From a virus: a stretch of DNA of 64,000 nt. Each line of letters opens with the position of its first letter. Position 1 is the first letter of the stretch. The notes below the pieces were generated by a model, which was not told the origin of the DNA, ran no database searches, and worked only from the letters and a program-made list of their open reading frames with translations. Shown piece by piece: positions 1-64,000 of this stretch. The stretch spans positions 1 through 64,000 of IMG/VR virus record IMGVR_UViG_3300034374_012521, one strand, 5' to 3'. The position numbers and the translations under genes were made by a program.

Positions 1-279
1 ATAGGTACAAGAGTTAATGGTAATAACGCATTTACACCTGTTAATGATTATGACAATAGTATACAGACATCTCAGGAATTAAGATTAATGAGAAATAGGT
101 CATCAGTAGAACTGGATGGTCGTATGGCCGAGTTCTTTGCGGTTGCAGATATACCAGGAGTTAGTGGTACCGACTTAACTGATTTAGAAAAAGGTGAAGG
201 GTATCTTGCGTGGAAATGGGGACTAGTTTCTTCTCTGCCATCTGGGCACCCATATAAGAATTCACCTCCAACTGTTTAA
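1..279 (+). CDS. C-terminal part of an unknown, probably virion-structural protein
   Basis: The frame is open from the first base of the window and ends in TAA at 277-279, so only the last 92 residues are visible and the start lies outside. I do not recognise the family. It is followed by a tail-fibre gene on the same strand, which suggests a structural or fibre-related role. A short palindrome (270-286) spans the stop codon. Confidence 0.6.
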   Translation: MGTRVNGNNAFTPVNDYDNSIQTSQELRLMRNRSSVELDGRMAEFFAVADIPGVSGTDLTDLEKGEGYLAWKWGLVSSLPSGHPYKNSPPTV

Positions 280-291
280 AACAGTTGACAT

Positions 292-300
292 GATATATAG
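292..300 (+). promoter_or_regulatory. putative late promoter, GATATATAG
   Basis: The 9-mer lies 18 nt before the GTG start of the tail-fibre gene. It matches the GATATATA[A/G] element that recurs upstream of many genes here on both strands. No -35 box is evident, as in T4 late promoters. Confidence 0.5.
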
Positions 301-318
301 ATAAAATAATTTCCACTA

Positions 319-972
319 GTGGCTTATAGAATAGTACTAAGACAGGATGTTGCAGCGAATTGGACAACTAACAATCCAGTTCTTCTAAGTGGTGAACTCG
401 GATTTGAAACCGATACCAAAAGAATCAAACTTGGTAATGGTTCGGATAGATGGAATGCTCTTCCATATTATCTAAGAGCAGGATTCTATGGGCATTTTTA
501 TGATACCACCTTTCAGCAAGTGGGTTCTACTGGGGAAGCTTACTATGTTAGATGTAATACCACAAACATTTCTGAAGGAGTTTATGTAACTGGAGCTACT
601 GCTGGTCCTTCAGGTGCTACTGGAAACTTTAGATATGTGGTTGAAAACCCAGGAACCTATGAGGTAAGGCTATCTGGAAATCTGAGATCCTGTGGTAATG
701 GTGAAAGATTTGTGTATGTTTGGCTTGCGAAAAACGGAACTGACGTACCGTATTCTGGACAGTACGTTGAAATGTTTGGTAACATTTCAAACCCTGATTA
801 TCTGGACTTCAATTTCCACTACCCCGTAAGAATGGATGCTGAAGATTATATAGAAATCAAATATGGAAATGAGGAGTGCCCGTTACTTGGATTTGAACCA
901 GCAACTGGAGCAACTGGAAGACCTTGGGAAAGCGTTCCTTCGGTATCAGTAACCCTCAGTCAACTTGGATAG
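319..972 (+). CDS. tail fibre / receptor-binding protein with Mtd-like N-terminus
   Basis: Residues 1-50 look like the N-terminal module found on many phage fibres and on the major tropism determinant. They hold LSGELGFETDT and KLGNGSDRWNALPYY, which form the trimerising attachment segment. The remainder is beta-rich, with a run of Gly-Ala-Thr repeats (TGATAGPSGATG) and a probable C1q/TNF-like jelly roll (about residues 105-217). The start is GTG, placed just downstream of a GATATATAG element. The last 27 bases overlap the 3' end of the convergent lipoprotein gene. Likely an adhesin or short accessory fibre. Confidence 0.7.
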   Translation: MAYRIVLRQDVAANWTTNNPVLLSGELGFETDTKRIKLGNGSDRWNALPYYLRAGFYGHFYDTTFQQVGSTGEAYYVRCNTTNISEGVYVTGATAGPSGATGNFRYVVENPGTYEVRLSGNLRSCGNGERFVYVWLAKNGTDVPYSGQYVEMFGNISNPDYLDFNFHYPVRMDAEDYIEIKYGNEECPLLGFEPATGATGRPWESVPSVSVTLSQLG

Positions 973-1269
973 TCTTTGAACGGCTATCGGATCCTTAATA
1001 GATTTTCCCGAGAGTGCATTAAAGGTTTCTTCGTTAACCATTATTACTGAGGTATTAATTCCGCTATCATAATTCCTAAATGCACCATTATCCCAATTGG
1101 TTTTAAGATGTATAGACATCTCATCACCCTCTTTCAGGTAAAGAGTGTCCTTATCTGTTGTGACAATTGAAAATTCAGAAACCTGGATTAGGTTGGACGA
1201 AACTACCTTTTGTTGTCCGCAAGCAGCAAAGAGAACTGACGTTGCTGCAATAATGAATGTCTTTTTCAT
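946..1269 (-). CDS. small putative lipoprotein
   Basis: 107 residues. The N-terminus is a signal peptide with a lipobox (LFAAC, Cys17), so lipidation and export in the infected cell are expected. The mature part is short and beta-rich, with no family I recognise. A phage lipoprotein of this kind could act in superinfection exclusion or as a spanin-like envelope protein, and it lies directly after the lysozyme-like gene. That role is inference from position only. Confidence 0.6.
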   Translation of the reverse strand: MKKTFIIAATSVLFAACGQQKVVSSNLIQVSEFSIVTTDKDTLYLKEGDEMSIHLKTNWDNGAFRNYDSGINTSVIMVNEETFNALSGKSIKDPIAVQRLSKLTEGY

Positions 1270-1329
1270 AACGATGATTTCTTCAAAAATACATCATTAA
1301 TACGAAAAGAACCCGATTGAGTTTCGATT

Positions 1330-2034
1330 TTATAAGCTACATCCTGGAGGATTTTTAAACTTGGCCTCAGTGCCAGCTCCAGCTGAAGTGTTGTACCTGT
1401 CTTTCCACCACGTAGCTTGTCCAGAGAGATCTGATGGGATTGGCTTGTCAACTGCAGTAATCTTATTTGTTGTTTGATCGTACTTGTAATCCTTCATCCT
1501 TATCTCTAAGAACATTCTACAAGCCAATGCATTATAAAGTGGTTTGGCTAAACTATCATAAGGAACCATATCCCAATTTAGCCCAAGATCTCTGCTAATC
1601 TTTGATTTTGCATCTTCTATGGATTTTTTAATAGCCCAGTTCCCCTGTGGTTCTTGTCCTTGGTAGCCAATGGTCTTCAGTGAGGATGATTTATCAAGCT
1701 GGAAGATTCCTTTTGTTGAAGCTGGTCTTGTATAAGTCCTTGGGTTTGTTCCATAACAACTTTCAACAGCAGAAAGTCTTTTCATGAACGATTTGATGTT
1801 TTCCCCATCACCAAATACCTCAGCCACAATATCAATTGCTTTGTCGACAAGATCTACCGCCTTGTCACCAGTATAGTATTCTTCGTACTTTTCCCTTTCC
1901 TTAGAATCTTCTGGGTTTGCCCTCATAGCTTCCCATTCCTCTGTAGATACTTTTTTGGCCTTTTTAATCGACTCAATCCTAGCCTCATTGAGGTTCTCGG
2001 AAGTGAAATTGGTAAATGATTTCAAGTTATTCAT
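1330..2034 (-). CDS. lysozyme/transglycosylase-like muralytic protein with capsid-targeting-type N-terminus
   Basis: The segment around residues 88-110 (AVESCYGTNPRTYTRP, then STKGIFQLD) looks like the catalytic Glu region and following Gly-Ile-Phe-Gln of SLT-type lysozyme-like domains, with Glu91 as the candidate acid. I chose the ATG at 2034 over an upstream TTG because it lies 26 nt after a GATATATAA element. The N-terminus MNNLKSFTNF fits M-x-x-[IL]-x-x-[FY]-x-x-F and is followed by LNE|A, a T4-type prohead protease site. It may therefore be a packaged, ejected muralytic protein rather than a lysis enzyme. Confidence 0.6.
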   Translation of the reverse strand: MNNLKSFTNFTSENLNEARIESIKKAKKVSTEEWEAMRANPEDSKEREKYEEYYTGDKAVDLVDKAIDIVAEVFGDGENIKSFMKRLSAVESCYGTNPRTYTRPASTKGIFQLDKSSSLKTIGYQGQEPQGNWAIKKSIEDAKSKISRDLGLNWDMVPYDSLAKPLYNALACRMFLEIRMKDYKYDQTTNKITAVDKPIPSDLSGQATWWKDRYNTSAGAGTEAKFKNPPGCSL

Positions 2035-2060
2035 GGGAATCAATAAAGCTATGATTTTAA

Positions 2061-2070
2061 TTATATATCT
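2061..2070 (-). promoter_or_regulatory. putative late promoter, AGATATATAA
   Basis: Lies 26 nt upstream of the ATG of the lysozyme-like gene and just beyond the stop of the SGNH hydrolase gene. Confidence 0.55.
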
Positions 2071-2768
2071 CAGTTTTCTACTATTTGGTATAAATTAAGA
2101 TCTTGTATAACCTTCTCTGCTACTTTTTTATGACCGGAGATTTGCATATGACAGAGGAAATCAGCACAGTCGGATCTTTCAATTAAATCCCTGGTGTCTA
2201 TAATTTGAGCACCTTTTAAATCTGACACAAGTAAATTCTGGTATTCGGTTTTGATCCTTGCATATTCTCTCCATTTGCTTGAGTTGGAGTTTAAAACTTT
2301 ATCGGTTGATGTTCCTAAGATTACAACAGGTTTAACCCCAAAGTCTAAGCATATCTCAACCATCTGTTCTATATTTCTAAAGATTTCTTGTGGTGGAATG
2401 GAAGACGATGCGTCGTTCCCTCCACCAAAGATAAAGCAATATTCGTAGGTAGAGTCTATGTTTTGGATTAGTCTCCTTTTCATCCAGGATGTTGTTTTAC
2501 CCTCAACAGCAGTATTGGTTATTTCCATCCCAGTCCATTCAGAAAGGAATGTCTGCCACCCTTTAGAAAAGGCGGAATGAGAATCTCCAATAATTAATGA
2601 TTTCTTGTTTAGAACTATCGTAGGACAGTCAGGTTGTATAATAACCGTATCCGATACAATTTGCTGGGGGATAGGATTTATTGGCTCTTCAGCAGAATCT
2701 AGTAGGAAAGCTAATATTAACCCTGCAACTAATGCCATTATGATGTTTGTTAAATCCCTATTTGTCAT
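2070..2768 (-). CDS. membrane-anchored SGNH/GDSL-type hydrolase
   Basis: An N-terminal hydrophobic segment (residues 8-23) anchors the protein, with the rest probably periplasmic. The hydrolase has block I GDSHS (Ser63), a block III-like GGGND (117-119) and a C-terminal DFLCHMQISGHKKVA in the place of the usual DxxH block. The Asp-His spacing is one residue longer than usual. Family members deacetylate or de-esterify sugars and lipids, so envelope polysaccharide is a likely substrate. The start overlaps the next upstream gene by 11 bp. Confidence 0.65.
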   Translation of the reverse strand: MTNRDLTNIIMALVAGLILAFLLDSAEEPINPIPQQIVSDTVIIQPDCPTIVLNKKSLIIGDSHSAFSKGWQTFLSEWTGMEITNTAVEGKTTSWMKRRLIQNIDSTYEYCFIFGGGNDASSSIPPQEIFRNIEQMVEICLDFGVKPVVILGTSTDKVLNSNSSKWREYARIKTEYQNLLVSDLKGAQIIDTRDLIERSDCADFLCHMQISGHKKVAEKVIQDLNLYQIVEN

Positions 2769-2976
2769 CCTCTATATAACCTAGAGGAGAGTTTTGATTG
2801 GTTCTTTTGTGAAACATTTGATTCACAGTGGAGTTGATCTTTTCACACCTTAGTACTTGGAAGGCTCCAAGCCCCATTGTTATAACTGCCCATATTGTCG
2901 GGAAGGTGAGTAAGCAACATGCCCAAAGAATAAGACCAATAATTTTAGGAATTAATTCTGTTGTTTGGAACGTCAT
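2758..2976 (-). CDS. small membrane protein
   Basis: 72 residues with one or two hydrophobic helices (about 8-38) and a basic, polar C-terminus. It overlaps both neighbours slightly. It sits among a putative lipoprotein, a lysozyme-like gene and a membrane-anchored hydrolase, so a holin or antiholin role is possible, but no family is recognisable. Confidence 0.5.
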   Translation of the reverse strand: MTFQTTELIPKIIGLILWACCLLTFPTIWAVITMGLGAFQVLRCEKINSTVNQMFHKRTNQNSPLGYIEDDK

Positions 2977-3160
2977 TTTGGTTTTTACTGTTCATATAAT
3001 CCAAACCTGCTTGTCCCATCCATTGCAAAGGATCAACTGAGTCTGGATCATTTTGTTGTCTTCCCATTGCTTGTAGTGGCTCAGGGGAACCGTGTGATGC
3101 CTTATTTAATCTCTCAAGTTTATCCTTAATTGCCTCTAAATATTCTGAATTTTGATACAT
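2945..3160 (-). CDS. hypothetical protein, 71 aa
   Basis: Polar, Gln/Asn/Pro-rich, with DPLQWMGQAGLDYM in the second half and PEPLQAMG as a looser echo of it. No family recognised. A GATATATAG element lies 17 nt upstream of the ATG. The 3' end overlaps the following small membrane-protein gene by 32 bp. Confidence 0.5.
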   Translation of the reverse strand: MYQNSEYLEAIKDKLERLNKASHGSPEPLQAMGRQQNDPDSVDPLQWMGQAGLDYMNSKNQNDVPNNRINS

Positions 3161-3169
3161 AGTTATTCT

Positions 3170-3316
3170 TTAATCATCTATATATCGATTTATTCTAAGG
3201 TATTCCTTTATTGTGATAAAAACGAATATGATGAAGTATCCTGTTAGCGTAAATTTTAGCATTACACCCAGTCCTCTGATAATGTTATCAATTATTTCTA
3301 ACCAGCTCAATCGCAT
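3170..3316 (-). CDS. 48-aa putative membrane peptide
   Basis: An open frame of 48 codons, from ATG at 3314-3316 to TAA at 3170-3172. It begins inside the end of the upstream gene (29 bp overlap). It encodes an amphipathic start (MRLSWLEIIDNIIRGLG), one strong transmembrane helix (about residues 20-36) and a basic tail. Overlapping starts are common here, which supports it. Function unknown. Confidence 0.5.
   Translation of the reverse strand: MRLSWLEIIDNIIRGLGVMLKFTLTGYFIIFVFITIKEYLRINRYIDD
3178..3186 (-). promoter_or_regulatory. putative late promoter, GATATATAG
   Basis: 17 nt upstream of the 71-aa gene starting at 3160. It overlaps the last codons of the 48-aa membrane peptide gene. Confidence 0.5.
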
Positions 3317-3536
3317 CTTCGAGGGTTTTCCAAATGATCATATCTGGTTGATCCTCGGACTGAATTGCAAGAAGCATTTTACCCTCGTCGGACTTTGCAA
3401 CTGCCAAAGTTCCAAGTCCTTCGCAAATAAGCGGATAAGCTTGGTTGTTCTCCAGTCTTTCAAAAATTTCTTCATAATCAAAGTCATGCCAATCAAAATT
3501 GAAAGCATCTTTGTACTGTTTGCTGAATTCTGCCAT
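3288..3536 (-). CDS. hypothetical protein, 82 aa
   Basis: Acidic, soluble, mixed alpha/beta; no family recognised. Its ATG overlaps the TAA of the zinc-ribbon gene upstream (TAATG), which implies translational coupling. Confidence 0.55.
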   Translation of the reverse strand: MAEFSKQYKDAFNFDWHDFDYEEIFERLENNQAYPLICEGLGTLAVAKSDEGKMLLAIQSEDQPDMIIWKTLEDAIELVRNN

Positions 3537-3658
3537 TATTTTTTCTTTGTATAAGGTTTAACTAAACAAGTTGGACATATGTAAACCATATTCAGACCGG
3601 GGGGAATTCCCTTTCCACACGATGTGCACTTGTCCCATCTATCTTTATTTTTGTCCAT
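3536..3658 (-). CDS. 40-aa zinc-ribbon peptide
   Basis: ATG 3656-3658, TAA 3536-3538. Two CxxC knuckles, CTSC (residues 11-14) and CPTC (28-31), form a complete minimal zinc ribbon with a Lys-rich tail. The stop overlaps the next start (TAATG). Such small ribbons bind nucleic acid or protein partners; the target is unknown. Confidence 0.6.
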   Translation of the reverse strand: MDKNKDRWDKCTSCGKGIPPGLNMVYICPTCLVKPYTKKK

Positions 3659-3714
3659 TTAGAACGTATATTTTTTCGACCCCTTTCTTGGAGGTTAATA
3701 ATTGTCTATTGATT

Positions 3715-4413
3715 TCACTTTCTATTCCTTCTAAGAGAGAATTCCCCTTTATTGTAGATTATATATGAATTGTTTTCTATCCAGTCGCCACAATTTAAGT
3801 AATGTCTATTGTACTTAGAAAAAGATATTTCTGGGGTGTGTATATGTCCACAAATAACCCCCTTACATCCCCTTCTTTCTGCTTGATAAACAAGTTGCTT
3901 TTCGAACGAAGTAATAAATTTAACAGCACCCTTAACTTTTTGTTTTAGAAATTTTGATAACGACTTCTTTCTGCCGATTTTTTTCAGCAATCTATCTATA
4001 ACAATGGCAGCTTCGTACCCCCAGCTTCCTAAATGACCCAGCCATTTAAGTTGAACTACTCCGTCGTACATATCCCCATGGACAATAAAATAATCGTTCC
4101 AAACGAATTCGTCTACAATAAGAATATTTTTACCAAAACTTGTTGGTGTGTAATCTCTTATAAATTCATCATGGTTACCGCTAACCCAGACAACCTGTGT
4201 TCCCCTTTTTGAATAGGAAAGTATTTTTCTAATAAGGTTTGTATAATCCTGGTTCCAGAGGTGTCTTTTTTTTAACAGCCAGCCGTCTATAAAATCGCCA
4301 ACTATAAAAAGATGATCTGGTTCATACATTTTTAGAACCTCCAGACACTCTTTTGCATTGCATCCTTTGCTTCCTAAATGCACATCTGATATAAAAAGGG
4401 CTTCGACTTTCAT
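3715..4413 (-). CDS. LpxH-like calcineurin-type metallophosphatase
   Basis: It carries the full metallophosphatase signature: SDVHLG (residues 9-14), GDFIDG (39-44), GNHDE (80-84) and GHIHTP. The 232-residue length and overall layout match UDP-2,3-diacylglucosamine diphosphatase, the lipid A enzyme, as found in Bacteroidota. A phage copy could alter lipid A synthesis or act on another diphosphate. It lies 3 bp after thyA. LpxH function is inferred from overall similarity; another phosphoester substrate is possible. Confidence 0.75.
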   Translation of the reverse strand: MKVEALFISDVHLGSKGCNAKECLEVLKMYEPDHLFIVGDFIDGWLLKKRHLWNQDYTNLIRKILSYSKRGTQVVWVSGNHDEFIRDYTPTSFGKNILIVDEFVWNDYFIVHGDMYDGVVQLKWLGHLGSWGYEAAIVIDRLLKKIGRKKSLSKFLKQKVKGAVKFITSFEKQLVYQAERRGCKGVICGHIHTPEISFSKYNRHYLNCGDWIENNSYIIYNKGEFSLRRNRK

Positions 4414-4416
4414 TTC

Positions 4417-5481
4417 CTAATTGCTTAATGGTGCTTTAATTGCTGGATGTGATTCATATCCATCTAGGATAAAATCTTTGGATCTTAGTATCGGGATAAT
4501 ACTTCCAAAGTCTTTGGGATCAACATGATCCTTAATTAAGATTTTTGGTAATTGATAAGGCTCCCTACGAATCTGTTCTTCTGCTTGGTTTATGTGATTC
4601 TTATAGAGATGAACATCACCCAAATTTCCAACCAGTTCATCTGGGACCATATTAACCTCTTTGCCAATGATTATTAGCAATAGAGCGTAACTAGCAATGT
4701 TAAAAGGCAAACCTAAAAAGGTGTCAACTGATCTTTGGTTCCACATAAGGGAGATAGTTCTTCTAGGAAACCCCCTTTCATCCAGATCCTCGTGATAAAG
4801 ATTTTTTGCATAACTTTTATCCTTGCCCTCATTTTTAGACCAAACTTCCCTTCTTTCGTTGAGGTCCATTTCTCTTGTATAAACTTGAAACCCATAGTGA
4901 CAGGGTGGAAGAACCATTTGATCTAATTCACCGACATTCCAAGCGCTAACCATTAATCTCCTTGAGTCTGGGTTTGTTTTAAGATCGTTGATTAGGTTTT
5001 GGATTTGGTCAACATATCCGGACTGTAAATAAAAACCTTCGGTTCCATCAGTATTTCCTTCTATCCAGGTATCACCTTTCCAATTCCTCCACTGAGAACC
5101 GTAGATTGGACCTAATTCACCCCACTCCTTAGCAAACTCATCATCGTTTTTGATTTGTTGGATAAACTCATCCATTGATAAAGAATTATCCATTGCAAAT
5201 GCCTTATAATTCTTATATGCATCACCATTCCAGATGTTACACCCATTATCTACCAAATACTTAATGTTAGTATCACCATTTAAGAACCACAATAATTCAA
5301 CCACCATGGTTCTGAATGCCATCTTCTTGGTAGTGAGTAGAGGGTATCCCTCCGACATCTTATGACGGATTTGTCTTCCAAATACTGAAATAGTCCCGGT
5401 CCCAGTTCTATCTGATTTTTCTACTCCATTTGAAAGTATATCATTCAGTAATTCTTGGTATTGTTTATCTATATTATTCAT
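4417..5481 (-). CDS. thyA: thymidylate synthase
   Basis: Makes dTMP from dUMP with methylenetetrahydrofolate. Diagnostic segments are SDRTGTGT near residue 23, SRRLMVSAWNV, the catalytic Cys in LPPCHYGFQ, and QRSVDTFLGLPFNIASYALL. The dUMP-discriminating Asn is present in LPFN, so this is a true ThyA, unlike the second homologue at 17519-18310. At 354 residues it is longer than the usual 264 because of two insertions. Its ATG lies within the end of the thioesterase gene. Confidence 0.95.
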   Translation of the reverse strand: MNNIDKQYQELLNDILSNGVEKSDRTGTGTISVFGRQIRHKMSEGYPLLTTKKMAFRTMVVELLWFLNGDTNIKYLVDNGCNIWNGDAYKNYKAFAMDNSLSMDEFIQQIKNDDEFAKEWGELGPIYGSQWRNWKGDTWIEGNTDGTEGFYLQSGYVDQIQNLINDLKTNPDSRRLMVSAWNVGELDQMVLPPCHYGFQVYTREMDLNERREVWSKNEGKDKSYAKNLYHEDLDERGFPRRTISLMWNQRSVDTFLGLPFNIASYALLLIIIGKEVNMVPDELVGNLGDVHLYKNHINQAEEQIRREPYQLPKILIKDHVDPKDFGSIIPILRSKDFILDGYESHPAIKAPLSN

Positions 5482-5863
5482 CTTGGTATCTTGATTTTAC
5501 TCTTTCCGAAATTGGTATGGGGTCATTATTTTCGTCTATCCTTACAAATTTTATTTTGGTGGATAGAATAACTGATTGCTGTCCTGAATAAACACTATGT
5601 GCTCTGGCCTCCAGATAAAGTGTTAGCGAGGTGTTACCAATATCACTGACTTCCCCATATATTTTAATTAGCTGGCCCTCTTTAGCGGGTCTTTTGAAAA
5701 TACATTCATCTATTTTAACAGTGACCATTCTTGGGGTATCACAAACTTCCATTGCCATTGCAGCACCAGCTGCATCTAGCCAAGCAAGAAGTTTACCACC
5801 AAAAAGGTTTGCATGAAATCCAAGGTCAGACTTTTTTATTGGGTGTGTTGATATTAATTCCAT
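5474..5863 (-). CDS. hotdog-fold acyl-CoA thioesterase (YciA/BACH-like)
   Basis: The segment HANLFGGKLLAWLDAAGAAMA matches the hotdog helix and active-site region of acyl-CoA hydrolases; the Asp and the GG are conserved. The ATG at 5863 is preferred because it forms a TAATG overlap with the upstream stop; an upstream ATG at 5896 is possible. It lies between a collar-domain gene and thyA. Acyl-CoA thioesterases are rare in phages. Role unclear: lipid remodelling or CoA release. Confidence 0.8.
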   Translation of the reverse strand: MELISTHPIKKSDLGFHANLFGGKLLAWLDAAGAAMAMEVCDTPRMVTVKIDECIFKRPAKEGQLIKIYGEVSDIGNTSLTLYLEARAHSVYSGQQSVILSTKIKFVRIDENNDPIPISERVKSRYQDE

Positions 5864-6123
5864 TAGATTCTTTGTGGGAATTGACCCTTTATACAAATAA
5901 TATATTGCAACTCACTATTGGGGCTTTCTAAAAGAGGAATACTAAATTTCAAATCGCTAGGCAAATCCCTTTCATATTTGACACCTTCTGGCAATTCCCT
6001 CCCAAGTACTACACCGAGCGCCATATATTCTTTGAACTCCAATTCTCTCCCGTCGCAAGGTAGCCAGTCTTTAGGGGTGTAGTTATTACTAAAAAGTATT
6101 ATTTGTCCTAAGTAAGCTTCCAT
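5863..6123 (-). CDS. mini tail-collar domain protein
   Basis: 86 residues resembling the phage tail-collar / microcystin-dependent-protein fold. It opens with the GQIILF-type strand, has a WLPCDGREL turn and ends with YIICIKGQFPQR, which mirrors the usual YIICLNG ending. The fold is normally at the C-terminal half of short tail fibres; here it stands alone. Its ATG and stop overlap those of both neighbours. Confidence 0.65.
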   Translation of the reverse strand: MEAYLGQIILFSNNYTPKDWLPCDGRELEFKEYMALGVVLGRELPEGVKYERDLPSDLKFSIPLLESPNSELQYIICIKGQFPQRI

Positions 6124-6488
6124 TACTTTTCAAATATTTTAATTTTTGCATCAACCTCAGTTAGCTCCGACCAGGTACCCATATAGGTAACCGCTCTTAC
6201 CTTACGATTATCTATCCATACGTATTCCTGTCCATCTTTTATCCTTGGTTTATCCATTACCAACGAGTGATATAGAAATCCATTGTCGTGAAGCCACTTC
6301 TCAGTAACTTCTCTGTCCTTCTCCTCTCTGGCTGTAAAGAAGGTGATTGTGTTTCCCTCCTCGTGCCACTTATTGATAATATCCAAAGCATCTTCATATG
6401 GCTTTGCATATGGGTAGAGGTGACTATCCTCATTTTTAATGTCCTCACAGACGGTTCCGTCAATATCTATTAGGAAAATTCTTGTCAT
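6123..6488 (-). CDS. HAD-superfamily phosphatase
   Basis: Motif I is DIDGTV (residues 8-13), motif II lies in FFTARE, and a C-terminal IDNR holds the late acidic motif. At 121 residues it has a minimal cap-less HAD fold like capsule-biosynthesis or nucleotidase-type phage HADs. It probably dephosphorylates a small sugar or nucleotide phosphate. The stop overlaps the next ATG (TAATG). Confidence 0.7.
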   Translation of the reverse strand: MTRIFLIDIDGTVCEDIKNEDSHLYPYAKPYEDALDIINKWHEEGNTITFFTAREEKDREVTEKWLHDNGFLYHSLVMDKPRIKDGQEYVWIDNRKVRAVTYMGTWSELTEVDAKIKIFEK

Positions 6489-6490
6489 AT

Positions 6491-6646
6491 TTAATCGTTA
6501 ATAGATTCTTCTCCCGATTGTCTTGCAAGTCTTAAAGCAATTCCTATCATTAAACCTTCAGCTAAATGTCCAACTAAGTTATCAAATGTGATTGGCATCC
6601 ACATACCTAGTATGGCAATACAAATTGCGTGTCCATATTTTGTCAT
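6491..6646 (-). CDS. 51-aa putative membrane peptide
   Basis: ATG 6644-6646, TAA 6491-6493. The first half (ICIAILGMWMPITF) is hydrophobic, followed by an amphipathic helix and a charged tail. It fits exactly between two tightly spaced genes in the same direction. No family recognised. Confidence 0.55.
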   Translation of the reverse strand: MTKYGHAICIAILGMWMPITFDNLVGHLAEGLMIGIALRLARQSGEESIND

Positions 6647-6651
6647 CTGAA

Positions 6652-7020
6652 TCACTTAAAAAGCCTTCCCAAAAGATCAAGTTGGAATTGCTCCCATCTA
6701 GTTAGGTTTGAACCCCAAAGCTTTCTTTCCGAAAAATCATCATATCGATTCCATAATGGGTAATATAGGAACAGAAAATCCCATTCATCGATAGTGAACC
6801 TTTTTACTGAGGTTTTGTTGGGAAGCCTAAACTCAAAAGATAATAGCGAGTAAAACCTAAAGTTTACATTAAACGTGAAAAAATTAAACCCCCATGATTC
6901 GTCTCCGTCGTGAAGATATAAGTTTAATAAATGGAATTTGAAGTTCCATCTCCTGGTCTTCCAGGAGATTTTTTCTAGAAATGTTTTGAATCTCATAATG
7001 ATAGAAAATGATCCTATCAT
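6652..7020 (-). CDS. hypothetical aromatic-rich protein
   Basis: 122 residues, strikingly rich in Phe, Trp, Tyr and Leu. A second Met at residue 9 (MRFKTFLEK) is an alternative start. No family recognised. Confidence 0.5.
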   Translation of the reverse strand: MIGSFSIIMRFKTFLEKISWKTRRWNFKFHLLNLYLHDGDESWGFNFFTFNVNFRFYSLLSFEFRLPNKTSVKRFTIDEWDFLFLYYPLWNRYDDFSERKLWGSNLTRWEQFQLDLLGRLFK

Positions 7021-7049
7021 TAAACCGTTTTGATTACCTAAAGTTTCGA

Positions 7050-7997
7050 TTAAGCAAGGTTTGAATAATCACCTATTTCAAACCTGGATGAGTATGCTAA
7101 AGCGTGTCTCCAAGCCCTACTTCCGGTTATATCTTTACCCCATCCGGCATTAGCATTAACAGCAGCTCCTAAAGCATCTTCAAATTTTGTAAAATCATTT
7201 GGGTCATCATTCCCAAACTTTCTTTTTGAGTGTTTGCTGCTTAATCTATCTAAGAAATAAAGTGCATTTAGTTCTGCCGCTATTTCAGGGTCGTTTGCCA
7301 TTTCAGGGTTTCTGACTATATCAACGTTAGTTCCGTGCTGCTTAAGAAGATTGTTGTATTTTTCATAGTTGCCCTTAAAGGTCAGTCCATTAAAACCTCT
7401 CCCCCTATATTTTGCACCGTCTCCAGGACTATCATTACCATATCTTCCGCCGTAAACAACGTCCCAAAATTCATCGGTCTTTTTGATTCTATTAAGTTCG
7501 TCGTCTGAGAGATCCTTAACCTTGCTCCCAAATATTTTTCTGATTCTTTCATTAGATGTATTCTTATAGGAAATCTCGTCCTTTGGGATAAAATTGGACT
7601 CTTTTCCTATGACCGAAAGGATGGCTTTTTGTGTTAGTGGATTTACTATTCCATATTTCTTGAGGGCATCAACGACAAGCTGGGCATTTTTCTTCTTGTC
7701 TCCAGACAAACCCTTGGGATCAACTTTTCCAACTACGGGGGAAAGTTTAGTCTGTAGGTCAAGATCTTCTATCTCGTCCCGGTTAGACATTTTTCCCACT
7801 AATATATCAGCCAAAGAACCGGTTTCTTGTTGGCCCGTTTGCTGTTGAGGGTCAATACCGTCCCTTCTATTCAGATAATTTCTAAGTGTGGTAGCTAATT
7901 CCTCGGTTGGTTTTCTTTTTCCCCTTTCCCTTTTTACGCTACTTATGAATTCTTTAGCAGAATCTTCAAAAAGTTCAAACTCTTTTATATTTCTCAC
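7050..7997 (-). CDS. GH19-type endolysin/chitinase-like protein with capsid-targeting-type N-terminus
   Basis: The C-terminal ~200 residues match the GH19 lysozyme/chitinase layout: AILSVIGKESNF with the first catalytic Glu, then YGNDSPGDGAKYRGRGFNGLT and late WGKDITGS. It would cleave peptidoglycan. The N-terminal ~95 residues are charged and disordered, starting MRNIKEFELF, which fits M-x-x-[IL]-x-x-[FY]-x-x-F. A canonical prohead protease site is not obvious (LFE|D). Either a lysis endolysin or a head- or tail-associated muralytic protein. Confidence 0.75.
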   Translation of the reverse strand: MRNIKEFELFEDSAKEFISSVKRERGKRKPTEELATTLRNYLNRRDGIDPQQQTGQQETGSLADILVGKMSNRDEIEDLDLQTKLSPVVGKVDPKGLSGDKKKNAQLVVDALKKYGIVNPLTQKAILSVIGKESNFIPKDEISYKNTSNERIRKIFGSKVKDLSDDELNRIKKTDEFWDVVYGGRYGNDSPGDGAKYRGRGFNGLTFKGNYEKYNNLLKQHGTNVDIVRNPEMANDPEIAAELNALYFLDRLSSKHSKRKFGNDDPNDFTKFEDALGAAVNANAGWGKDITGSRAWRHALAYSSRFEIGDYSNLA

Positions 7998-8011
7998 AAT
8001 TGAAATTTATT

Positions 8012-8791
8012 TTACCAACACTCTATTGAGGGATAATATATATCCGAATCTACAAACTGGAATTGGAATGAGTGCTCTCTGACTCTAAATTCCATATTTC
8101 TGATTTTTTTATAATGGTCTGAGATACTTATAAATTCCCTGGCAACCATTGGCCATATGGTATAGTTTGATATGGATGTTTCTTCTGAGGTAAGTAAGTG
8201 ATCCACATCATATAAATCTAATTCTTTCCTGAGGTGCAAGTTTTTAACCACTGCATCATGACAAGAGTGATTATAGATAACGAAATTGGCGGTGCTAGCT
8301 TGGGTTCTGGGTTTTGCTAGATGTTCTGTTAATATTTCAATCTCGCTAAAAAAATAGTGGTTCCCAATAAGTACATCCCAGTCAGCCGGCAATTCCTGGA
8401 ATACCTTTTTTATCTTTTCAAACCAACCTTGTGCTAATTCGCAATCATCTTCCAAAACCAAAATAGGTTCCCCTATTTTCTTAGCTAATTTCATGCATTT
8501 GAGATGTGATTTGAAAATTCCATCTGGTGGGAATTTTTCAACTATCCCATTAACTCTCTCCACATTCAGTTTTTGGAAAAGGTTATCATTTTTGATCTTG
8601 AAATTCATCCACCGATCTTCCCTTTCGGGTAGGTTAATAACCAAAGCTTTACTTGGAAGATCAAAGGCCTTTAGATCCTTTCGAAACCCACCCTTACAAT
8701 CTACAATTTTTGCAAGATCATCCTCCTTGTTATTCAAAGACATCTGTGAAAAATATCCTGGACTAACTCCTGGGGATAACGGCGTTCTCAT
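8012..8791 (-). CDS. GT25-family (LPS-type) glycosyltransferase
   Basis: The core has the GT25 pattern: KALVINLPEREDRW at the start of the fold, KSHLKCMKLA, then PILVLEDDCELAQGW with the acidic motif. It probably transfers a hexose to an envelope or virion glycan. The ATG at 8791 is preferred because the longer frame (8833) would run into the upstream gene. The region before the fold (MRTPLSPGV onward) is a short extension. Confidence 0.75.
   Translation of the reverse strand: MRTPLSPGVSPGYFSQMSLNNKEDDLAKIVDCKGGFRKDLKAFDLPSKALVINLPEREDRWMNFKIKNDNLFQKLNVERVNGIVEKFPPDGIFKSHLKCMKLAKKIGEPILVLEDDCELAQGWFEKIKKVFQELPADWDVLIGNHYFFSEIEILTEHLAKPRTQASTANFVIYNHSCHDAVVKNLHLRKELDLYDVDHLLTSEETSISNYTIWPMVAREFISISDHYKKIRNMEFRVREHSFQFQFVDSDIYYPSIECW
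8035..8045 (-). promoter_or_regulatory. putative late promoter, GGATATATATT
   Basis: Lies 37 nt upstream of the GH19 gene start, embedded in the last codons of the GT25 gene. Confidence 0.45.
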
Positions 8792-8798
8792 ACTTCTA

Positions 8799-9206
8799 TT
8801 ATTCGTTCCAATCGGGATCCCCCCAATCATCATACGATTCGTCCAAATAGAAATCTGTTTCCTCGTGGGTTAATTCCCATCCGAATCCATCCTTAACCCA
8901 AACTTTTTCTGAAAGCGGGATCTCTATTCTTATTTCTACCCTCGAGCCATCAATTATTCCACCGATTACCTTTTCAAGGGCTTCAAGAATTTCTACGAGA
9001 TCCTCGTCTGGGATTTTTTTGCTTGATTCTGATTCGCAGTAGATTTCTAACCTGTTACTTTCATTGATATCCAGGCAATCTAAAAAGAGAGATCTTGTTT
9101 GTGGATCTATAATTAATTTTTCAATATTAGATCTAACAAGATCCAAAGACTCCCTTTGGAATTTACCCTTGCTTACTAAATCTATATGATAAAGACAGAC
9201 ATCCAT
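8799..9206 (-). CDS. hypothetical acidic protein, 135 aa
   Basis: Predicted alpha/beta with a very acidic, Asp/Trp-rich C-terminus (DDWGDPDWNE). No family recognised. A GTTATATAG element lies 29 nt upstream. It ends 7 bp before the GT25 start. Confidence 0.5.
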   Translation of the reverse strand: MDVCLYHIDLVSKGKFQRESLDLVRSNIEKLIIDPQTRSLFLDCLDINESNRLEIYCESESSKKIPDEDLVEILEALEKVIGGIIDGSRVEIRIEIPLSEKVWVKDGFGWELTHEETDFYLDESYDDWGDPDWNE

Positions 9207-9235
9207 ATATGTTTTTAAACTTTGCTTTTATTTGA

Positions 9236-9244
9236 CTATATAAC
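9236..9244 (-). promoter_or_regulatory. putative late promoter, GTTATATAG
   Basis: A slightly degenerate copy of the element, 29 nt upstream of the gene starting at 9206. Confidence 0.35.
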
Positions 9245-9248
9245 AAGT

Positions 9249-9818
9249 TTAAAAAATAGATTTCTTACCTATAAATCTCGTGCAAAAAGTTTTTCTGTGA
9301 TATTTGGTTAACCCAAATTTTTCGATGGCTTCTATATGAGCCTTAGAGCCATAACCAGCATTGCTTTCCCATAAATATTCTGGAAATTGCTCTCCTAGTT
9401 TTTTCATTAATCTGTCTCTGGTAACCTTTGCTATGATTGATGCAGCTGCTATCGATTGAACTTTACTATCCCCTTTCACTATGCATTCGTAAGGAATGCC
9501 TTTGTGACCTGGGAATTTATCTCCATCCACTAAAAGTTTGGTTGGTGTATTTTCTAATTCGTCAATGGCCTTTTTCATGGAAACGAAAGTGGCTTGGAGA
9601 ATATTAATTCTATCGATCTCTTCGGATTCTACAATACCGATTCCCCAACTTATAGAGTTGCTCATTATAATATCATAAGCTTGATCCCTTTTCTTAGGGC
9701 TAAGCTTTTTGCTATCTTTGATAAGCTCATGCTTGAATCCTTCCGGTAAAATAACAGCTGCAGAAACAACGGGTCCAGAAAGACACCCTCTTCCTACCTC
9801 ATCAATTCCCGCTTCCAT
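9249..9818 (-). CDS. rnhB: ribonuclease HII
   Basis: Cuts RNA in RNA:DNA hybrids and at single ribonucleotides. Motif I GIDEVGRG (residues 4-11) supplies the first Asp and Glu; LVDGDKFP and SIAAASIIAKVTRD hold the remaining conserved acids and Ser. Length of 189 is normal for the family. T4 itself uses a different RNase H (5'-3' exonuclease type), so a bacterial-type RNase HII is a replacement or addition. The start overlaps the upstream gene by 17 bp. Confidence 0.92.
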   Translation of the reverse strand: MEAGIDEVGRGCLSGPVVSAAVILPEGFKHELIKDSKKLSPKKRDQAYDIIMSNSISWGIGIVESEEIDRINILQATFVSMKKAIDELENTPTKLLVDGDKFPGHKGIPYECIVKGDSKVQSIAAASIIAKVTRDRLMKKLGEQFPEYLWESNAGYGSKAHIEAIEKFGLTKYHRKTFCTRFIGKKSIF

Positions 9819-9990
9819 TCTTAGCCATCTCCTTTTTGACTTCTTCCATAGCTTGGTCGTAGATGACTTCCCTGTCCATCCATTTTCCGGACATACGTAA
9901 ATCCATTTGCTTTTGATTTACCTTTTCCATGACTTGGTCTTTTATACCAAGTTCCCAAGCTTCCATTAGTAGATCTTCTATTCGGCTCAT
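9802..9990 (-). CDS. hypothetical helical protein, 62 aa
   Basis: Almost entirely charged helix, Met- and Glu-rich. It is tightly placed between the metallophosphoesterase gene and rnhB and overlaps the latter. No family recognised. Confidence 0.5.
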   Translation of the reverse strand: MSRIEDLLMEAWELGIKDQVMEKVNQKQMDLRMSGKWMDREVIYDQAMEEVKKEMAKNGSGN

Positions 9991-9993
9991 TTT

Positions 9994-11538
9994 TTAAACA
10001 TTTGCCATTAGGGTGGCTTTAATTCCATTTTCTGGGTGAACTACGTAAGCATGTAATGCTCTTGTTGATCCTTCGTATCCGTGATTGTGATGCCATCTAT
10101 CCGATCCTGAAAGACTTGGCATCTGGAATACTTTCACTCCTTTGTAGTCTTTTACCATTTCGTGGTGTAAGTGACCAGTAAAGAATGCTCTGTGTTTCGT
10201 CTGAGCCCAAAGGTCAGCAGCTTCGTTTGCCATCATGTAAGGAAGATCTTGAAGCTTCATACCATCACCATGTGTGAATCCCATCAAGGTGTTGCCATAG
10301 CTGAAGTATTGTCTGAATTTGTGACATCTGATAACATTTACATCGTCGCAATCCCTATAGTAAGCCCCCAAATATTGTAGCAAGACGTGAGACAGCTTAA
10401 AGTCATGGTTACCTGCGGTGAGGATAATCTCAACATCAGCAACTTGTCTAAGCATATCCAAGAACTCAACCATTAGTTGTTGACCTTCAACCATAATTTG
10501 AATAAATGTTCCATCACAGTCTTGTGGGGTTCCTTTTGTTGTGGTTCCTCCCATAGTGTCTACGTGGAAGAAGTCAGAACCAACAGGAACTATAATTTTC
10601 TCGATATTGTATTTTACGATATCCGGGATTAGCTCCTTGGTCTTTTGGATAAGAAGATCTCGAGCCATTTGTCGATTGTATTCTTCTCTTACTTCTCCAG
10701 ACCAAGCATATTTACCATAGTGCAAATCAAACGGTGACATTACTAAAGCATGTTTGTCCCCTTTGGGAAGATCCAATTTTGGAACCTTATATTTAGCAAA
10801 GACCTGTTCTAGTTTTTCAGCAAGTGGGTTTAAGGTCAGACCCTTAAAAGCCCACCAGTTGTTGGCTGCGTCTTTGATAAGCTTTTCTTCCTGTCTAGTG
10901 TATTTTTGGAAGAACGAGAACTTTCTTTTCTGCAATGCATCTTGAACCATTTCATCCTCACCCCTTGCAAACATTTCTTCATCAGTGTAAGGTTCTGAAT
11001 CGTGTGTCCAACCCATTATAGATTTAAGGGCAATGAAAATGTTGCGCGGGATTTCGAAGTTCCTACAGATCTCATTGATGGTTTCTGGAGAGCCGTCAAG
11101 GTTAGAATACCTAGACTTCATATCTCTGATAATAGTTCCGGTAAACTTATACGGCTTGTTTTTGATGTAAACAATGTAAAGGTCTTTGGACTCGTCAAAA
11201 TAATAAGCAGAGCTGTGCTTGTATTTTTTGTATGCTGTCTGTGCTAGTTCCCTTTCCTCTTTCTCCTCAATTTCAATTTGTTCTTCGCTTATCTCAGACT
11301 CTGCATCAAACTTCTTTTGAATCTCCTGTTCTAGGTCAGTGTTGTCATCAACTACTGGTGTTTGTAAGTGGACTGAGATTGCTCTTCTTAAACTGTCAAT
11401 GTGGGAGGCTCCTAAATCGATCGAATGCTTTTTTACAATTTCTCTAGCAATTTCTGAATGGTTAAGGCCTTTTTTAAGAAGCTGAATTATTTCGTTCTCA
11501 AACTTATTGACTATTTCTCTTAGAGACAATTTACTCAT
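9994..11538 (-). CDS. phage calcineurin-like metallophosphoesterase with N-terminal helical region
   Basis: The C-terminal 280 residues carry metallophosphoesterase motifs in order: SPFDLHYGK, VGSDFFHVD, TAGNHDFK, FTHGDG and FTGHLHHE. The first motif is DLH rather than the classical DxH, and GSDF stands in for GDxx. Residues 1-60 look like a helix-turn-helix (IAREIVKKHS), followed by an acidic linker. It may be an Mre11/SbcD-like DNA-processing enzyme or a phosphodiesterase. The gene has its own leader (11539-11654) after a terminator. Confidence 0.75.
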   Translation of the reverse strand: MSKLSLREIVNKFENEIIQLLKKGLNHSEIAREIVKKHSIDLGASHIDSLRRAISVHLQTPVVDDNTDLEQEIQKKFDAESEISEEQIEIEEKEERELAQTAYKKYKHSSAYYFDESKDLYIVYIKNKPYKFTGTIIRDMKSRYSNLDGSPETINEICRNFEIPRNIFIALKSIMGWTHDSEPYTDEEMFARGEDEMVQDALQKRKFSFFQKYTRQEEKLIKDAANNWWAFKGLTLNPLAEKLEQVFAKYKVPKLDLPKGDKHALVMSPFDLHYGKYAWSGEVREEYNRQMARDLLIQKTKELIPDIVKYNIEKIIVPVGSDFFHVDTMGGTTTKGTPQDCDGTFIQIMVEGQQLMVEFLDMLRQVADVEIILTAGNHDFKLSHVLLQYLGAYYRDCDDVNVIRCHKFRQYFSYGNTLMGFTHGDGMKLQDLPYMMANEAADLWAQTKHRAFFTGHLHHEMVKDYKGVKVFQMPSLSGSDRWHHNHGYEGSTRALHAYVVHPENGIKATLMANV

Positions 11539-11654
11539 TATTCTTTGTGATATTTGTCCTTACGGTTTAGGTAAGGAATTTTCTAATATATGGGCGTTTC
11601 TTAAAAAGATTTCGGTCTACCTTCTAATTATATAACCCAATAAGATTAGATGCA

Positions 11655-11684
11655 CAAAAAAGGCCTGATTTCTCAGACCCTTTT
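11655..11684 (-). terminator. intrinsic terminator
   Basis: Minus-strand hairpin of AAAAGGGTCTGA and TCAGGCCTTTT around a GAAA loop, followed by a T run. It ends the transcript of 13793-11705. Confidence 0.8.
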
Positions 11685-11704
11685 GTTTTATTAACCCCCG
11701 GAAT

Positions 11705-11971
11705 TTATTCTTTGCTTTCTTTAGTAATTGCACCAACTATTTCCATTAATCCAATTTCTTTTTCAAGCTCCGTAAAGTACTCAGTAATATATTTACATTT
11801 TTCATACTCCTCCGTTGATTCATAATAGCCAAGAAGAGAAGTTTTAATAGCCTCCCTTTTCTCTATGAGTCTTGGGTGCAAGATAGCCTTCGTCCCCATG
11901 GTTTCCATACGACGAATAGCATTCTCGTAAATATTTCTTTCTATTTTCTTTGGTGCTTGGTCCAATTCCAT
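11705..11971 (-). CDS. hypothetical small helical protein (YE-x-C family)
   Basis: 88 residues, helical. Its segment EEYEKCKYITEYFTEL matches a motif ([YF]-E-x-C-x-x-[ILV]) shared with the proteins at 11975, 12401, 50558 and 58341. These appear to be distant paralogues. Function unknown. Confidence 0.55.
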   Translation of the reverse strand: MELDQAPKKIERNIYENAIRRMETMGTKAILHPRLIEKREAIKTSLLGYYESTEEYEKCKYITEYFTELEKEIGLMEIVGAITKESKE

Positions 11972-11974
11972 CTT

Positions 11975-12172
11975 TTATATTTGGGTGTAATTCTCGTCCT
12001 CTTTCAATATTTCAAAAAGGTCGTGACATTTTTCATATTCTTCAAACTCTTCTAGTATAGTTAAGCAATCCTTCGAATTCTCAAGCAACGTGCTCTTTAA
12101 CCCAAACTTTACAATATTTGAGTAAATGCTAAGTGCCCAGTTTAATTCATCTATAGTTCGAAGAGTTTTCAT
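11975..12172 (-). CDS. hypothetical small helical protein (YE-x-C family)
   Basis: 65 residues. It ends in a segment with FEEYEKCHDLFEIL, the same motif as its neighbour downstream. An AAATATATAG element lies 15 nt upstream of the ATG. The two genes are 3 bp apart and probably arose by duplication. Confidence 0.55.
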   Translation of the reverse strand: MKTLRTIDELNWALSIYSNIVKFGLKSTLLENSKDCLTILEEFEEYEKCHDLFEILKEDENYTQI

Positions 12173-12187
12173 GATTTCCCATTCAAA

Positions 12188-12197
12188 CTATATATTT
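12188..12197 (-). promoter_or_regulatory. putative late promoter, AAATATATAG
   Basis: 15 nt upstream of the gene starting at 12172. Confidence 0.45.
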
Positions 12198-12200
12198 CAA

Positions 12201-12425
12201 TTAGCTCAAAAAAGAGAAAGCATCTGGTCCTTTTTGGAAAGGTACCCCTGACATGTTTGGTCCGTTATATTCAACCATAAGGAGTCTGTCGCCTTCTTTA
12301 TTACCGTAAACACTTAGAACTTTTACAGTTTTATTGGTTGCATTTTCTCTTAAAATATCGCCTCTGGATACCTTTATCCCATTTACCTGGGCAGAGTTGG
12401 TTAAGAAATATTCGCTTTTGTCCAT
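12201..12425 (-). CDS. hypothetical protein, 74 aa
   Basis: Beta-rich, with KVSRGDILRENATNKTVKVL resembling a small SH3-like barrel. It overlaps the upstream gene by 25 bp. No family recognised. Confidence 0.5.
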   Translation of the reverse strand: MDKSEYFLTNSAQVNGIKVSRGDILRENATNKTVKVLSVYGNKEGDRLLMVEYNGPNMSGVPFQKGPDAFSFLS

Positions 12426-12718
12426 GTTTCAAATTCTTTTATTAAAGTTTTTACCTCTCCACAAGTTTCGTATCTTTCAAGCTCTTCAGACCAAAGCAGG
12501 AAGTTGTTAAGAAAAGTACCATAGTCTTCTTTTTTTATGATGATAGAATAACCATCATCGTTATCCAAACCTTCTTCATCCAAATGGAAAATGATTACAA
12601 ATGAATATCTTTTCTTGACGCCCTTCTTTATTTTTTGGAAAATGATCTTCCAGAATGTATCCTTTTCATCAAAGGACATGTCATCACTAAATATTAGGTT
12701 GTCTTGTGGATCTTGCAT
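12401..12718 (-). CDS. hypothetical protein (YE-x-C family)
   Basis: 105 residues. A beta-rich first half is followed by ELERYETCGEVKTLIKEF, the shared [YF]-E-x-C motif. It follows glutamine synthetase by 4 bp. Function unknown. Confidence 0.55.
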   Translation of the reverse strand: MQDPQDNLIFSDDMSFDEKDTFWKIIFQKIKKGVKKRYSFVIIFHLDEEGLDNDDGYSIIIKKEDYGTFLNNFLLWSEELERYETCGEVKTLIKEFETWTKANIS

Positions 12719-12722
12719 TTTA

Positions 12723-13793
12723 TTATTTTTCTAGCTCTACCTCTTCTATTCCAGGAGATAGAATGTTACCCATAAAAGCCGTAATTAAATAGGGGTCTGC
12801 GTTAGATCCTGGTCTTCTATCCTCTAGGTATCCTATCCAATTCTTTTCTGTGTCTAGAGGGATTCTAATTGATGCCCCTCTATCACTCACACCCCAAGAG
12901 AACTTTTCAATGCTTTGTGTTTCGTGGTTTCCAGTTAACCTTTGGTCATTGTCCGACCCGTAGATTTTAATGGCTTCCAAATGCTTACTCTCCATATCTT
13001 TGAAGAGCCTTTCGAAGTATTCCTTTCCACCAGTGGTTCTCATAACCTCGTCTGAGAAGTTTACATGCATTCCAGAACCATTCCAGTCTTCTTCTGCACC
13101 CATTGGTTTGGGGTGGTAATCAACTTTAACCCTATATTTTTCTGCAATTCTACTTAGCAGAAATCTAGAAACCCAAAGATCGTCTCCTGCGTTTTTATTT
13201 CCTTTGGAAAAAACTTGATATTCCCATTGTCCAAGCATAACCTCAGCGTTTGTTCCGGTAATATTAATTCCACAAGATAGACATGCGTCCATATGCTCTT
13301 CTGAGATCTCCCTTCCTGCACTATATGGATGACCAACTGAACAATAGTACTTTCCTTGTTTTTCTGGTGTGTTGAAATTTTCAAACCCTAGGGGCTTGTC
13401 ATCCTTTCTATTGTGCCACCTTAGAACATACTCTTGTTCAAAGCCAAACCAGTGTCCTTCAGTATCCACGTTGATTGAAGATCTTGTATTGGTTTCGTGT
13501 GGGGTTCCATCAGGATTCATTACTTCGCATAATACCAAATATGAGAAACCCCCTCTTAGTGGGTCTTGGTATAATTTAACTGGTTTAAGTATGCAATCAG
13601 ATGAGCTTCCCTCTGCTTGGTTGGTTGAGCTACCGTCAAAAGACCAAGAGGGGATGTCTTCTAATTTTGGCATCATTAAAGCTAGAGGATTCTCGATGCT
13701 ATCAGCTCCGAAATCCAATACTTTTACTTTTGACCTTAAATTAGGTTCTGGTTTATAACCATCTAGCCAGATGTATTCGAGTTTAATCTTCAT
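12723..13793 (-). CDS. glutamine synthetase, type II (eukaryote/Bacteroidota-like)
   Basis: Joins ammonia to glutamate using ATP. Opening EYIWLDG, PSWSFDGSSTNQAEG, FGFEQEYVL, NWNGSGMHVNFS-type (here DWNGSGMHVNFS) and the late DRGASIRIP segment with RRPGSNADPY are all intact, so the enzyme should be active. At 356 residues it has GSII length, far shorter than the 450-plus of GSI. GSII occurs in several Bacteroidota, so host acquisition is likely. It could raise glutamine supply for nucleotide synthesis and for carbamoyl phosphate, the donor of the two carbamoyltransferases here. Confidence 0.93.
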   Translation of the reverse strand: MKIKLEYIWLDGYKPEPNLRSKVKVLDFGADSIENPLALMMPKLEDIPSWSFDGSSTNQAEGSSSDCILKPVKLYQDPLRGGFSYLVLCEVMNPDGTPHETNTRSSINVDTEGHWFGFEQEYVLRWHNRKDDKPLGFENFNTPEKQGKYYCSVGHPYSAGREISEEHMDACLSCGINITGTNAEVMLGQWEYQVFSKGNKNAGDDLWVSRFLLSRIAEKYRVKVDYHPKPMGAEEDWNGSGMHVNFSDEVMRTTGGKEYFERLFKDMESKHLEAIKIYGSDNDQRLTGNHETQSIEKFSWGVSDRGASIRIPLDTEKNWIGYLEDRRPGSNADPYLITAFMGNILSPGIEEVELEK

Positions 13794-13821
13794 GAATAAG
13801 TTGTTATTTTTTTGCTCCTTG

Positions 13822-13831
13822 TTTATATACC
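13822..13831 (-). promoter_or_regulatory. putative promoter, GGTATATAAA
   Basis: 28 nt upstream of the glutamine synthetase ATG; same element as elsewhere. Confidence 0.4.
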
Positions 13832-13870
13832 AAGAGTCAAAAAGATTTTCGACTTATTTCTTAGAAAATT

Positions 13871-14059
13871 TTATGGCTGTTTTGACTGAAGTCCCCCAGC
13901 TTTTTTGCTGAAGTCTTCGTATTGAATGATTTTTCCTGTTGTCCCCCTCTCTAAACCAAGGGATCCTTTTTCAGTACCGAAAGTTCTTTCATCAAACCAC
14001 TTGACAAAGTTATCGATTGTTTTGAATTTTTTATTGGGTTCTACTACTGGAAGTGACAT
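13871..14059 (-). CDS. hypothetical protein, 62 aa, with C-terminal YEDF motif
   Basis: Near its C-terminus it has GKIIQYEDFSKK, which parallels GRVMRFEDFVNN at the end of the protein encoded at 46077-46424 and the N-terminal LYEDF-type motif of probable packaged proteins. It could be a small capsid-interior protein. Otherwise unrecognised. Confidence 0.5.
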   Translation of the reverse strand: MSLPVVEPNKKFKTIDNFVKWFDERTFGTEKGSLGLERGTTGKIIQYEDFSKKAGGLQSKQP

Positions 14060-14071
14060 AATGTTTTTCTT

Positions 14072-14473
14072 TTATTTATCAAGAAGGAACATTTTGGTCA
14101 AAATACCAACTAATGCCGAGAAGATGATCCAAAGAGTTTTAGTAACAGTGCCTTTCCATTTAACCAGCTCGGAATGCTCCATGAGCATTTCCTTGAAGTC
14201 TTTTTCGTCTTCCTCTTGAGATTCCCTGTACTTAGTGTTTTCGTTAACCTTAACGATGACACCATCGTCTGGGTCCAGCAATTTTTTTTTTAGGTCCGAT
14301 AGATCTTTCTTCATATCGGCCTGAGATTGCTTGAGTTCCTCGATGTTCATTTGGATGATTTTAAGTTCCCCGTTAGGTAACTTTGTCCTCATGGTAGACA
14401 ATTCATCCAGAATGTCCTGCATTAAATCGGTTACTTGTTTTTTATTATCAGCCATGCTTTTACTTTGGTTCAT
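14072..14473 (-). CDS. coiled-coil protein with C-terminal transmembrane anchor
   Basis: 133 residues. A long heptad-rich coiled coil (about residues 10-70) is followed by a single hydrophobic helix near the C-terminus (LWIIFSALVGILTKMFLL). This tail-anchored topology fits some holin- or spanin-like proteins, but could also be a membrane scaffold. The ATG at 14473 is chosen over an upstream TTG; a GATATATAG element lies 26 nt before it. Confidence 0.55.
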   Translation of the reverse strand: MNQSKSMADNKKQVTDLMQDILDELSTMRTKLPNGELKIIQMNIEELKQSQADMKKDLSDLKKKLLDPDDGVIVKVNENTKYRESQEEDEKDFKEMLMEHSELVKWKGTVTKTLWIIFSALVGILTKMFLLDK

Positions 14474-14499
14474 TCCCCAACAACCCAAAATAAAGCATA

Positions 14500-14508
14500 C
14501 TATATATC
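14500..14508 (-). promoter_or_regulatory. putative late promoter, GATATATAG
   Basis: 26 nt before the ATG at 14473. Confidence 0.5.
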
Positions 14509-14542
14509 ACCCCTGGGGGTAATCAAGGCTGACAAAAGAAGG

Positions 14543-14755
14543 TTATGATTTATTATAAGATGGCTGAATATCCACCATAGAATCCTCTATGATAATAAAG
14601 GAGTCTACTGTTTCCTTTGGTGTTTCAAGAATGAAAAAACCATAGCAGTCTTTTCGATTTACCGAGTCCTTTATTATACGGGACCCGTAAAATCTAATAA
14701 GCTCACAAGTTTCTATATGAGCTTGAGCGGTTTGTGTTTTAATAGAAATTTTCAA
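14543..14755 (-). CDS. hypothetical protein, 70 aa
   Basis: Beta-rich small protein with no recognised family. It directly follows the gene upstream (stop and start adjacent). Confidence 0.45.
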   Translation of the reverse strand: MKISIKTQTAQAHIETCELIRFYGSRIIKDSVNRKDCYGFFILETPKETVDSFIIIEDSMVDIQPSYNKS

Positions 14756-15031
14756 CTACTCAAGTATTGCACGACTTACATCGTCAATGTGGACTATCAT
14801 GTATTCGTCATCGTTAGTTAGGTGCAACAAAACTTCTTCGGAGGTCATGCTTCCAACCAAGATTGCATTTTCTCCTTCAAAGGTAAATTCTATCCCTAGA
14901 TGATCGGTCTCAAGTTTGGATCTTCTAATCCATTTGCTTTGGTTCCTCAAAAACTGATCACCATAGTACTTTCTCATGGAGTCTGTTGGCTCCTTGATTT
15001 TTCTCCTTCTTTTGCCTGATAAACTTGCCAT
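14756..15031 (-). CDS. hypothetical basic/beta protein, 91 aa
   Basis: Strongly basic N-terminus (KRRRKIK), then a beta-rich region. Abuts both neighbours. No family recognised. Confidence 0.45.
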   Translation of the reverse strand: MASLSGKRRRKIKEPTDSMRKYYGDQFLRNQSKWIRRSKLETDHLGIEFTFEGENAILVGSMTSEEVLLHLTNDDEYMIVHIDDVSRAILE

Positions 15032-15032
15032 T

Positions 15033-15980
15033 TTAGTTGTAGTATCCTTTTTCTTTTAACATGTCTAAATGTTGTATGATTTTTTCCAATTCTTGTTCCC
15101 TCTTTTCCCCATGCAACACCTTAATCAAATTTTTATCCTTTGGAATTTTATAAAAATCCCCATTTAGAGTATCCTGTTCTACTTCGGTTTCGAAAAAATG
15201 CTTCACCGTGTTATGTCCATCATTGATGTTTATGTAGCTCATTGGCAAACCCCCACCTCCATATTTCCAGATCAAGACGTTCATAGGGGTTTCGTCTTGG
15301 AATGGTGAGTAGTGGTACACATCAACAACCTTCCACATCACATGCAGAAATTCTTCAAGTATAGTGAAGAAATTTTTACAAGACCTGTTGAAGATAAAAA
15401 GGTTCCCTGTCCTATATTCATCCCTCTGCTCAGCAGAAACCTGTAGAAATTGCATCAAAGGCCATTCAAGAGTTTTTGTTAAATCGCATTCTGGCCAGCA
15501 CCCCTCAAAAGGATTACCTCTCATAACACCATCATCGTCAGGTACCATAACGAATTCGTGTGGTCCCTTGGTTGCTAATGGTATATTTTTTATCCTGCTT
15601 GAGTAATCGAAGATCTCATCAATGTTCGGACAGGCAATACTATCACCATCGATATAGCAAGCTTCGTCATAACCAAGGTCGATTGTTTTTAAACATGCCT
15701 CGCTTTTCCTTGTCATGACCTGGAAGCTTCTTGGGTTTCTTCTATTTACATAAAAATTACCTCCCCCCTCATTTTGGAAGCTCTCACCATCCTCATATAG
15801 ATCATAGTTTATTCTATGGAAATAAACACCCTCCGGCATTTCCAACCCAAGATCAGCCGGAAAGTAATTAATGCAAAATATGTTTACGTCATAATTAGAA
15901 TAGCGTTTCAGGCTTTTCGCTAACCATAGCGCTAGGTAATGGTAATTTTCGGTTGTGATAGAAACGTAGGATCTTCTCAT
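15033..15980 (-). CDS. GT-A-type glycosyltransferase
   Basis: The DxD-type motif is in EACYIDGDSIACPN (about residue 114); the segment SYVSITTENYHYLALWLAKSL at the start is the usual nucleotide-sugar strand and helix. It most resembles the glycosyltransferase families of phage and giant-virus sugar islands. ATGA overlap with the FkbM/GT34 fusion gene upstream argues for joint expression. Substrate unknown. Confidence 0.7.
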   Translation of the reverse strand: MRRSYVSITTENYHYLALWLAKSLKRYSNYDVNIFCINYFPADLGLEMPEGVYFHRINYDLYEDGESFQNEGGGNFYVNRRNPRSFQVMTRKSEACLKTIDLGYDEACYIDGDSIACPNIDEIFDYSSRIKNIPLATKGPHEFVMVPDDDGVMRGNPFEGCWPECDLTKTLEWPLMQFLQVSAEQRDEYRTGNLFIFNRSCKNFFTILEEFLHVMWKVVDVYHYSPFQDETPMNVLIWKYGGGGLPMSYININDGHNTVKHFFETEVEQDTLNGDFYKIPKDKNLIKVLHGEKREQELEKIIQHLDMLKEKGYYN

Positions 15981-17518
15981 TTCTTTATTTGGTATAATGC
16001 TATTTCTTTTTGGATAGAATCGAACACTCTGATTACGTCGTTGTTTTGGAAGTTGTCAGTAGAAACCCAGTATTCCAAGGTACGGGCTGTGTTTGGGATA
16101 TCCCATTTAAGTATTTGATCACATCCTCTATAAAGAACTAAAGTTATATCCCCCAAAGAATCCACAAGGGGTTTGAAATATAAACAGCCCCCTTTTAATT
16201 CCCACCTACCTATTTTTCCACCGACGAAGGGTTTAAGCAAAGTGATGCTTTCAATCATGTCGTTTTTGGTATAAGGGGTCACGTGGGCTATAAAATCACC
16301 AGGTTCCCACAGGTTTTTATTTATGTGTGGGAAAGCATCAATGGTGTAAGGATTATTTGTGGGCCAGAATCTGTTAAAAAGTTTCTCCTCTATCAAACCG
16401 ATTCCATCTCTCCACCTATCTTTTTTCAAAGACATTCTCATCTGCCTCGTTTCGTGATCAAATTCATTTATGTCCATCCCTTCGGGCCAATCCGGGGATT
16501 CCCATATTTCTGTCAAGAAATCGATAGATTCCTGACAGTTTTTTATTAATATCTGGGATGACATTATGTTATCGTTGTAGGTACTTCCGGTTAGATTGTT
16601 ATCTGGTGCTCCTCCACCTATAGGCAGTATAATAAACTTATCCTCCTGTATGAAAGACTCTAGTTTAATAGAAGGATTCGTAATTAAACAACCAAAGTCA
16701 ATGAAGAAAAACCAGTCAGATTTCTCTTTTTCTATAAGTTGTCTAAGAATCTTTATCTTTCCCCATTGTGGATTTCTACCCTCTAGGAAATCGTCGCCCA
16801 TCAGGAATCCTATGTGGTTATAACCGTTTAATTGACAATAATCCTTAAAATTGCTGTTTATTGTATGATCAGCCACCTCAGAATATTCCTCATTGTACAG
16901 GGACACAACAGATATGCTCACACCTCTCTCAAAGATAAAATTTTCTGGAATATCAGAAGTCAATCTGTATCCTAATGAGATAAGTCTGTCTTTTAGTTTG
17001 TAAAAACCCCCGCTTGAATCGTTCACATAATGACCCTCACAATACTCGAATGCTATTTTATCTGGTAGGACTTTTCCATAATCTAGTAATGAGTTTATTA
17101 TGTCGATATCAATACCCTCTAGGTCTGTTTTAAATATACCAATCTCGGTAATTGAATATTCCTCTATAATTTCACCTATGGTAACAGTTCTAACCCGTAT
17201 CTCCTCATATAGATGTTGTAGATTCCTTTCTTCTAACTCCCTTAACACAAATGGGTGTGGAGATCCCAACCTTGAGCAGGCTCTTAGCCAATTTGGGAGA
17301 TTATAATCGTTTACTGTTTTTTCAGGTAATGTGTAAATGGTGTCTTCACCGCTAGAGTCAGAGACCACCGCATTTAGCTTCTTTACATTTGGTCTATCTG
17401 GTAGCTTGTCAAGATACTCTGGGATAGCCTCTATGCTCAGTCCCCTTTCTTCATCCTTGCACGATTGGAGCAGGGTTGTGAAATCACACGTTCCTATTTC
17501 TATAAAATCGTATCTCAT
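15977..17518 (-). CDS. FkbM-type methyltransferase fused to a GT34-like glycosyltransferase
   Basis: Residues 1-200 carry an FkbM-type SAM methyltransferase fold: an opening FIEIGT strand, a late GIFKTDLEGIDIDIINSLL and an acidic EYCEGH. From about residue 205 a GT34/GMA12-like domain begins (ISVVSLYNEEY), with WFFFIDFGCLITN in the place of the DxD region and SSQILIKNCQESIDFL. The usual second Asp of DxD is Gly here (IDFG), so activity is uncertain. A glycan-decorating enzyme that may both methylate and transfer sugar. Confidence 0.7.
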   Translation of the reverse strand: MRYDFIEIGTCDFTTLLQSCKDEERGLSIEAIPEYLDKLPDRPNVKKLNAVVSDSSGEDTIYTLPEKTVNDYNLPNWLRACSRLGSPHPFVLRELEERNLQHLYEEIRVRTVTIGEIIEEYSITEIGIFKTDLEGIDIDIINSLLDYGKVLPDKIAFEYCEGHYVNDSSGGFYKLKDRLISLGYRLTSDIPENFIFERGVSISVVSLYNEEYSEVADHTINSNFKDYCQLNGYNHIGFLMGDDFLEGRNPQWGKIKILRQLIEKEKSDWFFFIDFGCLITNPSIKLESFIQEDKFIILPIGGGAPDNNLTGSTYNDNIMSSQILIKNCQESIDFLTEIWESPDWPEGMDINEFDHETRQMRMSLKKDRWRDGIGLIEEKLFNRFWPTNNPYTIDAFPHINKNLWEPGDFIAHVTPYTKNDMIESITLLKPFVGGKIGRWELKGGCLYFKPLVDSLGDITLVLYRGCDQILKWDIPNTARTLEYWVSTDNFQNNDVIRVFDSIQKEIALYQIKK

Positions 17519-18310
17519 CTAGATGTTTTTTTGCTTTAGAATTGCCTTTTGGCTGTTAAAACAATGTAGAGAAACTATGTGCATTGCATAGTAACCGGGA
17601 ACTACATTTTCCCAAGACTTGTCCCTTTTTTTCATTTCTTCAATAACCCATAGCACCTTTCTGCAGGCAAGATAGATGTCATCTCTAAAATGTCTCATGA
17701 TGTCGCATGATCTTATAAAATAAGAAACGTGAAGGAAATCTCCTCTTCTCATGAAATGATATCCTATGGTACATGGGACTCTTTCCTTGTGATGAGCTCC
17801 AGTATCCTCTGGAAACCAAATGGGTAGAAACGCTTGTCTTGTAAAAGGTTCTCTTTCTAAAAGATCCAAGACATCATTAAAATCCCCATATTCATACCTA
17901 ATACCCTTCAGGATTTGCTTGGTGAGTTTACCGGTAGAATTATTTATTGGAGCTTTCTTTGGCCAAATTCTTTCTGGGTATGTGTGAGAAAACTTTTCTT
18001 CCTTCTTGAATTCGCTATTTTTGTTCTGGTTGAAAGGCCACCATTCGTTTGACGGTGGAGGGTTAAGAGGTACTCCACCAACTCTTTCGTCAAAGTGATT
18101 GTCCGCCCATGGTAAATTTGGTTTAATTTCTTTTACAAGTTCCTCAATCGTAGGTGGAATGAACATTTGGAATGAGTGATTCATTACTTCCCACATGTCA
18201 TCGGGGGATACCACTCCTTGCCATCTTTCTGTTTTTACGACAGATCCATAATCATAAAGTCTCTTTTTTGACCATTCAATAGCTTCCGACGGCTTGTAAA
18301 ATGTTTTCAT
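17519..18310 (-). CDS. thymidylate-synthase homologue, probable dCMP hydroxymethylase
   Basis: Clearly of the ThyA fold: RQAFLPIWFPED aligns with the SRRLMVSAW loop, then the catalytic-Cys segment VPCTIGYHF and the RSCDI segment that binds the nucleotide. In IRSCDIMRHFRDDIYLA the position of the dUMP-selecting Asn (LPFN in true ThyA) is Asp. The same Asn-to-Asp change sets dCMP preference in T4 gp42. This predicts a dCMP-directed enzyme making hydroxymethyl-dCMP. A true ThyA is already present at 4417. The carbamoyltransferase at 19584 is in the same run of genes. Confidence 0.7.
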   Translation of the reverse strand: MKTFYKPSEAIEWSKKRLYDYGSVVKTERWQGVVSPDDMWEVMNHSFQMFIPPTIEELVKEIKPNLPWADNHFDERVGGVPLNPPPSNEWWPFNQNKNSEFKKEEKFSHTYPERIWPKKAPINNSTGKLTKQILKGIRYEYGDFNDVLDLLEREPFTRQAFLPIWFPEDTGAHHKERVPCTIGYHFMRRGDFLHVSYFIRSCDIMRHFRDDIYLACRKVLWVIEEMKKRDKSWENVVPGYYAMHIVSLHCFNSQKAILKQKNI

Positions 18311-18368
18311 CTAATAGTTATTGTATCCCTCTTACTTAATTATCTTTTCTAGGTTTCCTCTTTTTGGA

Positions 18369-18905
18369 TTAAACCTCAAATAAATTCCCACTGTGGAATT
18401 TCTCCTTTATTTCACCCTTAAACATTGTACCCGGTTTAACATAAAAATCAGAAACAGTAACTTTTTCAAAATGTTTGAAACCTTTTTGCCTTAATATTTT
18501 TTCTCCCTCTTCTTTTTCAAAAGAGTTGGGAAATTGTACACTAATGATCTCAGTTCCCCATCTGGAGGAATTGAATCCACTTAACACCCTTGATGGAAAT
18601 TCTACGTTTTTAATGAGAAGAATCTTTACCTCGGTGACGTTGGTTCTTTCAAGGAACCCGTCAATGGTAACCCCGTCTTTTTTCTCACAATCAATAAGCT
18701 TTGCTAATCTTCTATAGAGTCTTAGCTTAATAAATTCTTCCTCGTCCGGCTGTAAGCAAAGAACCTTCCAGTTTCTTGTTTCGTATTCATATAAATGATT
18801 TTCGAAAGCATAATTATCTGTTGCACCGTATTCCACGCAACCAGACCTAAATTGGTCGGGGTCAATCAGTTGTACAAGACGGTCACAGATTAAAATTTCT
18901 CCCAT
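18369..18905 (-). CDS. FkbM-like methyltransferase domain protein
   Basis: 178 residues. VEYGATDNYAFENHLYEYE parallels the SAM-binding opening of FkbM methyltransferases (EIGAxDG), followed by WKVLCLQPDEEEF and a late KILLIKNVEF strand. The glycine-rich loop is degenerate and the acidic partner is replaced, so it may be a non-catalytic relative. The ATG at 18905 follows a terminator T-run directly; a longer frame (18935) would start within the terminator. Confidence 0.6.
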   Translation of the reverse strand: MGEILICDRLVQLIDPDQFRSGCVEYGATDNYAFENHLYEYETRNWKVLCLQPDEEEFIKLRLYRRLAKLIDCEKKDGVTIDGFLERTNVTEVKILLIKNVEFPSRVLSGFNSSRWGTEIISVQFPNSFEKEEGEKILRQKGFKHFEKVTVSDFYVKPGTMFKGEIKEKFHSGNLFEV

Positions 18906-18943
18906 AAAAAAAGCAAGTTTGAATTTATACAACAAACTTGCTT
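18904..18943 (-). terminator. intrinsic terminator abutting a start codon
   Basis: Minus-strand stem AAGCAAGTTTG / CAAACTTGCTT followed by seven T, for the nuclease gene at 18965. The T run ends in the ATG of the next gene (TTTTTTTATG), so that gene is expressed by read-through. Confidence 0.8.
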
Positions 18944-18964
18944 TAAAATTTCAGCTTTTCCTAA

Positions 18965-19549
18965 TTATTCACAGGTAGTAAGCTTGTAATCTCTAAAAGA
19001 GCTTTTGGTTGGTTTGGAGTTTGGGAAATAGTAGCATTCAAGCAAGGAGCCTTCAAAGAAAATTTTCTTGGTAAATCCAGTGGGTACGGTTGCTCCTGTT
19101 GGTAATATCTCAGGGTTGTCATAATGGACCTTGATAATTACACACACCTCTCCTTCGTTTGCAAGTTCTCTTTCGTATGCCTCAAGCAGTCTCCAGAGTC
19201 CCCTATTTAAATCTTGGTGCTGCAGTGCACAGTTTAGATACGAAAAAGTCTGCTTTAGCATTTCTTTTGTACAATTAAAGTCTGCAGCAGGAGCCATATG
19301 TCCCTTATCCCAAACATTCGATTTGTAATCAGCATTGTCCGAGGTTAGAACTGAATCATTTTTATAAAAGTTCATACCCTTCCTCGATGCGTTACCGTTA
19401 GGACAAAGAACTTTGTATTCAACCAAAAGTGGCTGTTCTAGGACTTCCGAATATGTAACAGTATAGATTCCAGCATTAATGTTCACTTCCTCCCTTTGAG
19501 CAAAAATAACGGTTGGAAGTAATAGTAGCAGGACTAAAATTTTTCTCAT
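18965..19549 (-). CDS. exported DNA/RNA non-specific endonuclease (NUC1 family)
   Basis: A Sec signal peptide (MRKILVLLLLLPTVIFAQ, cleavage likely before or at Gln18) is followed by a His-Me finger nuclease domain. WDKGHMAPAADF holds the DRGH-like catalytic His, and SYLNCALQHQDLNRG supplies the metal-binding Asn. The domain is shorter than bacterial NucA. It would act in the periplasm or outside, perhaps degrading incoming rival DNA or scavenging nucleotides. FAQ-type cleavage sites are typical of Bacteroidota. Confidence 0.85.
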   Translation of the reverse strand: MRKILVLLLLLPTVIFAQREEVNINAGIYTVTYSEVLEQPLLVEYKVLCPNGNASRKGMNFYKNDSVLTSDNADYKSNVWDKGHMAPAADFNCTKEMLKQTFSYLNCALQHQDLNRGLWRLLEAYERELANEGEVCVIIKVHYDNPEILPTGATVPTGFTKKIFFEGSLLECYYFPNSKPTKSSFRDYKLTTCE

Positions 19550-19565
19550 TGCAAAAATTTTTCCT

Positions 19566-19576
19566 CTATATATTTA
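19566..19576 (-). promoter_or_regulatory. putative late promoter, TAAATATATAG
   Basis: 16 nt upstream of the exported nuclease gene. Confidence 0.45.
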
Positions 19577-19583
19577 AGATTGT

Positions 19584-21257
19584 TTATCTCCTGGTGATAA
19601 CTATGTTGTTTATGACCAAGACATGTATATTATTCACATAGAAGCTTTTTATAGCATCTGCTGGGGATTCTACTATAGGTTCTCCTTTGCCATTAAAAGA
19701 GGTGTTTAGAAGTAAGGGGATTCCGGTTTTTTCATAGAATGCTGAAATAAGAGAATGGTACCTCTCATTCATCTCTTTTGTTACCGATTGGTATCTAGAA
19801 GTATGGTCGATGTGAGTAACCCCTGGAATTTTACCCCTCCATTCCTCTTTCACTTTTGTAGTTATAAGCATATATGGTGAAAAACAATCAAGGTCAAAAA
19901 TTTCCTTCCTATGCTCTTCTAATACGGAGGGTGCAAAAGGCCTATACCACTCCCTGTTCTTAATCTCTGAATTTATATACCTTTCAACCCAAGGTGAAGA
20001 TGGATTAGCTAATATGGATCTGTTTCCAAGAGCACGTGGACCAGTTTCACTTCCCCCCTGAAACCAGCCAACCACTTTATTCTCTACAAGGCATTGACTA
20101 ACATAGTCTAATAGGTTCTCCCAATTAACAAATTCTTGAAATTGGATATCTGGAATATCACTTTCGAAGAAATCATTTATCGCCTCTTGGTTTGAATACT
20201 CTCTTCCTAGATATGGCTTGAGATACTTTCCGGTTGGTAAATTACCCTCGACTATCTGGCCAAACCAAGCACATCCTAACGGTATTCCGCTATCGTCTGA
20301 CGATGGAAGGTAGTACTTATTCTCAAACAAGTCTGATTTTTCTATTAGCTCGTTTGAATTACAATTTAGGAATGATCCACCAGCAACACAAATGTTTTGA
20401 GAATCAACAACCTCACTTGCTTTTTTGGTAAAATACATTAGAAGTCTTTCCTGCTCTCTTTGATAGATACCAGCAATGTTTGCTCTGGATTGAAAATCGG
20501 AAAGATAATTTATACCATCAGATGGGACTTGACCATTCGGTATAAAAACGTCATTTTCCAGAATTTCTATAAAGTCAGGAAACGAGTCTACAAATTCTCT
20601 ATCGGCATAAGATGCTAACCCCATTAACTTCCCGGATTGCCAGCTATTATTTGAAGGATCATATACAAGTTGTAAAGCCCCGGTCCCATACATAATGCCA
20701 ACTGAAACTCCACCCCCCTTATAACCATCGGTAGAAAGCTTAATCCACTTTTTATAGGATTCCTCGTAAGAATCCTTTTTAAAGTTGTATATGGTTACTG
20801 CTTCAGCTAATCTTACGTTTTCTTGTAATTCGTTTGGATCCTTTTGAGGGAACCAAGCGTTTGCTTTGGAATCTGGAGCAATCTCACTTCCAGAAGCGTC
20901 CACAACAAGTACTGCAGCATCTTCAAACCCAGAACTATAAAAGGTACTAAAAGCATGGGCAAGGTGATGAGGCATAAATTCCAACCTTCCCCTGTTTACC
21001 CCAGTAATAGATTCAAACTGCTCTCCGTATTCATCAGGCAGCTCTGTAGTACTGTAGATAAATCTGTCTACATCATCAAAAGAAATACCAGCACTTTCTA
21101 CACAATATCTCATTGATTTTTCCGGCATTTGATGTTGATATCCGCCGTAAGATTTTACTCTGGTAATTCTTTCCTCTGAGATCCCAACCAAAACCTCGCC
21201 ATCTTTAATCAAGACCGCTCCCATATCGTGACCTACTGATATCCCTAGTGAGATCAT
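19584..21257 (-). CDS. NodU/TobZ-family carbamoyltransferase (first copy)
   Basis: 557 residues in the two-domain layout of O-carbamoyltransferases. The Kae1-like N-terminal part has GHDMGAVLIKDGEVLVGISEER and the metal-binding MPHHLAHAF. The C-terminal part has the active-site GGSETGPRALGNRSILANP and REWYRPFAPSVLEE. Such enzymes use carbamoyl phosphate and ATP to carbamoylate hydroxyl groups. With a dCMP hydroxymethylase-like gene 1.3 kb away, 5-hydroxymethylcytosine is a good candidate acceptor; a sugar or glycan is the alternative. Confidence 0.88.
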   Translation of the reverse strand: MISLGISVGHDMGAVLIKDGEVLVGISEERITRVKSYGGYQHQMPEKSMRYCVESAGISFDDVDRFIYSTTELPDEYGEQFESITGVNRGRLEFMPHHLAHAFSTFYSSGFEDAAVLVVDASGSEIAPDSKANAWFPQKDPNELQENVRLAEAVTIYNFKKDSYEESYKKWIKLSTDGYKGGGVSVGIMYGTGALQLVYDPSNNSWQSGKLMGLASYADREFVDSFPDFIEILENDVFIPNGQVPSDGINYLSDFQSRANIAGIYQREQERLLMYFTKKASEVVDSQNICVAGGSFLNCNSNELIEKSDLFENKYYLPSSDDSGIPLGCAWFGQIVEGNLPTGKYLKPYLGREYSNQEAINDFFESDIPDIQFQEFVNWENLLDYVSQCLVENKVVGWFQGGSETGPRALGNRSILANPSSPWVERYINSEIKNREWYRPFAPSVLEEHRKEIFDLDCFSPYMLITTKVKEEWRGKIPGVTHIDHTSRYQSVTKEMNERYHSLISAFYEKTGIPLLLNTSFNGKGEPIVESPADAIKSFYVNNIHVLVINNIVITRR

Positions 21258-21260
21258 ATT

Positions 21261-21518
21261 TTATTTAGTCCTCATTCCGTATTTAGACTCAAACCAAGAC
21301 ATCTCCATCTCAGCTTTTCTTCTGTCAACATCCAATACTGATATAATAGTATTTACACCAAATTCAACCCATTCTGTATACTCTCGAGTACCTAATGGAC
21401 TATTGTACATCCAATAAGGATCCCTCTGGGCTTTCTCTGGCTCAATCTCAGCATACATCATGTGTCTCTCCTTCAGGAGATTCATGATTTGGTCCTCTTT
21501 AGACTTGTTAAGGTTCAT
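21261..21518 (-). CDS. hypothetical protein, 85 aa
   Basis: Helical, acidic and Trp/Tyr-containing, placed 3 bp before the carbamoyltransferase start. No family recognised. Confidence 0.5.
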   Translation of the reverse strand: MNLNKSKEDQIMNLLKERHMMYAEIEPEKAQRDPYWMYNSPLGTREYTEWVEFGVNTIISVLDVDRRKAEMEMSWFESKYGMRTK

Positions 21519-21533
21519 GATTTTTATGGATTG

Positions 21534-21896
21534 TTAAAAAGTTTTGATCAATCTTTTTGCTGTAGAGTAGTTTGTTGCTAGAGGTATATTGTGATGGTCA
21601 CAAACTCTCATCAACATTTGTACATCAGGTTCGTGAGGGTGTTTCCCAAGAGGGTCTCTAAAAAATATAACAAGGTCTATCTCCTTTACAGAAGCTAAGG
21701 CAGCAATTTGAGCATCCCCTCCGTGAGGTCCGGAGAGCAATTTTTTTACTTTGAGACCTGCTTGTTCTACGTGAGTTCCGGTTGTTCCGGTTGCCACTAT
21801 TTCAACATCCCTCCTTTTAAAGAATTCTATGTTATGCATGATAAAAGAAACCATAGAGGCTTTCTTCCCGTCATGTGCAATTACAGCTACTTTCAT
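21534..21896 (-). CDS. mgsA: methylglyoxal synthase
   Basis: Converts dihydroxyacetone phosphate to methylglyoxal and phosphate. Catalytic landmarks are retained: AHDGKKASMVSF (His near residue 9), ATGTTGTHVE, LSGPHGGDAQIAAL, FFRDPLGKHPHEPDVQML with the active-site Asp and His, and LATNYSTAKRLI at the end. At 120 residues it is close to the usual length. The ATG at 21896 overlaps the cupin stop (ATGA); an upstream start is not needed. Very unusual in a phage. Confidence 0.88.
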   Translation of the reverse strand: MKVAVIAHDGKKASMVSFIMHNIEFFKRRDVEIVATGTTGTHVEQAGLKVKKLLSGPHGGDAQIAALASVKEIDLVIFFRDPLGKHPHEPDVQMLMRVCDHHNIPLATNYSTAKRLIKTF

Positions 21897-22279
21897 TGTT
21901 GGGAATCTCCTCTCCAAACACGGTATGAGTCAGAGTCAAAATGTTCTGTTGAAACTTCGTAAACTACACCATCCTCCAAAGCTTCTAATTGGTGAGGCTG
22001 ACCTGGTCTTTGTCTTACAGAATCTCCTACCCTGAGAGTTTGTTCGTTTACCTCCGCTGTTTCGGTATCGATCCATCTATAAATGAAAGATCCCTCTTGA
22101 ACGTACCAAGTTTCATCCTTAACCATATGGTAATGCATTGAGAACTTAGCACCCTTTTTAAAGCAAAGAAGTTTACCGCAATAAAGTTCGTTGTTTTCGA
22201 ATATAATCTCGTGTCCCCAGCCTTTGGGTATATTACATCCGGGGCACTCCTTAGCATTAATTACTTTTGGCTTTTCCAT
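21893..22279 (-). CDS. cupin-domain protein (mannose-6-phosphate-isomerase-like)
   Basis: KGWGHEIIFENNELYCGKLL recalls the C-terminal cupin of type II phosphomannose isomerases, followed by the metal-binding MHYHMVKDETWYVQEG and GQPHQLEAL. Three His and one Glu are in place for a metal site. Stop overlaps mgsA by 4 bp. Possibly a sugar-phosphate isomerase/epimerase in the glycan block. Confidence 0.75.
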   Translation of the reverse strand: MEKPKVINAKECPGCNIPKGWGHEIIFENNELYCGKLLCFKKGAKFSMHYHMVKDETWYVQEGSFIYRWIDTETAEVNEQTLRVGDSVRQRPGQPHQLEALEDGVVYEVSTEHFDSDSYRVWRGDSQQ

Positions 22280-22281
22280 AC

Positions 22282-22713
22282 TTATTTTTTTATAACACTA
22301 TCTAATAAATCCTTGTACCTGGGCAAAATTCTAACTGTTGCCTCCTCATAGTCCATAAACTTAGCATCGTTTATTTCGCTAAGTTGTAGCATTGACTGCG
22401 GGAGGATTTCTTTTTTTAAACCAATTTCTTCTAACGTATTGATATAACACTCGAAGATATAAACGGTTTTAAAAACCTTTTTACCCCTAGTATAGTGGAT
22501 TGTATGTTTTTTCCCTAGCTGGTGTGGTAAAATCTTGATTCCAACCTCTTCAAAAGTTTCTCTGCAAGCTGCTTCAATTTCATCCTCACCTTCTTCAATG
22601 TGACCTTTTGGTGGCATATAACTCCCAAACCATTTGCTATTTGTGCTGTGACAAAGAAGTAACTTGTTATCACAAACAATAGCAATCCCTGAAGATTCCT
22701 CTATTTTTCCCAT
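22282..22713 (-). CDS. Nudix hydrolase
   Basis: The Nudix box is complete: GHIEEGEDEIEAACRETFEE then VGI. 143 residues. It hydrolyses a nucleoside-diphosphate-linked compound; sugar-nucleotide, dinucleotide or (d)NTP substrates are all possible. In a T4-like phage it may also sanitise the dNTP pool. Confidence 0.85.
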   Translation of the reverse strand: MGKIEESSGIAIVCDNKLLLCHSTNSKWFGSYMPPKGHIEEGEDEIEAACRETFEEVGIKILPHQLGKKHTIHYTRGKKVFKTVYIFECYINTLEEIGLKKEILPQSMLQLSEINDAKFMDYEEATVRILPRYKDLLDSVIKK

Positions 22714-22742
22714 GTGAATTGTTTATTTTATTTATCACGATT

Positions 22743-23573
22743 TTAGGAATCTGAAACAGCTCTTCCCTTCATTTTCTCCCAATCTTTCTCTGGACGTACC
22801 TCTAAATTAGTAATCCATCCCCCTTCGATTGCGTTCATTCTCATACCTCTGGATTCTGCAAACTTTATAAGTGCATTTACATCTTTTGGGAAGCAGGTAC
22901 CTCCATATCCCATTTTTCCATCTGGACCCGGGACGTGAAGATGTGAATCTCCAACTCTACCGTCAGAAGCAAATCCGTTCATTGCATCCTCCCAATTAAT
23001 TCCTATTGCACTACCAAGCCTATAAAACTCGTTCATGATAGAAACCTTTGTAGCAAAGAATGTGTTGTTCATGTACTTAATGTACTCTGCTGTCTTCGAG
23101 TCTGTCAATATGAAATTTCTATTCATAAATCTATCCTCAAAAAGGGATTTTACTCTTTCATTTAATCTAGAATCCCCTCCCAAAATTATCCTTGCCTGTG
23201 TTAACATATCCAGTTTAGCAGTTCTTTCGGTAAGGAATTCTGGGGAAAAAATTATATTAAAACCAAATCTTTCTGATAGAGATTCGGTGGTTCCTGGAAG
23301 TACTGTCGATTTAATAATGAATATCTGGTCTTTATTTGGAAATATAGAACCAAAGAAGTTTTCAATAAATGAAAGGTCTTGAGTTCCGTCCATCCTCATT
23401 GGAGTTGGTAAGCAGACAAAAATAAATTCTTGCTCTAAGGTTTCCTCTAAATTATGTGTAGCTTTTAACGGATCAATGTCAAATATTTTAACATCCGCTG
23501 TTGGTGAAAAGGCAAATGCTTGGGACTCTCCAACGAATCCGTTACCGATTATTCCTACTGTTTTCTTTCCCAT
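22743..23573 (-). CDS. UDP-glucose/GDP-mannose dehydrogenase, short form
   Basis: A Rossmann start (VGIIGNGFVGESQAF), the substrate-binding FSPEFLTERTA, the mid-domain KYMNNTFFATKVSIMNEF and the catalytic Cys in GGTCFPKD are conserved. At 276 residues it ends just after the catalytic domain and lacks the C-terminal UDP-binding domain of the ~430-residue family, so it may act with a partner or be a short, dimer-dependent form. Would supply a uronic-acid nucleotide to glycan synthesis. Confidence 0.8.
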   Translation of the reverse strand: MGKKTVGIIGNGFVGESQAFAFSPTADVKIFDIDPLKATHNLEETLEQEFIFVCLPTPMRMDGTQDLSFIENFFGSIFPNKDQIFIIKSTVLPGTTESLSERFGFNIIFSPEFLTERTAKLDMLTQARIILGGDSRLNERVKSLFEDRFMNRNFILTDSKTAEYIKYMNNTFFATKVSIMNEFYRLGSAIGINWEDAMNGFASDGRVGDSHLHVPGPDGKMGYGGTCFPKDVNALIKFAESRGMRMNAIEGGWITNLEVRPEKDWEKMKGRAVSDS

Positions 23574-23672
23574 CTTCTAAATATAAATATTACATTCCTT
23601 TTTTACTAGGATGAATGTTATAGACTAACGTCTATTGTTTATTTCAAATATAATTAGGAAAGATGTTGGCGT

Positions 23673-24098
23673 TTACCAATCTAGAGTATCAAGATCTAAC
23701 TCATAACCATCCCCGGTAGCAATTGCACTTACGTTGAATTCATACTTACCATCCATGGTTTCTGCTGTCATAAATCCCTCGTAATTATAATCACCCCACC
23801 CGCTTTCAAAGTCGTCAAAAAAGATAATTTCGTTTTTACCATCGGGTCTTATTATCTCGTACCAAAAAACATCTCTTGGGACCTTAAAATCTGGATTTTC
23901 TGGATTGTATTTTTCTGAAGAAAACCAATCCTTTTCTTCCCTATATTTTCTGATAAGATCGGTAATCTCTTTCGCATCGTCGTCTGGAGAAAGTTCCCTC
24001 ATGATTCTTACACCTCTATAATGACCCCTTTTTGGCCAATTTGATGCCATCCACCTTTCTCCGGTTCTAAAAGATTCATATAAAGAGATGTGTTTCAT
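23673..24098 (-). CDS. probable packaged protein with capsid-targeting-type N-terminus
   Basis: 141 residues starting MKHISLYESF, which fits M-x-x-[IL]-x-x-[FY]-x-x-F; LYE|S follows as a weak cleavage site. The rest is beta-rich and acidic, ending DLDTLDW. No family recognised. A TAAATATATAG element is immediately upstream. Confidence 0.5.
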   Translation of the reverse strand: MKHISLYESFRTGERWMASNWPKRGHYRGVRIMRELSPDDDAKEITDLIRKYREEKDWFSSEKYNPENPDFKVPRDVFWYEIIRPDGKNEIIFFDDFESGWGDYNYEGFMTAETMDGKYEFNVSAIATGDGYELDLDTLDW

Positions 24099-24102
24099 AA
24101 CT

Positions 24103-24113
24103 CTATATATTTA
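24103..24113 (-). promoter_or_regulatory. putative late promoter, TAAATATATAG, close to start
   Basis: Only 4 nt upstream of the ATG at 24098. If it works as a T4-like late promoter, the mRNA would be almost leaderless; it overlaps the stop codon of the gene upstream. Confidence 0.35.
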
Positions 24114-24716
24114 GAGAAATGCAAGGATCTTTTCTTTTTTGCCACTTTGTTTTATCCCTTCCCAATTTCTTGGAGTCCAAACAAAGTTTTCTAGACCCCA
24201 TTCGCGGTCGAATGGACCATAAGAACTTGCTTCAACATGAATACCCATATGTAAGTCGTCAATGGCAACCCAATGTGTGACGGATGGGTTCTTACCTAAC
24301 CAACGAGCAATTTCAAAATAACGTTCTTGCTCTTTATCTTCGGTCCTACTCCATGGAAAATCTCCGTGGTCGGGAACAAAACCTTCATCTCTCCAATCTG
24401 TGAAATGGAAAATCTCTGTAACACCAATAGGTCGTTTGATAATACCCTGAGATTCGTAGTAGTCACCCAATTCTTCTAATGTTGCGTGAAGTCTCCAATC
24501 TGAGCTGACGATAATCTCGGCACCTGTCTCTTCTAAGATTTCGTTTAATACCTTAACTGCCTTTCGGTCAAAATTGTCAAAACGATATTCAAGAGGTATT
24601 TCACTTCCACGCATGGATAACTTCATCCTACCCCACTTCTTTTGTTTCTTGTGGCGTGAACCCCAATTATTTGCTAAACAAATAACCCCATCGTTATCTA
24701 AGAATATGACTTTCAT
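24111..24716 (-). CDS. HAD-like hydrolase (HAD_SAK type)
   Basis: Motif I is FLDNDGVI (residues 5-12), motif II lies in IIVSSDWR, and a late VAIDDL supplies the last acids. The layout is like the HAD domains of Swiss-army-knife RNA repair proteins, which act as 2',3'- or 3'-phosphatases; here it stands alone. Could process RNA or nucleotide ends. Its ATG overlaps the next gene's stop region by one base. Confidence 0.7.
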   Translation of the reverse strand: MKVIFLDNDGVICLANNWGSRHKKQKKWGRMKLSMRGSEIPLEYRFDNFDRKAVKVLNEILEETGAEIIVSSDWRLHATLEELGDYYESQGIIKRPIGVTEIFHFTDWRDEGFVPDHGDFPWSRTEDKEQERYFEIARWLGKNPSVTHWVAIDDLHMGIHVEASSYGPFDREWGLENFVWTPRNWEGIKQSGKKEKILAFL

Positions 24717-25147
24717 TATACATTAAAAGTTCCCTCTTGCAAATCTGGTCCTTCCTTAGGTTCAATTTGGTCGCTTAGATAGTCACAGAAGTAATTGCTA
24801 CAAGTTTGTGGCCTGATTTCATGAACTGTACAGAATTTGAGACTTGTGTTGTAGAAAATACAGGGCAATTTTGGGTGATGAAAATTTACCCTCAAGGCAG
24901 GGTAGTTTTCTGGGTTTTGCCAAGTGCTTTTGTCTGGAAAAATTTGGCTACCTGCTTCAAAGTCTATAAAAACATCCTCATATCTAACGTTTCTTCCAAG
25001 GTGACTTTGGAGTCTTTCGATGAATTCATCAGTGTCCGTTATTTTTCCAATGATATAATCCCTATTCTCTATGGAACAGCAGCTTCCGTCATACCCGTCT
25101 ATACCGAAGCATTTATTAGAACATATATCGCAAATAGATCCAGGCAT
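24716..25147 (-). CDS. YkgJ-type cysteine-cluster protein
   Basis: CDICSNKC and SCC at the N-terminus and CIFYNTSLKFCTVHEIRPQ then TCSNYFC match the putative zinc/iron-chelating CxxCxxxxC cluster family. The C-terminal Arg-Pro segment is the most diagnostic. Function of the family is unclear; metal-cluster binding is expected. Confidence 0.75.
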   Translation of the reverse strand: MPGSICDICSNKCFGIDGYDGSCCSIENRDYIIGKITDTDEFIERLQSHLGRNVRYEDVFIDFEAGSQIFPDKSTWQNPENYPALRVNFHHPKLPCIFYNTSLKFCTVHEIRPQTCSNYFCDYLSDQIEPKEGPDLQEGTFNV

Positions 25148-25149
25148 TT

Positions 25150-25518
25150 CTATAATTTAAGACTTCCTTCATTGATTCTTTCTACTAGACGTGGATGTAA
25201 TTCCAAATCCCCACTTGGGTCAAGAACTACAACAGCATTATCTAAATAAGGATTTTTTTCCTTATCAAACCTGCCATCACTTTCAAATAACACATACAGT
25301 TTTTCCCCTATAGCAGAAGCAAGATCTTTAAGGGTCTCCAATGATTCGGTTACATCAATATCACCGTACCAGATCTTGGTTTTTCCAACAAAAAGGTTAG
25401 CATTAAAAACTACCACATGGTCAGGAAATGTTCGGCTATAAAAGCTTTTGCTTCCCGATATCATTTTACCAGGATAACCTAATGCCCCCTTTGCAACTTC
25501 ATAGTATATGTTCTCCAT
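25150..25518 (-). CDS. hypothetical protein, 122 aa
   Basis: Alpha/beta protein with a long beta-strand core (DHVVVFNANLFVGKTKIWYG). No family recognised. It precedes the Cys-cluster gene by 2 bp. Confidence 0.5.
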   Translation of the reverse strand: MENIYYEVAKGALGYPGKMISGSKSFYSRTFPDHVVVFNANLFVGKTKIWYGDIDVTESLETLKDLASAIGEKLYVLFESDGRFDKEKNPYLDNAVVVLDPSGDLELHPRLVERINEGSLKL

Positions 25519-25553
25519 CTCGGAATTTTTAAATTCTAGAGACTTCCTGCTGT

Positions 25554-26648
25554 TTAGTTTCTTAAAGATGAAAAGAATTCGGGATTCAAGCTCCTTAAGA
25601 ATTCAACATATAAACTGATTGCATTCTCAACATCTTTCTTGTGAGCCATCTCAACTGTGGTGTGCATGTACTTTAAAGGTGTAGCAAGAATAGCAGTAGG
25701 TATACTTTCTAGGAAAAAAGCCATTGTATCATTGCCATAGGATCCTACTGTCAGTTGGAGTGGTATATCGTTTTCAGACGCAACCTCTCTCAACTTAGCA
25801 TTCAATTTGCGGTGGTTTTGTGCAGTGTATTCGATACATGGCCCATCTCCTCCCTTCGTATCTCCGTCTTTAGCTTTATTGATTCTTGGAGTGTTTGTAT
25901 TGTGGCAAACGTCGTGTACCAAAGCAAGATCTGCATTCAGCTTTTTAGCAATCATTTTTGCACCATATAAACCCACTTCCTCCTGGACAGAATTTACTAC
26001 CACCAGATTAAATGGAAGATTGGTTTTGCTGTTGTGAAGATCTTGAGCTACCTTAGCAATAATATAGCCACCGATCTTATTGTCCAACGATCTTCCAACC
26101 CAATAATCACCAATTTCTCTCAGTGGATCGTTGAATGTTACAAGACATCCTACCTCAATTTCAGCTGAAAGGACATCTTCTTTGCTTTCCAGACCAACGT
26201 CTAACCAAAGCTCGTGTTGGTCTGGACCTTTTTCAACATATTCTTTTCTAGTGTGAATAGCTGGCCATCCAAAAACACCGGGTATTTTCTTGCCAGTATG
26301 GGTGTGGATGACAACATCCTTTGATGGCGCGATCATGTTATCAGAACCACCATGACGCTTAACCCTAATATATCCTTCCTTTTCAATGTGTGTTACGATC
26401 CAAGCAATCTCATCACAATGTGCTTCGATTACTACTGTTGGAACCCCATGGTTCCCCATTCCGTTTTCGTCCCTTGAAAAGATCTTAGCTACCGCAGTCC
26501 CGTAGGGATCTATATAAACCTCATCGGAGTATTTTTTAATTTCTTCTATCCAAATTTTCTGTCCCTCTGTTTCTTGAGCTACTGGGGCATAAGCATCTAG
26601 GTATCTGTAAATAAAGGGTCTTTCTGAAACCTTAATCTGATCTTCCAT
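25554..26648 (-). CDS. M42-family metallo-aminopeptidase
   Basis: The dinuclear metal site is complete: IEAHCDEIAW (first His and Asp), SLDNKIGG (bridging Asp), VQEEVGLYGA (base and ligand Glu), ALVHDV and HTTVEMAH (last His). 364 residues is normal. It removes N-terminal residues from peptides in the cytoplasm. An odd passenger for a phage; it could recycle amino acids from proteolysis by the phage ClpP or host proteases. Confidence 0.88.
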   Translation of the reverse strand: MEDQIKVSERPFIYRYLDAYAPVAQETEGQKIWIEEIKKYSDEVYIDPYGTAVAKIFSRDENGMGNHGVPTVVIEAHCDEIAWIVTHIEKEGYIRVKRHGGSDNMIAPSKDVVIHTHTGKKIPGVFGWPAIHTRKEYVEKGPDQHELWLDVGLESKEDVLSAEIEVGCLVTFNDPLREIGDYWVGRSLDNKIGGYIIAKVAQDLHNSKTNLPFNLVVVNSVQEEVGLYGAKMIAKKLNADLALVHDVCHNTNTPRINKAKDGDTKGGDGPCIEYTAQNHRKLNAKLREVASENDIPLQLTVGSYGNDTMAFFLESIPTAILATPLKYMHTTVEMAHKKDVENAISLYVEFLRSLNPEFFSSLRN

Positions 26649-26654
26649 CTTATA

Positions 26655-27443
26655 TTATTTAGTTTGTGTATCTGGCATTATGCTAGAAAGATATTCCTTT
26701 GGACCAAGGACAGACCTTTCACAATTCTTTTGGGTCATCATTTCATCAATCCACTCGTCCCAATATTCATCTAACAATTTTATAAAAGACTCTGGGTTTC
26801 CTCTGAGCTTAAATCGGTGGATGTATTCTTCCTTAAGGGATCTTTCGGGGTAAACAAGGACAAAAGGTATTTCGTGATAGTCTAAGGCATCTCTCAATGT
26901 TTTATGGGATGAGACCAAGATAAAATCTACCTTTGGATCATCTATTTTTTCCTTAATGTGTTGGATGTAATTCTCTGGGAAGTTTTCCTTATCAAAATCA
27001 GAGCTATCCAAGTCTATCACATTAAGACCAGAGATCTCGCTATATGTAGATTTCCCAGTTCCGGGAAAAGCTGAATATACCTTTATCTTAAATTCGTTTT
27101 TGTTACCCTCGTCGTCGTATAGACCCATCTCTTGGTCTAATCTCATCATCTCAGTAAGAGCTTTTTCTCTAAGATTCTTTTCTGCAGTTTCTCGATCTCG
27201 AGCTATTCTAACAGCATCCAAAAGTCTTTCTCTAAGATCCTCAAACTCTATATCAGTGTGTGGTGAGTTATAGCATTCAAACTCAATCCTATCAACAGAG
27301 TTGTCCCTAAGACCTACGACATGGTAGTCATCCATCTTCTTTTGTAAATCCTCAAAAGCTATTTCTTCTATCTTTCTGGAGTCAATAGATCCAATAGGAA
27401 ATCTAACTACCAGTATTGGCTTTGTTATTTTCTTTTTTGTCAT
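26655..27443 (-). CDS. P-loop kinase/NTPase
   Basis: Residues 1-115 form a charged helical region of unknown type; from about residue 122 a P-loop follows (YSAFPGTGKSTY) and then VIDLDSSDFDKENFP with an acidic motif. The C-terminal half looks like a small nucleotide or polynucleotide-kinase-type fold. Substrate not evident. Confidence 0.65.
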   Translation of the reverse strand: MTKKKITKPILVVRFPIGSIDSRKIEEIAFEDLQKKMDDYHVVGLRDNSVDRIEFECYNSPHTDIEFEDLRERLLDAVRIARDRETAEKNLREKALTEMMRLDQEMGLYDDEGNKNEFKIKVYSAFPGTGKSTYSEISGLNVIDLDSSDFDKENFPENYIQHIKEKIDDPKVDFILVSSHKTLRDALDYHEIPFVLVYPERSLKEEYIHRFKLRGNPESFIKLLDEYWDEWIDEMMTQKNCERSVLGPKEYLSSIMPDTQTK

Positions 27444-27453
27444 GAGGTTCGGT

Positions 27454-27618
27454 TTAATCCATGTCTTCCTTTGAGGGATGATTATTCGGTCTTCTTAGAA
27501 AATCAGTTCTTTCCCCTTTCTTTTCTTTCTCGTATCCCCATTTGAAGATTTTAAGAACCATAACTAATCCGACCAAGCCGAACATTAGGATAAGGGAAAG
27601 TAGTGGAAAATCAATCAT
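27454..27618 (-). CDS. 54-aa single-pass membrane peptide
   Basis: ATG 27616-27618, TAA 27454-27456. A hydrophobic helix (residues 5-24) is followed by a basic, polar tail. It lies between the kinase gene and tRNA-Arg in the shared direction. No family recognised. Confidence 0.55.
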   Translation of the reverse strand: MIDFPLLSLILMFGLVGLVMVLKIFKWGYEKEKKGERTDFLRRPNNHPSKEDMD

Positions 27619-27638
27619 TGTTTTTAAGTTTTTATTAG

Positions 27639-27710
27639 TAGCCCCGCCAGGAATCGAACCTGGATCAAAAGTTTAGGAAACTCCCATTCTATCCGTTGAA
27701 CTACGGGGCC
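27639..27710 (-). tRNA. tRNA-Arg (CCT)
   Basis: All four arms fold; the anticodon loop TTCCTAA gives CCT, and GGTTCGATTCC is the T arm. CCA is not encoded. It would read AGG, a codon that is common in AT-rich phages. Confidence 0.9.
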
Positions 27711-27713
27711 AAT

Positions 27714-28367
27714 TTAATTTTTTCTAATAACCAAGAAAATATCATCTATTGTAGAAATGTGACCTGCCCTAATATAGTTTTTTTTGACAATCTCTAGAGA
27801 ATTTTGGTGACAGAACTTCACAAATCTTTCCTCGTCAAAATTTGCCCTTCCATCCACGTTTTTAAACGATAGATCATCACCACCAACTAGGTTAGAAAGG
27901 TGCAAAGAGCAGTACCCATTATTCTTAAGGACCCTTTTTATTTCCGACATGTATGAAATAACAACTTCAAAGTGCATATGAACAAAAGAATCGTACGAAA
28001 ATACAAAATCTAGAAAATTGCTGGGTATCATATCCAAGGATTTACCATCGGTGACAAAATAGCCAGAAACCCTTTTACCGAATCTTTGAGCACACCTTGA
28101 GATACAGGTTTCATTTAGGTCTGCAACATACAGATGATTTATTTCGGGACATCTTTCAAGAACTTCGTTGGTCATTCTGCCAAACCCGCAAGCTATTTCC
28201 AATACATTTCCCTTTGCAAATGGAGATATGTGCGGATCTAGATTCTGCTCCCAGGTATAGTCAATACCTCTTTTATGAGTCCATTCGTTACCATCCGATA
28301 TCCAAGAGCTCTCAGAATTCCAGTGTCTTTGCTCCTCTATATTGATATTAATTCTATCGTCCGACAT
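27714..28367 (-). CDS. class I SAM-dependent methyltransferase
   Basis: VLEIACGFGRMTNEVLE is a clear SAM-binding motif I (about residues 53-69); VADLNETCI supplies the acidic strand, and FVFSYDSFVHM follows as motif IV/post-I. 217 residues. Methyl acceptor is unknown; glycan or small molecule is plausible. It ends 3 bp before tRNA-Arg. Confidence 0.8.
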   Translation of the reverse strand: MSDDRININIEEQRHWNSESSWISDGNEWTHKRGIDYTWEQNLDPHISPFAKGNVLEIACGFGRMTNEVLERCPEINHLYVADLNETCISRCAQRFGKRVSGYFVTDGKSLDMIPSNFLDFVFSYDSFVHMHFEVVISYMSEIKRVLKNNGYCSLHLSNLVGGDDLSFKNVDGRANFDEERFVKFCHQNSLEIVKKNYIRAGHISTIDDIFLVIRKN

Positions 28368-28387
28368 GCTTGTGTTCTAAAGATAAT

Positions 28388-29065
28388 CTAAATATAAGAT
28401 TTTCTGAATAAAGAAATCACATCCTTTGCGTCATCAACAGCATCATGTGTTACTATCTTGTCCAATCCAGCCCTTTCTTTACAAAGGCTTAAACCCGGGA
28501 GTGATGTGTCGTTTTTCCAATCGGTAAATAACACGCTTGGATCTAAAACCCTCTGTCTGATTCTAATTAATTGTTTCCACCTAGGGATCCTAACTAAAAA
28601 TTTCATATCGAAAGTAGCGAAATTTTTCCCAGCTGCAGATATTGTGATTGGTTTAGTTTTGTTTGTAATTGCTGGTAGCATTTTTCCATTTCTCCTCGTG
28701 ATATAACCACCAGATCCAGGATCACCTAGATCAACGAAATCATTCTCTGCTAACCAATAATAGAATTCCTCTGCAACATCGTGCTCATTCATGAATTTCA
28801 TGCCTGTGAGTCTTTCAAGATCAAATATTTCACTATCATCTTCAGCTGTTTGGTAATGAACAATAGATTCGATGATTTCTTTGTTCATGTTAATTGCATA
28901 GGGTGATCCCTCGATTCTTTTGTGCAAAATAGCTGCATGGAAGGTTGGAAGATCCTCCATGGGTTTAATGTTGTTGGTGTCTTCGATGACTGCACCAATT
29001 GTGAGGATCTGACAATTTTCCGGGTCAAGTCCTGTTGTCTCTAAATCTATACTTATATACTTCAT
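28388..29065 (-). CDS. DEDDh 3'-5' exonuclease
   Basis: ISIDLETTGLD (motif I), GKNFATFDMKFL (motif II) and THDAVDDAKDVI (motif III with the His) are in order, as in RNase T and oligoribonuclease. 225 residues. It would trim RNA or DNA 3' ends; it lies near the tRNA array and could assist tRNA or mRNA maturation. Confidence 0.85.
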   Translation of the reverse strand: MKYISIDLETTGLDPENCQILTIGAVIEDTNNIKPMEDLPTFHAAILHKRIEGSPYAINMNKEIIESIVHYQTAEDDSEIFDLERLTGMKFMNEHDVAEEFYYWLAENDFVDLGDPGSGGYITRRNGKMLPAITNKTKPITISAAGKNFATFDMKFLVRIPRWKQLIRIRQRVLDPSVLFTDWKNDTSLPGLSLCKERAGLDKIVTHDAVDDAKDVISLFRKSYI

Positions 29066-29074
29066 ATACTTTAT

Positions 29075-29470
29075 TTAAGACCCTACTTTTTTCGAAGATG
29101 TGTGGTTGCTGCGAATCAGTATTTCAACCTCCCTATCATCTAGGATCCCCGAAATTGGCTCTTCTTGTTCCTTCCAAGATTTATATTGCGGAACATAGTT
29201 TCCTTGCATCACAATCTCGTATTTAGAACCTTCATTTATAACTTCATATCTTATTAAAATACAATATGGGCTTGGAAATGATACCGTCTTAACGTCGATT
29301 ATGCTATCGTCGGTTTTCTTAATTTTCTTTTGAGCAATCCTATTTACCCACTTCCAAAATTTGTTCTTAGTGGGATTTCCGATAATTTTAAACTGCATAA
29401 TATCAAATGATTGGTAATTCTTTCTATTTGCAATTATATTAATGTTTCCCGTATTGAAAAAACGAAGCAT
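29075..29470 (-). CDS. hypothetical protein, 131 aa
   Basis: Beta-rich with basic patches (AQKKIKK). The ATG at 29470 is chosen because the longer frame would begin inside a terminator hairpin. As at 18905, the terminator T-run runs straight into the ATG (TTTTTTTATG). No family recognised. Confidence 0.5.
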   Translation of the reverse strand: MLRFFNTGNINIIANRKNYQSFDIMQFKIIGNPTKNKFWKWVNRIAQKKIKKTDDSIIDVKTVSFPSPYCILIRYEVINEGSKYEIVMQGNYVPQYKSWKEQEEPISGILDDREVEILIRSNHTSSKKVGS

Positions 29471-29496
29471 AAAAAAAGGTCTCAAAATTGAGACCT
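29471..29496 (-). terminator. intrinsic terminator abutting a start codon
   Basis: AGGTCTCA/TGAGACCT stem with an ATTT loop and a seven-T run, for the gene at 29523. The T-run ends at the ATG of the following gene. Confidence 0.8.
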
Positions 29497-29522
29497 AAAA
29501 ATAAACAGGGGTCCTAAATTTT

Positions 29523-29714
29523 CTAGATGAAAAGTATTAGATCACCGAAAGAATCCCAATCTCCACTATCTTTTTCCGGTTTTTCTTCATCAACGGAGTC
29601 ACTATCTGAAATTTCGGAATAGTAATCACCCTGTGATTGGTAGTTTGGTAGGTAAAATTGGTGGTCGCTTGCAGATTTTTTTTCTTGGTTGTTTTGGGAA
29701 GGGGGTTGGCTCAT
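29523..29714 (-). CDS. hypothetical disordered acidic protein, 63 aa
   Basis: Low complexity, Gln/Ser/Asp-rich with a hydrophobic C-terminus (GDLILFI). It is followed by its own terminator. No family recognised. Confidence 0.45.
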   Translation of the reverse strand: MSQPPSQNNQEKKSASDHQFYLPNYQSQGDYYSEISDSDSVDEEKPEKDSGDWDSFGDLILFI

Positions 29715-29787
29715 TTTTTGGGAGTGGATTTTCTTTTATTTATCTTTTGATATTAATTTTTTTAATTGTAATACACTCACAAATATA

Positions 29788-30246
29788 TTAATTATTTGTT
29801 TCCAACACAACAACGGTATCGGGCATAATTAGCGGTCTAATCTCCAGATGTGAAGATTCCCCCGTGACTGGCTTTCTAGTATAACAAAAGACAGGCTTAC
29901 CGTCAGTATCATAATAAAAGTATTCCTTAGTTCTGTCATCTAGAAAGGCCCTGTACATCCCATTATTCTCGTCAACGTAAATGATCTGTCCCGATTCAGT
30001 ATCACTCCTTAAGCCAATGGCAAAAGTTTTTTTCTTATTAGAACGTTCCTCCTCATATTCATTTATGTGCTGCTCGATTCTTTGAATTGATGATTGTATA
30101 GATTCATATTCTTGAACTAACTTATTCAAATTGGAAGCATAGCTAAATATTGGGCTCATATACCCAATAAGTGTCACAATTGTACCAATAGCTGTAACGA
30201 TGAAAATGACATTACTAAACTTGGATTTAAACTGGGTGAGAGGCAT
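29788..30246 (-). CDS. membrane-anchored coiled-coil protein
   Basis: One transmembrane helix near residues 13-35, a coiled coil (SNLNKLVQEYESIQSSIQRI) and a beta-rich C-terminal domain. Probably inner-membrane with a periplasmic or cytoplasmic domain; could serve superinfection exclusion or lysis control. An AGAATATATAA element lies 20 nt upstream. Confidence 0.5.
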   Translation of the reverse strand: MPLTQFKSKFSNVIFIVTAIGTIVTLIGYMSPIFSYASNLNKLVQEYESIQSSIQRIEQHINEYEEERSNKKKTFAIGLRSDTESGQIIYVDENNGMYRAFLDDRTKEYFYYDTDGKPVFCYTRKPVTGESSHLEIRPLIMPDTVVVLETNN

Positions 30247-30266
30247 TTGACAAACATATATTTACA

Positions 30267-30277
30267 TTATATATTCT
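30267..30277 (-). promoter_or_regulatory. putative late promoter, AGAATATATAA
   Basis: 20 nt upstream of the ATG at 30246. Confidence 0.4.
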
Positions 30278-30295
30278 GAATTTATACCAAAAGAG

Positions 30296-30369
30296 AGGCA
30301 CAGATTGGATTCGAACCAATGAATAGCGGGTTTGCAATCCGCTCCCTTAGACCACTTGGGTACTGTGCC
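30296..30369 (-). tRNA. tRNA-Cys (GCA)
   Basis: GGCACAG/CTGTGCC acceptor stem; anticodon loop TTGCAAA. CCA not encoded. Confidence 0.9.
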
Positions 30370-30519
30370 TTATGCAGGTACAGGGGTTTGTATTTTAGAA
30401 CCGGATGGAAGTTGGGCTCTTGCTAATTCTTTTGCAATTATAGAATTTGGTGCTTCGATATAAAGCCTTAGTGAACCGCCTAAACCAGTAGGTAAAATAT
30501 AGTCAACCCTGTATTTCAT
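30370..30519 (-). CDS. 49-aa hypothetical protein between tRNAs
   Basis: ATG 30517-30519; an upstream extension would run into tRNA-Leu and is rejected. The sequence (KYRVDYILPTGLGGSLRLYI and EAPNSIIAKELARAQ) has a regular beta-alpha pattern, unlike a chance frame. Its stop directly abuts tRNA-Cys. No family recognised. Confidence 0.55.
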   Translation of the reverse strand: MKYRVDYILPTGLGGSLRLYIEAPNSIIAKELARAQLPSGSKIQTPVPA

Positions 30520-30534
30520 TTCATAATTAATTAG

Positions 30535-30620
30535 TAGTCCGGGCGGGACTCGAACCCGCACGGGCATTACTGCCCAAAAGATTTTAAGTCTTTCATGTCT
30601 ACCGGTTCCATCACCGGACC
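30535..30620 (-). tRNA. tRNA-Leu (TAA)
   Basis: Long variable arm (GGGCAGTAATGCCC), anticodon loop CTTAAAA. Acceptor GGTCCGG/CCGGACT. Confidence 0.9.
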
Positions 30621-30655
30621 AACTTATACAAATCTGATAAAGTACTGGAAAATGC

Positions 30656-31525
30656 CTAAGATTTTTTCTGGTAGACTTTTAGATTTCTAATTTCCATTCT
30701 ACCTTCAGTAGGCTGATTCTCACCATCAGGTTGCTTTAAACCATTATTTAACACTAAATACTGGTCTTGCCCGTTGGTCTTAAGCATCTTTTTATTCTTG
30801 GCAACCTGTACTAGTTGCCCGTCAAAATAGAATTTAATAAAATTATCCGTCCAGTGTATTGCATACTGAACAAATCTTTCTTCTGGGCTTTTGACAAATA
30901 TTCGTGGCGCTCCATAATCTTTTTTACCTTCTTGCCAGGTATTACCGGTTCCCCAATGTATATTAGGTCTCATCTCAATCTCATTCACATCTTGATCTGT
31001 GTATGCCTCGAAGATGTCAATTTCTGGTGGCCATGAGTTTGTACCACTTAACCAAAAAGCGGACCACTGCATTTTTTCGACGGGAAGTTTAATTTCTGCT
31101 TCGATCCAGCCATAGGTAAAAGATCTTTTCGATGAAATAAGACCAGAAGCCCATGGTAAAGTAAATTCATCTGGTAGCTCTGGCTTTTGTTGCCATTTAG
31201 GAAGATCTTTCTTGTAAATTGTTTTTGGTAGATACTTATTCTCTAGAATCAAGCTTTCTCCACTCAAGAAAGTAGCATCTTCGCTCCAATACCACCAAAG
31301 TTGATCTGTGTGAAAAAATCCCCATGGATGTCCATATCTCCATTCTTCTGGATTGAGAGATTCTTCAGTGAAGGAATCCTCAAAAACTATTTCATAACCC
31401 TTTGGAGGGTTTGCCTTTCGTTCCCCAGAAACTTCTTTTCTGGAAAGCATCCATGCTTTAAATTGCAACCAGAAATTGTATAGGTTGTTCCAAGGTGTTC
31501 TTTGGAGATAGTGTTTAAGTACCAT
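30656..31525 (-). CDS. GH16-family glycoside hydrolase (laminarinase/galactanase type)
   Basis: The catalytic signature ExDxxE is intact as PEIDIFEAYT (about residue 168), with IVFEDSFTEESLNPEEW near residue 47 and ASGLISSKRSFTYGWIEAEI as family landmarks. No signal peptide is evident; the protein starts with a short basic helix. GH16 enzymes cut beta-1,3 or beta-1,4 glucans and galactans. As a phage enzyme it could clear capsule or exopolysaccharide at adsorption or release. It lies between two tRNA genes in the array. Confidence 0.85.
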   Translation of the reverse strand: MVLKHYLQRTPWNNLYNFWLQFKAWMLSRKEVSGERKANPPKGYEIVFEDSFTEESLNPEEWRYGHPWGFFHTDQLWWYWSEDATFLSGESLILENKYLPKTIYKKDLPKWQQKPELPDEFTLPWASGLISSKRSFTYGWIEAEIKLPVEKMQWSAFWLSGTNSWPPEIDIFEAYTDQDVNEIEMRPNIHWGTGNTWQEGKKDYGAPRIFVKSPEERFVQYAIHWTDNFIKFYFDGQLVQVAKNKKMLKTNGQDQYLVLNNGLKQPDGENQPTEGRMEIRNLKVYQKKS

Positions 31526-31557
31526 AAATTTTATATTTATTTCAATTTATGTATTCG

Positions 31558-31630
31558 CACGCCAGGTAGGATTCGAACCCACGACCCTCGGTTTTGGAGA
31601 CCGGTACTCTACCAGCTGAGCTACTGACGT
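31558..31630 (-). tRNA. tRNA-Trp (CCA)
   Basis: Anticodon loop CTCCAAA. Acceptor ACGTCAG/CTGGCGT. CCA tail not encoded. Confidence 0.88.
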
Positions 31631-31636
31631 AAATTG

Positions 31637-31719
31637 TTGGCAGGGACGGATTCGAACCGCCGTACTCCAGAGAGAGCAGATTTACAGTCTGCCGCCTTTA
31701 ACCACTCGGCCACCTACCA
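31637..31719 (-). tRNA. tRNA-Tyr (GTA)
   Basis: Class II with a variable arm; anticodon loop CTGTAAA. Its 5' end overlaps the last codons and stop of the methyltransferase gene upstream. Confidence 0.88.
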
Positions 31720-32411
31720 ATTTTCCTTATTACCAATTTTTGATTAGCATATCTGTGTGGTCCATCTTCAAAGAGATCATTTACAATTTCCCAGTTTGAA
31801 CCGCTTCTTTTGCAATAGTGATAAATCAAAGAACCTTTTCCAAAGATCTCGTGTTCAACCTCAAATTCTCTTTTCTCGATAACTTCACCACCACTAAAGA
31901 TGTTCCAGTAAATAAAAGTTCCCCTTACGAAATTGTCATCTATTATGATATAGGAACCTTTTTCCATCTTTCCTTCAATAGCTTTGAATTCCAAAAAGGT
32001 GTGAAGCATGGAAGGCTCTGGGTTGTAGATATCAAAATCCCACGAATCCAAATGTACAATTGTTGGTGATCCTTCATAGCTCATAAGAAAATCCACAGAG
32101 TCCATGGTTAAATTTACCAGTTCATCAAAATCCGGGAGGTGATCTTTATAAAGCTGAATGCTTCTGGATGAAATGTCTTCATCTACATCAATGGAGGAAA
32201 ATTTACCACCATGCTCTTTAGCCAAATGAGCAAACAAAAGTCCAAAGCATCCATCATCAAAAGATTGGCTTGCTCCGGTTTCTATAACCTCAATTGATTT
32301 TAAATGGCTTAGTTCTATAATATCCGAGATCCTTTGAGCTTGATCTTTTCTTTGATTGCTGACTTGTTCAAGGCCCTTATAAAAATCCAAAGACGGTTTC
32401 CAACTTCTCAT
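31698..32411 (-). CDS. class I SAM-dependent methyltransferase
   Basis: EVIETGASQSFDDGCFGLLF aligns with the glycine-rich SAM loop, SSIDVDEDISSRSIQLY follows as the acidic strand, and TIVHLDSWDFD is a later core strand. The ATG at 32411 avoids tRNA-Pro; longer frames are artefacts. The stop codon lies inside the tRNA-Tyr gene (22 bp overlap), so the mRNA and tRNA compete for processing. Confidence 0.7.
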   Translation of the reverse strand: MRSWKPSLDFYKGLEQVSNQRKDQAQRISDIIELSHLKSIEVIETGASQSFDDGCFGLLFAHLAKEHGGKFSSIDVDEDISSRSIQLYKDHLPDFDELVNLTMDSVDFLMSYEGSPTIVHLDSWDFDIYNPEPSMLHTFLEFKAIEGKMEKGSYIIIDDNFVRGTFIYWNIFSGGEVIEKREFEVEHEIFGKGSLIYHYCKRSGSNWEIVNDLFEDGPHRYANQKLVIRKIGRWPSG

Positions 32412-32425
32412 AATAAAATTATCTG

Positions 32426-32498
<73 letters not shown>

Positions 32499-32501
32499 AA
32501 T

Positions 32502-32687
32502 TTATTTTAAAGCTTTTTTAGATCTCTCTGCTAACCAAACAGCTCCTTGAAGCTTAAATTCTTTCCAATTGTCAAATTCTTTGAGATCCTCTATGACACT
32601 CTCAGGCAATAGGATAAATCCCTCGGGAGCAATTCCCTGGAACTTGTAATATCCCGAGTTTTCTATTTTTTCTTTAATGTTAGACAA
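32502..32687 (-). CDS. hypothetical protein, 61 aa
   Basis: Alternating helix and strand with GIAPEGFILLPESVIEDLKE as its best-ordered segment. It fits exactly between two tRNAs in the shared direction. No family recognised. Confidence 0.5.
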   Translation of the reverse strand: MSNIKEKIENSGYYKFQGIAPEGFILLPESVIEDLKEFDNWKEFKLQGAVWLAERSKKALK

Positions 32688-32706
32688 TTGAATTAATTTA
32701 TTTTTG

Positions 32707-32780
32707 GGCCGGAGGTGGGAATCGAACCCGGCGTCACGGTTAGTTTTAGCTAACTTGCTCTACCACTGAGCTACTCCGAC
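32707..32780 (-). tRNA. degenerate tRNA-like gene, anticodon uncertain
   Basis: Acceptor (GTCGGAG/CTCCGGC) and D arm (GCTC/GAGC) are sound, but GTTAG/CTAAC leaves only a 6-nt anticodon loop (CTAAAA) and the T stem CCGGG/CCCAC has two mismatches. The anticodon cannot be read with confidence. Possible pseudo-tRNA or tRNA with an odd loop. Confidence 0.55.
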
Positions 32781-32782
32781 TT

Positions 32783-32858
32783 TGGAGCGGAAGACGGGAT
32801 TCGAACCCGCGGCCCTCAGCTTGGAAGGCTGATGCTCTACCAACTGAGCTACTTCCGC
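32783..32858 (-). tRNA. tRNA-Gly (TCC)
   Basis: GCGGAAG/CTTCCGC acceptor, anticodon loop CTTCCAA, and an encoded CCA tail. Confidence 0.9.
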
Positions 32859-32863
32859 TTTTG

Positions 32864-32937
32864 CTCCCCCACCTGGGCTCGAACCAGGGACCTATTGATT
32901 AACAGTCAACCGCTCTAACCAACTGAGCTATGGAGGA
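32864..32937 (-). tRNA. tRNA-Asn (GTT)
   Basis: Anticodon loop CTGTTAA; TCCTCCA/TGGGGGA acceptor. Confidence 0.9.
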
Positions 32938-32942
32938 ATATA

Positions 32943-32979
32943 AAGGTCCGGGCCCAAAAAGGGCCCTTTTGAAGACCTT
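32943..32979. other. long perfect hairpin between tRNAs
   Basis: GGGCCC-AAAAA-GGGCCC flanked by AAGGTC/GACCTT arms. It has a T-run only on the plus strand, so it is more probably a processing or transcription-insulating structure than a terminator of the minus-strand array. Confidence 0.5.
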
Positions 32980-32981
32980 AG

Positions 32982-33054
32982 TTGCGGGAGAAGGATTCGA
33001 ACCTCCGACCTCCAGGTTATGAGCCTGGCGAGCTACCTCTGCTACCATCCCGCG
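32982..33054 (-). tRNA. tRNA-fMet (CAT), initiator
   Basis: Anticodon loop CTCATAA. CGCGGGA/TCCCGCA leaves C1 opposite A72, the unpaired end that marks bacterial initiator tRNAs. Confidence 0.88.
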
Positions 33055-33170
33055 ATATAATTAAAGGAAGGGAAATCTGGCGAGTACTTGTATTTGCCCG
33101 TTTCACACCGGTACCAAGCCTCCCGTCTTTTTCCAAATCCTTGCCTCTGTGAATAAGCACCCTTCCTTAG

Positions 33171-33242
33171 TTGCCCCTGCTGGACTCGAACCAACACTGA
33201 CGGAACCAAAATCCGCTGTCCTGCCAATTAGACGAAAGGGCA
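33171..33242 (-). tRNA. tRNA-Gln (TTG)
   Basis: Anticodon loop TTTTGGT; TGCCCTT/AGGGGCA acceptor. Confidence 0.88.
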
Positions 33243-33248
33243 AGATTG

Positions 33249-33322
33249 TGGGCCCAGCAGGGCTCGAACCTGCGACCTACTGATTATGAGTCAGTTGCTC
33301 TAACCAACTGAGCTATGAGCCC
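33249..33322 (-). tRNA. tRNA with CAT anticodon (Met elongator or Ile2)
   Basis: GGGCTCA/TGGGCCC acceptor with a normal pair at the end, anticodon loop CTCATAA. Elongator Met and lysidine-modified Ile2 cannot be separated by eye. Confidence 0.85.
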
Positions 33323-33385
33323 AAAAAAACAGGATGCTTTTTAAATATTTGCTGTATCAAAAAGTTGCTGTATGCATCCTTTTAG

Positions 33386-33467
33386 TACCGAGGGTCGGAC
33401 TCGAACCGACACACCATAAGGCGCTAGATCCTAAGTCTAGTGCGTCTACCAATTTCGCCACCCCGGC
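33386..33467 (-). tRNA. tRNA-Leu (TAG)
   Basis: Class II with a long variable arm; anticodon loop CTTAGGA. Confidence 0.9.
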
Positions 33468-33661
33468 ATTTGCAGGATATCGCTTAACCTGCGGTGAGTG
33501 TTCCTTTCACCTTGTTCTCTTTAAGAAATACTTCGGGTCTTTCAGGGTTTCTGATAGATGATTCGTTTGTTATGTGATTACTCCAAACCCTTTTTCTTCA
33601 TTCTAACATCATCATCTATTACAGCTTCACTGTATCTCTTTCCGATACTACGATTTTTTTG

Positions 33662-33748
33662 CGGAGAGAGTGAGATTCGAACTCACGATACCGTTTCCAG
33701 TACACTACCTTTCCAGGGTAGCACAATCGACCGCTCTGTCATCTCTCC
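33662..33748 (-). tRNA. tRNA-Ser (GGA)
   Basis: Class II; anticodon loop CTGGAAA; GGAGAGA/TCTCTCC acceptor. The 194 nt before the next tRNA downstream (33468-33661) show no convincing gene. Confidence 0.9.
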
Positions 33749-33750
33749 TG

Positions 33751-33838
33751 TGGCGGAGAGGGAGGGATTCGAACCCCCGGTACGTTGCCGTACGCCAGTT
33801 TTCAAGACTGGAGCATTCGACCACTCTGCCACCTCTCC
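33751..33838 (-). tRNA. tRNA-Ser (TGA)
   Basis: Class II; anticodon loop CTTGAAA; CCA encoded. It lies 2 nt from tRNA-Ser(GGA), so the two share a transcript. Confidence 0.9.
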
Positions 33839-33937
33839 GTATTCGGTTTTGTTCCACATTAGCCCTACCACACAGTGGACATGGGTAGGATTTTGACTAA
33901 GGTGCTCTGAAGAGCTTTACACCGAAAACCTGATCAG

Positions 33938-34010
33938 AGCCGCTGGAGGGACTTGAACCCCCGACAGGCTGATTACAAATCAGCTACTCTACCAGCTGAG
34001 TTACAACGGC
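33938..34010 (-). tRNA. tRNA-Thr (TGT)
   Basis: Anticodon loop TTTGTAA; GCCGTTG/CAGCGGC acceptor. Confidence 0.9.
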
Positions 34011-34132
34011 TTTTAGGCATTTTCCAACATGTCAAAGAACTGTTTGATTATTTGTCTTTTTTACATCCAGCAGGATATTATGTTTCCATACAAAAACACA
34101 AATAATTACATTTTTTCTCCTCTCAGAGTTTG

Positions 34133-34547
34133 TGGAGCTGGTGGGATTCGAACCCACGTCCAGCTAGGCACACCCAGAGAATCTCATTCACAGGCTTAGG
34201 TCATTTTTCTAAATAACCAAAATAGAAAGGTTTCATATATGTGGGAATCAAACCTATCGAAAGTACCTGGTCTCAGAGTTGGTTTAGACGGGCTCTGACC
34301 TGTGACCCGCATACTCCAGATCAACCATCGGAAGATCTAGACTTTCGACTTTCTGTTCCTAGGGAGTCGACCCCCGGTGCTTAGGCTGCAAGAGCAACTT
34401 CAGCGGTTTCAACAGAACCTAGTCCTGCCAAAACGAAAAATGGATTTTCGCCATTTGAAGTGTTACATAGGTTATTAAAGAGTTTCCAATGCTAACTCTG
34501 CCTGCAATTCAAAGAACGTTCGCCTCCTGTCGATTCCAGTCAGCCCC
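34133..34547 (-). ncRNA. ssrA: tmRNA (trans-translation RNA)
   Basis: 5' end GGGGCTGACTGGAATCGACA pairs with the 3' CAGCTCC, and the T arm is GTGGGTTCGAATCCCAC. The tag frame, read from GGC at 34450-34452 to TAA at 34381-34383, gives 23 residues starting GENPFFVLAG and ending ALAA. This is longer than the usual ~10, while keeping the protease-directing ALAA end. CCA is not encoded. The tmRNA would rescue stalled ribosomes or tag phage-relevant proteins. Confidence 0.95.
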
Positions 34548-34559
34548 ATTTCTGTTCAG

Positions 34560-34567
34560 CAAATTTA
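34560..34567 (-). promoter_or_regulatory. candidate Bacteroidota -7 element (TAAATTTG) for tmRNA
   Basis: Fits TAnnTTTG, the -7 box of the Bacteroidota housekeeping sigma factor, 12 nt before the tmRNA 5' end. A clear -33 TTG is missing, so support is moderate. Confidence 0.4.
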
Positions 34568-34599
34568 ATCTTTGTAAGAGATTAAAAAAACTGAGATAT

Positions 34600-34634
34600 A
34601 AAAAAACCCAAATCTTTTGAGGGATTTGGGTTTA
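34600..34634 (-). terminator. intrinsic terminator
   Basis: AAACCCAAATC/GATTTGGGTTT stem followed by a T-run on the minus strand. It ends the short transcript from the promoter at 34768 and separates it from tmRNA. Confidence 0.85.
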
Positions 34635-34662
34635 GATATATCTAGACTTCTTCTAAAACTAA

Positions 34663-34746
34663 CTATCTAAACCCGCAGGGTAAGTTATACCCTGTTGGGA
34701 ACGAACCCAACGTCCAAAGACACGATATTTGTTTAAATAGTTTCAT
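34663..34746 (-). CDS. 27-aa candidate peptide gene
   Basis: ATG 34744-34746, TAG 34663-34665. The peptide starts MKLFKQISCLWTLG, is hydrophobic and has two Cys. It has a complete mini-gene frame: GATATATAA 21 nt upstream and a strong terminator 29 nt downstream. The RNA itself might instead be the functional product, since the region GTTGGG-TTCGTT-CCCAAC can fold. Confidence 0.4.
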   Translation of the reverse strand: MKLFKQISCLWTLGSFPTGYNLPCGFR

Positions 34747-34767
34747 TCTAGATGAAGATTATGGTAA

Positions 34768-34776
34768 TTATATATC
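34768..34776 (-). promoter_or_regulatory. putative late promoter, GATATATAA
   Basis: 21 nt upstream of the 27-aa peptide start. Confidence 0.5.
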
Positions 34777-34834
34777 AAAGGACAAAAAAGTTTCCGCTTA
34801 TTCCGCTGTTTTATTAAGAAAATGAAATCCCGTA

Positions 34835-35950
34835 TTATTTCGACTCCACAAAGTATCTAAGTTTAGAGAATTCCAAAAACCTGGATGTATCTATATCATA
34901 CTCATCATGAGACAGCATTCCATCACCATCCAAGGATTCTATCGAGAACAAGAATCTAATTTTACCTACTCTCCAGATAGCATCTGGAATTTTGTACCAA
35001 GCCCATCCGCCATGGCTTAGTGTGTTGCTTTCCTCCATCATTAATTCACTCCCACATAGAAGTTTGAATTTAATTCTAACTAATGAAAATGGAGAATCCG
35101 AGCTTAAATGTAGAAGTATTCTTATATCACTAATATTATCCTTATTTACGTATGGGGAACACACAGAAGTTGTGTAAAGAGTGTATTCGTTCTTGTTATA
35201 TGCTAGCTTATCAATATCCCAATTTTCCCCAATTGGACCTCCGAAAAAATGGTCCAACTCATCGTTGGACTTAAAGATGGAATTCTCCCTTCCTGTGTTA
35301 GCGATGGAAGTTATGAAATCCTCAAAAACCATGTTCGGATATTTAGATACGAAATCTCTATTTTTCCTAATATTGAGATTGGGTATAAGGGATCTAACCC
35401 GGGAATTCATTCTCAGTATAAAAAGATGACTGTATACCCAATGAGATCTTGGGACTGAGAAAAAAATAGAGTCTAGATCCTTTCGTAATAATTCTTCCAG
35501 GAAAGAATTAATTTTTTTGCCAAAATCCTTAGGGAATATAAAGTCAGTTTCCATATAAACACAAAAATCATACCCCTTAGCAAAAGAAGCACCCAAAGAG
35601 GGGATAAAGAGGGATACAATAGCAGGAGTAAAATCTATCCAGCCTTTATAATCATAATATAAGGTAGATCCAGAAGGACCCTCTGTATCAACCCACTTGT
35701 AGCTAGGTATGTTTTCTACTAACGGTACAATTTCAGGGTTGAGAATATTTGAATCTTTAAAAGCAGATGTGTTGGTGTCGTTATAGAGGTAAAGGTCCAC
35801 CTTGTTTTTTATGCTGTCTGGGCAATCAAAGTGTGTCATTAATGTAACATCCCACCCAATACTCTTAATGGAAGAGATTATCTCAAGAAGATCCTTTTGT
35901 TTTTCTTCAGTGCTTGGAAATGATGATAATATAAAGTTACAATCTATCAT
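34835..35950 (-). CDS. putative GT-A-type glycosyltransferase
   Basis: 371 residues. CVYMETDFIFP (about residue 130) holds an acidic motif in the position of a DxD site, flanked by SFAKGYDF and FGKKINSFLEEL. Overall it resembles glycosyltransferase-like proteins of marine phage sugar islands, but the similarity is weak by eye. It lies 12 bp from the second carbamoyltransferase, so both may work on one glycan or modified base. Confidence 0.5.
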   Translation of the reverse strand: MIDCNFILSSFPSTEEKQKDLLEIISSIKSIGWDVTLMTHFDCPDSIKNKVDLYLYNDTNTSAFKDSNILNPEIVPLVENIPSYKWVDTEGPSGSTLYYDYKGWIDFTPAIVSLFIPSLGASFAKGYDFCVYMETDFIFPKDFGKKINSFLEELLRKDLDSIFFSVPRSHWVYSHLFILRMNSRVRSLIPNLNIRKNRDFVSKYPNMVFEDFITSIANTGRENSIFKSNDELDHFFGGPIGENWDIDKLAYNKNEYTLYTTSVCSPYVNKDNISDIRILLHLSSDSPFSLVRIKFKLLCGSELMMEESNTLSHGGWAWYKIPDAIWRVGKIRFLFSIESLDGDGMLSHDEYDIDTSRFLEFSKLRYFVESK

Positions 35951-35962
35951 AGATGGATTAAA

Positions 35963-37582
35963 CTAGTTGGCGAACACATTGGTAATAGTGTCATTTTTCC
36001 TCCTGGAAATTATATAATCTTCAGTTGCAATATAATCAAGAGAATCGTCGAGTAGATGTTTAATGACCTGGTGTGGATAATTATTAATAGGTTCCCCATG
36101 AGCATTTAATGAAGTATTCAGAACAACCGGGATTCCAGAAATATTATGATATGCCGAGATCAATTTATGAAAGTGTGGGTTTCTTTCCTTGTTTACTATC
36201 TGTGGCCTTGCTGTACCGTCTTCTGCATGTACAACTGCTGGTATTCTACCGAGCCATTCTTCCCTTGTGTCGTAGCACAAAGTCATAAATTCAGCAGTGT
36301 GTTTTGATTTCTCAATATGGAAAACATCTTGGCTGAATTCTTCTAACACCGAAGGGGCAAAAGGCATAATCTCGGTTCTTCTGAGCTTTTCATTAAGCCT
36401 TCTGTGTGTATCTTTATCAGTTGGCTTTACAACTATACTTCTATTTCCTAATGCCCTTGGACCATATTCTGTTCTTCCCACGAATACTCCTACAACTGAT
36501 CCTTCATCTACGAGTTGTGCAACCCTTTCGTATGTCATAGGTTCGGTTTTCAGATTCCCCTGGTTTTCACTAATGATAGAATCCCATGCTTCCCTACTAT
36601 GGCTTTCTCCAAGGAAAGCATTCTCGAGTCTAAATGACTCCGTTATTTCTCCAAGATCGTTTGCAACTTTAATTGCTGCACCCAGAGCTAAACCACTGTC
36701 AGACATTGCTGGGTGAATGTAGATTTCATCAAAAAGACCCAAATCGTTAATAAACATATTCATCTTAACATTTGCAAAGAGTCCACCAGAAAAACATATT
36801 TTTCTGTATTCGGGGAACCTTCTACTAAGGTCTTCGAGGAAATCCCTCATAGTTTCATCTGTTACCTTCTGAAGGGCAAAAGCAAAATCCGCCCTCAACT
36901 GCTTATCAGTAAAAACACCACGGGGCTTGAGAATATGTTCGCAGATATAGTGGAACCTAGCTTCGTGATTTGCAGGGCGAAAGTTCAGATCTCCACCATA
37001 ATGTATACAGTCCTTTATCAGCTTGTAGATCATCTCGTCGTGTCTACCATGAGCAGCCAAGCCAACTATTTTACCCTCATCCTTAAGCATCTTCCATCCT
37101 AGGTGTGTACAAGAAGATGCCCAAAGTCCTGCTAAAGATGCAGTAGTTGGAATGTGTTGTGAATGCACCACCTCATAATCCCCATCCTCGCAAAGCAAAA
37201 TTTTTCCTCTACTCCTGTTGCCTTTGCCGTCGTGGGAAACACTAAGAACTTTGCCTTTCATCCCAGAGGTAAAGTATGATCCAAGGGTGTGAGATAAGTG
37301 GTGTGATACCTCAGTTGTTCTTCCCATAAAGAACCCAATGTTCTGTTTAACAATCTCCTTTTTATAAAATGAAGAGATTGCGAAATAATCCACATTCGAA
37401 AGATCAATACCGTGATCCCTCTTTACCACTTCAAGACAATTGGTTGGGGGGGCAAGTACATTATAACAGGATTTTATCCCAGTAAGCTTTTCTTCCTCAT
37501 AAATTCCAAGTATTTTACCATCTTTTAATACAGCAACAGAAGTGTCGTGCGAGCAAAAACCAATTCCTAAAATAATACTCAT
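35963..37582 (-). CDS. NodU/TobZ-family carbamoyltransferase (second copy)
   Basis: 539 residues with the same domain order as the copy at 19584: GIGFCSHDTSVAVLKDG at the start, VSHHLSHTLGSYF as the metal-binding segment, and EYGPRALGNRSIVVKP with EIMPFAPSVLEE in the catalytic domain. The two proteins differ throughout, so they are ancient paralogues or separate acquisitions, not a recent duplication. One may act on modified cytosine and the other on a glycan. Confidence 0.88.
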   Translation of the reverse strand: MSIILGIGFCSHDTSVAVLKDGKILGIYEEEKLTGIKSCYNVLAPPTNCLEVVKRDHGIDLSNVDYFAISSFYKKEIVKQNIGFFMGRTTEVSHHLSHTLGSYFTSGMKGKVLSVSHDGKGNRSRGKILLCEDGDYEVVHSQHIPTTASLAGLWASSCTHLGWKMLKDEGKIVGLAAHGRHDEMIYKLIKDCIHYGGDLNFRPANHEARFHYICEHILKPRGVFTDKQLRADFAFALQKVTDETMRDFLEDLSRRFPEYRKICFSGGLFANVKMNMFINDLGLFDEIYIHPAMSDSGLALGAAIKVANDLGEITESFRLENAFLGESHSREAWDSIISENQGNLKTEPMTYERVAQLVDEGSVVGVFVGRTEYGPRALGNRSIVVKPTDKDTHRRLNEKLRRTEIMPFAPSVLEEFSQDVFHIEKSKHTAEFMTLCYDTREEWLGRIPAVVHAEDGTARPQIVNKERNPHFHKLISAYHNISGIPVVLNTSLNAHGEPINNYPHQVIKHLLDDSLDYIATEDYIISRRKNDTITNVFAN

Positions 37583-38226
37583 ATCCCTAATATGTTGTCA
37601 AATAAATCCTCGTTGCTTAAGCCAAGCCAGTTCTGTGGGTGATGCCAACTTGCATAGTAGGAAGCGTGATTTTCAAAAATACCTCCAGATTCCCAAAAGT
37701 CCCACGTGTTGCTTTGGATGTCGTGTTTTCCAATGTCGTAGGATGCATAGATTCCATTAGCTTCACAATATCCAATAAAATCCTTTTGTGGTTCAATAAT
37801 CTGAACTCTCCCTGAATAGTTTTTCTGGAGCCTGTCGTGAAACCTCGAGGAAACCAAAATGTGGCTACCGGTTTTCTTACCAAAGCTTTCTGCTTTTAAA
37901 AGCCATCTATAATTTACATCATAAGAGGGGGAGTCAAAGCGTAGAAGGATCTTTTTATCTTGCTCGTTATATGTGTGTTGGTAAAGCAAAACTGGCTCAA
38001 AATTTTCTATCCCCCAGATATTTACTTTCCACTTGGTTCTAAATTTTCTTAGATATTTATACCACGTAAATGGCTTGAATTCATGGTTTGAATAGATGAT
38101 TCCCCATTCTCCACCTATATCCTCATAAAGTTCAACCAAGAAATTTTCGGAGTGAAGATCTCCTATTTCTATTTTAGGGCCATCGATAAAATCTACTGAG
38201 GCCTTTATCTTTTCAAAATCTGTCAT
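37579..38226 (-). CDS. hypothetical protein, 215 aa
   Basis: Alpha/beta and rich in aromatic residues, with WHHPQNWLGL near the end. It overlaps the carbamoyltransferase start by 4 bp (ATGA), which implies coupling; it may be a partner or glycan enzyme. No family recognised. Confidence 0.55.
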   Translation of the reverse strand: MTDFEKIKASVDFIDGPKIEIGDLHSENFLVELYEDIGGEWGIIYSNHEFKPFTWYKYLRKFRTKWKVNIWGIENFEPVLLYQHTYNEQDKKILLRFDSPSYDVNYRWLLKAESFGKKTGSHILVSSRFHDRLQKNYSGRVQIIEPQKDFIGYCEANGIYASYDIGKHDIQSNTWDFWESGGIFENHASYYASWHHPQNWLGLSNEDLFDNILGI

Positions 38227-38280
38227 CTATTAATCTGTGAGATATTGATTATTTTAGACAATTTGCACGTATTGTTTCCA

Positions 38281-38314
38281 AAAAAAATCCCCAGGTTATT
38301 AACCCAGGGATTTA
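38281..38314 (-). terminator. intrinsic terminator of a noncoding transcript
   Basis: AAATCCC/GGGGATTT outer stem with an inner GGTT/AACC stem, then a T-run on the minus strand. It closes the candidate ncRNA. Confidence 0.85.
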
Positions 38315-38578
38315 AAATAACAGGATCGCTATTAGTATTATTCGGCTCTGCAGCTATATCTCTCTTTACGCCAATGAGAAGTTGACGTCGTGATTTTAGT
38401 TTTGAACCAGGTCACTGATCTCCGGGTCTTGTTAGTGAGTAAGCTTGCGCTCCACTACAACTAACTCTGCATCTAGTATAGAATAGGTTTGCTGTACCGA
38501 TCCTTTCACAGGTTTCATTCTCTTTTAACTTTGTATCTAATTAAGTATAAAGGGTTTGCTGTAAGAAACCTAATATTT
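38315..38578 (-). ncRNA. candidate structured noncoding RNA
   Basis: A 350-nt gap between genes (38227-38578) holds no credible frame but ends in a strong terminator. On the minus strand, AGGATCG (38498-38504) can pair with CGATCCT (38322-38328), closing a domain of about 180 nt. Inside are the hairpins ACGTCAA/TTGGCGT and GTTAGT/ACTAAC, plus a GCAA tetraloop. Two imperfect copies of a ~38-nt repeat (38526-38564 and 38461-38497) share TACAGCAAACC. It follows a Ro/TROVE-like gene by one small frame. Confidence 0.5.
38461..38564 (-). repeat. imperfect direct repeat, two copies
   Basis: Minus-strand copies at 38526-38564 and 38461-38497 share TACAGCAAACC, then TATACT and AGAT with AGTTA. The TACAGCAA core also occurs twice in the tRNA array gap near 33340-33375. 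Confidence 0.45.
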
Positions 38579-38854
38579 TCAAAGAACTCTTTGCTCTCTT
38601 AAGCTTTTGAATATTTCGTCAATATGCTTTTGTTCAATAAATCTTTTACTATCCCAGATGGCATTAAACAACCTTACAATTTCTTGCTCAGTATAGGATT
38701 CTGGCTGAAAGGAGGCTGTTCCACCTTTTTTAACCATTTCAAGAAGAAGGTCTGAAATATATCCTTCCTGAACTACCGTTTTTGCTAACTCACCCCTTTC
38801 AGATTCGGAGCATGAATACCAATATTCTTCTGGGTCAATATTTATATCTGCCAT
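38579..38854 (-). CDS. hypothetical protein, 91 aa
   Basis: Helical, acidic, with SESERGELAKTVVQEGYI as its most ordered part. The ATG at 38854 is preferred over an upstream TTG. It lies between the VWA protein and the ncRNA candidate. No family recognised. Confidence 0.55.
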   Translation of the reverse strand: MADINIDPEEYWYSCSESERGELAKTVVQEGYISDLLLEMVKKGGTASFQPESYTEQEIVRLFNAIWDSKRFIEQKHIDEIFKSLREQRVL

Positions 38855-38860
38855 CTTCAA

Positions 38861-40300
38861 TTAAATTATAATGTCTTTATACCTTTCAGAGAGGATAGTT
38901 TCGTTCATCACTTGGAGTGGTGAGATAATTTCACCCTTACAAATGCTTTTAAGAATTGCTGGTGAGAAACCACTTACCAAAGCTGTACCAGATTCAGTGA
39001 AAGAAACCGGCACGTTTCCACCTCGGGATTGAATATTCCAGTAGATGATGGAAGGCATTGTGTATCCTGCTTCAGCATACATCTCTCTGATCATTTCCTG
39101 TGCAGTAGGATTCCACTCTACAAGATCAGTTTTATTCCAATAAGACCTAGCCCTTGTCGCATTGTCGAATTCCATGTCGGAGAGGATCAAGATCTTCGTT
39201 GGCATTTCAGATGCAGGTACAGAATTTTTCACTGCCTGATCCAATATGTGTGAAAAGGTCTTTTGGAGATCTGTGTTCATACCCCAAGCAGCTCTAGATA
39301 ATTGCGAAAACCTCGACTTTAAATCACCCTTCAGTATTTGAATCTCTGGGTTAGCAGAGAAAGTTACAAAAGAGTCCTTAAACGCTCCCTCGTTTCTTTC
39401 AGAAATGTACATCCCTAAAGAGATTGCAACATCCAAGCAGTTAACATTAGAATTTCCACCAGCTGGTGTCACCATAGAACCTGAGGTGTCAACTACTGGA
39501 AGAATTCTTTCCTCGCTCCCCTCCGTGTAATCAGGAAGTGCTTTCCATTGCTCAGAGGCAAAGTCTGCATCTCCGTGTTTGAGAGTTTTGGTCACATCAT
39601 AAGGATAGACTGCAGCAGCATTTACTTTCTCCTCACCAGACCTTAGTTTCTCAAGATACAAATTATATCTCTCTGAATCATTTTTGTGAAATGCCTTGGT
39701 GTATCTTGCAGCTGCTACTGAAGGAAGCTTACCATATTCAATAGATTCCCAATCTTTAGCACACATAGCCTGCTCGACAACATTTGTGAGGCCGACCAGT
39801 GTCTTTCTATATTGCTTAGGCGTGAATCCTAAGAAATTTCTTAGCCTGTTTGCTACCGGACCCTTTCTAGGCATCCATTTAGCACAAAGCCCATTTTCGC
39901 TTTCGAGACCACTCTTTATTAGATCTAATGCAGGTGCTTCGAGCTTGGTGCCAATTAAAGTAAGCAAATCGTCCCACCTTCCATATTCTGGGATGAGATG
40001 TAGGTTTTTTCCTAGTATCTCTGGGTTGTCGCTTGCTAAATATGTAATAATATCCTTGAAGATCTGTCTTTCTCCTGCTCCGCCTCTGATGTCTCTTACC
40101 CAAAAAAGAATTCTCATGGCTGTAAGTGGATCCTCGTGAAACGCAAGTGAGAAGTTTGCAATAAGTCTTTGCTTATCCTGCCCTCTCATAGCACCAATCA
40201 TGAAGAATAAATCTACACAAGCATTCAAAGAAGATGAATTGGTTGTCATCCCATTTTCTGTGGTGGTGTTCTTGGTTCTAAGTGCGTCTACAAGTTTCAT
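38861..40300 (-). CDS. DUF2828-type protein: TROVE/Ro-like helical domain plus VWA domain
   Basis: The N-terminal ~270 residues are helical repeats with WVRDIRGGAGERQIFKDI and IPEYGRWDDLLTL, typical of DUF2828, a relative of the TROVE ring of Ro60. From about residue 275 a VWA domain follows with the metal site VVDTSGSM, then NTDLQ and ILSDMEFD. Ro-type proteins bind misfolded RNAs and small Y RNAs. A GGTATATAAA element lies 16 nt upstream. RNA binding is inferred from family resemblance. Confidence 0.75.
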   Translation of the reverse strand: MKLVDALRTKNTTTENGMTTNSSSLNACVDLFFMIGAMRGQDKQRLIANFSLAFHEDPLTAMRILFWVRDIRGGAGERQIFKDIITYLASDNPEILGKNLHLIPEYGRWDDLLTLIGTKLEAPALDLIKSGLESENGLCAKWMPRKGPVANRLRNFLGFTPKQYRKTLVGLTNVVEQAMCAKDWESIEYGKLPSVAAARYTKAFHKNDSERYNLYLEKLRSGEEKVNAAAVYPYDVTKTLKHGDADFASEQWKALPDYTEGSEERILPVVDTSGSMVTPAGGNSNVNCLDVAISLGMYISERNEGAFKDSFVTFSANPEIQILKGDLKSRFSQLSRAAWGMNTDLQKTFSHILDQAVKNSVPASEMPTKILILSDMEFDNATRARSYWNKTDLVEWNPTAQEMIREMYAEAGYTMPSIIYWNIQSRGGNVPVSFTESGTALVSGFSPAILKSICKGEIISPLQVMNETILSERYKDIII

Positions 40301-40316
40301 ATTACCGATTTTGGAC

Positions 40317-40326
40317 TTTATATACC
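40317..40326 (-). promoter_or_regulatory. putative late promoter, GGTATATAAA
   Basis: 16 nt before the ATG of the VWA protein. Confidence 0.45.
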
Positions 40327-40413
40327 TCTAAATGTTAGTTGTTTCTTATTTTTTGTAATGACAGCGCAAGATTAATTGGATATCCCGAGCTAAAAAAATA
40401 TTTCCGAAAAATT

Positions 40414-41856
40414 CTAAAACCTTTTCAGTACATAAAGCTTTTTACTTGCTCTAGTGTAAGCTGTATACTTGATTCTGTTTCTTTCTATGACATCCCAATT
40501 CATCTCAATATCATCCTCCATTACAAAGGATGTTTCGTAGGTACTACCCTGGGACTTGTGTGCGGTTATACAATAAGCATAGGAAACATCAGCGAATTCT
40601 CTGAGAAAATCATAGTAAGCAAGCCATGACTTGTCCTTTCCTTTCTTCTGGATTGCTATATTCTTAAGAATGTTTGCTACTCTTTTAAAATCATATTCAC
40701 TATCCTCGTGCAGAATCTCAATTGTGTCTTCATGTCTTGAATTGTTGTCATCCAAAAACCAAACACGAGTTTCATAGTATTTAAGATCCACCTCCAAATC
40801 TTCAACCTTAGCTTTCTGAGTTTTAATTTCAAATGAATCAACAGTGAATTCATCGTTGGTGTTGAAAACCACCATTCCATTCACAATATAGGGGCTATTG
40901 ATAATCAGTTTTTCTCCAACCAATATCTTTTCTCCTATTTGCTCCTCCCCGTAGATCACTCTTCTAACTAAGGTGTTCATGGTTGACACCGTTTTATTCC
41001 TCCAAGCTATTACCTTAGCATATTCGGAGTCTTCCTCGAAGCTTTTGGTTTTGAAATACTTTTCCATGTAAGAGGAAATGTTTTTCCTTACCCCAGGATC
41101 TCCAAGATTTAGAAATTCAATACCTTCCCCCGATTTATTAGTTATGGTCTGTGGTAGAATACCAGAATCTGGCTCGTTAATATTTTCACGGATCTTTACA
41201 GAAGAACTAATAATCGGGTTGTCAAGCTTTTGTCTCATGATGGTCTTCAGATCCAAAGTCTTAATTTCATATTCCTCTGCAAGCTCTTCTCTAAAAGGTA
41301 TACAATCTGGTTTCCCAACAGGTGGGATCTGTGCAGGATCACCCATGCATATTACCTTTATATTTTCCCTGTGCTTAATTATTTTTTCAAAGAGATCATC
41401 ATTCAACATGGAGACCTCATCGATTATTAGAAGCTTAATTTTCGATATCTTCGGCTGAAATCCAGGATCCTTGACAAACTCCTGCTTCCCGTCAAGTGTT
41501 ATCTTCTCCTTTAATCCAAGTAGCTTGTGAATGGTTTGGAAAGAGACCCGAGTGTCGTGTATATCAGACGATCTACGAATGACCCTGACTGATTTATTAG
41601 TTGGACCAGTAACGGCAATTCTATACCACCCCTTATCCCGATAAAGCTCCGTTAAAAGGTAGTTCACTAAAAGACTTACGCAAAATGTTTTACCAGTCCC
41701 AGCCCAACCTCTAAGCACATAGATGGATCTGTCAGTTGGGTTCCTAACATAATTTACAAGCTTCCCAAATGCCAGCCTTTGGTCGCCATTTAATATCGAG
41801 GTATCTACTGTTTTTGTTTTAGTGCCCAAACTTTCAAATTTATTATGGGAGGTCAA
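40414..41856 (-). CDS. Dda/RecD-like SF1 DNA helicase
   Basis: Walker A is LRGWAGTGKTFCVS (about residue 48), Walker B LLIIDEVSM, with CMGDPAQIPPVG, then a C-terminal UvrD-like part ending in YAYCITAHKSQGSTYE and YTAYTRA. The order and length (480) match T4 Dda, the 5'-3' helicase used in replication initiation and recombination. Confidence 0.88.
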   Translation of the reverse strand: MTSHNKFESLGTKTKTVDTSILNGDQRLAFGKLVNYVRNPTDRSIYVLRGWAGTGKTFCVSLLVNYLLTELYRDKGWYRIAVTGPTNKSVRVIRRSSDIHDTRVSFQTIHKLLGLKEKITLDGKQEFVKDPGFQPKISKIKLLIIDEVSMLNDDLFEKIIKHRENIKVICMGDPAQIPPVGKPDCIPFREELAEEYEIKTLDLKTIMRQKLDNPIISSSVKIRENINEPDSGILPQTITNKSGEGIEFLNLGDPGVRKNISSYMEKYFKTKSFEEDSEYAKVIAWRNKTVSTMNTLVRRVIYGEEQIGEKILVGEKLIINSPYIVNGMVVFNTNDEFTVDSFEIKTQKAKVEDLEVDLKYYETRVWFLDDNNSRHEDTIEILHEDSEYDFKRVANILKNIAIQKKGKDKSWLAYYDFLREFADVSYAYCITAHKSQGSTYETSFVMEDDIEMNWDVIERNRIKYTAYTRASKKLYVLKRF

Positions 41857-41883
41857 TTAAAAATACCTTACAGAATTTCTCAC

Positions 41884-42186
41884 CTACCATTTTGATTCTC
41901 CGTTTTTACAAACCATTTCATCTACTACTGTTTCTTTACGACTATCCCTTGGTATTTCTGGACAGAGTACATTTCTCACAAAGTCTTGTGCCTCTTTAAG
42001 AGTCTTAAAAGTAGTTCTCACTTTATAACAGTCACCATATCCGCAAGTCTCATGCTTTATATCTTTCCAATAGGACCACCATAAGAACTTTTTCCATTCT
42101 TGGATGTAGTAATACTCATTGGAGAGATTTCCCTTCTCGTCAAAGTATTCGTAGTGTTTGATTAAGAAATTGGCTTGTGCTTTCAT
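41884..42186 (-). CDS. hypothetical protein, 100 aa
   Basis: Aromatic- and Lys-rich, with HETCGYGDCYKV near the middle as a possible metal or disulfide site. No family recognised. Confidence 0.5.
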   Translation of the reverse strand: MKAQANFLIKHYEYFDEKGNLSNEYYYIQEWKKFLWWSYWKDIKHETCGYGDCYKVRTTFKTLKEAQDFVRNVLCPEIPRDSRKETVVDEMVCKNGESKW

Positions 42187-42188
42187 AT

Positions 42189-42683
42189 TTAACTAAAATC
42201 AGTTGAACTACACACTCTTAGGCCATCAATCTCACGATCATAATATCTAGGATCGTTAAACAGGGAACTCCTTTCGTTGTTTTTATAATATTCAGCATCA
42301 ACAGTCAAACCATTAGGCCCTCCCCACTCAAATGCCATATCTAAGAATGCTTGAGGTTCCTCCTCTGCACCGTACTCATCAACTACCCGACCACTCTTGA
42401 CAAAATCGATTAATTGTTGCTTATTGGAATAATACTTATTGTCGTGGAAGTTCCAGCAGAATTTCCACCCCATACTACGTTTTCCAAGGTGAATATTAGA
42501 TCCTTCGATAAACTCATCCCATGGGTTCATTGGACTCCACTCGTCTTCTGGGTCGTCAATGTACCTAAACCTGTCAGCTATAAGATCTGGTGTCATCTTG
42601 AGACCGATAAGCCTTGTCCGGAGTCTGTCCCTGCGCTCCTCCATTTCTGATTCAGTCGGAATTCTATAATAGTTTGTTCCCAT
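42189..42683 (-). CDS. conserved phage protein, unknown function
   Basis: Begins MGTNYYRIPTESEMEERRDR and has HLGKRSMGWKFCWNFHDNKY with RVVDEYGAE, a pattern I recognise from many large phages but for which no function is known. 164 residues. Confidence 0.65.
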   Translation of the reverse strand: MGTNYYRIPTESEMEERRDRLRTRLIGLKMTPDLIADRFRYIDDPEDEWSPMNPWDEFIEGSNIHLGKRSMGWKFCWNFHDNKYYSNKQQLIDFVKSGRVVDEYGAEEEPQAFLDMAFEWGGPNGLTVDAEYYKNNERSSLFNDPRYYDREIDGLRVCSSTDFS

Positions 42684-42714
42684 ATTTTACCTTACTGTTC
42701 TATTTCGATGCTTA

Positions 42715-43476
42715 TCAAATCTCGAATATATTTTTATCTGGATCTTTATCTTCGTTTTTTTCTGGGTGTTTCCAAATAGCAGCGTGTTGGCTACTCTTTT
42801 CATCATCCGGTCTGTCTTTAGTAAAATAATAAAGAGCAAGAGAAATTCTTGATTCCTCCGATGGACAAGCTAATGGCTCTGGGTGTCCATGGAAAGCGTC
42901 ATCTGTTATGTTGAAAATAACAGCCCTGTTAAAAACTGGAGGAATTGATTTTACACAATTTTTCAAGTCCTTATCCCAAAGCTCGAGGTTGCCGCCCCAA
43001 GATTTATCCCAATTTTCATTTAGATAGAGGAGTAAATTTATTCTCCTGTGTAATCCAGTATCTGGATGGATGTTATAATCAGCGTGAATGGAAAGTTTTC
43101 CTTCACGCATTATTTTGTGAACCCCACCACCGATGAAATTAGGATCTGGGATTAAGCCTTTTATGCCAGTTAGATCCTCTAGGAACCTCAGGGTCGTATC
43201 AGAGTTAAGAAAGCTTAGGATTTCATAAGTTGCTGGGGCATATAATTTTATATCCTGGATATTATCCTCACACCAAGGGGTAAAAAACTTATTAACCTGA
43301 TTTCCCTCAGAATACTTTGAGGGATCATAGCCCCAATATTGATATTTTCCCATCTCATTAGCAGATTGCCTTAACTTCACCCCATCAACAACAAAATTGT
43401 CGATAACTGTGTGTGGAAAGGGATAAGCTATTGAATACCCAAAACTAATACTTTGGGTCAATTGGGAATCTATCAT
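42715..43476 (-). CDS. 2-oxoglutarate/Fe(II) dioxygenase, prolyl-hydroxylase type
   Basis: Iron site: HADYN (HxD, about residue 132) and FHGHPEPL with the distal His; ESRISLALYYFT carries the 2OG-binding Arg. The double-stranded beta-helix is intact. Might hydroxylate a protein, a nucleotide or a glycan precursor. A second enzyme of this class lies 0.7 kb away. Confidence 0.85.
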   Translation of the reverse strand: MIDSQLTQSISFGYSIAYPFPHTVIDNFVVDGVKLRQSANEMGKYQYWGYDPSKYSEGNQVNKFFTPWCEDNIQDIKLYAPATYEILSFLNSDTTLRFLEDLTGIKGLIPDPNFIGGGVHKIMREGKLSIHADYNIHPDTGLHRRINLLLYLNENWDKSWGGNLELWDKDLKNCVKSIPPVFNRAVIFNITDDAFHGHPEPLACPSEESRISLALYYFTKDRPDDEKSSQHAAIWKHPEKNEDKDPDKNIFEI

Positions 43477-44147
43477 TTATTTTTTGGTTTGTTCTTAATC
43501 ACATCATCTATGATTCCATATTTAACAGCTTCTTTAGCATCCATCCAAAAATCCCTACTTGCGTCTTCAGCAACTTGCTTTGGGTCCTTGTCGCAATAAT
43601 CACCTAGCAATTCGAATAGAATCTTATTATATTTCTCCCATTCTTCAAAATCAATCTTCGCATCCTGGATGTTACCACTAAAGCCGCCAGAGGATTGATG
43701 GAGCATTACTTTGGAGAACCTCAAAGAATATCTTTTACCTTTTGTGCCAGCACCAAGAAGAATAGATCCCATTGAAGCAGCCATACCGGTATTAACAGTA
43801 ATAATATCAGATTTGATGTAATCCATAACATCTACCATAGAAAGTCCAGATTTAACAGACCCTCCAGGTGAATCGATGTGCATAGTAATGTCCTTACTGT
43901 CTATGGAATCTAAAAACATTAGTTGTGCTTGGACTATTGTTGACATTTTATCATTAACTGGACCGGCAACCCAAAGAAGCCTATCCATCATTAATCTTGA
44001 GAAAATATCCATTTGGGTAGCCCTCAGTTCCCTCTCTTCTAAAATGTATGGGGTTAAAGAACCCTCGACAAATCTCGAATAATTGTGTACATCGAGTGAA
44101 CCAATGTTATGTTCACTCATCGCATATTTTTCAAATTCTTTTCTCAT
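43473..44147 (-). CDS. clpP: ClpP-like serine protease
   Basis: Catalytic Ser lies in TGMAASMGSILL, His in MLHQSSGG and the acidic residue in the following DFWMDAKEAVKYGIID region; MHIDSPGGSVKSGLSMVD is the fold signature. 224 residues. It would need a ClpX/ClpA partner from the host. Some phages use ClpP-like enzymes as prohead proteases, an alternative here, but there is no fused scaffold domain. Overlaps both oxygenase genes by 4 bp. Confidence 0.85.
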   Translation of the reverse strand: MRKEFEKYAMSEHNIGSLDVHNYSRFVEGSLTPYILEERELRATQMDIFSRLMMDRLLWVAGPVNDKMSTIVQAQLMFLDSIDSKDITMHIDSPGGSVKSGLSMVDVMDYIKSDIITVNTGMAASMGSILLGAGTKGKRYSLRFSKVMLHQSSGGFSGNIQDAKIDFEEWEKYNKILFELLGDYCDKDPKQVAEDASRDFWMDAKEAVKYGIIDDVIKNKPKNK

Positions 44148-44722
44148 ATTTCTTTTTTAAGCTTTCCTGTTGTTTGACTGTGAGGGATAAACTCCCAAAG
44201 ATTTATTGCTATTGCTTTACGTGTTCCCGCAGTTACCTGAGACACCCCATGTGGAACTGTACCAGCATCAAATATTACAAGTCTATTTGATTTCGCATAA
44301 ATCCTTTCCGGTTCTTTATCAAGACCCTCTGAAAAGATTTCCAACATTCCACCGTCAAATTCTTGCTGTGGTGGATAATACACTGTTCCAATTTGGGCAA
44401 ATTGGATTTCTCTAGTCTCTGAGAACAGCTCTTCATCTTTATCAAAGTGAACATCTAGTTTGTCTTGATAATTATTCTCTGGATCTGCTGAAAGAATACC
44501 AGTCCAATACTCAAAACCAGCAACATTGAATACTTTACTAATTGGACAGCTATCGCCCCAGATGTATTTTATCAGTCTTTTTTTTAGTGTATCTGGCGGA
44601 GAACTCCACCATCCTTCCCAAAAGAAATAATTTTCACCCGCATCTTTGAAGAAATCCTTGTCTGATGCAATTTCTGCCAATAGATCCTCGTCCTTAATAT
44701 AGTTGTCAATAACTACTATCAC
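44144..44722 (-). CDS. 2-oxoglutarate/Fe(II) dioxygenase, small form
   Basis: Iron site HFDKD (HxD) and VPHGVSQVTAGTRKAIAINL with the distal His and the 2OG Arg. 192 residues, a size seen in T4-like marine phage oxygenases. Substrate unknown. Expressed with ClpP by overlap. Confidence 0.82.
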   Translation of the reverse strand: MIVVIDNYIKDEDLLAEIASDKDFFKDAGENYFFWEGWWSSPPDTLKKRLIKYIWGDSCPISKVFNVAGFEYWTGILSADPENNYQDKLDVHFDKDEELFSETREIQFAQIGTVYYPPQQEFDGGMLEIFSEGLDKEPERIYAKSNRLVIFDAGTVPHGVSQVTAGTRKAIAINLWEFIPHSQTTGKLKKEI

Positions 44723-44962
44723 TTAATATTCTAGTTTGAAAGGCTCTTTTATCCCGGTTTCCCTGTTGATAAAATAGCGATCGTTTCCGCTATTAATATT
44801 ACCCTGTAAGTGATAAATTATTTCCCTTGCTGCCTTTAATTCTTCTAAAACATCAAGGATATTTACCTTATGATTTTTGGATATTGTTAAATCCTCAATA
44901 TCACCAATAGCTGAATTTACCTTTGCCCCTGCTTCTTGGAGCATATATTTTACGTTTTCCAT
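44723..44962 (-). CDS. hypothetical helical protein, 79 aa
   Basis: Largely helical (KVNILDVLEELKAAREIIY). The ATG at 44962 is preferred over an upstream TTG. Follows immediately after the oxygenase start. No family recognised. Confidence 0.5.
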   Translation of the reverse strand: MENVKYMLQEAGAKVNSAIGDIEDLTISKNHKVNILDVLEELKAAREIIYHLQGNINSGNDRYFINRETGIKEPFKLEY

Positions 44963-45019
44963 TTTATACAGTTTTGGATTATACCTCAAAACTACCAGGA
45001 AGTAACGAAGAAAAAAAAT

Positions 45020-45343
45020 TTAAATGAGGGAATTGTTAACAGATCTGTGAGCTACCCCGCCCACACCAGCAATTCCGCTATATAAAGAATACACATTCTT
45101 TATTGTGCTATCCCACGGAAATTGGGATTCAGAGAGTCTGAGCATGGGCTTTACAGATACAAGATGATTTTCACCCATTACATCAGAGAACTTACACCTC
45201 AGTGTGCATTTGCCGTGTACTGGACAAACACAATGTATGTAAACAACACCATCCCCAGATGGCTTTTGAAAAAAATCGGAGAAGTGGGTATCAAAACCCT
45301 CCTTCTCCTTTAAATATGATTGTAATTCTTCTAAGAACTTCAT
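45020..45343 (-). CDS. hypothetical protein with Cys/His cluster
   Basis: 107 residues. HCVCPVHGKCTLRC offers a possible zinc site. No family recognised. It lies 5 bp after thioredoxin. Confidence 0.5.
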   Translation of the reverse strand: MKFLEELQSYLKEKEGFDTHFSDFFQKPSGDGVVYIHCVCPVHGKCTLRCKFSDVMGENHLVSVKPMLRLSESQFPWDSTIKNVYSLYSGIAGVGGVAHRSVNNSLI

Positions 45344-45348
45344 TAGGA

Positions 45349-45651
45349 TTAAACCATATATTCATTGACCCATTCTTGGACCTTAGCCTGTGGCATTGCC
45401 CCAGTTTTCATAGAAACCTCTTTTCCGTCTTTGAAAATAGTCATAGTTGGGATGCTCCTGATTCCTCTTTCAGCAGTAATCTCTCTGGATTCATCAACAT
45501 TTACCTTGACAACTTTAAGGTTTGGGTTTGCCTCGTCAATCCTTTCCAAAACTGGACCTAACATTTTACAGGGTCCGCACCAAGGTGCCCAAAAATCAAC
45601 TAGGATGTTTCCTCCTGCTTCAAGCTCCTGATTAAATTCTTCTATCGTCAT
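45349..45651 (-). CDS. trxA: thioredoxin
   Basis: FWAPWCGPCKMLGPVLERI carries the WCGPC redox site at about residues 24-28, with the cis-Pro region GIRSIPTMTIFKDG. 100 residues. It reduces disulfides, for instance in ribonucleotide reductase or in the adjacent oxygenase products; it may also serve as a polymerase factor, as in T7, but that is unlikely here. Confidence 0.92.
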   Translation of the reverse strand: MTIEEFNQELEAGGNILVDFWAPWCGPCKMLGPVLERIDEANPNLKVVKVNVDESREITAERGIRSIPTMTIFKDGKEVSMKTGAMPQAKVQEWVNEYMV

Positions 45652-45696
45652 AATTTATATTTATTACTTATAGTTGTTCTTTGTTGGATTATTCCA

Positions 45697-46017
45697 CTAA
45701 ATTAAAATGGTCTGTACCATATCTGGTTGTGTCCGGTATGTAATTTGGGGATTTGGAGACATAATAACAGATATCCCATCTGAGAGGTTATGAAGGCTAG
45801 ATATGTAATTCATTACGTCGTCCCTTTTCTCTGGTGGAAACTTGTATGTTGACATTACATCATCAACTATCTTATCCAATGAATTTTCAAATTCTGCAGG
45901 ATCGTGGAACTTAAAATACTTCTCATATTTCTTAACAAAATCCCTAATCATAGCCTGCTCTGGTTGGGTTAAGGATAGGTCAGACATAAAGTCGTCAAAC
46001 TCTCTAATTAATCTCAT
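45697..46017 (-). CDS. probable packaged protein with capsid-targeting-type N-terminus
   Basis: 106 residues starting MRLIREFDDF, fitting M-x-x-[IL]-x-x-[FY]-x-x-F; no clear (I/L)-x-E site follows. The rest is helical and acidic with a basic, polar end. The palindromic TATATATA at 46043-46053 can serve it and the divergent gene. Confidence 0.5.
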   Translation of the reverse strand: MRLIREFDDFMSDLSLTQPEQAMIRDFVKKYEKYFKFHDPAEFENSLDKIVDDVMSTYKFPPEKRDDVMNYISSLHNLSDGISVIMSPNPQITYRTQPDMVQTILI

Positions 46018-46042
46018 AGCCGAAACACTTATTGTTTTACCT

Positions 46043-46053
46043 GATATATATTC
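46043..46053 (+). promoter_or_regulatory. putative bidirectional late promoter, GATATATATTC
   Basis: The self-complementary core faces the 46077 gene (plus; 23 nt to its ATG) and the 46017 gene (minus; 25 nt to its ATG). Confidence 0.5.
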
Positions 46054-46076
46054 AATAACACTAATTGATAATCGAA

Positions 46077-46424
46077 ATGTCTACAGAAGAAAGAGATACA
46101 CAAATTGAGGATCAAGTTGATTTCACACAAGAACAATCACCCGAACAGGAAGAACTTACACCAGAGGTAAATGATTTTGATGAAACTGGCGGAGAGGAAA
46201 CAGGATCTGAAATGCCTGAAATTCCTACAGATTCTACAGAAACTTCGGAGCTACCACAAATAGACCAGGCAGATTCTATTGAACAGACGGAGGAACCACA
46301 TACACCACCAGTCCAAGAAACCCCAATTGAAATCAGTCCGGAACAGCCAATTCAGCAATCACAAGAAACCTCATCACCCGGTAGAGTAATGAGGTTTGAG
46401 GATTTCGTTAATAACAGGGATTAA
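46077..46424 (+). CDS. acidic low-complexity protein with C-terminal RFEDF motif
   Basis: ATG 46077 (an upstream TTG is less likely). 115 residues of Glu, Gln, Pro and Thr, ending GRVMRFEDFVNN. It resembles disordered scaffold or internal head proteins in composition. Its motif matches the capsid-targeting-type motif and the tail of the 13871-14059 protein. It converges on the RHH gene with a 4-bp stop overlap. Confidence 0.55.
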   Translation: MSTEERDTQIEDQVDFTQEQSPEQEELTPEVNDFDETGGEETGSEMPEIPTDSTETSELPQIDQADSIEQTEEPHTPPVQETPIEISPEQPIQQSQETSSPGRVMRFEDFVNNRD

Positions 46425-46600
46425 TCTTTTTCAGACCTACCTAGGTCTCTTCTTATTAAACCCCTCACGTAATGTGATATTGAAACCGGAGGTTCTCCGG
46501 AGGTTAAAGCTTTCTTAGAAATCTTTTTACTAAGTTCTTCCAGGTCTTCTGTTGATAACAGGACCTGGATTTTTTCTGTTTTATCTTCTCCTTTTGCCAT
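46421..46600 (-). CDS. 59-aa ribbon-helix-helix DNA-binding protein
   Basis: ATG 46598-46600, TAA 46421-46423. KIQVLLSTEDLEELSKKI gives the ribbon and first helix; SISHYVRGLIRRDLGR is the second helix. Length and order fit Arc/MetJ-type repressors. Probably autoregulates or controls nearby genes. Overlaps the convergent acidic gene by 4 bp. Confidence 0.65.
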   Translation of the reverse strand: MAKGEDKTEKIQVLLSTEDLEELSKKISKKALTSGEPPVSISHYVRGLIRRDLGRSEKD

Positions 46601-46619
46601 AGTTGGAATTTATTTCTAC

Positions 46620-46631
46620 TTTATATATTTA
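46620..46631 (-). promoter_or_regulatory. putative late promoter, TAAATATATAAA
   Basis: 19 nt upstream of the RHH gene; overlaps the stop region of the RimK-like gene. Confidence 0.5.
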
Positions 46632-48122
46632 ATCCTCTTGATCGGAAATCTCCATAAATTCAATTCCGCCGTAAGGATCTCCTTTAGCTGCCATTGGTGA
46701 ATAGTCATTTATACTGTCAGAAACTACAAATGCTTTATGAGGGTTAACCATTACACCAAGTTTTTTCATAAGGGGTCTATTTGCTAAGAAAGGGGTACTT
46801 TTTGAAATCCTGTCGCTTGGAGCAACCTTAACTCCAGGAATCTTAACCCCGTTAAAAACAATATCCATTTTTACAATAGGTCTTACCTCTGTATCCCTGC
46901 CGATCTCGGTTTTGGTACGTCCAACAATTTTACCGCCCATTACGCTATCACCAATCTTCCAGGTGAGGTTATCACCATCCTCGGTTATTTCATCAGCATG
47001 AATTGACGAAGCAGACGATCCGTTACCCGTATCGAATTTAGCTACCATCTTACCGACCTGCGGGATCTCAATGGTTTCTAAGTAACCGACTTCGAGTTTA
47101 GCTTGGGACCAATTATCTTTTTTCAAAATGTAATTAATAACATCATCAACAATAGGTTTTCCTATTGCTTGTGAAATACCGTCTGTTCCAGGAGACGAGT
47201 TTACTTCTAAGATGTATGGTTTGTTGGTTTTAGAATCTATCATAATATCAACGCCACACCAGTGACACGAAACAGCATTTGCAGCTTCGCAAGCTATTTT
47301 TTCAATCTCCTCTGTTAATTCATATGAAGAAACTTCACCGCCTAAAGTATAATTAGTTCTGAAGTCCTTCTCAACTGCTTCTCTTTTCATTGCCCCAAGT
47401 ACCTCACAGTTTTCAGCACCAGGATTTAAGGGATCAAATTTCTTTACGATTACTTGAACCCTAACATCAAAGTTCGAATCTATCTTCTCCTGTAAAAGGA
47501 TTTCTCCATCAGGATCAAGCTTCTCGATAGTTTGGTAAACTGATTTAAGAGAAGCATATGAATCAACAATAGAAACCCCAATTCCTTGTGCTCCAGAAAG
47601 AAGTTTCATAACAACCGGGAATTCACCCCCGACTTCTTCTAATGCCCTATCAAGACCTTCTATTCCATTAACCAGAGAATATCTTGGGATTGGAAGTCCT
47701 TCTTCCTCCAGAACCTTTGAGGTAAGGTATTTACTTTCACAAATTTCAATGGATTCCAAAGTGTTGACACAAAAGTATCTAGCAGCTTCTAGATCTCTCA
47801 TTATCTGCTTAGTGTAAGAGTTTGTAATTACCCCTCTTCTAGGAATTATAGCAGTAGTCTCAGGTTTAATTAAGATCTCTTTAGTCTCGTCACCATCAGA
47901 AAATTTAACAATGTGTCCGTTGTATATTTTTTCCAACACCACATTGTTGACATTTACCACGTTACACGGTATGCCCATTTTTCCACATTCTTCAAGAAAA
48001 GATTTTGCAGTTTTGCTGGGCTTAGTCTCCCCGCTTAAAATAAGGATGTCAACCGTCCCGTTATCATTAGCTTCGTTAAGAAAAGATTCGAAATTAAGAG
48101 CAGGGGTTACCTTCTTCATCAA
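46629..48122 (-). CDS. RimK-like ATP-grasp ligase fused to a RimB-like aspartic protease, with capsid-targeting-type N-terminus
   Basis: Residues ~105-335 are an ATP-grasp ligase: EICESKYLTSKVLEEEGLPIP, VVMKLLSGAQGIGVSIVDS, LLQEKI, the late YILEVNSSPGTDGI. From about 345 a retropepsin-like RimB domain follows (VGKMVAKFDTGNGSSASSIH, with DTG catalytic Asp). RimK adds Glu residues to a protein tail; RimB relatives cleave such tails. The N-terminus MMKKVTPALNFESFLNEAN has a variant of the targeting motif and an LNE|A site. It could be a packaged, ejected effector that alters a host protein. Confidence 0.8.
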   Translation of the reverse strand: MMKKVTPALNFESFLNEANDNGTVDILILSGETKPSKTAKSFLEECGKMGIPCNVVNVNNVVLEKIYNGHIVKFSDGDETKEILIKPETTAIIPRRGVITNSYTKQIMRDLEAARYFCVNTLESIEICESKYLTSKVLEEEGLPIPRYSLVNGIEGLDRALEEVGGEFPVVMKLLSGAQGIGVSIVDSYASLKSVYQTIEKLDPDGEILLQEKIDSNFDVRVQVIVKKFDPLNPGAENCEVLGAMKREAVEKDFRTNYTLGGEVSSYELTEEIEKIACEAANAVSCHWCGVDIMIDSKTNKPYILEVNSSPGTDGISQAIGKPIVDDVINYILKKDNWSQAKLEVGYLETIEIPQVGKMVAKFDTGNGSSASSIHADEITEDGDNLTWKIGDSVMGGKIVGRTKTEIGRDTEVRPIVKMDIVFNGVKIPGVKVAPSDRISKSTPFLANRPLMKKLGVMVNPHKAFVVSDSINDYSPMAAKGDPYGGIEFMEISDQED

Positions 48123-48137
48123 GACAAATAATTTATC

Positions 48138-48147
48138 CTATATATCC
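48138..48147 (-). promoter_or_regulatory. putative late promoter, GGATATATAG, inside a stop codon
   Basis: 15 nt before the ATG of the RimK-like gene. The GATATATAG also encodes Asp-Ile-stop, the end of the mutase gene. Confidence 0.5.
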
Positions 48148-49253
48148 TCAGAGATCTTTCTTATTTCCCTCTTGGATCTTGCTAATGCACTACCTATAAC
48201 ATGGTGCATATCATAGTACTTATACTCTGCTAAACGCCCTCCAAAAATATATTTGTCTGAAATCTGTTCAGCAAGTTTTTTATACCTACCATATATCTCC
48301 TTGTTTTTGTCGTCAGAGACTGGATAGAATCTTTCCTTACCAACCTCCCACTCTGCTGGATATTCCTTAGTAATAACAGTTTTATCTGTCTTAGTCCAAT
48401 CAAAGTGCTTGTGCTCACATATTCTAGTCCAAGGTATTTCAGCCTCCGTATAGTTCACAATTGCATTGCCCTGATAATCCTCTATATCCAACACCGATGT
48501 TTCAAAGTCTAGACTTCTGTATTCTAGCACCCCCTCGGAGAATTCAAAAAATTCATCTATGGGGCCGGTAAAAACTATCTTATGTGCCTGGGATTCCCAG
48601 TATTCTCTTTCCTGGAGGAAATCCACACCAAACCTTACTTCAACGTCTCCTTGAATGTTCTCTATCATCTTGGTATATCCACCTATAGGAATTCCCTGAT
48701 ATCGATCAAAGAAATAATTCTCGTCGTAGGTTAATCTGATTGGAAGTCTCCTGATTATAAATGATGGAAGTTCCTTAGGATCCCTGCCCCATTGCTTTGT
48801 TGTATATCCTTTTATGAATGTTTCATAAATTTCCTCACCAACCTCATTTAAAACCCATTCTTCAAGATTGGATGGGTTCTTGATTTTTACCTTTACCTCA
48901 TCGAGTTTTTTTCTGGCTTCCTCTGGGGTTGATACACCAAATAGCTGGTGAAGTGTCATTAGGTTTATTGGGAATGAATACATTCTATTCCCATGCCTTA
49001 CCTTGGGTTTGTTTACGTAATTGTTGAACTCTGCAAATCTGTTTACGTATTCCCAAATACCCTTGTCCGAGGTATGAAAAATGTGTGGGCCGTATTTGTG
49101 GACCTCTATTCCCTCAACATTCTCTGTGTAGCAATTTCCACCATTGTGGTCTCTCCTTTCGAGGATAATGCATTTCTTGCCTGCCTCAGTTGCTTGTTGT
49201 GCAAATACACTACCGAAGAGACCTGATCCAACAATAATATAATCGAAGGTCAT
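48138..49253 (-). CDS. glf: UDP-galactopyranose mutase
   Basis: Interconverts UDP-galactopyranose and UDP-galactofuranose with FADH2. FAD-binding start YIIVGSGLFGSVFAQQ, then GGNCYTE, HKYGPHIFHT, GYTTKQWG and late GGRLAEYKYYDMHHVIGSAL. 371 residues is normal. Implies that the phage supports a galactofuranose-containing glycan; neighbours are a methyltransferase and a GT92 enzyme. Confidence 0.93.
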   Translation of the reverse strand: MTFDYIIVGSGLFGSVFAQQATEAGKKCIILERRDHNGGNCYTENVEGIEVHKYGPHIFHTSDKGIWEYVNRFAEFNNYVNKPKVRHGNRMYSFPINLMTLHQLFGVSTPEEARKKLDEVKVKIKNPSNLEEWVLNEVGEEIYETFIKGYTTKQWGRDPKELPSFIIRRLPIRLTYDENYFFDRYQGIPIGGYTKMIENIQGDVEVRFGVDFLQEREYWESQAHKIVFTGPIDEFFEFSEGVLEYRSLDFETSVLDIEDYQGNAIVNYTEAEIPWTRICEHKHFDWTKTDKTVITKEYPAEWEVGKERFYPVSDDKNKEIYGRYKKLAEQISDKYIFGGRLAEYKYYDMHHVIGSALARSKREIRKISEDI

Positions 49254-49254
49254 A

Positions 49255-49788
49255 TTAAATTTCCTCGTCGCTTCTTATCCCCCAAAAATAGAGATCGTTT
49301 GGGTCCTCGTTTGTTGAAAACCCAAATTGGGAAAACATCCTACTCAGGGGTAGATGATTGGTAAAATCATTTACGTTTAAATTCCGATAATAATCAGTAG
49401 TAAATGGACTATCCCAAGGGTTAGACCTATTAGTCCCATGCTCTGGTCTGCCGTCCCGGGCACAGCTAAACGTAACCAAACCACCAGGCTTAGTTAGCCT
49501 TACCATTTGGGTAAAAGTCAAAGACCAAAACTCGTCGTGCTCAAAACACTCACTTGAAATTGAAACATCAAACTTTTTACCAGGATTAAATAGATGTCCC
49601 TTTGATACAACATCCACGTTGTTACCCTCTCCGATATCAACGCCTATATAATTGGAATTGCTGAAAAGGTATCTATTATTTCCGTTTAGATCCATAGATC
49701 CGATATCAACTACATCAACATTATCAAATTTATCGGGGAAGTTCTTTCTTACACCAATAAAAAAATCAATTTGTTCTTTATGAGCCAT
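49255..49788 (-). CDS. class I SAM-dependent methyltransferase
   Basis: DVVDIGSMDLNGNNRYLF (motif I), YIGVDIGEGNNVDVV (acidic strand), FDVSISSECFEHDEF (motif IV). 177 residues. It probably modifies a sugar or sugar-nucleotide in the glf/GT92 group. Confidence 0.75.
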   Translation of the reverse strand: MAHKEQIDFFIGVRKNFPDKFDNVDVVDIGSMDLNGNNRYLFSNSNYIGVDIGEGNNVDVVSKGHLFNPGKKFDVSISSECFEHDEFWSLTFTQMVRLTKPGGLVTFSCARDGRPEHGTNRSNPWDSPFTTDYYRNLNVNDFTNHLPLSRMFSQFGFSTNEDPNDLYFWGIRSDEEI

Positions 49789-49791
49789 TCT

Positions 49792-50553
49792 TTAATTTTT
49801 TCTATAGAAGGTTAGTGCCAATAAATCCTCAATATCATTTTTATTGGCATTATCAAATTCATCCCAGGTACGGTAATACTCTGGGCTTCCCTGCTGTAAA
49901 TCTGATCTTCCTCTATCGATCTTTTTCCGATATTCATCCCGGGTCTTAGAGAAATAGTGATTTATCTGTGCTATTTCAGTATCCCCCCTTTGATTATAAG
50001 GACCTTCAGTTCTTAATCCCTCTGGTGAAATACCATCATAATAATAAAAGTGAGGATTAACAAAATATCCCGGTGATATCCCCGGGCTCATCTTTACTAT
50101 AGATTTGATTGTGTTCTCACACCCAATCTGCCTCTTTGTGAATCTTTCTAACACCCCGGTAGTTCCCTCTGGAAATTCAGATATCCCGTTATCACCAAAG
50201 AAAACCCAGTTTATTCCAATTTGATTTGTCTCGAATTGGTTAGATATATCAAATACAAAATCCTTAACACCCTGATGCTTTTTGAGAACCAAAAATTCAT
50301 CAACATCAAAAAAAGCTGCCCAATCGTATTGGTCTGAATGATTTTCTAGGAAATGCCGATAGGACTTCATGTGCATCCCATCTCCGTTAATTTCTATAGT
50401 TTTTACCCTCTCGTTGTTACTGGAATATTCCCAGTCGTTTAGATAAAGATGTATCTGGTCAAACCCAAGCTTGAGGTTGTATTCTATCCATTCCCCTATA
50501 TAGGGATCTTCGTCCTTTGCCATCGCGACAAGAGCTATTCTCATTCCAGCCAT
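49792..50553 (-). CDS. GT92-family glycosyltransferase
   Basis: AMAKDEDPYIGEWIEYNLKL is the GT92 signature opening; FFDVDEFLVL holds the DxD site and HFYYYDGISPEG follows. ATG at 50553 chosen to avoid overlap with the upstream stop; ATG 50544 is also possible. GT92 enzymes add galactose or similar residues, in keeping with the neighbouring UDP-galactose mutase. Confidence 0.8.
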   Translation of the reverse strand: MAGMRIALVAMAKDEDPYIGEWIEYNLKLGFDQIHLYLNDWEYSSNNERVKTIEINGDGMHMKSYRHFLENHSDQYDWAAFFDVDEFLVLKKHQGVKDFVFDISNQFETNQIGINWVFFGDNGISEFPEGTTGVLERFTKRQIGCENTIKSIVKMSPGISPGYFVNPHFYYYDGISPEGLRTEGPYNQRGDTEIAQINHYFSKTRDEYRKKIDRGRSDLQQGSPEYYRTWDEFDNANKNDIEDLLALTFYRKN

Positions 50554-50557
50554 TCTT

Positions 50558-50839
50558 CTAATTTTTAACACTCATGCTTGGAGGAATCCCTGAAGAAAGA
50601 TGATCAACTTCCAAAGCGTCGTAGATTGACTTTAGACTTTTACATTTTTCAAACTCGTCTTCTAGTTCCAAGAAATCAATTAATTCACGTATTCTTTCGC
50701 ACTTAAATGCTGTTGAGAAATATTTATCCATAATAAAGGCAACTCTGTGCTTCATTATCATAGAATAATTCTCATACATGAATTCTCGATACTCTTCAAA
50801 CCCCTCGTCAAAGAGATGCTCTGTTAAGGGATCTATCAT
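50558..50839 (-). CDS. hypothetical protein (YE-x-C family)
   Basis: 93 residues, helical. LEDEFEKCKSLKSIYDAL is the shared [YF]-E-x-C motif. Overlaps the next gene upstream by 4 bp. Function unknown. Confidence 0.55.
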   Translation of the reverse strand: MIDPLTEHLFDEGFEEYREFMYENYSMIMKHRVAFIMDKYFSTAFKCERIRELIDFLELEDEFEKCKSLKSIYDALEVDHLSSGIPPSMSVKN

Positions 50840-51237
50840 TCCTTATCGATATTTCTAAGTCTTAACCAGTTCTTGATACTCAATATAGCGGTGGTTAGAA
50901 TAACCATACCTCCAATAAAGAATAAACCGTCGAATTCATTATAATCAGACATAAGATATGTGAGTTCGACCAAACCAATCATATAGCCAAACCACATTAT
51001 CAACCATATAATATCAGGGATTCTTTTAACTTTCTTTTCGACCTTTTCTACTTTTTCATCATGAACCACTCTTGATAGGGCATCCTGTAGGTCCTTACCA
51101 TAGGCAGGTACCTTACTTATTTTGCCATCTTCTGATAATATGGTTACCTCATATTTAAGCCACTCTGGAAAGGACTCTGAGGTTTTTCTATATTCTGCGT
51201 GAATTGCTTTCTTTTTATTTTTCTTTTTCTTTTTCAT
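50836..51237 (-). CDS. two-helix membrane protein
   Basis: Lys-rich start (KKKKKNKKKAIHAEYRK), a soluble middle, then two transmembrane helices (IIWLIMWFGYMIGLVEL and LFFIGGMVILTTAIL). Inner-membrane location expected. No family recognised. Confidence 0.55.
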   Translation of the reverse strand: MKKKKKNKKKAIHAEYRKTSESFPEWLKYEVTILSEDGKISKVPAYGKDLQDALSRVVHDEKVEKVEKKVKRIPDIIWLIMWFGYMIGLVELTYLMSDYNEFDGLFFIGGMVILTTAILSIKNWLRLRNIDKE

Positions 51238-51403
51238 GGTATTTTTGGTCTAATGATTTGAGATATTCGAGAGATTCTGATGAACCTATAAGTGCATCCG
51301 GTGAATAAAGGTAAACACGTAGGAACGTTCGATCATCCTCATATCTTTCTCTAATTGCTTTTAGAGAGGAGAGGTCCGGTAAAAATTTCTTATTAAATCC
51401 CAT
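51215..51403 (-). CDS. hypothetical protein, 62 aa
   Basis: Charged and helical. It sits directly after the polymerase gene and overlaps the next start. No family recognised. Confidence 0.45.
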   Translation of the reverse strand: MGFNKKFLPDLSSLKAIRERYEDDRTFLRVYLYSPDALIGSSESLEYLKSLDQKYHEKEKEK

Positions 51404-52549
51404 TTAGAATAGTGTGTTAATCATAAAGAGGTTGGGTGATATTGGATTGTGCCCCATCACCTCTATGAATCGGTTGATTGGGTCTAAGATTGTTTTGGTA
51501 AACTGCTGATCAAAATCTATAGGGGGTGCAAATTCATAAGGGTGTGTTCCTTGAGAATAAGCAAAAACGTTATTGTCACCTGGATTTTTAACCTTAACAA
51601 AATAAAATCTTACTTTTTCTCCTCCTCCAATAAGTGGATACTTGTCCTTGTACTTAGTTGAATTTAGCAAGAAGTTGTGATAAGCAGATGCTCTAACATG
51701 AATTGGGCAGCCTTTGGCAACCTCGAGTGCAGTAGTATCGTTTAAAACAAACTTTTGGTAATTGTTGACGTTCACGGCAACCGAGATGTTTTCAGGTTCC
51801 TGTGCTTTGAAGTCTTTTTTGATAGCCTTTAATTCCTGAACAAACTCCCTAAGTTCAAACCCACCACCTTTGCTAAAAATAAACTTAGTCAAGTAAATAA
51901 GCTTTTCCCTTACAAAAGATGGGGTTCCACCTTTTACCATCTCAACCCCAGTGGTTTTAATTGAGCTTAGAGGCTCTGAATGTACACCATCAGAATAAAC
52001 AATGTTCGTAACATACTTTTTCTTACCAAGGAAAATACCGTTGATCGAAAGGGTTTCCATCTCAAAATCTTGATAATTATCTGTGCCCCATTTTTCAGCA
52101 TAGATATCAAAACACTTTTTGAGATATCCAACCAACCGGTGTTCGTTAATTGCAAGAATTAAATCCTTATCATTACCCTTCCAGCCTTCACAGGAAGCAA
52201 CTACCTCCTGGAAAGTAACATAGTTAGAATCTGTATCCCCATACACCACCATTGGTTTGTGTATCTTTTTGACGTTAGTAAGACCGAGCTTGTCGTGTAA
52301 CTCTTTGTCTTTGTGCCAAAATTCGTGGAAGTACTTATGCAAAATTTTCTCTGAGTGCTTGATCAAATCCTGCCCCTGCAAAGTCACAGCCTCAGCAACC
52401 TCAGGATTGAAGCAGACGAACCAACTATTACCAATCGCTCCGTAGATGGAGTTCATAGTTAACTTAATAGCTTGTTCTTCGTTTTTGAGCTCGTTTTTTA
52501 AAGCAGTGAGCTTTTCAATTTTTTCCTTAAGGTCTTGTACTTCAGACAT
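51404..52549 (-). CDS. family B DNA polymerase, C-terminal half (split gp43)
   Basis: Starts in the fingers helices: LKEKIEKLTALKNELKNEE then motif B (AIKLTMNSIYGAIGN) near residue 28. Motif C is VVYGDTDSNYV, and the thumb follows. The exonuclease domain and motif A (DxxSLYPS) are absent, so it needs a partner encoded outside the window. The ATG lies 2 nt after the clamp stop, so this is a separate gene and not a frameshift product. Split gp43 genes are known in some T4-like phages. Confidence 0.88.
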   Translation of the reverse strand: MSEVQDLKEKIEKLTALKNELKNEEQAIKLTMNSIYGAIGNSWFVCFNPEVAEAVTLQGQDLIKHSEKILHKYFHEFWHKDKELHDKLGLTNVKKIHKPMVVYGDTDSNYVTFQEVVASCEGWKGNDKDLILAINEHRLVGYLKKCFDIYAEKWGTDNYQDFEMETLSINGIFLGKKKYVTNIVYSDGVHSEPLSSIKTTGVEMVKGGTPSFVREKLIYLTKFIFSKGGGFELREFVQELKAIKKDFKAQEPENISVAVNVNNYQKFVLNDTTALEVAKGCPIHVRASAYHNFLLNSTKYKDKYPLIGGGEKVRFYFVKVKNPGDNNVFAYSQGTHPYEFAPPIDFDQQFTKTILDPINRFIEVMGHNPISPNLFMINTLF

Positions 52550-52551
52550 TT

Positions 52552-53313
52552 TTATTTTTCTATAATTCCTACTGCAGTTGAAGTGTCTGTTTGCTCAGAG
52601 AAGAAAACAATTCTATTTTCGTGAACATAACAGGAGGAGGACTCAGCATCTACGTAATTAAGATGAGATTTATAGATAGAAGACTCGAGTGGATCTTGGA
52701 CCTCAATCTCGGATGGGCCTATGTTTAATTTATAATCGAATGAATCCCCGTTAATTTTTACCTGCTCTTTATTAACTCGATACACAAGCAATTCTTCGGA
52801 ATTAGATTCCAATCCACAAAGAGACATTACGGACGAAAAATCGGAATTATAAATCTTGAAGTTAGATAATGCATCTTCTTGGGAATGAACCATGCTCAAA
52901 ATAGTATCTTCTACATAAGAAAGCAAGGATAGGTCTGCACATCTTATTTTGATTTTCAAGGAAGGAGAAACGACTTGCATTTCAGAGGCAACACATTCAC
53001 CATCTACCTCATTAATATTTAGATCCAAATGTATATCTTCTTCAGGGCGGAAGTGCTTGAAGCAATCCATCAGTTTGGTAACATCAATTAAACCAATCTT
53101 AATACGATCACATCCTAGATCATCAAACCCAGGTACATCTTCGAAAACTTGACTGATATCAACAGACGAGTATTTCATTACTGATTTATCAGGAGTGTGG
53201 ACCTTACAGAACAACTTTTCCTCATTTAGCTCTAAAAGAACACTCTTATCAACAACCTTTAGCTTCTTGAGGAAAGCTATTAGATTATTCGTGCTTGTAA
53301 CCCTAATCTTCAT
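52552..53313 (-). CDS. probable sliding clamp (gp45-like)
   Basis: 253 residues, all beta-rich with the NNLIAFLKKLKVVDKSVLLE start and EKLFCKVHTPDKSVMKYSSV strands typical of PCNA/gp45 folds. It directly precedes a polymerase gene, as clamps often do. Sequence identity is low, so the call rests on fold pattern and context. Confidence 0.65.
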   Translation of the reverse strand: MKIRVTSTNNLIAFLKKLKVVDKSVLLELNEEKLFCKVHTPDKSVMKYSSVDISQVFEDVPGFDDLGCDRIKIGLIDVTKLMDCFKHFRPEEDIHLDLNINEVDGECVASEMQVVSPSLKIKIRCADLSLLSYVEDTILSMVHSQEDALSNFKIYNSDFSSVMSLCGLESNSEELLVYRVNKEQVKINGDSFDYKLNIGPSEIEVQDPLESSIYKSHLNYVDAESSSCYVHENRIVFFSEQTDTSTAVGIIEK

Positions 53314-53372
53314 TTCTTACGTTTTAACTTTATTCTTCTATAGAGATAAAACGAATTGTTTTCGTCTATCAC

Positions 53373-53402
53373 AAAAAAAATCCTAGCGTTTAGCTAGGAT
53401 TT
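53373..53402 (-). terminator. intrinsic terminator
   Basis: ATCCTAGC/GCTAGGAT stem with a TAAAC loop and an eight-T run on the minus strand. It ends the transcript from 54405. Confidence 0.85.
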
Positions 53403-53424
53403 CTAAATGTCTATCTAGAATAAC

Positions 53425-54405
53425 CTACATGGTAGATTTTATTGTATCTATGATAATTCTCTTGTCCACCGGATTAAGGGTTTTAGCCCATTTTCTAACG
53501 CTTTGTACATCGGTTGGGTAAGTTTGGGAATCTCCGCTAAAGTCTGATTTTCCCTCTTTATCATCACTATCAGATTGGCTTAAGGAGCCACTCTGTTTGG
53601 ATTTTTCAGCGTCAAAAGCTTTATCGGCAAAAGAATTAAGGTCCTTAACCACCCTATCTACGCCTTGTTTAGCTTCTTTAGAAATATCCTTGGTGGGGAT
53701 TTTATCTAAATTCCCCTTAATGTCCTCTTTCTTACCAATACCAAAATCGATTTTAGATCCATTAATATTGCTATTAAGGTCACTTGCCAAAGCAAGTATT
53801 AGATCATTATTTAGGGTTACCTTTTCGTTGTTGAATAGTTGGGAAAATCCATTACCAATCATTTCATAAAAAAGCTTAACCTGATCTCCAATGTCTTTTT
53901 TATACCCAGCATACGAGCTAGAGTCTGAAAGGGTATCTCCCAGACCCGACATAACTTCATCATAAGTTGTGTCTTGATCTAGGATAGTAAATTTTGATAT
54001 TAAACCTCTTTCAATCTTACTAAATTCGTTCCATACTTGAGGCCAAGCTTCTTTCCAGAATGACTCTGGAGAAGCACTTTTATTTTCTATTACATTTTTA
54101 CCTTCGAACTCAACAGTAGGTAAAATATATGCTATTAGGGTTGGTAAAACCTTTTTTGAAATTCGATTGAAAGCCGCGTTAAAAATCGCACGGTCAGATT
54201 TTTTTTCGATATTTCCTGAAGAAATCTCTTTAATGTTTTCAAGCCATGCATCAACTAAAGAAATAGCAATATCATACGGTTTGATGGATTCACCATTAAT
54301 CTCAATCTCCTTATCTAAGGGTAAGCCAGATCCGGACCAATTAACATTTAATGCTTCGTCAAGGGAAAGAAAGTACCTTTTAGAAAAGCTATGTATGTTT
54401 TCCAT
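53425..54405 (-). CDS. probable packaged protein with capsid-targeting-type N-terminus
   Basis: 326 residues. MENIHSF fits the first part of the motif (I4, F7, F12 shifted), followed by LDE|A. The mature part is mostly helical with a Ser/Asp-rich linker (LSQSDSDDKEGKSDFSGDS) and a C-terminal helix (KWAKTLNPVDKRIIIDTI). No family recognised. A GAAGATATATAA element is 16 nt upstream and a terminator follows, so this gene is a monocistronic unit. Confidence 0.55.
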   Translation of the reverse strand: MENIHSFSKRYFLSLDEALNVNWSGSGLPLDKEIEINGESIKPYDIAISLVDAWLENIKEISSGNIEKKSDRAIFNAAFNRISKKVLPTLIAYILPTVEFEGKNVIENKSASPESFWKEAWPQVWNEFSKIERGLISKFTILDQDTTYDEVMSGLGDTLSDSSSYAGYKKDIGDQVKLFYEMIGNGFSQLFNNEKVTLNNDLILALASDLNSNINGSKIDFGIGKKEDIKGNLDKIPTKDISKEAKQGVDRVVKDLNSFADKAFDAEKSKQSGSLSQSDSDDKEGKSDFSGDSQTYPTDVQSVRKWAKTLNPVDKRIIIDTIKSTM

Positions 54406-54421
54406 TAGGAAGATTTTTAGC

Positions 54422-54433
54422 TTATATATCTTC
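54422..54433 (-). promoter_or_regulatory. putative late promoter, GAAGATATATAA, inside a stop codon
   Basis: 16 nt before the ATG at 54405. GAT ATA TAA also encodes Asp-Ile-stop of the topoisomerase gene. Confidence 0.5.
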
Positions 54434-55798
54434 CTCGTCCTCCTCTTCTAGATCAAAAATCTCAATCTCGGGGTCAATAGAAATGCTCTTAGGTACTATT
54501 GATTTAGGAATAAGTGATGCAGATTTGTTTTTCTTTAAGGCATCAGTAACCTTTTTAACAATCTGTTTCTGCTTTGTGATTGCTTTTTTAGTTTCTTGGA
54601 TACGCTTTTTGATGTCCTTAATCATATTTTCGGTTTCCTTAATATGATCAGATGAAAGCTTCACTATCTGTATTTGAGAAAGTCTGGATGATATCCATTT
54701 AGCAAATTTATTGAGAAATTCTACAATCTCCTTATTTTGCCTTTTCTTTTGACTCATGAAGATAAGGAACTTAAGTTTTGCCTCGAGAAATTCCAGATCA
54801 AGCTTAAGGTCTACCTCATCCTTCATTAACCTCTTAAGTCGAACATTTTCTAAATGGACCTTAAAAGAATCTAGATATGACTTTACAGAATCGAACTGAG
54901 CTACAGAGCCATCTTTAATGAACACAACATTTTCCCTGACAACTATTTGGGTCTGTTTCTTAATGACATCCACTGCATCTTTAAATTCCTTTGGAGAAAC
55001 CTTTTTTAGTGATATGCCAATGTCACACTTACTTTGCGAGTTGTTTTGCATATAGTATTCATACCCATATGCTTCGAGTTTAGTCAGAAGTTTTTTCATG
55101 AAAGACTCGTACCTCATAATTGGAGGAAGATCGAATATCCTGATCGTCTTTTTCCTTTCATTTATTTCAAATCCACTCTCTATGATCCAGGAATCATCGG
55201 AATCTAGTTTATAGATTTTACCAGAAAAGTCTTTAAAATATGGTTTAAGAAGTTTGTTTTTCCCCTCCAAATATTCTACAATATCCTCAACCTTACGTGG
55301 CAAGATGTTGCTTCGATATCCTACAGCAATCCCTACTATGTGAGTTAAGAGACCAATTGGTATTTCCAAATGAAGCCAATCGTGACCACCTTCCTCATTT
55401 TTTTCATTAAGGTCTTTGTGCTTTTCTACAATATCCTTAATGTTCCTATTAATCTTAACTGCAGTGTATCTCGGGGCAGAAGGGTTAGGGTTAACAGGGG
55501 AACCGAAGAATCCATCACCCTCTAAAATTTCAAAGGAACAACCAAAGGGTCTAGCTAATTTGGAAATTGCACCAGCTAAAGAAGAATCTCCGTGATGGTA
55601 TAGACCAGTACGGATAACTTCCCCAACAAGCCCAATTGTCTTATTAAAAGAATTTGGACTGTTTTCAATAATGATCCTTTGTACTGGAGTTAAGGAATCA
55701 TAAAAGTTAGGAATTCCTCTTGATTGTAAGACATAAAGGGCATAATCCCTATATTTCTCATTTATCTGTTCTGTAATAGTTAATGTATTCGCCACCAA
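54422..55798 (-). CDS. type II DNA topoisomerase, medium subunit (gp52-like)
   Basis: The breakage-rejoining subunit. SLTPVQRIIIENSP is the winged-helix start, and the active-site Tyr is in APRYTAVKI (about residue 110), with a long coiled coil (about 320-430) and a highly acidic tail. 458 residues compares with 442 in T4. Works with the 59920-61698 protein to relax supercoils during replication. Confidence 0.9.
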   Translation of the reverse strand: MVANTLTITEQINEKYRDYALYVLQSRGIPNFYDSLTPVQRIIIENSPNSFNKTIGLVGEVIRTGLYHHGDSSLAGAISKLARPFGCSFEILEGDGFFGSPVNPNPSAPRYTAVKINRNIKDIVEKHKDLNEKNEEGGHDWLHLEIPIGLLTHIVGIAVGYRSNILPRKVEDIVEYLEGKNKLLKPYFKDFSGKIYKLDSDDSWIIESGFEINERKKTIRIFDLPPIMRYESFMKKLLTKLEAYGYEYYMQNNSQSKCDIGISLKKVSPKEFKDAVDVIKKQTQIVVRENVVFIKDGSVAQFDSVKSYLDSFKVHLENVRLKRLMKDEVDLKLDLEFLEAKLKFLIFMSQKKRQNKEIVEFLNKFAKWISSRLSQIQIVKLSSDHIKETENMIKDIKKRIQETKKAITKQKQIVKKVTDALKKNKSASLIPKSIVPKSISIDPEIEIFDLEEEDEEDI

Positions 55799-55850
55799 TA
55801 ATTGATTTACGGTAGTTCTATAATACTGAGGAAAGTTTGTTTCTAATTAT

Positions 55851-56930
55851 TTAAACATCATCTAGCTGGACAACGGCTAACTTAATAGATCTTTGCCCCT
55901 CGCTTTTAAGCTTATCTATTACCTCCTTGAGATCCCCAGAATTAGCAAAAACGATACAGCCAGCAGAATATGTGTTTACATTCCGTGAGGTTCCTCTTGA
56001 ACTAGCTCTGTGTATATTGATGCCGAATTTCCCGGTTTCTGTGTTACCAGGGGAAAAAGTTTTAAAGTCAATTTCTCCAGGCCCATTGACAGGTTCGTAG
56101 CGGTCAACAGTAATGTTACCGTTCTGTACAAAAGCTGGATATCCGTTGTGCTTTCCTATTTTGTAATCATAGACACCAGGTTGTACAATTGCTAACCCCT
56201 TAGGGTTAATAATATCTTTTTTGCCGTGTGTCATATACCAGTTCCTAAACTGTTGGACCATAAACATTGGCCCGGGTACAGTGGTTGCCTTGAAAGCCCA
56301 CACTTTATTATCCGACTCTGGAGACATTAGTACCAAAGCGTCAATAAAGTGGTTGTGAGATCTTTTCTTTTGGCTCAACTTATTCCTTAGGGCAACTAGT
56401 GTATATTTGTCCTTGTCGATCTTATTCCATTCTCCAGAAGATTCTAAAAATCCCTTGACCTTATTCCAAGTTAAACTATTAATTCCTCTATAGGTGTATG
56501 GAGAACTTGGCGGAAGTAAGGAAGCATTTGGTTCTATTGCTTCAAATGAGTTATCATTACTTCTAGCAATCTCTACGTTTCTTTCAACTCTTTCCCTTTC
56601 GGATCTGTTACCCCTGATATAAGATGCTATTTCATCAGATGTTTGTGGGGAATCTGAAACATTACCAGTCTCTATGTCAGTATTAGCTAATAGCCAATCC
56701 TCTAGCCCCCGTCCAACTTTAGTTGCCATTAAGAGGTCTAATCCGCTTATCTTACCTTTACCAAAAATTGTTCTCTTCTTTTGAGTTCCACCAGAATTTG
56801 TGGATTTGGAGGAAGATGAGGTTGGGGAATAAGCCTGATTAGTAGCTTGTTGTATAAACTCCCCAGCAGTTGAAGCTTCAGCCTCGTCTAATTTTTTCCT
56901 GAATTCACCAAAAGACTTTATCCTTCCCAT
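55851..56930 (-). CDS. YkuD-like (L,D-transpeptidase-fold) protein with capsid-targeting-type N-terminus
   Basis: The C-terminal domain has GINIHRASSRGTSRNVN, then YSAGCIVFAN, the His/Ser-x-Gly-Cys signature of L,D-transpeptidases and phage YkuD-like enzymes. The N-terminus MGRIKSFGEF fits the targeting motif and is followed by LDE|A and a Ser-rich linker. Probably a head protein that is ejected and acts on peptidoglycan or is a structural domain. 359 residues. Confidence 0.7.
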   Translation of the reverse strand: MGRIKSFGEFRKKLDEAEASTAGEFIQQATNQAYSPTSSSSKSTNSGGTQKKRTIFGKGKISGLDLLMATKVGRGLEDWLLANTDIETGNVSDSPQTSDEIASYIRGNRSERERVERNVEIARSNDNSFEAIEPNASLLPPSSPYTYRGINSLTWNKVKGFLESSGEWNKIDKDKYTLVALRNKLSQKKRSHNHFIDALVLMSPESDNKVWAFKATTVPGPMFMVQQFRNWYMTHGKKDIINPKGLAIVQPGVYDYKIGKHNGYPAFVQNGNITVDRYEPVNGPGEIDFKTFSPGNTETGKFGINIHRASSRGTSRNVNTYSAGCIVFANSGDLKEVIDKLKSEGQRSIKLAVVQLDDV

Positions 56931-56948
56931 AGATTGGAAATATTTATC

Positions 56949-56958
56949 TTATATATCC
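56949..56958 (-). promoter_or_regulatory. putative late promoter, GGATATATAA
   Basis: 18 nt before the ATG at 56930. Confidence 0.5.
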
Positions 56959-56967
56959 TATGGAGTG

Positions 56968-57312
56968 TTATTCTTTACCGCTGAAAGAATAAAAGAATAC
57001 AACCAGACTATTCAATAGCACACTAACCCCGCTTGAAAGAAATCCATATGCAATGGTAGTAAGAGGATAGGATATCCAAAAATTGTGGGGCTGGGACGAA
57101 AGGTCACCCAGAGGATTATAAATAATTTCGCCGGTTGCTAAAATCCCCAGAATTATGCCAACCCAGAAACCACTACACTGCATACAGGAAAAAAGCTTAT
57201 GTAATGTAGGAGCTTTAATAAGAAGGTAGACTCTTAATCGGTCAAAAATAGTTCCATTTACTAGGATGGAGGTGATTGACCAGGCAATTAGTATAAAATA
57301 TAAATCTTTCAT
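56968..57312 (-). CDS. DUF1360-like membrane protein
   Basis: Three or four hydrophobic helices. LFSCMQCSGFWVGIILGI matches the Cys-containing core segment of DUF1360 proteins known from phages and Bacillus. Function unknown; inner membrane. Confidence 0.65.
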   Translation of the reverse strand: MKDLYFILIAWSITSILVNGTIFDRLRVYLLIKAPTLHKLFSCMQCSGFWVGIILGILATGEIIYNPLGDLSSQPHNFWISYPLTTIAYGFLSSGVSVLLNSLVVFFYSFSGKE

Positions 57313-58331
57313 TAGAAATGATCCTTGTAGTTTTCTATAAATTCTTGCTGATTGGGGGATAAATTTTTAGGTACTTTTATACCAATCTTAACCAATATAT
57401 CTCCTCGGTAAGTCGAGTTAAATTCAGGAACCCCCTTACCAGCTAATCTAAAAATCTTTCCGGGTGGTGTTCCAGGTGGAATTGTAATTTTATATTCTCC
57501 TCCGGAAACTAGATTAGGAATATGGACCTCCTTACCAAGGCATGCTTCTGGGAAAGAAAGATCTACATCACATATCAAATTATACCCATCTCTTCTGAAA
57601 AATTCGTGTTTTTTGTCATAGACATTAACAACAAGATCACCAGGGTCTGATGGGGATTTAGCATGATCTCCTTTTTGAGGAACTCTAAATGTTATACCAG
57701 TAACAGATCCCTTTGGAATCTGAATTTCAATCTGGTCTGGCTTTCTAACAACCCCTGCTCCTCCACAGGTTTTACACATTGACTTTGGAATCTTTCCTGT
57801 GCCTTCACATGCATAACAGGTTTCATCCATTGCCATTTGGCCAAAATTGGTATTTACTATTCGTCTTTTAACACCCATTCCAGCACAGACATGGCAGGTA
57901 TCAAGTTCCGAGTTATGTGCACCAGTTCCTTTACAATCAGAACATTGCATCTTCCTGTAAAGGTTAGCGTTCTTCTTAGTCCCATTGAGAACCTCTTCTA
58001 AGGTAATTTCAACTTTTGCGTTGATGTTGTTACCTTTTTTGATAACATCACCCTCATAGAAATTACTACCTCTAAAACCCCCGAAATCACCACCAAAGGG
58101 ATTTCTACCAAAACCTCCAAAGGGATTTGGATTATCATATTTAGATTTCTTTTCGGGATTACTGAGTGTATCGTAAGCCTCAGCTATTTCTTTGAACTTT
58201 TTCTCAGATTCCGGATCACCACCTGATTTATCTGGGTGATATTTCAGGGCTAATTTTCGATAAGCCTTCTTTATCTCCTCAGGAGTAGAATTCCTATTTA
58301 CTCCAAGTATATTGTAATAATCTGGCTTCAT
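57312..58331 (-). CDS. dnaJ: DnaJ/Hsp40 co-chaperone
   Basis: J-domain with the HPD triad ([12 protein letters not shown]), a Gly/Phe linker ([13 protein letters not shown]), a four-repeat zinc domain ([32 protein letters not shown]) and a C-terminal peptide-binding part. All modules of a type I DnaJ are present. It would recruit host DnaK for phage folding or assembly. Confidence 0.95.
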
Positions 58332-58340
58332 GTATTATCC

Positions 58341-58688
58341 TTAGAAAGAGGATTTAAGCCATTCTCGAATTACCATTTCTTTCCCTCTGTCTAATGGGGG
58401 AATATCAAACCATTTTTTCTTTAGTTGCTTCCTCAGCGAAACTATCTCACCACAAATTTCGTAGTCTTCTTCTGATTCCCAATATGAAATCATCCTGCTA
58501 CAAAAATCATCTATCTTTTCCTCGTCATCGAAAATATAAACGAAATCCTCTGGTTGTAATCTCAAAGCATTTAGAAACAAGTCCTGTACTGCTCTTTCCA
58601 CATGGCACTTCAAGATAGCATATTGTGGATGATCGTCAAACGAAGATCCCCAATCAAAAAAGTGATAGCTTCCAGGTCCTATATTCAT
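58341..58688 (-). CDS. hypothetical protein (YE-x-C family)
   Basis: 115 residues. ESEEDYEICGEIVSLRKQL is the shared motif. A GATATATAGA element lies 22 nt upstream. It precedes dnaJ by 9 bp. Function unknown. Confidence 0.55.
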   Translation of the reverse strand: MNIGPGSYHFFDWGSSFDDHPQYAILKCHVERAVQDLFLNALRLQPEDFVYIFDDEEKIDDFCSRMISYWESEEDYEICGEIVSLRKQLKKKWFDIPPLDRGKEMVIREWLKSSF

Positions 58689-58695
58689 TGGTTTG

Positions 58696-58947
58696 TTATG
58701 AGTCTAAAAATCTATATATCTCTATATAAACCTTTTGGTCGACTAAATCGCTAAAATTAACTTTAAGTTTATCCAAAACGAGATCTACCTTATCCTTACC
58801 AAAGTTTGAATATAATACATCCCTTTTTATTTGCATTTCCATTTCATCGTCCCTTTTATATCTTACGGGAGAATCTTTTAGGTTAAGAATCGTTTTTTCA
58901 AATTCTTCAAATTTTTTTAGATCTTCTTTTGTTAACTCTTCAGGCAT
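58696..58947 (-). CDS. hypothetical helical protein, 83 aa
   Basis: Charged helical protein (FGKDKVDLVLDKLKVN). Its start overlaps the UV endonuclease gene by 16 bp. No family recognised. Confidence 0.5.
   Translation of the reverse strand: MPEELTKEDLKKFEEFEKTILNLKDSPVRYKRDDEMEMQIKRDVLYSNFGKDKVDLVLDKLKVNFSDLVDQKVYIEIYRFLDS
58711..58720 (-). promoter_or_regulatory. putative late promoter, GATATATAGA
   Basis: 22 nt before the ATG at 58688. Confidence 0.45.
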
Positions 58948-59879
58948 AGGATTTGTTCGATATTATTGTGGTAATCTAAAAGGGCTTTATCTTTCTGTTT
59001 TACCTCCAATTCTATATCAAATTCAAATCCATATGTTTCGATCTTTTCGTGTATCCAGTCTGAGTGTGCTAGTTCCTTAGCAGAGGCATCTTCAAACAGT
59101 GCTCTGGATTCTGAAAAGTGAGCTAAAGGGGTTATTCCATCTGGCCATGTATCTATACAAACCTTAAGTGATTGCTTTTCAGAAAGTCCTTGTGGTGGAT
59201 TACAACGATTATGCAGGTAATCGAATGTTATTGGGATACCTATCTGATCATGTACCATATTTTTCAAATCGACTGAGGTGTACTGGGAAGTCTTGTCATC
59301 AACCTCAACAACCAGTCTTGACTTGACAGATTCAGGGAGCAGATTAAAGTTCTCACAGAATCTTTTTGCAGCTTCCGGTTTCGTGGGTTGTGTTGTATTA
59401 ACATGTATGTTAATCGGATAATAGTGGTTCCTAGGTAAACCCATCAGATCCATAATTTCGCCGTGCTGCCTAAGCTCCTTAATTGCGTTTTCAACAACGT
59501 CATTTCTCAGCGAAGCTAAAACAGAATATGGTGAAGGATGGAAGGTGATTCTTTGTCCGGTTGATAAAGCTACTTCTCCTGCTTCTTTAAGGGAAGCTTT
59601 TATATCACTTATATGTGGCAGATCATCAAGCTCATATTCTGAACACCAAGGAAACATGTCGGAACTCATCCTATACATAAGGATTTCATTTTCATGATTC
59701 CATTCAAGAATTCTCTTAAGATCCTTCACGTTTTGCAAAGAAAGTTCAGAAGCATACTCGATGCCCTTTGTTAAAAAGGTCTTTTTGGTCATAGACCTAT
59801 TTGTTGTAATTCTATCCTTCTTTTTGACTCCATCGTTTAGAGAAAGATTGATACAACAATATCCGAATTTCCTTTGCAT
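58932..59879 (-). CDS. uvsE: UV DNA damage endonuclease (UvdE/UVDE)
   Basis: TIM-barrel nuclease that nicks DNA beside UV photoproducts. It starts RKFGYCCINLSL, with TTNRSMTKKTFLTKGI, RMSSDMFPWCSEY, GQRITFHPSPYSVLAS and late TPLAHFSESR (metal-binding His/Glu). The ATG at 59879 is the first after the preceding stop. T4 uses DenV for this role; UvdE replaces it here. Confidence 0.88.
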   Translation of the reverse strand: MQRKFGYCCINLSLNDGVKKKDRITTNRSMTKKTFLTKGIEYASELSLQNVKDLKRILEWNHENEILMYRMSSDMFPWCSEYELDDLPHISDIKASLKEAGEVALSTGQRITFHPSPYSVLASLRNDVVENAIKELRQHGEIMDLMGLPRNHYYPINIHVNTTQPTKPEAAKRFCENFNLLPESVKSRLVVEVDDKTSQYTSVDLKNMVHDQIGIPITFDYLHNRCNPPQGLSEKQSLKVCIDTWPDGITPLAHFSESRALFEDASAKELAHSDWIHEKIETYGFEFDIELEVKQKDKALLDYHNNIEQILCLKS

Positions 59880-59919
59880 AGGGTAATTATAATGCTTTAT
59901 CCGTTTGATAAAAAATGAA

Positions 59920-61698
59920 TCAGGAAAAATTTGATAACCAAACCTTTCTAGCATCAGAAGATTTACCAAAAGCCATCTCAAGCATAGAATTGGATTTCCG
60001 GTCCTTTACAATCTTTGTAATTTTTTTATTCTTCATTACATAGTCCCAATCATCGAGGGAAAGAGAGCCTAACCCCTTTAAATATCGAACATTTGAAATT
60101 CTTTTACCCTGGCTCTTTGTTTTGAATTCATCCAGTGAATAGTAATAGGTTTTGCTCCTATCACCAACTGAAACCAGAGGGGTTTCTAAAAAGCTTAATC
60201 TTTTATTTTCCACAATCCATGGGAACCATTTGAAGAAAAGATTAATTAAAAGGGAAGTAATGTGAGCACCGTCAGGATCTTGGTCGGTAGCAATAACTAT
60301 ATTATCATAGGGACAAGACAGATCCGGTCTTTCGGGCTCCAAGTTTAGTATTTGCATCAACTCCAGGATCTCTTTGTTGTCAGCAAGATCAGATAAGCTC
60401 CTTGCATTTTTTATTTTACCCTTGAGAGCATAAACACCATCTCTATTTGGATTTCTTTTTTGCAAAATCGATCCCATTGCACTTAACCCTTCAACTATAA
60501 AAAGGTTCTCTGCATTTCTTGAGGTTGGTGGAAAATATTTGTTGGAAAATTTTACCCTAGTATTCTTTTTCTCTTTCCGTATTCTTTTAAGACTTGCATC
60601 TCTTTTTCTTGCCTCAACCTCTTTCCTAATTTTCTTAAAAAGGGGTGTGCTGTAAAATTTCTTCAGCGAAGAGGAAAAAGTGTTTACAATTATGTTCTCT
60701 ATATCTTCTCTCCTGGTGACAAATTTGGTCTTATTCTGATCACCGAATTTTACCAAAGCTGGGGGTAAGTTAATTATTAGACAAAAGTCATAAAAGTGGT
60801 GCGCAAGGGAATCGTCTAAAGCATTATTAATTTGATCTGCTATTATCTTCTGGTGAATTCCAGTACATATAGCAGAGTTTACGAATGAAAAAGATCCGGA
60901 GTTAGGTGTTTTTTCCCAAATTAGAAGCTCTCCTATTTTTGTTTTATATGAAAGCTGCTTAAATACTGACGTGTCAACCGGAATTGTCTTTCCATCCCAG
61001 ATGAAATTCAATTTAATATCCTTCGTATTTGATTCAGTCTCAAGTACCCTTTTCTTTAACAATAGTTGGGAGAGAAGGACATCCTTGTTCCATTTACACT
61101 TATCAAAAATATTGGGAAGGGGTGTGAAGCTTACTGTTGTTCCCAATTTATTTCTTCCTTTCTTTAAGATTTTGGGTTTTTGTGCCTTAAAGTTTTTCCA
61201 CTCCTGATAATAGTATTCCTTTGCATTAGTGGTCTCAATGGAAAAAAAGCTGGACATAGCATTCACAAGGCTTACCCCCATCCCGTTTGTCCCAATTAGG
61301 GTTTCAGAGACGTTTTCGTTATCAAAATTTGATCCCGCTCTTAACATCGAAACCGCAGTTGCAATATTTGTTAAGCCACTTTTTTTATTAATTGAGGATC
61401 CATTTGTAAATCCCTCACCAGTGTCTGTAATTTTAATTGTGTTGGTTTTGGAATCCACCTCAATTGTAATAGATCCCATGTTCTTTTTCATTCTTTTAGC
61501 TTCATCAACACAATTGGAAAAAACCTCATCAAACAGCTTATACATTCCAACTGAAAGAGAATATCCCACTGAATCTATCCTATCACTTTTGACCGCGGGG
61601 ACTACCTCCTCACTTAACTTAACAGAGCCAACATAAATAGTAGGCCTTTTTAAAATGTGTTCAAAATCGGTTAATACCTGTATATCTTTTGTAGCCAT
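59920..61698 (-). CDS. type II DNA topoisomerase, large subunit (gp39/gp60 fused)
   Basis: GHKL ATPase at the start: DEVFSNCVDEAKR and ITDTGEGFTNG with NGMGVSLVN. A Toprim region follows: LFIVEGLSAMGSIL and IATDQDPDGAHITS, carrying the metal acids. In T4 the equivalent is split over genes 39 and 60; here it is one 592-residue protein. Pairs with the gp52-like subunit. Confidence 0.92.
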   Translation of the reverse strand: MATKDIQVLTDFEHILKRPTIYVGSVKLSEEVVPAVKSDRIDSVGYSLSVGMYKLFDEVFSNCVDEAKRMKKNMGSITIEVDSKTNTIKITDTGEGFTNGSSINKKSGLTNIATAVSMLRAGSNFDNENVSETLIGTNGMGVSLVNAMSSFFSIETTNAKEYYYQEWKNFKAQKPKILKKGRNKLGTTVSFTPLPNIFDKCKWNKDVLLSQLLLKKRVLETESNTKDIKLNFIWDGKTIPVDTSVFKQLSYKTKIGELLIWEKTPNSGSFSFVNSAICTGIHQKIIADQINNALDDSLAHHFYDFCLIINLPPALVKFGDQNKTKFVTRREDIENIIVNTFSSSLKKFYSTPLFKKIRKEVEARKRDASLKRIRKEKKNTRVKFSNKYFPPTSRNAENLFIVEGLSAMGSILQKRNPNRDGVYALKGKIKNARSLSDLADNKEILELMQILNLEPERPDLSCPYDNIVIATDQDPDGAHITSLLINLFFKWFPWIVENKRLSFLETPLVSVGDRSKTYYYSLDEFKTKSQGKRISNVRYLKGLGSLSLDDWDYVMKNKKITKIVKDRKSNSMLEMAFGKSSDARKVWLSNFS

Positions 61699-61747
61699 TA
61701 GCTATAATTGTTTGAGTTTATATGTCAAGCGCTTGATTTAATTTCAC

Positions 61748-61773
61748 AAAAAAAGCGGGAAGACCCGCTTTTG
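61748..61773 (-). terminator. intrinsic terminator
   Basis: AAAAGCGGG/CCCGCTTTT stem with a TCTT loop and T-run on the minus strand. It separates the 62324 unit from the topoisomerase gene. A possible promoter (TTGACATATAAAC) lies next to it. Confidence 0.85.
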
Positions 61774-61793
61774 TAAAAGTTTATTCATGATGA

Positions 61794-62324
61794 TTACTCA
61801 CCTGCTGGCTCAAAATAGATCTCCTCAATCTTGATTGGTAAAATCTTCGCCTCGTATCCCTTATCCTTAAGAGAAACTGGGATTCCTATAACATAATCCT
61901 TGCCCTCAATTGTTTCTACTCGATCAACAATGAATTCAGAATCAAAGAAAATTGTTCTTTTATCACCAAATCTGTTTAGATCAAAATCAAACTCTTCAGC
62001 ATCTACATCTTTATCAATAGATTTTCCGATAGTAGATTTATATTGTCTTGCAAGTCTTTCCCTTTCTTGGTTAATTATATCCTTTACGTAGTCTGGTGCC
62101 CCTTTACCCTGTGTGGGTACTTCTGCAATTGCTGTGATAGATTCAATCTGACCAGCCTCTTTTTGAGCCAAAAGGTCTCTTAATGTAGGGATTACCTCAG
62201 AATATTTAAGCTCCATTTCAGGCCTAACGTTTACGTTTTTTCTGAACTTGGACTCGTCATAAACAGGAGTTACTCCTTCGTAAATAGAATTAGCAAAATC
62301 CTCATATAGTTTTAAATTGTTCAT
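61794..62324 (-). CDS. probable packaged protein with capsid-targeting-type N-terminus
   Basis: 176 residues. MNNLKLYEDF fits the motif exactly, followed by SIYE|G. The mature region is mixed alpha/beta and acidic, no family recognised. A GATATATAA element 18 nt upstream and a terminator downstream make it a single-gene unit. Confidence 0.6.
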   Translation of the reverse strand: MNNLKLYEDFANSIYEGVTPVYDESKFRKNVNVRPEMELKYSEVIPTLRDLLAQKEAGQIESITAIAEVPTQGKGAPDYVKDIINQERERLARQYKSTIGKSIDKDVDAEEFDFDLNRFGDKRTIFFDSEFIVDRVETIEGKDYVIGIPVSLKDKGYEAKILPIKIEEIYFEPAGE

Positions 62325-62342
62325 CTCGAAAAATTTGTTTTT

Positions 62343-62351
62343 TTATATATC
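62343..62351 (-). promoter_or_regulatory. putative late promoter, GATATATAA, inside a stop codon
   Basis: 18 nt before the ATG at 62324. Also encodes Asp-Ile-stop of the 62343-62624 gene. Confidence 0.5.
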
Positions 62352-62624
62352 TTCAAGGGTTGGGTGTTTAGTAATCTTTACCTTTAATGTACCACTGCCC
62401 TTAATTATTCTATGCCAGGTACCAGCTTTAATAGATATTTCACCATTACATTTAATTGGAAGCTGGTTATCAAACTGAAACATCCAATCATTGGGTTCAA
62501 AAAATTGTATAGTTCTGTCCTCCCAATCCTGATGCCACTTTAATTCAACCGGATCTATCCCAGAGTCAAAGCATCGGATATACTCTGTGCTTGAAATCTT
62601 TTCCTCTGAAAATGGCCTTACCAA
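62343..62624 (-). CDS. small cupin-like protein
   Basis: 93 residues. LKWHQDWEDRTIQFFEPNDW and GTWHRIIKGSGTLKVKI match a cupin-like barrel with two His positions, a small family seen in other phages. Metal binding is likely, function unknown. Confidence 0.6.
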   Translation of the reverse strand: MVRPFSEEKISSTEYIRCFDSGIDPVELKWHQDWEDRTIQFFEPNDWMFQFDNQLPIKCNGEISIKAGTWHRIIKGSGTLKVKITKHPTLEDI

Positions 62625-63175
62625 GGGTTAGAAGATTTAAGTCCCAAAAGTTTGTGATATCTATGAACATTACAAGACCAATATCTCGGTTTCCATTTTG
62701 GCCCAGGTTCAGTACAGCGGTGTCTTGCTCTAAATGACTTTGAAGCTTTTTTATCATCGTTTTTTATCCTTTGGCCAGGTTGTCCAAATCTTACCTTTAC
62801 AACTCTTCCCTCACCGTTTTTTGTGTAAACTGCAAATTTTCGAGTTTCCCCTGGAGTTCTAAAAGGCTTATTTAACTTTACCTTTCTTCCTTGGTACTCT
62901 TCCTCATTGATCTCAAATGGAACATCAAGAATAACCTCTTGACCCCTATAATTAGCTTTCTCACCAGCATCTGTGCTGATGAGGAAAACATCATCAAGTC
63001 CAAGATCAATCTCTTCGTTCAACCAAAGTATCCTAGATTCGTTTATTAGATCCAGCCAAGAATCTGATTCAATCCGGTAAACGCTTTCCATTAAGGAAAG
63101 GCCTTCGTCTAAATGGTACTTAAGAGACTCGCTTATATTGTGGGATGTGTATGATGTAAAGCTCCTTAATTTCAT
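62618..63175 (-). CDS. DUF5872-type protein, possible head component
   Basis: The C-terminal 70 residues (GQPGQRIKNDD, then SFRARHRCTEPGPKWKPRYW) are the DUF5872 signature seen in phages and giant viruses. The start MKLRSFTSYTS is a one-residue-shifted version of the targeting motif, with NISE|S after it. A GATATATAAA element is 2 nt upstream of the ATG, so any transcript would be near-leaderless. Confidence 0.6.
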   Translation of the reverse strand: MKLRSFTSYTSHNISESLKYHLDEGLSLMESVYRIESDSWLDLINESRILWLNEEIDLGLDDVFLISTDAGEKANYRGQEVILDVPFEINEEEYQGRKVKLNKPFRTPGETRKFAVYTKNGEGRVVKVRFGQPGQRIKNDDKKASKSFRARHRCTEPGPKWKPRYWSCNVHRYHKLLGLKSSNPW

Positions 63176-63177
63176 AC

Positions 63178-63187
63178 TTTATATATC
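63178..63187 (-). promoter_or_regulatory. putative late promoter, GATATATAAA, adjoining start
   Basis: Ends 2 nt before the ATG at 63175. Confidence 0.35.
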
Positions 63188-63221
63188 GATTAGGTATCGA
63201 ATAAGGTAGAAATTATAGGGT

Positions 63222-64000
63222 TTATTGAGCAACCGCCTCCTTAGAATTCATCACCTCAGCTTTCTTTGCAGCTGCTTGTCTATAATGGTCTAAGTTTTTA
63301 AGCATCCTTTCTTTCTCGTTAGGAGGCAAATGATTGAAGAAATCCATACGAACTACAGCATCCATCTTTTCGAAGGCCAATTCAGGATTACCTGTATGGA
63401 AAGCCGCTAGGGCATACTCATCTAAAAGTCTCCATTGCCAAACCTCAGGCTCAACAAAAAGAATATCTGAGGTCCCAGGGTTTTTTACAGCCATATTTCC
63501 ATAGGTAAATGAAAGTACCCACCTACCTCTTTCCCTTAGCTTTCTCATGCAATGGAAAACTGCTTCAAGTCTTTCCGGTCTATATTCCCAAGCTCTAGAG
63601 TAAGCTTGGATTACCTCATCTGGATGTCTTCCTAATTGTTCCTTGATTTTACCAATCATATACATTGAGTAGTATACTTCTTCCTCCCATCCACCAGCTT
63701 CGATTCTTCTCTCATAAGCTTCGATAGCTTTGACCTTTTGGTTAGAATCTCTATAGCTTTGGGCAAGATAGAACATATACCGTGTGTTTGCAGGCTCATC
63801 TTCTAATGCTTTCTCTAGAATTTCTGCATCTTTAGCATATTTCTCCTCAAGTGTATTTGCTCTCTTTAGTGGACTAATGTCAGCATTAACGAAACATTTA
63901 TCTGCAGGTATTTGGTACTGGACTAGAGGTTCCTTTCCAGGTAAATCTAAATACTCGTGTAGTACACCTTTGTATACCCAATCCTGATCGGACCTGACTA
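63222..64000 (-). CDS. TPR-containing glycosyltransferase, C-terminal part
   Basis: The frame is open to the window edge, so the N-terminal glycosyltransferase domain is missing. What is visible is WVYKGVLHEYLDLP followed by EPANTRYMFYLAQSYRDSNQ and GGWEEEVYYSMYMIGKIKEQ, the linker and TPR-like tail of a known group of GT2 glycosyltransferases of phages and large viruses. 259 residues are in view. Confidence 0.75.
   Translation of the reverse strand, partial: VRSDQDWVYKGVLHEYLDLPGKEPLVQYQIPADKCFVNADISPLKRANTLEEKYAKDAEILEKALEDEPANTRYMFYLAQSYRDSNQKVKAIEAYERRIEAGGWEEEVYYSMYMIGKIKEQLGRHPDEVIQAYSRAWEYRPERLEAVFHCMRKLRERGRWVLSFTYGNMAVKNPGTSDILFVEPEVWQWRLLDEYALAAFHTGNPELAFEKMDAVVRMDFFNHLPPNEKERMLKNLDHYRQAAAKKAEVMNSKEAVAQ

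What the first reader, a model, noticed from the sequence alone, without database searches (positions are those of the whole stretch)
17519..21257. Possible carbamoyl-hydroxymethylcytosine pathway: dCMP-hydroxymethylase-like enzyme with two carbamoyltransferases
The ThyA homologue at 17519-18310 has Asp where true ThyA (4417-5481) has the dUMP-selecting Asn; the same change defines T4 gp42 as a dCMP hydroxymethylase. A NodU/TobZ-type carbamoyltransferase lies 1.3 kb upstream, and a divergent second copy is at 35963-37582. As I recall, metagenome work has linked phage carbamoyltransferases to conversion of 5-hydroxymethylcytosine to 5-carbamoyloxymethylcytosine. The window also carries glutamine synthetase, which would supply glutamine for carbamoyl phosphate. 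Together they suggest a hypermodified genome; the two copies could do sequential or different steps.
Basis: partly seen in the sequence, partly recalled or inferred. Interest (0 to 1): 0.87.

Follow-up and report, generated by a model that had tools for sequence, protein, structure and literature searches.

The report
hmC enzyme, unrelated sugar carbamoyltransferases
This virus of bacteria probably makes its DNA with a modified cytosine using a T4-like enzyme, but the two nearby carbamoyltransferases are of the kind that decorate sugars and do not look like the known enzyme that carbamoylates that cytosine, so the proposed combined pathway is unlikely.

Summary
The ThyA homologue (17519-18310, "HM") has Cys146, Thr147 and Asp177 (E. 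coli ThyA numbering), exactly as in T4 gp42 and the hydroxymethylases of known 5hmC phages; Asp177 is invariant in 34 homologues. The same phage record encodes, outside the window, a T4 gp56-type dCTPase beside ribonucleotide reductase and a kinase. A T4-like route to 5-hydroxymethyl- (or 5-hydroxy-) cytosine is therefore likely.

The carbamoyl half fails four tests. (1) Both carbamoyltransferases fall outside the clade of the enzyme shown to carbamoylate 5hmC (100/100 support). (2) They keep Gly421 and Arg423, whereas the assayed enzyme has Cys and Thr. (3) Assayed-type carbamoyltransferases have a hydroxymethylase gene within 5 kb in 24/24 loci; loci found with the window's two have none in 83. 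(4) Of 37 viral records carrying HM, one has any carbamoyltransferase; the closest (HM 89% identical) lacks CT1 precisely, flanks intact.

Relatives of both sit among glycosyltransferases and sugar-nucleotide genes. Most likely they are NodU/NolO-type sugar O-carbamoyltransferases, accessory cargo beside an independent DNA-modification gene. Biochemistry is untested.

The parts
17519..18310 (-). HM: divergent TS-superfamily protein, predicted dCMP 5-hydroxymethylase (or dCMP hydroxylase)
   Evidence: phrog_160 3.7e-24; Cys146/Thr147/Asp177 pattern; 52 IMG/VR homologues, Asp invariant in 34 aligned; AF2 pLDDT 78.7, Foldseek top MilA and a phage dCMP hydroxylase
19584..21257 (-). CT1: NodU/NolO/TobZ-type O-carbamoyltransferase, both domains; accessory cargo
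   Evidence: PF16861 2e-67, PF02543 4e-27; own clade outside the assayed 5hmC clade; W408/G421/R423 kept; cleanly absent from L009
35963..37582 (-). CT2: second NodU/NovN-type O-carbamoyltransferase
   Evidence: PF16861 1e-53, PF02543 3e-32; own clade; V408/G421/R423
4417..5481 (-). Ordinary thymidylate synthase ThyA (His147, Asn177)
   Evidence: PF00303 5e-95; residues
15977..17518 (-). FkbM methyltransferase + GT34-like glycosyltransferase fusion, adjoining HM; among the HM loci present (61%) only in L009
   Evidence: PF05050 5.8e-8, PF05637 9.8e-11
15033..15980 (-). Probable GT-A (glycogenin-like) glycosyltransferase; cargo next to HM in L009 and L010
   Evidence: low-confidence model, N-terminal half matches glycogenin
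18965..19549 (-). DNA/RNA non-specific endonuclease family protein, between HM and CT1
   Evidence: PF01223 1.3e-25
22743..23573 (-). UDP-glucose/GDP-mannose dehydrogenase family protein (sugar-nucleotide gene)
   Evidence: PF00984 8e-22, PF03721 1e-18
21893..22279 (-). Cupin, sugar-isomerase-like
   Evidence: PF07883 2e-9
37579..38226 (-). 215-aa protein beside CT2, weakly similar to GT9-type neighbours of CT2 relatives
34835..35950 (-). Protein beside CT2, homologous (24-28%) to a gene in the sugar cargo next to HM in L016, L022, L023, L025, L055; function unassigned
48138..49253 (-). UDP-galactopyranose mutase
   Evidence: PF03275 8e-77; a homologue lies one gene away from a CT1 relative in L079
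49792..50571 (-). GT2/GT92 glycosyltransferase
   Evidence: PF13704 6e-13
12723..13793 (-). Glutamine synthetase
   Evidence: PF00120 4e-18

Best explanation
The window holds two independent systems. (1) HM acts on dCMP at carbon 5, most likely as a T4 gp42-like hydroxymethylase. The phage's gp56-type dCTPase would turn dCTP into dCMP, HM would make 5-hydroxymethyl-dCMP, a kinase would raise it to the triphosphate, and the phage polymerase would build it into DNA in place of cytosine, protecting against host restriction. (2) CT1 and CT2 are two-domain NodU/NolO/TobZ-type enzymes that make carbamoyl-adenylate from carbamoyl phosphate and ATP and pass the carbamoyl group to a hydroxyl on a sugar. 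They belong to a phage glycan cassette (sugar-nucleotide enzymes, glycosyltransferases, FkbM methyltransferase). CT1 landed beside HM because that locus is a site of cargo exchange. Shown: gene content, residues, phylogeny, presence/absence and synteny. Inferred: every catalytic step and the sugar acceptor.
For: HM: Cys146/Thr147/Asp177/His207 as in T4 gp42 and in the hydroxymethylase genes beside assayed-type carbamoyltransferases (23 aligned: Asp177 in all; Thr147 in all but one with Asn and one unaligned there); positions 147 and 177 are the top two linked to modified DNA in PMC8670742; Asp invariant in 34 homologues; Foldseek top hit MilA CMP hydroxymethylase; gp56-type dCTPase in the record, 33.6% to T4 gp56, 2e-26, beside RNR and an ADK-like kinase. 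CTs: assayed clade excluded 100/100; residues 421/423; hydroxymethylase within 5 kb 24/24 vs 0/83; no HM in 11 records of CT1/CT2 relatives, with positive controls; 1/37 HM records with a carbamoyltransferase; CT1 absent in L009 with flanks joined; relatives among GT2, GT4, GT9 and UDP-Galp mutase genes (L068, L079) and in HTVC008M beside glycosyltransferase, methyltransferase and UDP-glucose dehydrogenase; CT1 253 bits to NolO vs 44 bits to the assayed enzyme.
Against: No enzyme here was assayed. AU tests did not firmly reject joining either window enzyme to the assayed clade (p 0.05 and 0.22; quick tree, fewer reference rows), and the CT2 clade is the one nearest that clade. HM is only 10-15% identical to solved enzymes. 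No dCMP deaminase or MazG was found in the record. CT1 does lie 1.3 kb from HM here. Several CT1 relatives (L076-L078, L081) lack obvious glycan neighbours in the stretch read. The record may be incomplete.
Confidence: 0.68

Rival explanations
1. One reading: HM makes 5-hydroxymethyl-dCMP and CT1 and/or CT2 carbamoylate it to 5-carbamoyloxymethylcytosine.
For: HM and CT1 are 1.3 kb apart on one strand; such a pathway exists in other phages; the CT2 clade is the nearest neighbour of the assayed clade, and an AU test does not reject joining CT2 to it (p 0.22); the Acinetobacter member of the assayed clade keeps Gly421.
Against: Phylogeny 100/100, residues, genomic context 0/83 vs 24/24, 1/37 HM records with a carbamoyltransferase, and clean absence of CT1 in the closest relative.
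Confidence: 0.07
2. Glycosylated hmC whose sugar is carbamoylated: HM makes hmC, the glycosyltransferases encoded beside HM put a sugar on it, and CT1/CT2 or the FkbM methyltransferase decorate that sugar.
For: The FkbM-GT34 fusion and a GT-A gene follow HM directly in the window and L009, and other FkbM/epimerase/GT11 or aminotransferase cassettes follow HM in L028, L016, L022, L023 and L055; hmC glycosylation is the usual fate in T4-like phages.
Against: About 30 relatives have HM with no glycosyltransferase beside it; no TAGT or T4 beta-GT family match in 17 records, though the beta-GT search had no positive control; CT1/CT2 relatives occur in phage records without HM.
Confidence: 0.12
3. 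HM is a flavin-dependent dCMP hydroxylase giving 5-hydroxycytosine, as the PDB titles of phage HY126 AfhB describe, rather than a folate-dependent hydroxymethylase.
For: The second Foldseek match is 9iqu, titled phage HY126 dCMP hydroxylase AfhB, and 9iqc is titled a riboflavin-dependent monooxygenase with dCMP and FAD; it shares the TS fold and dCMP as substrate.
Against: MilA and T4 hydroxymethylase score better in the profile search (4e-5 and 1.6e-4 vs 4e-3); no residue rule separating the two chemistries was available, so this is weak.
Confidence: 0.13
4. HM is merely a thymidylate synthase variant with no role in DNA modification.
For: Homologues are annotated thymidylate synthase.
Against: A separate canonical ThyA is present in the window and in most large HM relatives; Thr147/Asp177 are conserved; dCTPase present.
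Confidence: 0.04

Closest known systems
T4 gp42 dCMP hydroxymethylase (with gp56 dCTPase)
   Same: Catalytic Cys, Thr147, Asp177, His207; a gp56-type dCTPase in the same record; TS fold
   Different: HM is a distinct divergent family with its own conserved blocks (WQG, PWADDHFxERVGG, FSHTYPERIWPK); no recognised T4 glucosyltransferase found
5-hydroxymethylcytosine carbamoyltransferase of Yang et al. 2021 (PMC8670742); relatives in phages Xp15, Acinetobacter MD-2021a, Bacteroides BF503P1
   Same: Two-domain NodU-superfamily carbamoyltransferase in a phage with a hydroxymethylase-like gene
   Different: 20.5-24.6% identity only; separate clades; G421/R423 instead of C/T; no conserved link to a hydroxymethylase or dCMP deaminase
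NolO/NodU, NovN, TobZ, GdmN O-carbamoyltransferases
   Same: Domain architecture, GPRALGNRS motif, better scores than to the DNA enzyme; glycan-gene context of relatives
   Different: Phage-borne; CT1 and CT2 form their own viral clades; acceptor unknown
MilA CMP 5-hydroxymethylase
   Same: Best Foldseek match to the HM model
   Different: 11-14% identity; acts in mildiomycin synthesis (own knowledge)

Membership tests
T4-type dCMP hydroxymethylase | Catalytic Cys146 and TS-superfamily core | tested here: met
T4-type dCMP hydroxymethylase | Asp at 177 (dCMP selection), non-His at 147 | tested here: met
   rationale
T4-type dCMP hydroxymethylase | Partner dCTPase in the genome | tested here: met
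   L003:5834-6301
T4-type dCMP hydroxymethylase | Hydroxymethyl transfer from folate (not flavin hydroxylation) | tested here: inconclusive
   fold matches to both kinds
5hmC carbamoyltransferase (PMC8670742) | Groups with the assayed enzyme | tested here: not met
   careful tree, 100/100 split; AU tests on the smaller tree weaker
5hmC carbamoyltransferase (PMC8670742) | Non-canonical residues at TobZ 408/421/423 | tested here: not met
   CT1 W/G/R; CT2 V/G/R; assayed enzyme I/C/T
5hmC carbamoyltransferase (PMC8670742) | Conserved neighbourhood with a hydroxymethylase | tested here: not met
   0/83 vs 24/24 loci; in this window alone CT1 is 1.3 kb from HM
5hmC carbamoyltransferase (PMC8670742) | Activity on 5hmdCTP or 5hmC DNA | not testable with these tools
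   -
NodU/NolO/TobZ O-carbamoyltransferase | N (PF02543) and C (PF16861) domains, GPRALGNRS motif | tested here: met
NodU/NolO/TobZ O-carbamoyltransferase | Sugar/glycan gene context | tested here: met
   window; relatives L068, L079, HTVC008M; not evident in L076-L078, L081
NodU/NolO/TobZ O-carbamoyltransferase | Carbamoyl transfer to a sugar hydroxyl | not testable with these tools
   -

The most novel reading that the evidence does not exclude
HM-made hmC carries a sugar added by the GT-A/FkbM cassette that follows HM, and CT1/CT2 carbamoylate that sugar: a carbamoylated glycosyl-hydroxymethylcytosine, a DNA modification not known to me.
Probability: 0.06. Interest if true: 0.8.

Novelty: new member of a known kind. 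Interest (0 to 1): 0.36.

Why it matters
It separates two things that look linked by proximity. A divergent dCMP-modifying TS family is widespread in large environmental phages and can be assayed directly as a marker of modified cytosine. Phage carbamoyltransferases should not be read as DNA-modifying unless they fall in the assayed clade; a hydroxymethylase within 5 kb and the TobZ 421/423 residues give a simple working rule for annotation.

Tried and rejected
Single-sequence scans with CT1 in viral and genome contigs found nothing; an alignment query worked. AU tests on the quick tree were not decisive, so a larger careful tree was built. The glycosyltransferase model was poor (pLDDT 50.9), so its glycogenin-like match is only a hint. 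PDB profile search for 34835-35950 found nothing convincing. T4 beta-GT and TAGT family searches were negative; the first had no positive control. MazG and dCMP deaminase were not found in this record. Glutamine synthetase as support was rejected: glutamine feeds many reactions. No paper on dCMP hydroxylase AfhB was found in the library.
Full report
What is there. The window is bases 1-64000 of a 118,056-base virus record, gene-dense on the - strand, with 16 tRNA genes, a B-family DNA polymerase, topoisomerase subunits and many sugar genes. HM, CT1, CT2, ThyA and glutamine synthetase are all real.

HM. HM is a very divergent member of the thymidylate synthase superfamily. Against E. coli ThyA it has Cys146, Thr147, Arg166, Asp169, Asp177 and His207; ThyA, and the window's own ThyA at 4417-5481, have His147 and Asn177. 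T4 gp42 and the hydroxymethylases of phages with the assayed-type 5hmC carbamoyltransferase have HM's pattern. PMC8670742 found positions 177 and 147 to be the two residues most associated with modified DNA. In 34 aligned homologues the Asp and the catalytic Cys are invariant. A profile of HM matches TS structures (the best is a TS Asn229Asp mutant bound to dCMP), MilA CMP hydroxymethylase and T4 dCMP hydroxymethylase. The AlphaFold2 model (pLDDT 78.7) matches MilA best, then a phage dCMP hydroxylase. The chemistry, hydroxymethyl or hydroxyl, is therefore open, while dCMP as substrate is well supported.

Supporting pathway. A protein at L003:5834-6301 (69834-70301 of the record, outside the window) is 33.6% identical to T4 gp56 dCTPase over 149 residues, E 2e-26, with shared motifs; T4-like dCTPases are among its best phage matches. 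It adjoins ribonucleotide reductase; an adenylate-kinase-family protein lies on the other side of the reductase genes. Homologues occur in the HM relatives examined. No dCMP deaminase or MazG was found in this record.

Carbamoyltransferases: phylogeny and residues. The sequence of the assayed 5hmC carbamoyltransferase is printed in PMC8670742. CT1 is 20.5% and CT2 24.6% identical to it, while CT1 scores 253 bits with rhizobial NolO. In a careful tree of 47 proteins, 11 enzymes of the assayed type form one side of a branch at 100/100. CT1 lies in a clade of 9 (100/100) and CT2 in a clade of 9 (100/97), both on the other side. AU tests on an earlier quick tree were weaker: p 0.05 for CT1 and 0.22 for CT2 joined to the assayed clade. 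CT2's clade is the nearest one to the assayed clade. At the three TobZ positions that the paper links to modified DNA (W408, G421, R423), the assayed enzyme has I, C, T; CT1 has W, G, R; CT2 has V, G, R. Mapping the paper's residue numbers onto the alignment is my inference from the motif spacing.

Carbamoyltransferases: context. All 24 viral loci of assayed-type enzymes have a hydroxymethylase-like gene within 5 kb; none of 83 loci found with CT1/CT2 queries does. The loci are not independent and some flanks are short, but the contrast is complete. Eleven records with CT1/CT2 relatives lack HM, while the same search rings in three known carriers; six of the eleven have a PF00303 thymidylate synthase over the cut-off, two of them fragments at contig or frame ends. 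Conversely, of 37 records with HM only one has any carbamoyltransferase, and that one (L025) is of the CT2 type. In L009, where HM is 89% identical and the neighbourhood is collinear, CT1 is missing and its flanking genes abut.

What the carbamoyltransferases probably do. CT2 relatives in L068 and L069 sit between glycosyltransferases of families 9 and 4 (L068 by Pfam; L069 has the same layout); a CT1 relative in L079 sits between GT2 genes and one gene from a UDP-galactopyranose mutase; the Pelagibacter phage HTVC008M enzyme sits with a glycosyltransferase, a methyltransferase and UDP-glucose dehydrogenase. The window itself has a UDP-sugar dehydrogenase, a UDP-galactopyranose mutase, several glycosyltransferases and an FkbM fusion. 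Sugar O-carbamoylation is the simplest reading. Four other phages (L076, L077, L078, L081) carry CT1- and CT2-type genes in tandem, followed by a 215-aa protein and a ClpP-like head-protease-type gene, so the two enzymes probably work as a pair; those stretches show no clear glycan genes, so the acceptor is uncertain.

Why they lie together. The stretch after HM is a cargo site: the FkbM-GT fusion plus a GT in the window and L009, a GT in L010, FkbM/epimerase/GT11 in L028, FkbM/aminotransferase cassettes in L016, L022, L023 and L055, and nothing of the kind in about 30 others. CT1 on the other side of HM fits the same turnover. This leaves room for a rival in which these sugars are attached to hmC, which I rate at about one in eight.

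Verdict. The cytosine-modification gene is a new, divergent member of a known kind. The carbamoylation of that cytosine by CT1 or CT2 is unlikely. No catalytic step was shown here.

Noticed in passing
L060:8001-9914: The HM homologue of a 430-kb phage record is 637 aa: about 374 residues with intein-like ends (Cys start, HN end) are inserted exactly before the catalytic Cys.
   Followed up: partly
L076, L077, L078, L081 (about 5000-9700 of each locus): Conserved tandem of CT1-type and CT2-type carbamoyltransferases, a 215-aa protein and a ClpP-like gene similar to window 43473-44147 (which matches phage head maturation proteases).
   Followed up: partly
window 51404-52549 and L003:6399-7811: B-family DNA polymerase domains appear split over two genes about 18 kb apart.
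   Followed up: no
L003:5834-6301 (record 69834-70301, outside the window): T4 gp56-type dCTPase homologue beside ribonucleotide reductase.
   Followed up: yes
L006, L007, L008, L065, L066 and L049, gene upstream of the HM homologue: Isolated phages with HM homologues carry an unassigned 260-350 aa gene just upstream (called pyrimidine hmase synthase in Yersinia phage P744); in L049 the upstream gene is itself a distant HM homologue, so a two-subunit enzyme is possible.
   Followed up: partly
window 21534-21917: Methylglyoxal-synthase-like domain protein conserved in 18 of 52 HM loci, often close to HM.
   Followed up: no
window 32706-32780: ARAGORN reports a tRNA with an unassignable two-base anticodon inside the tRNA array.
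   Followed up: no
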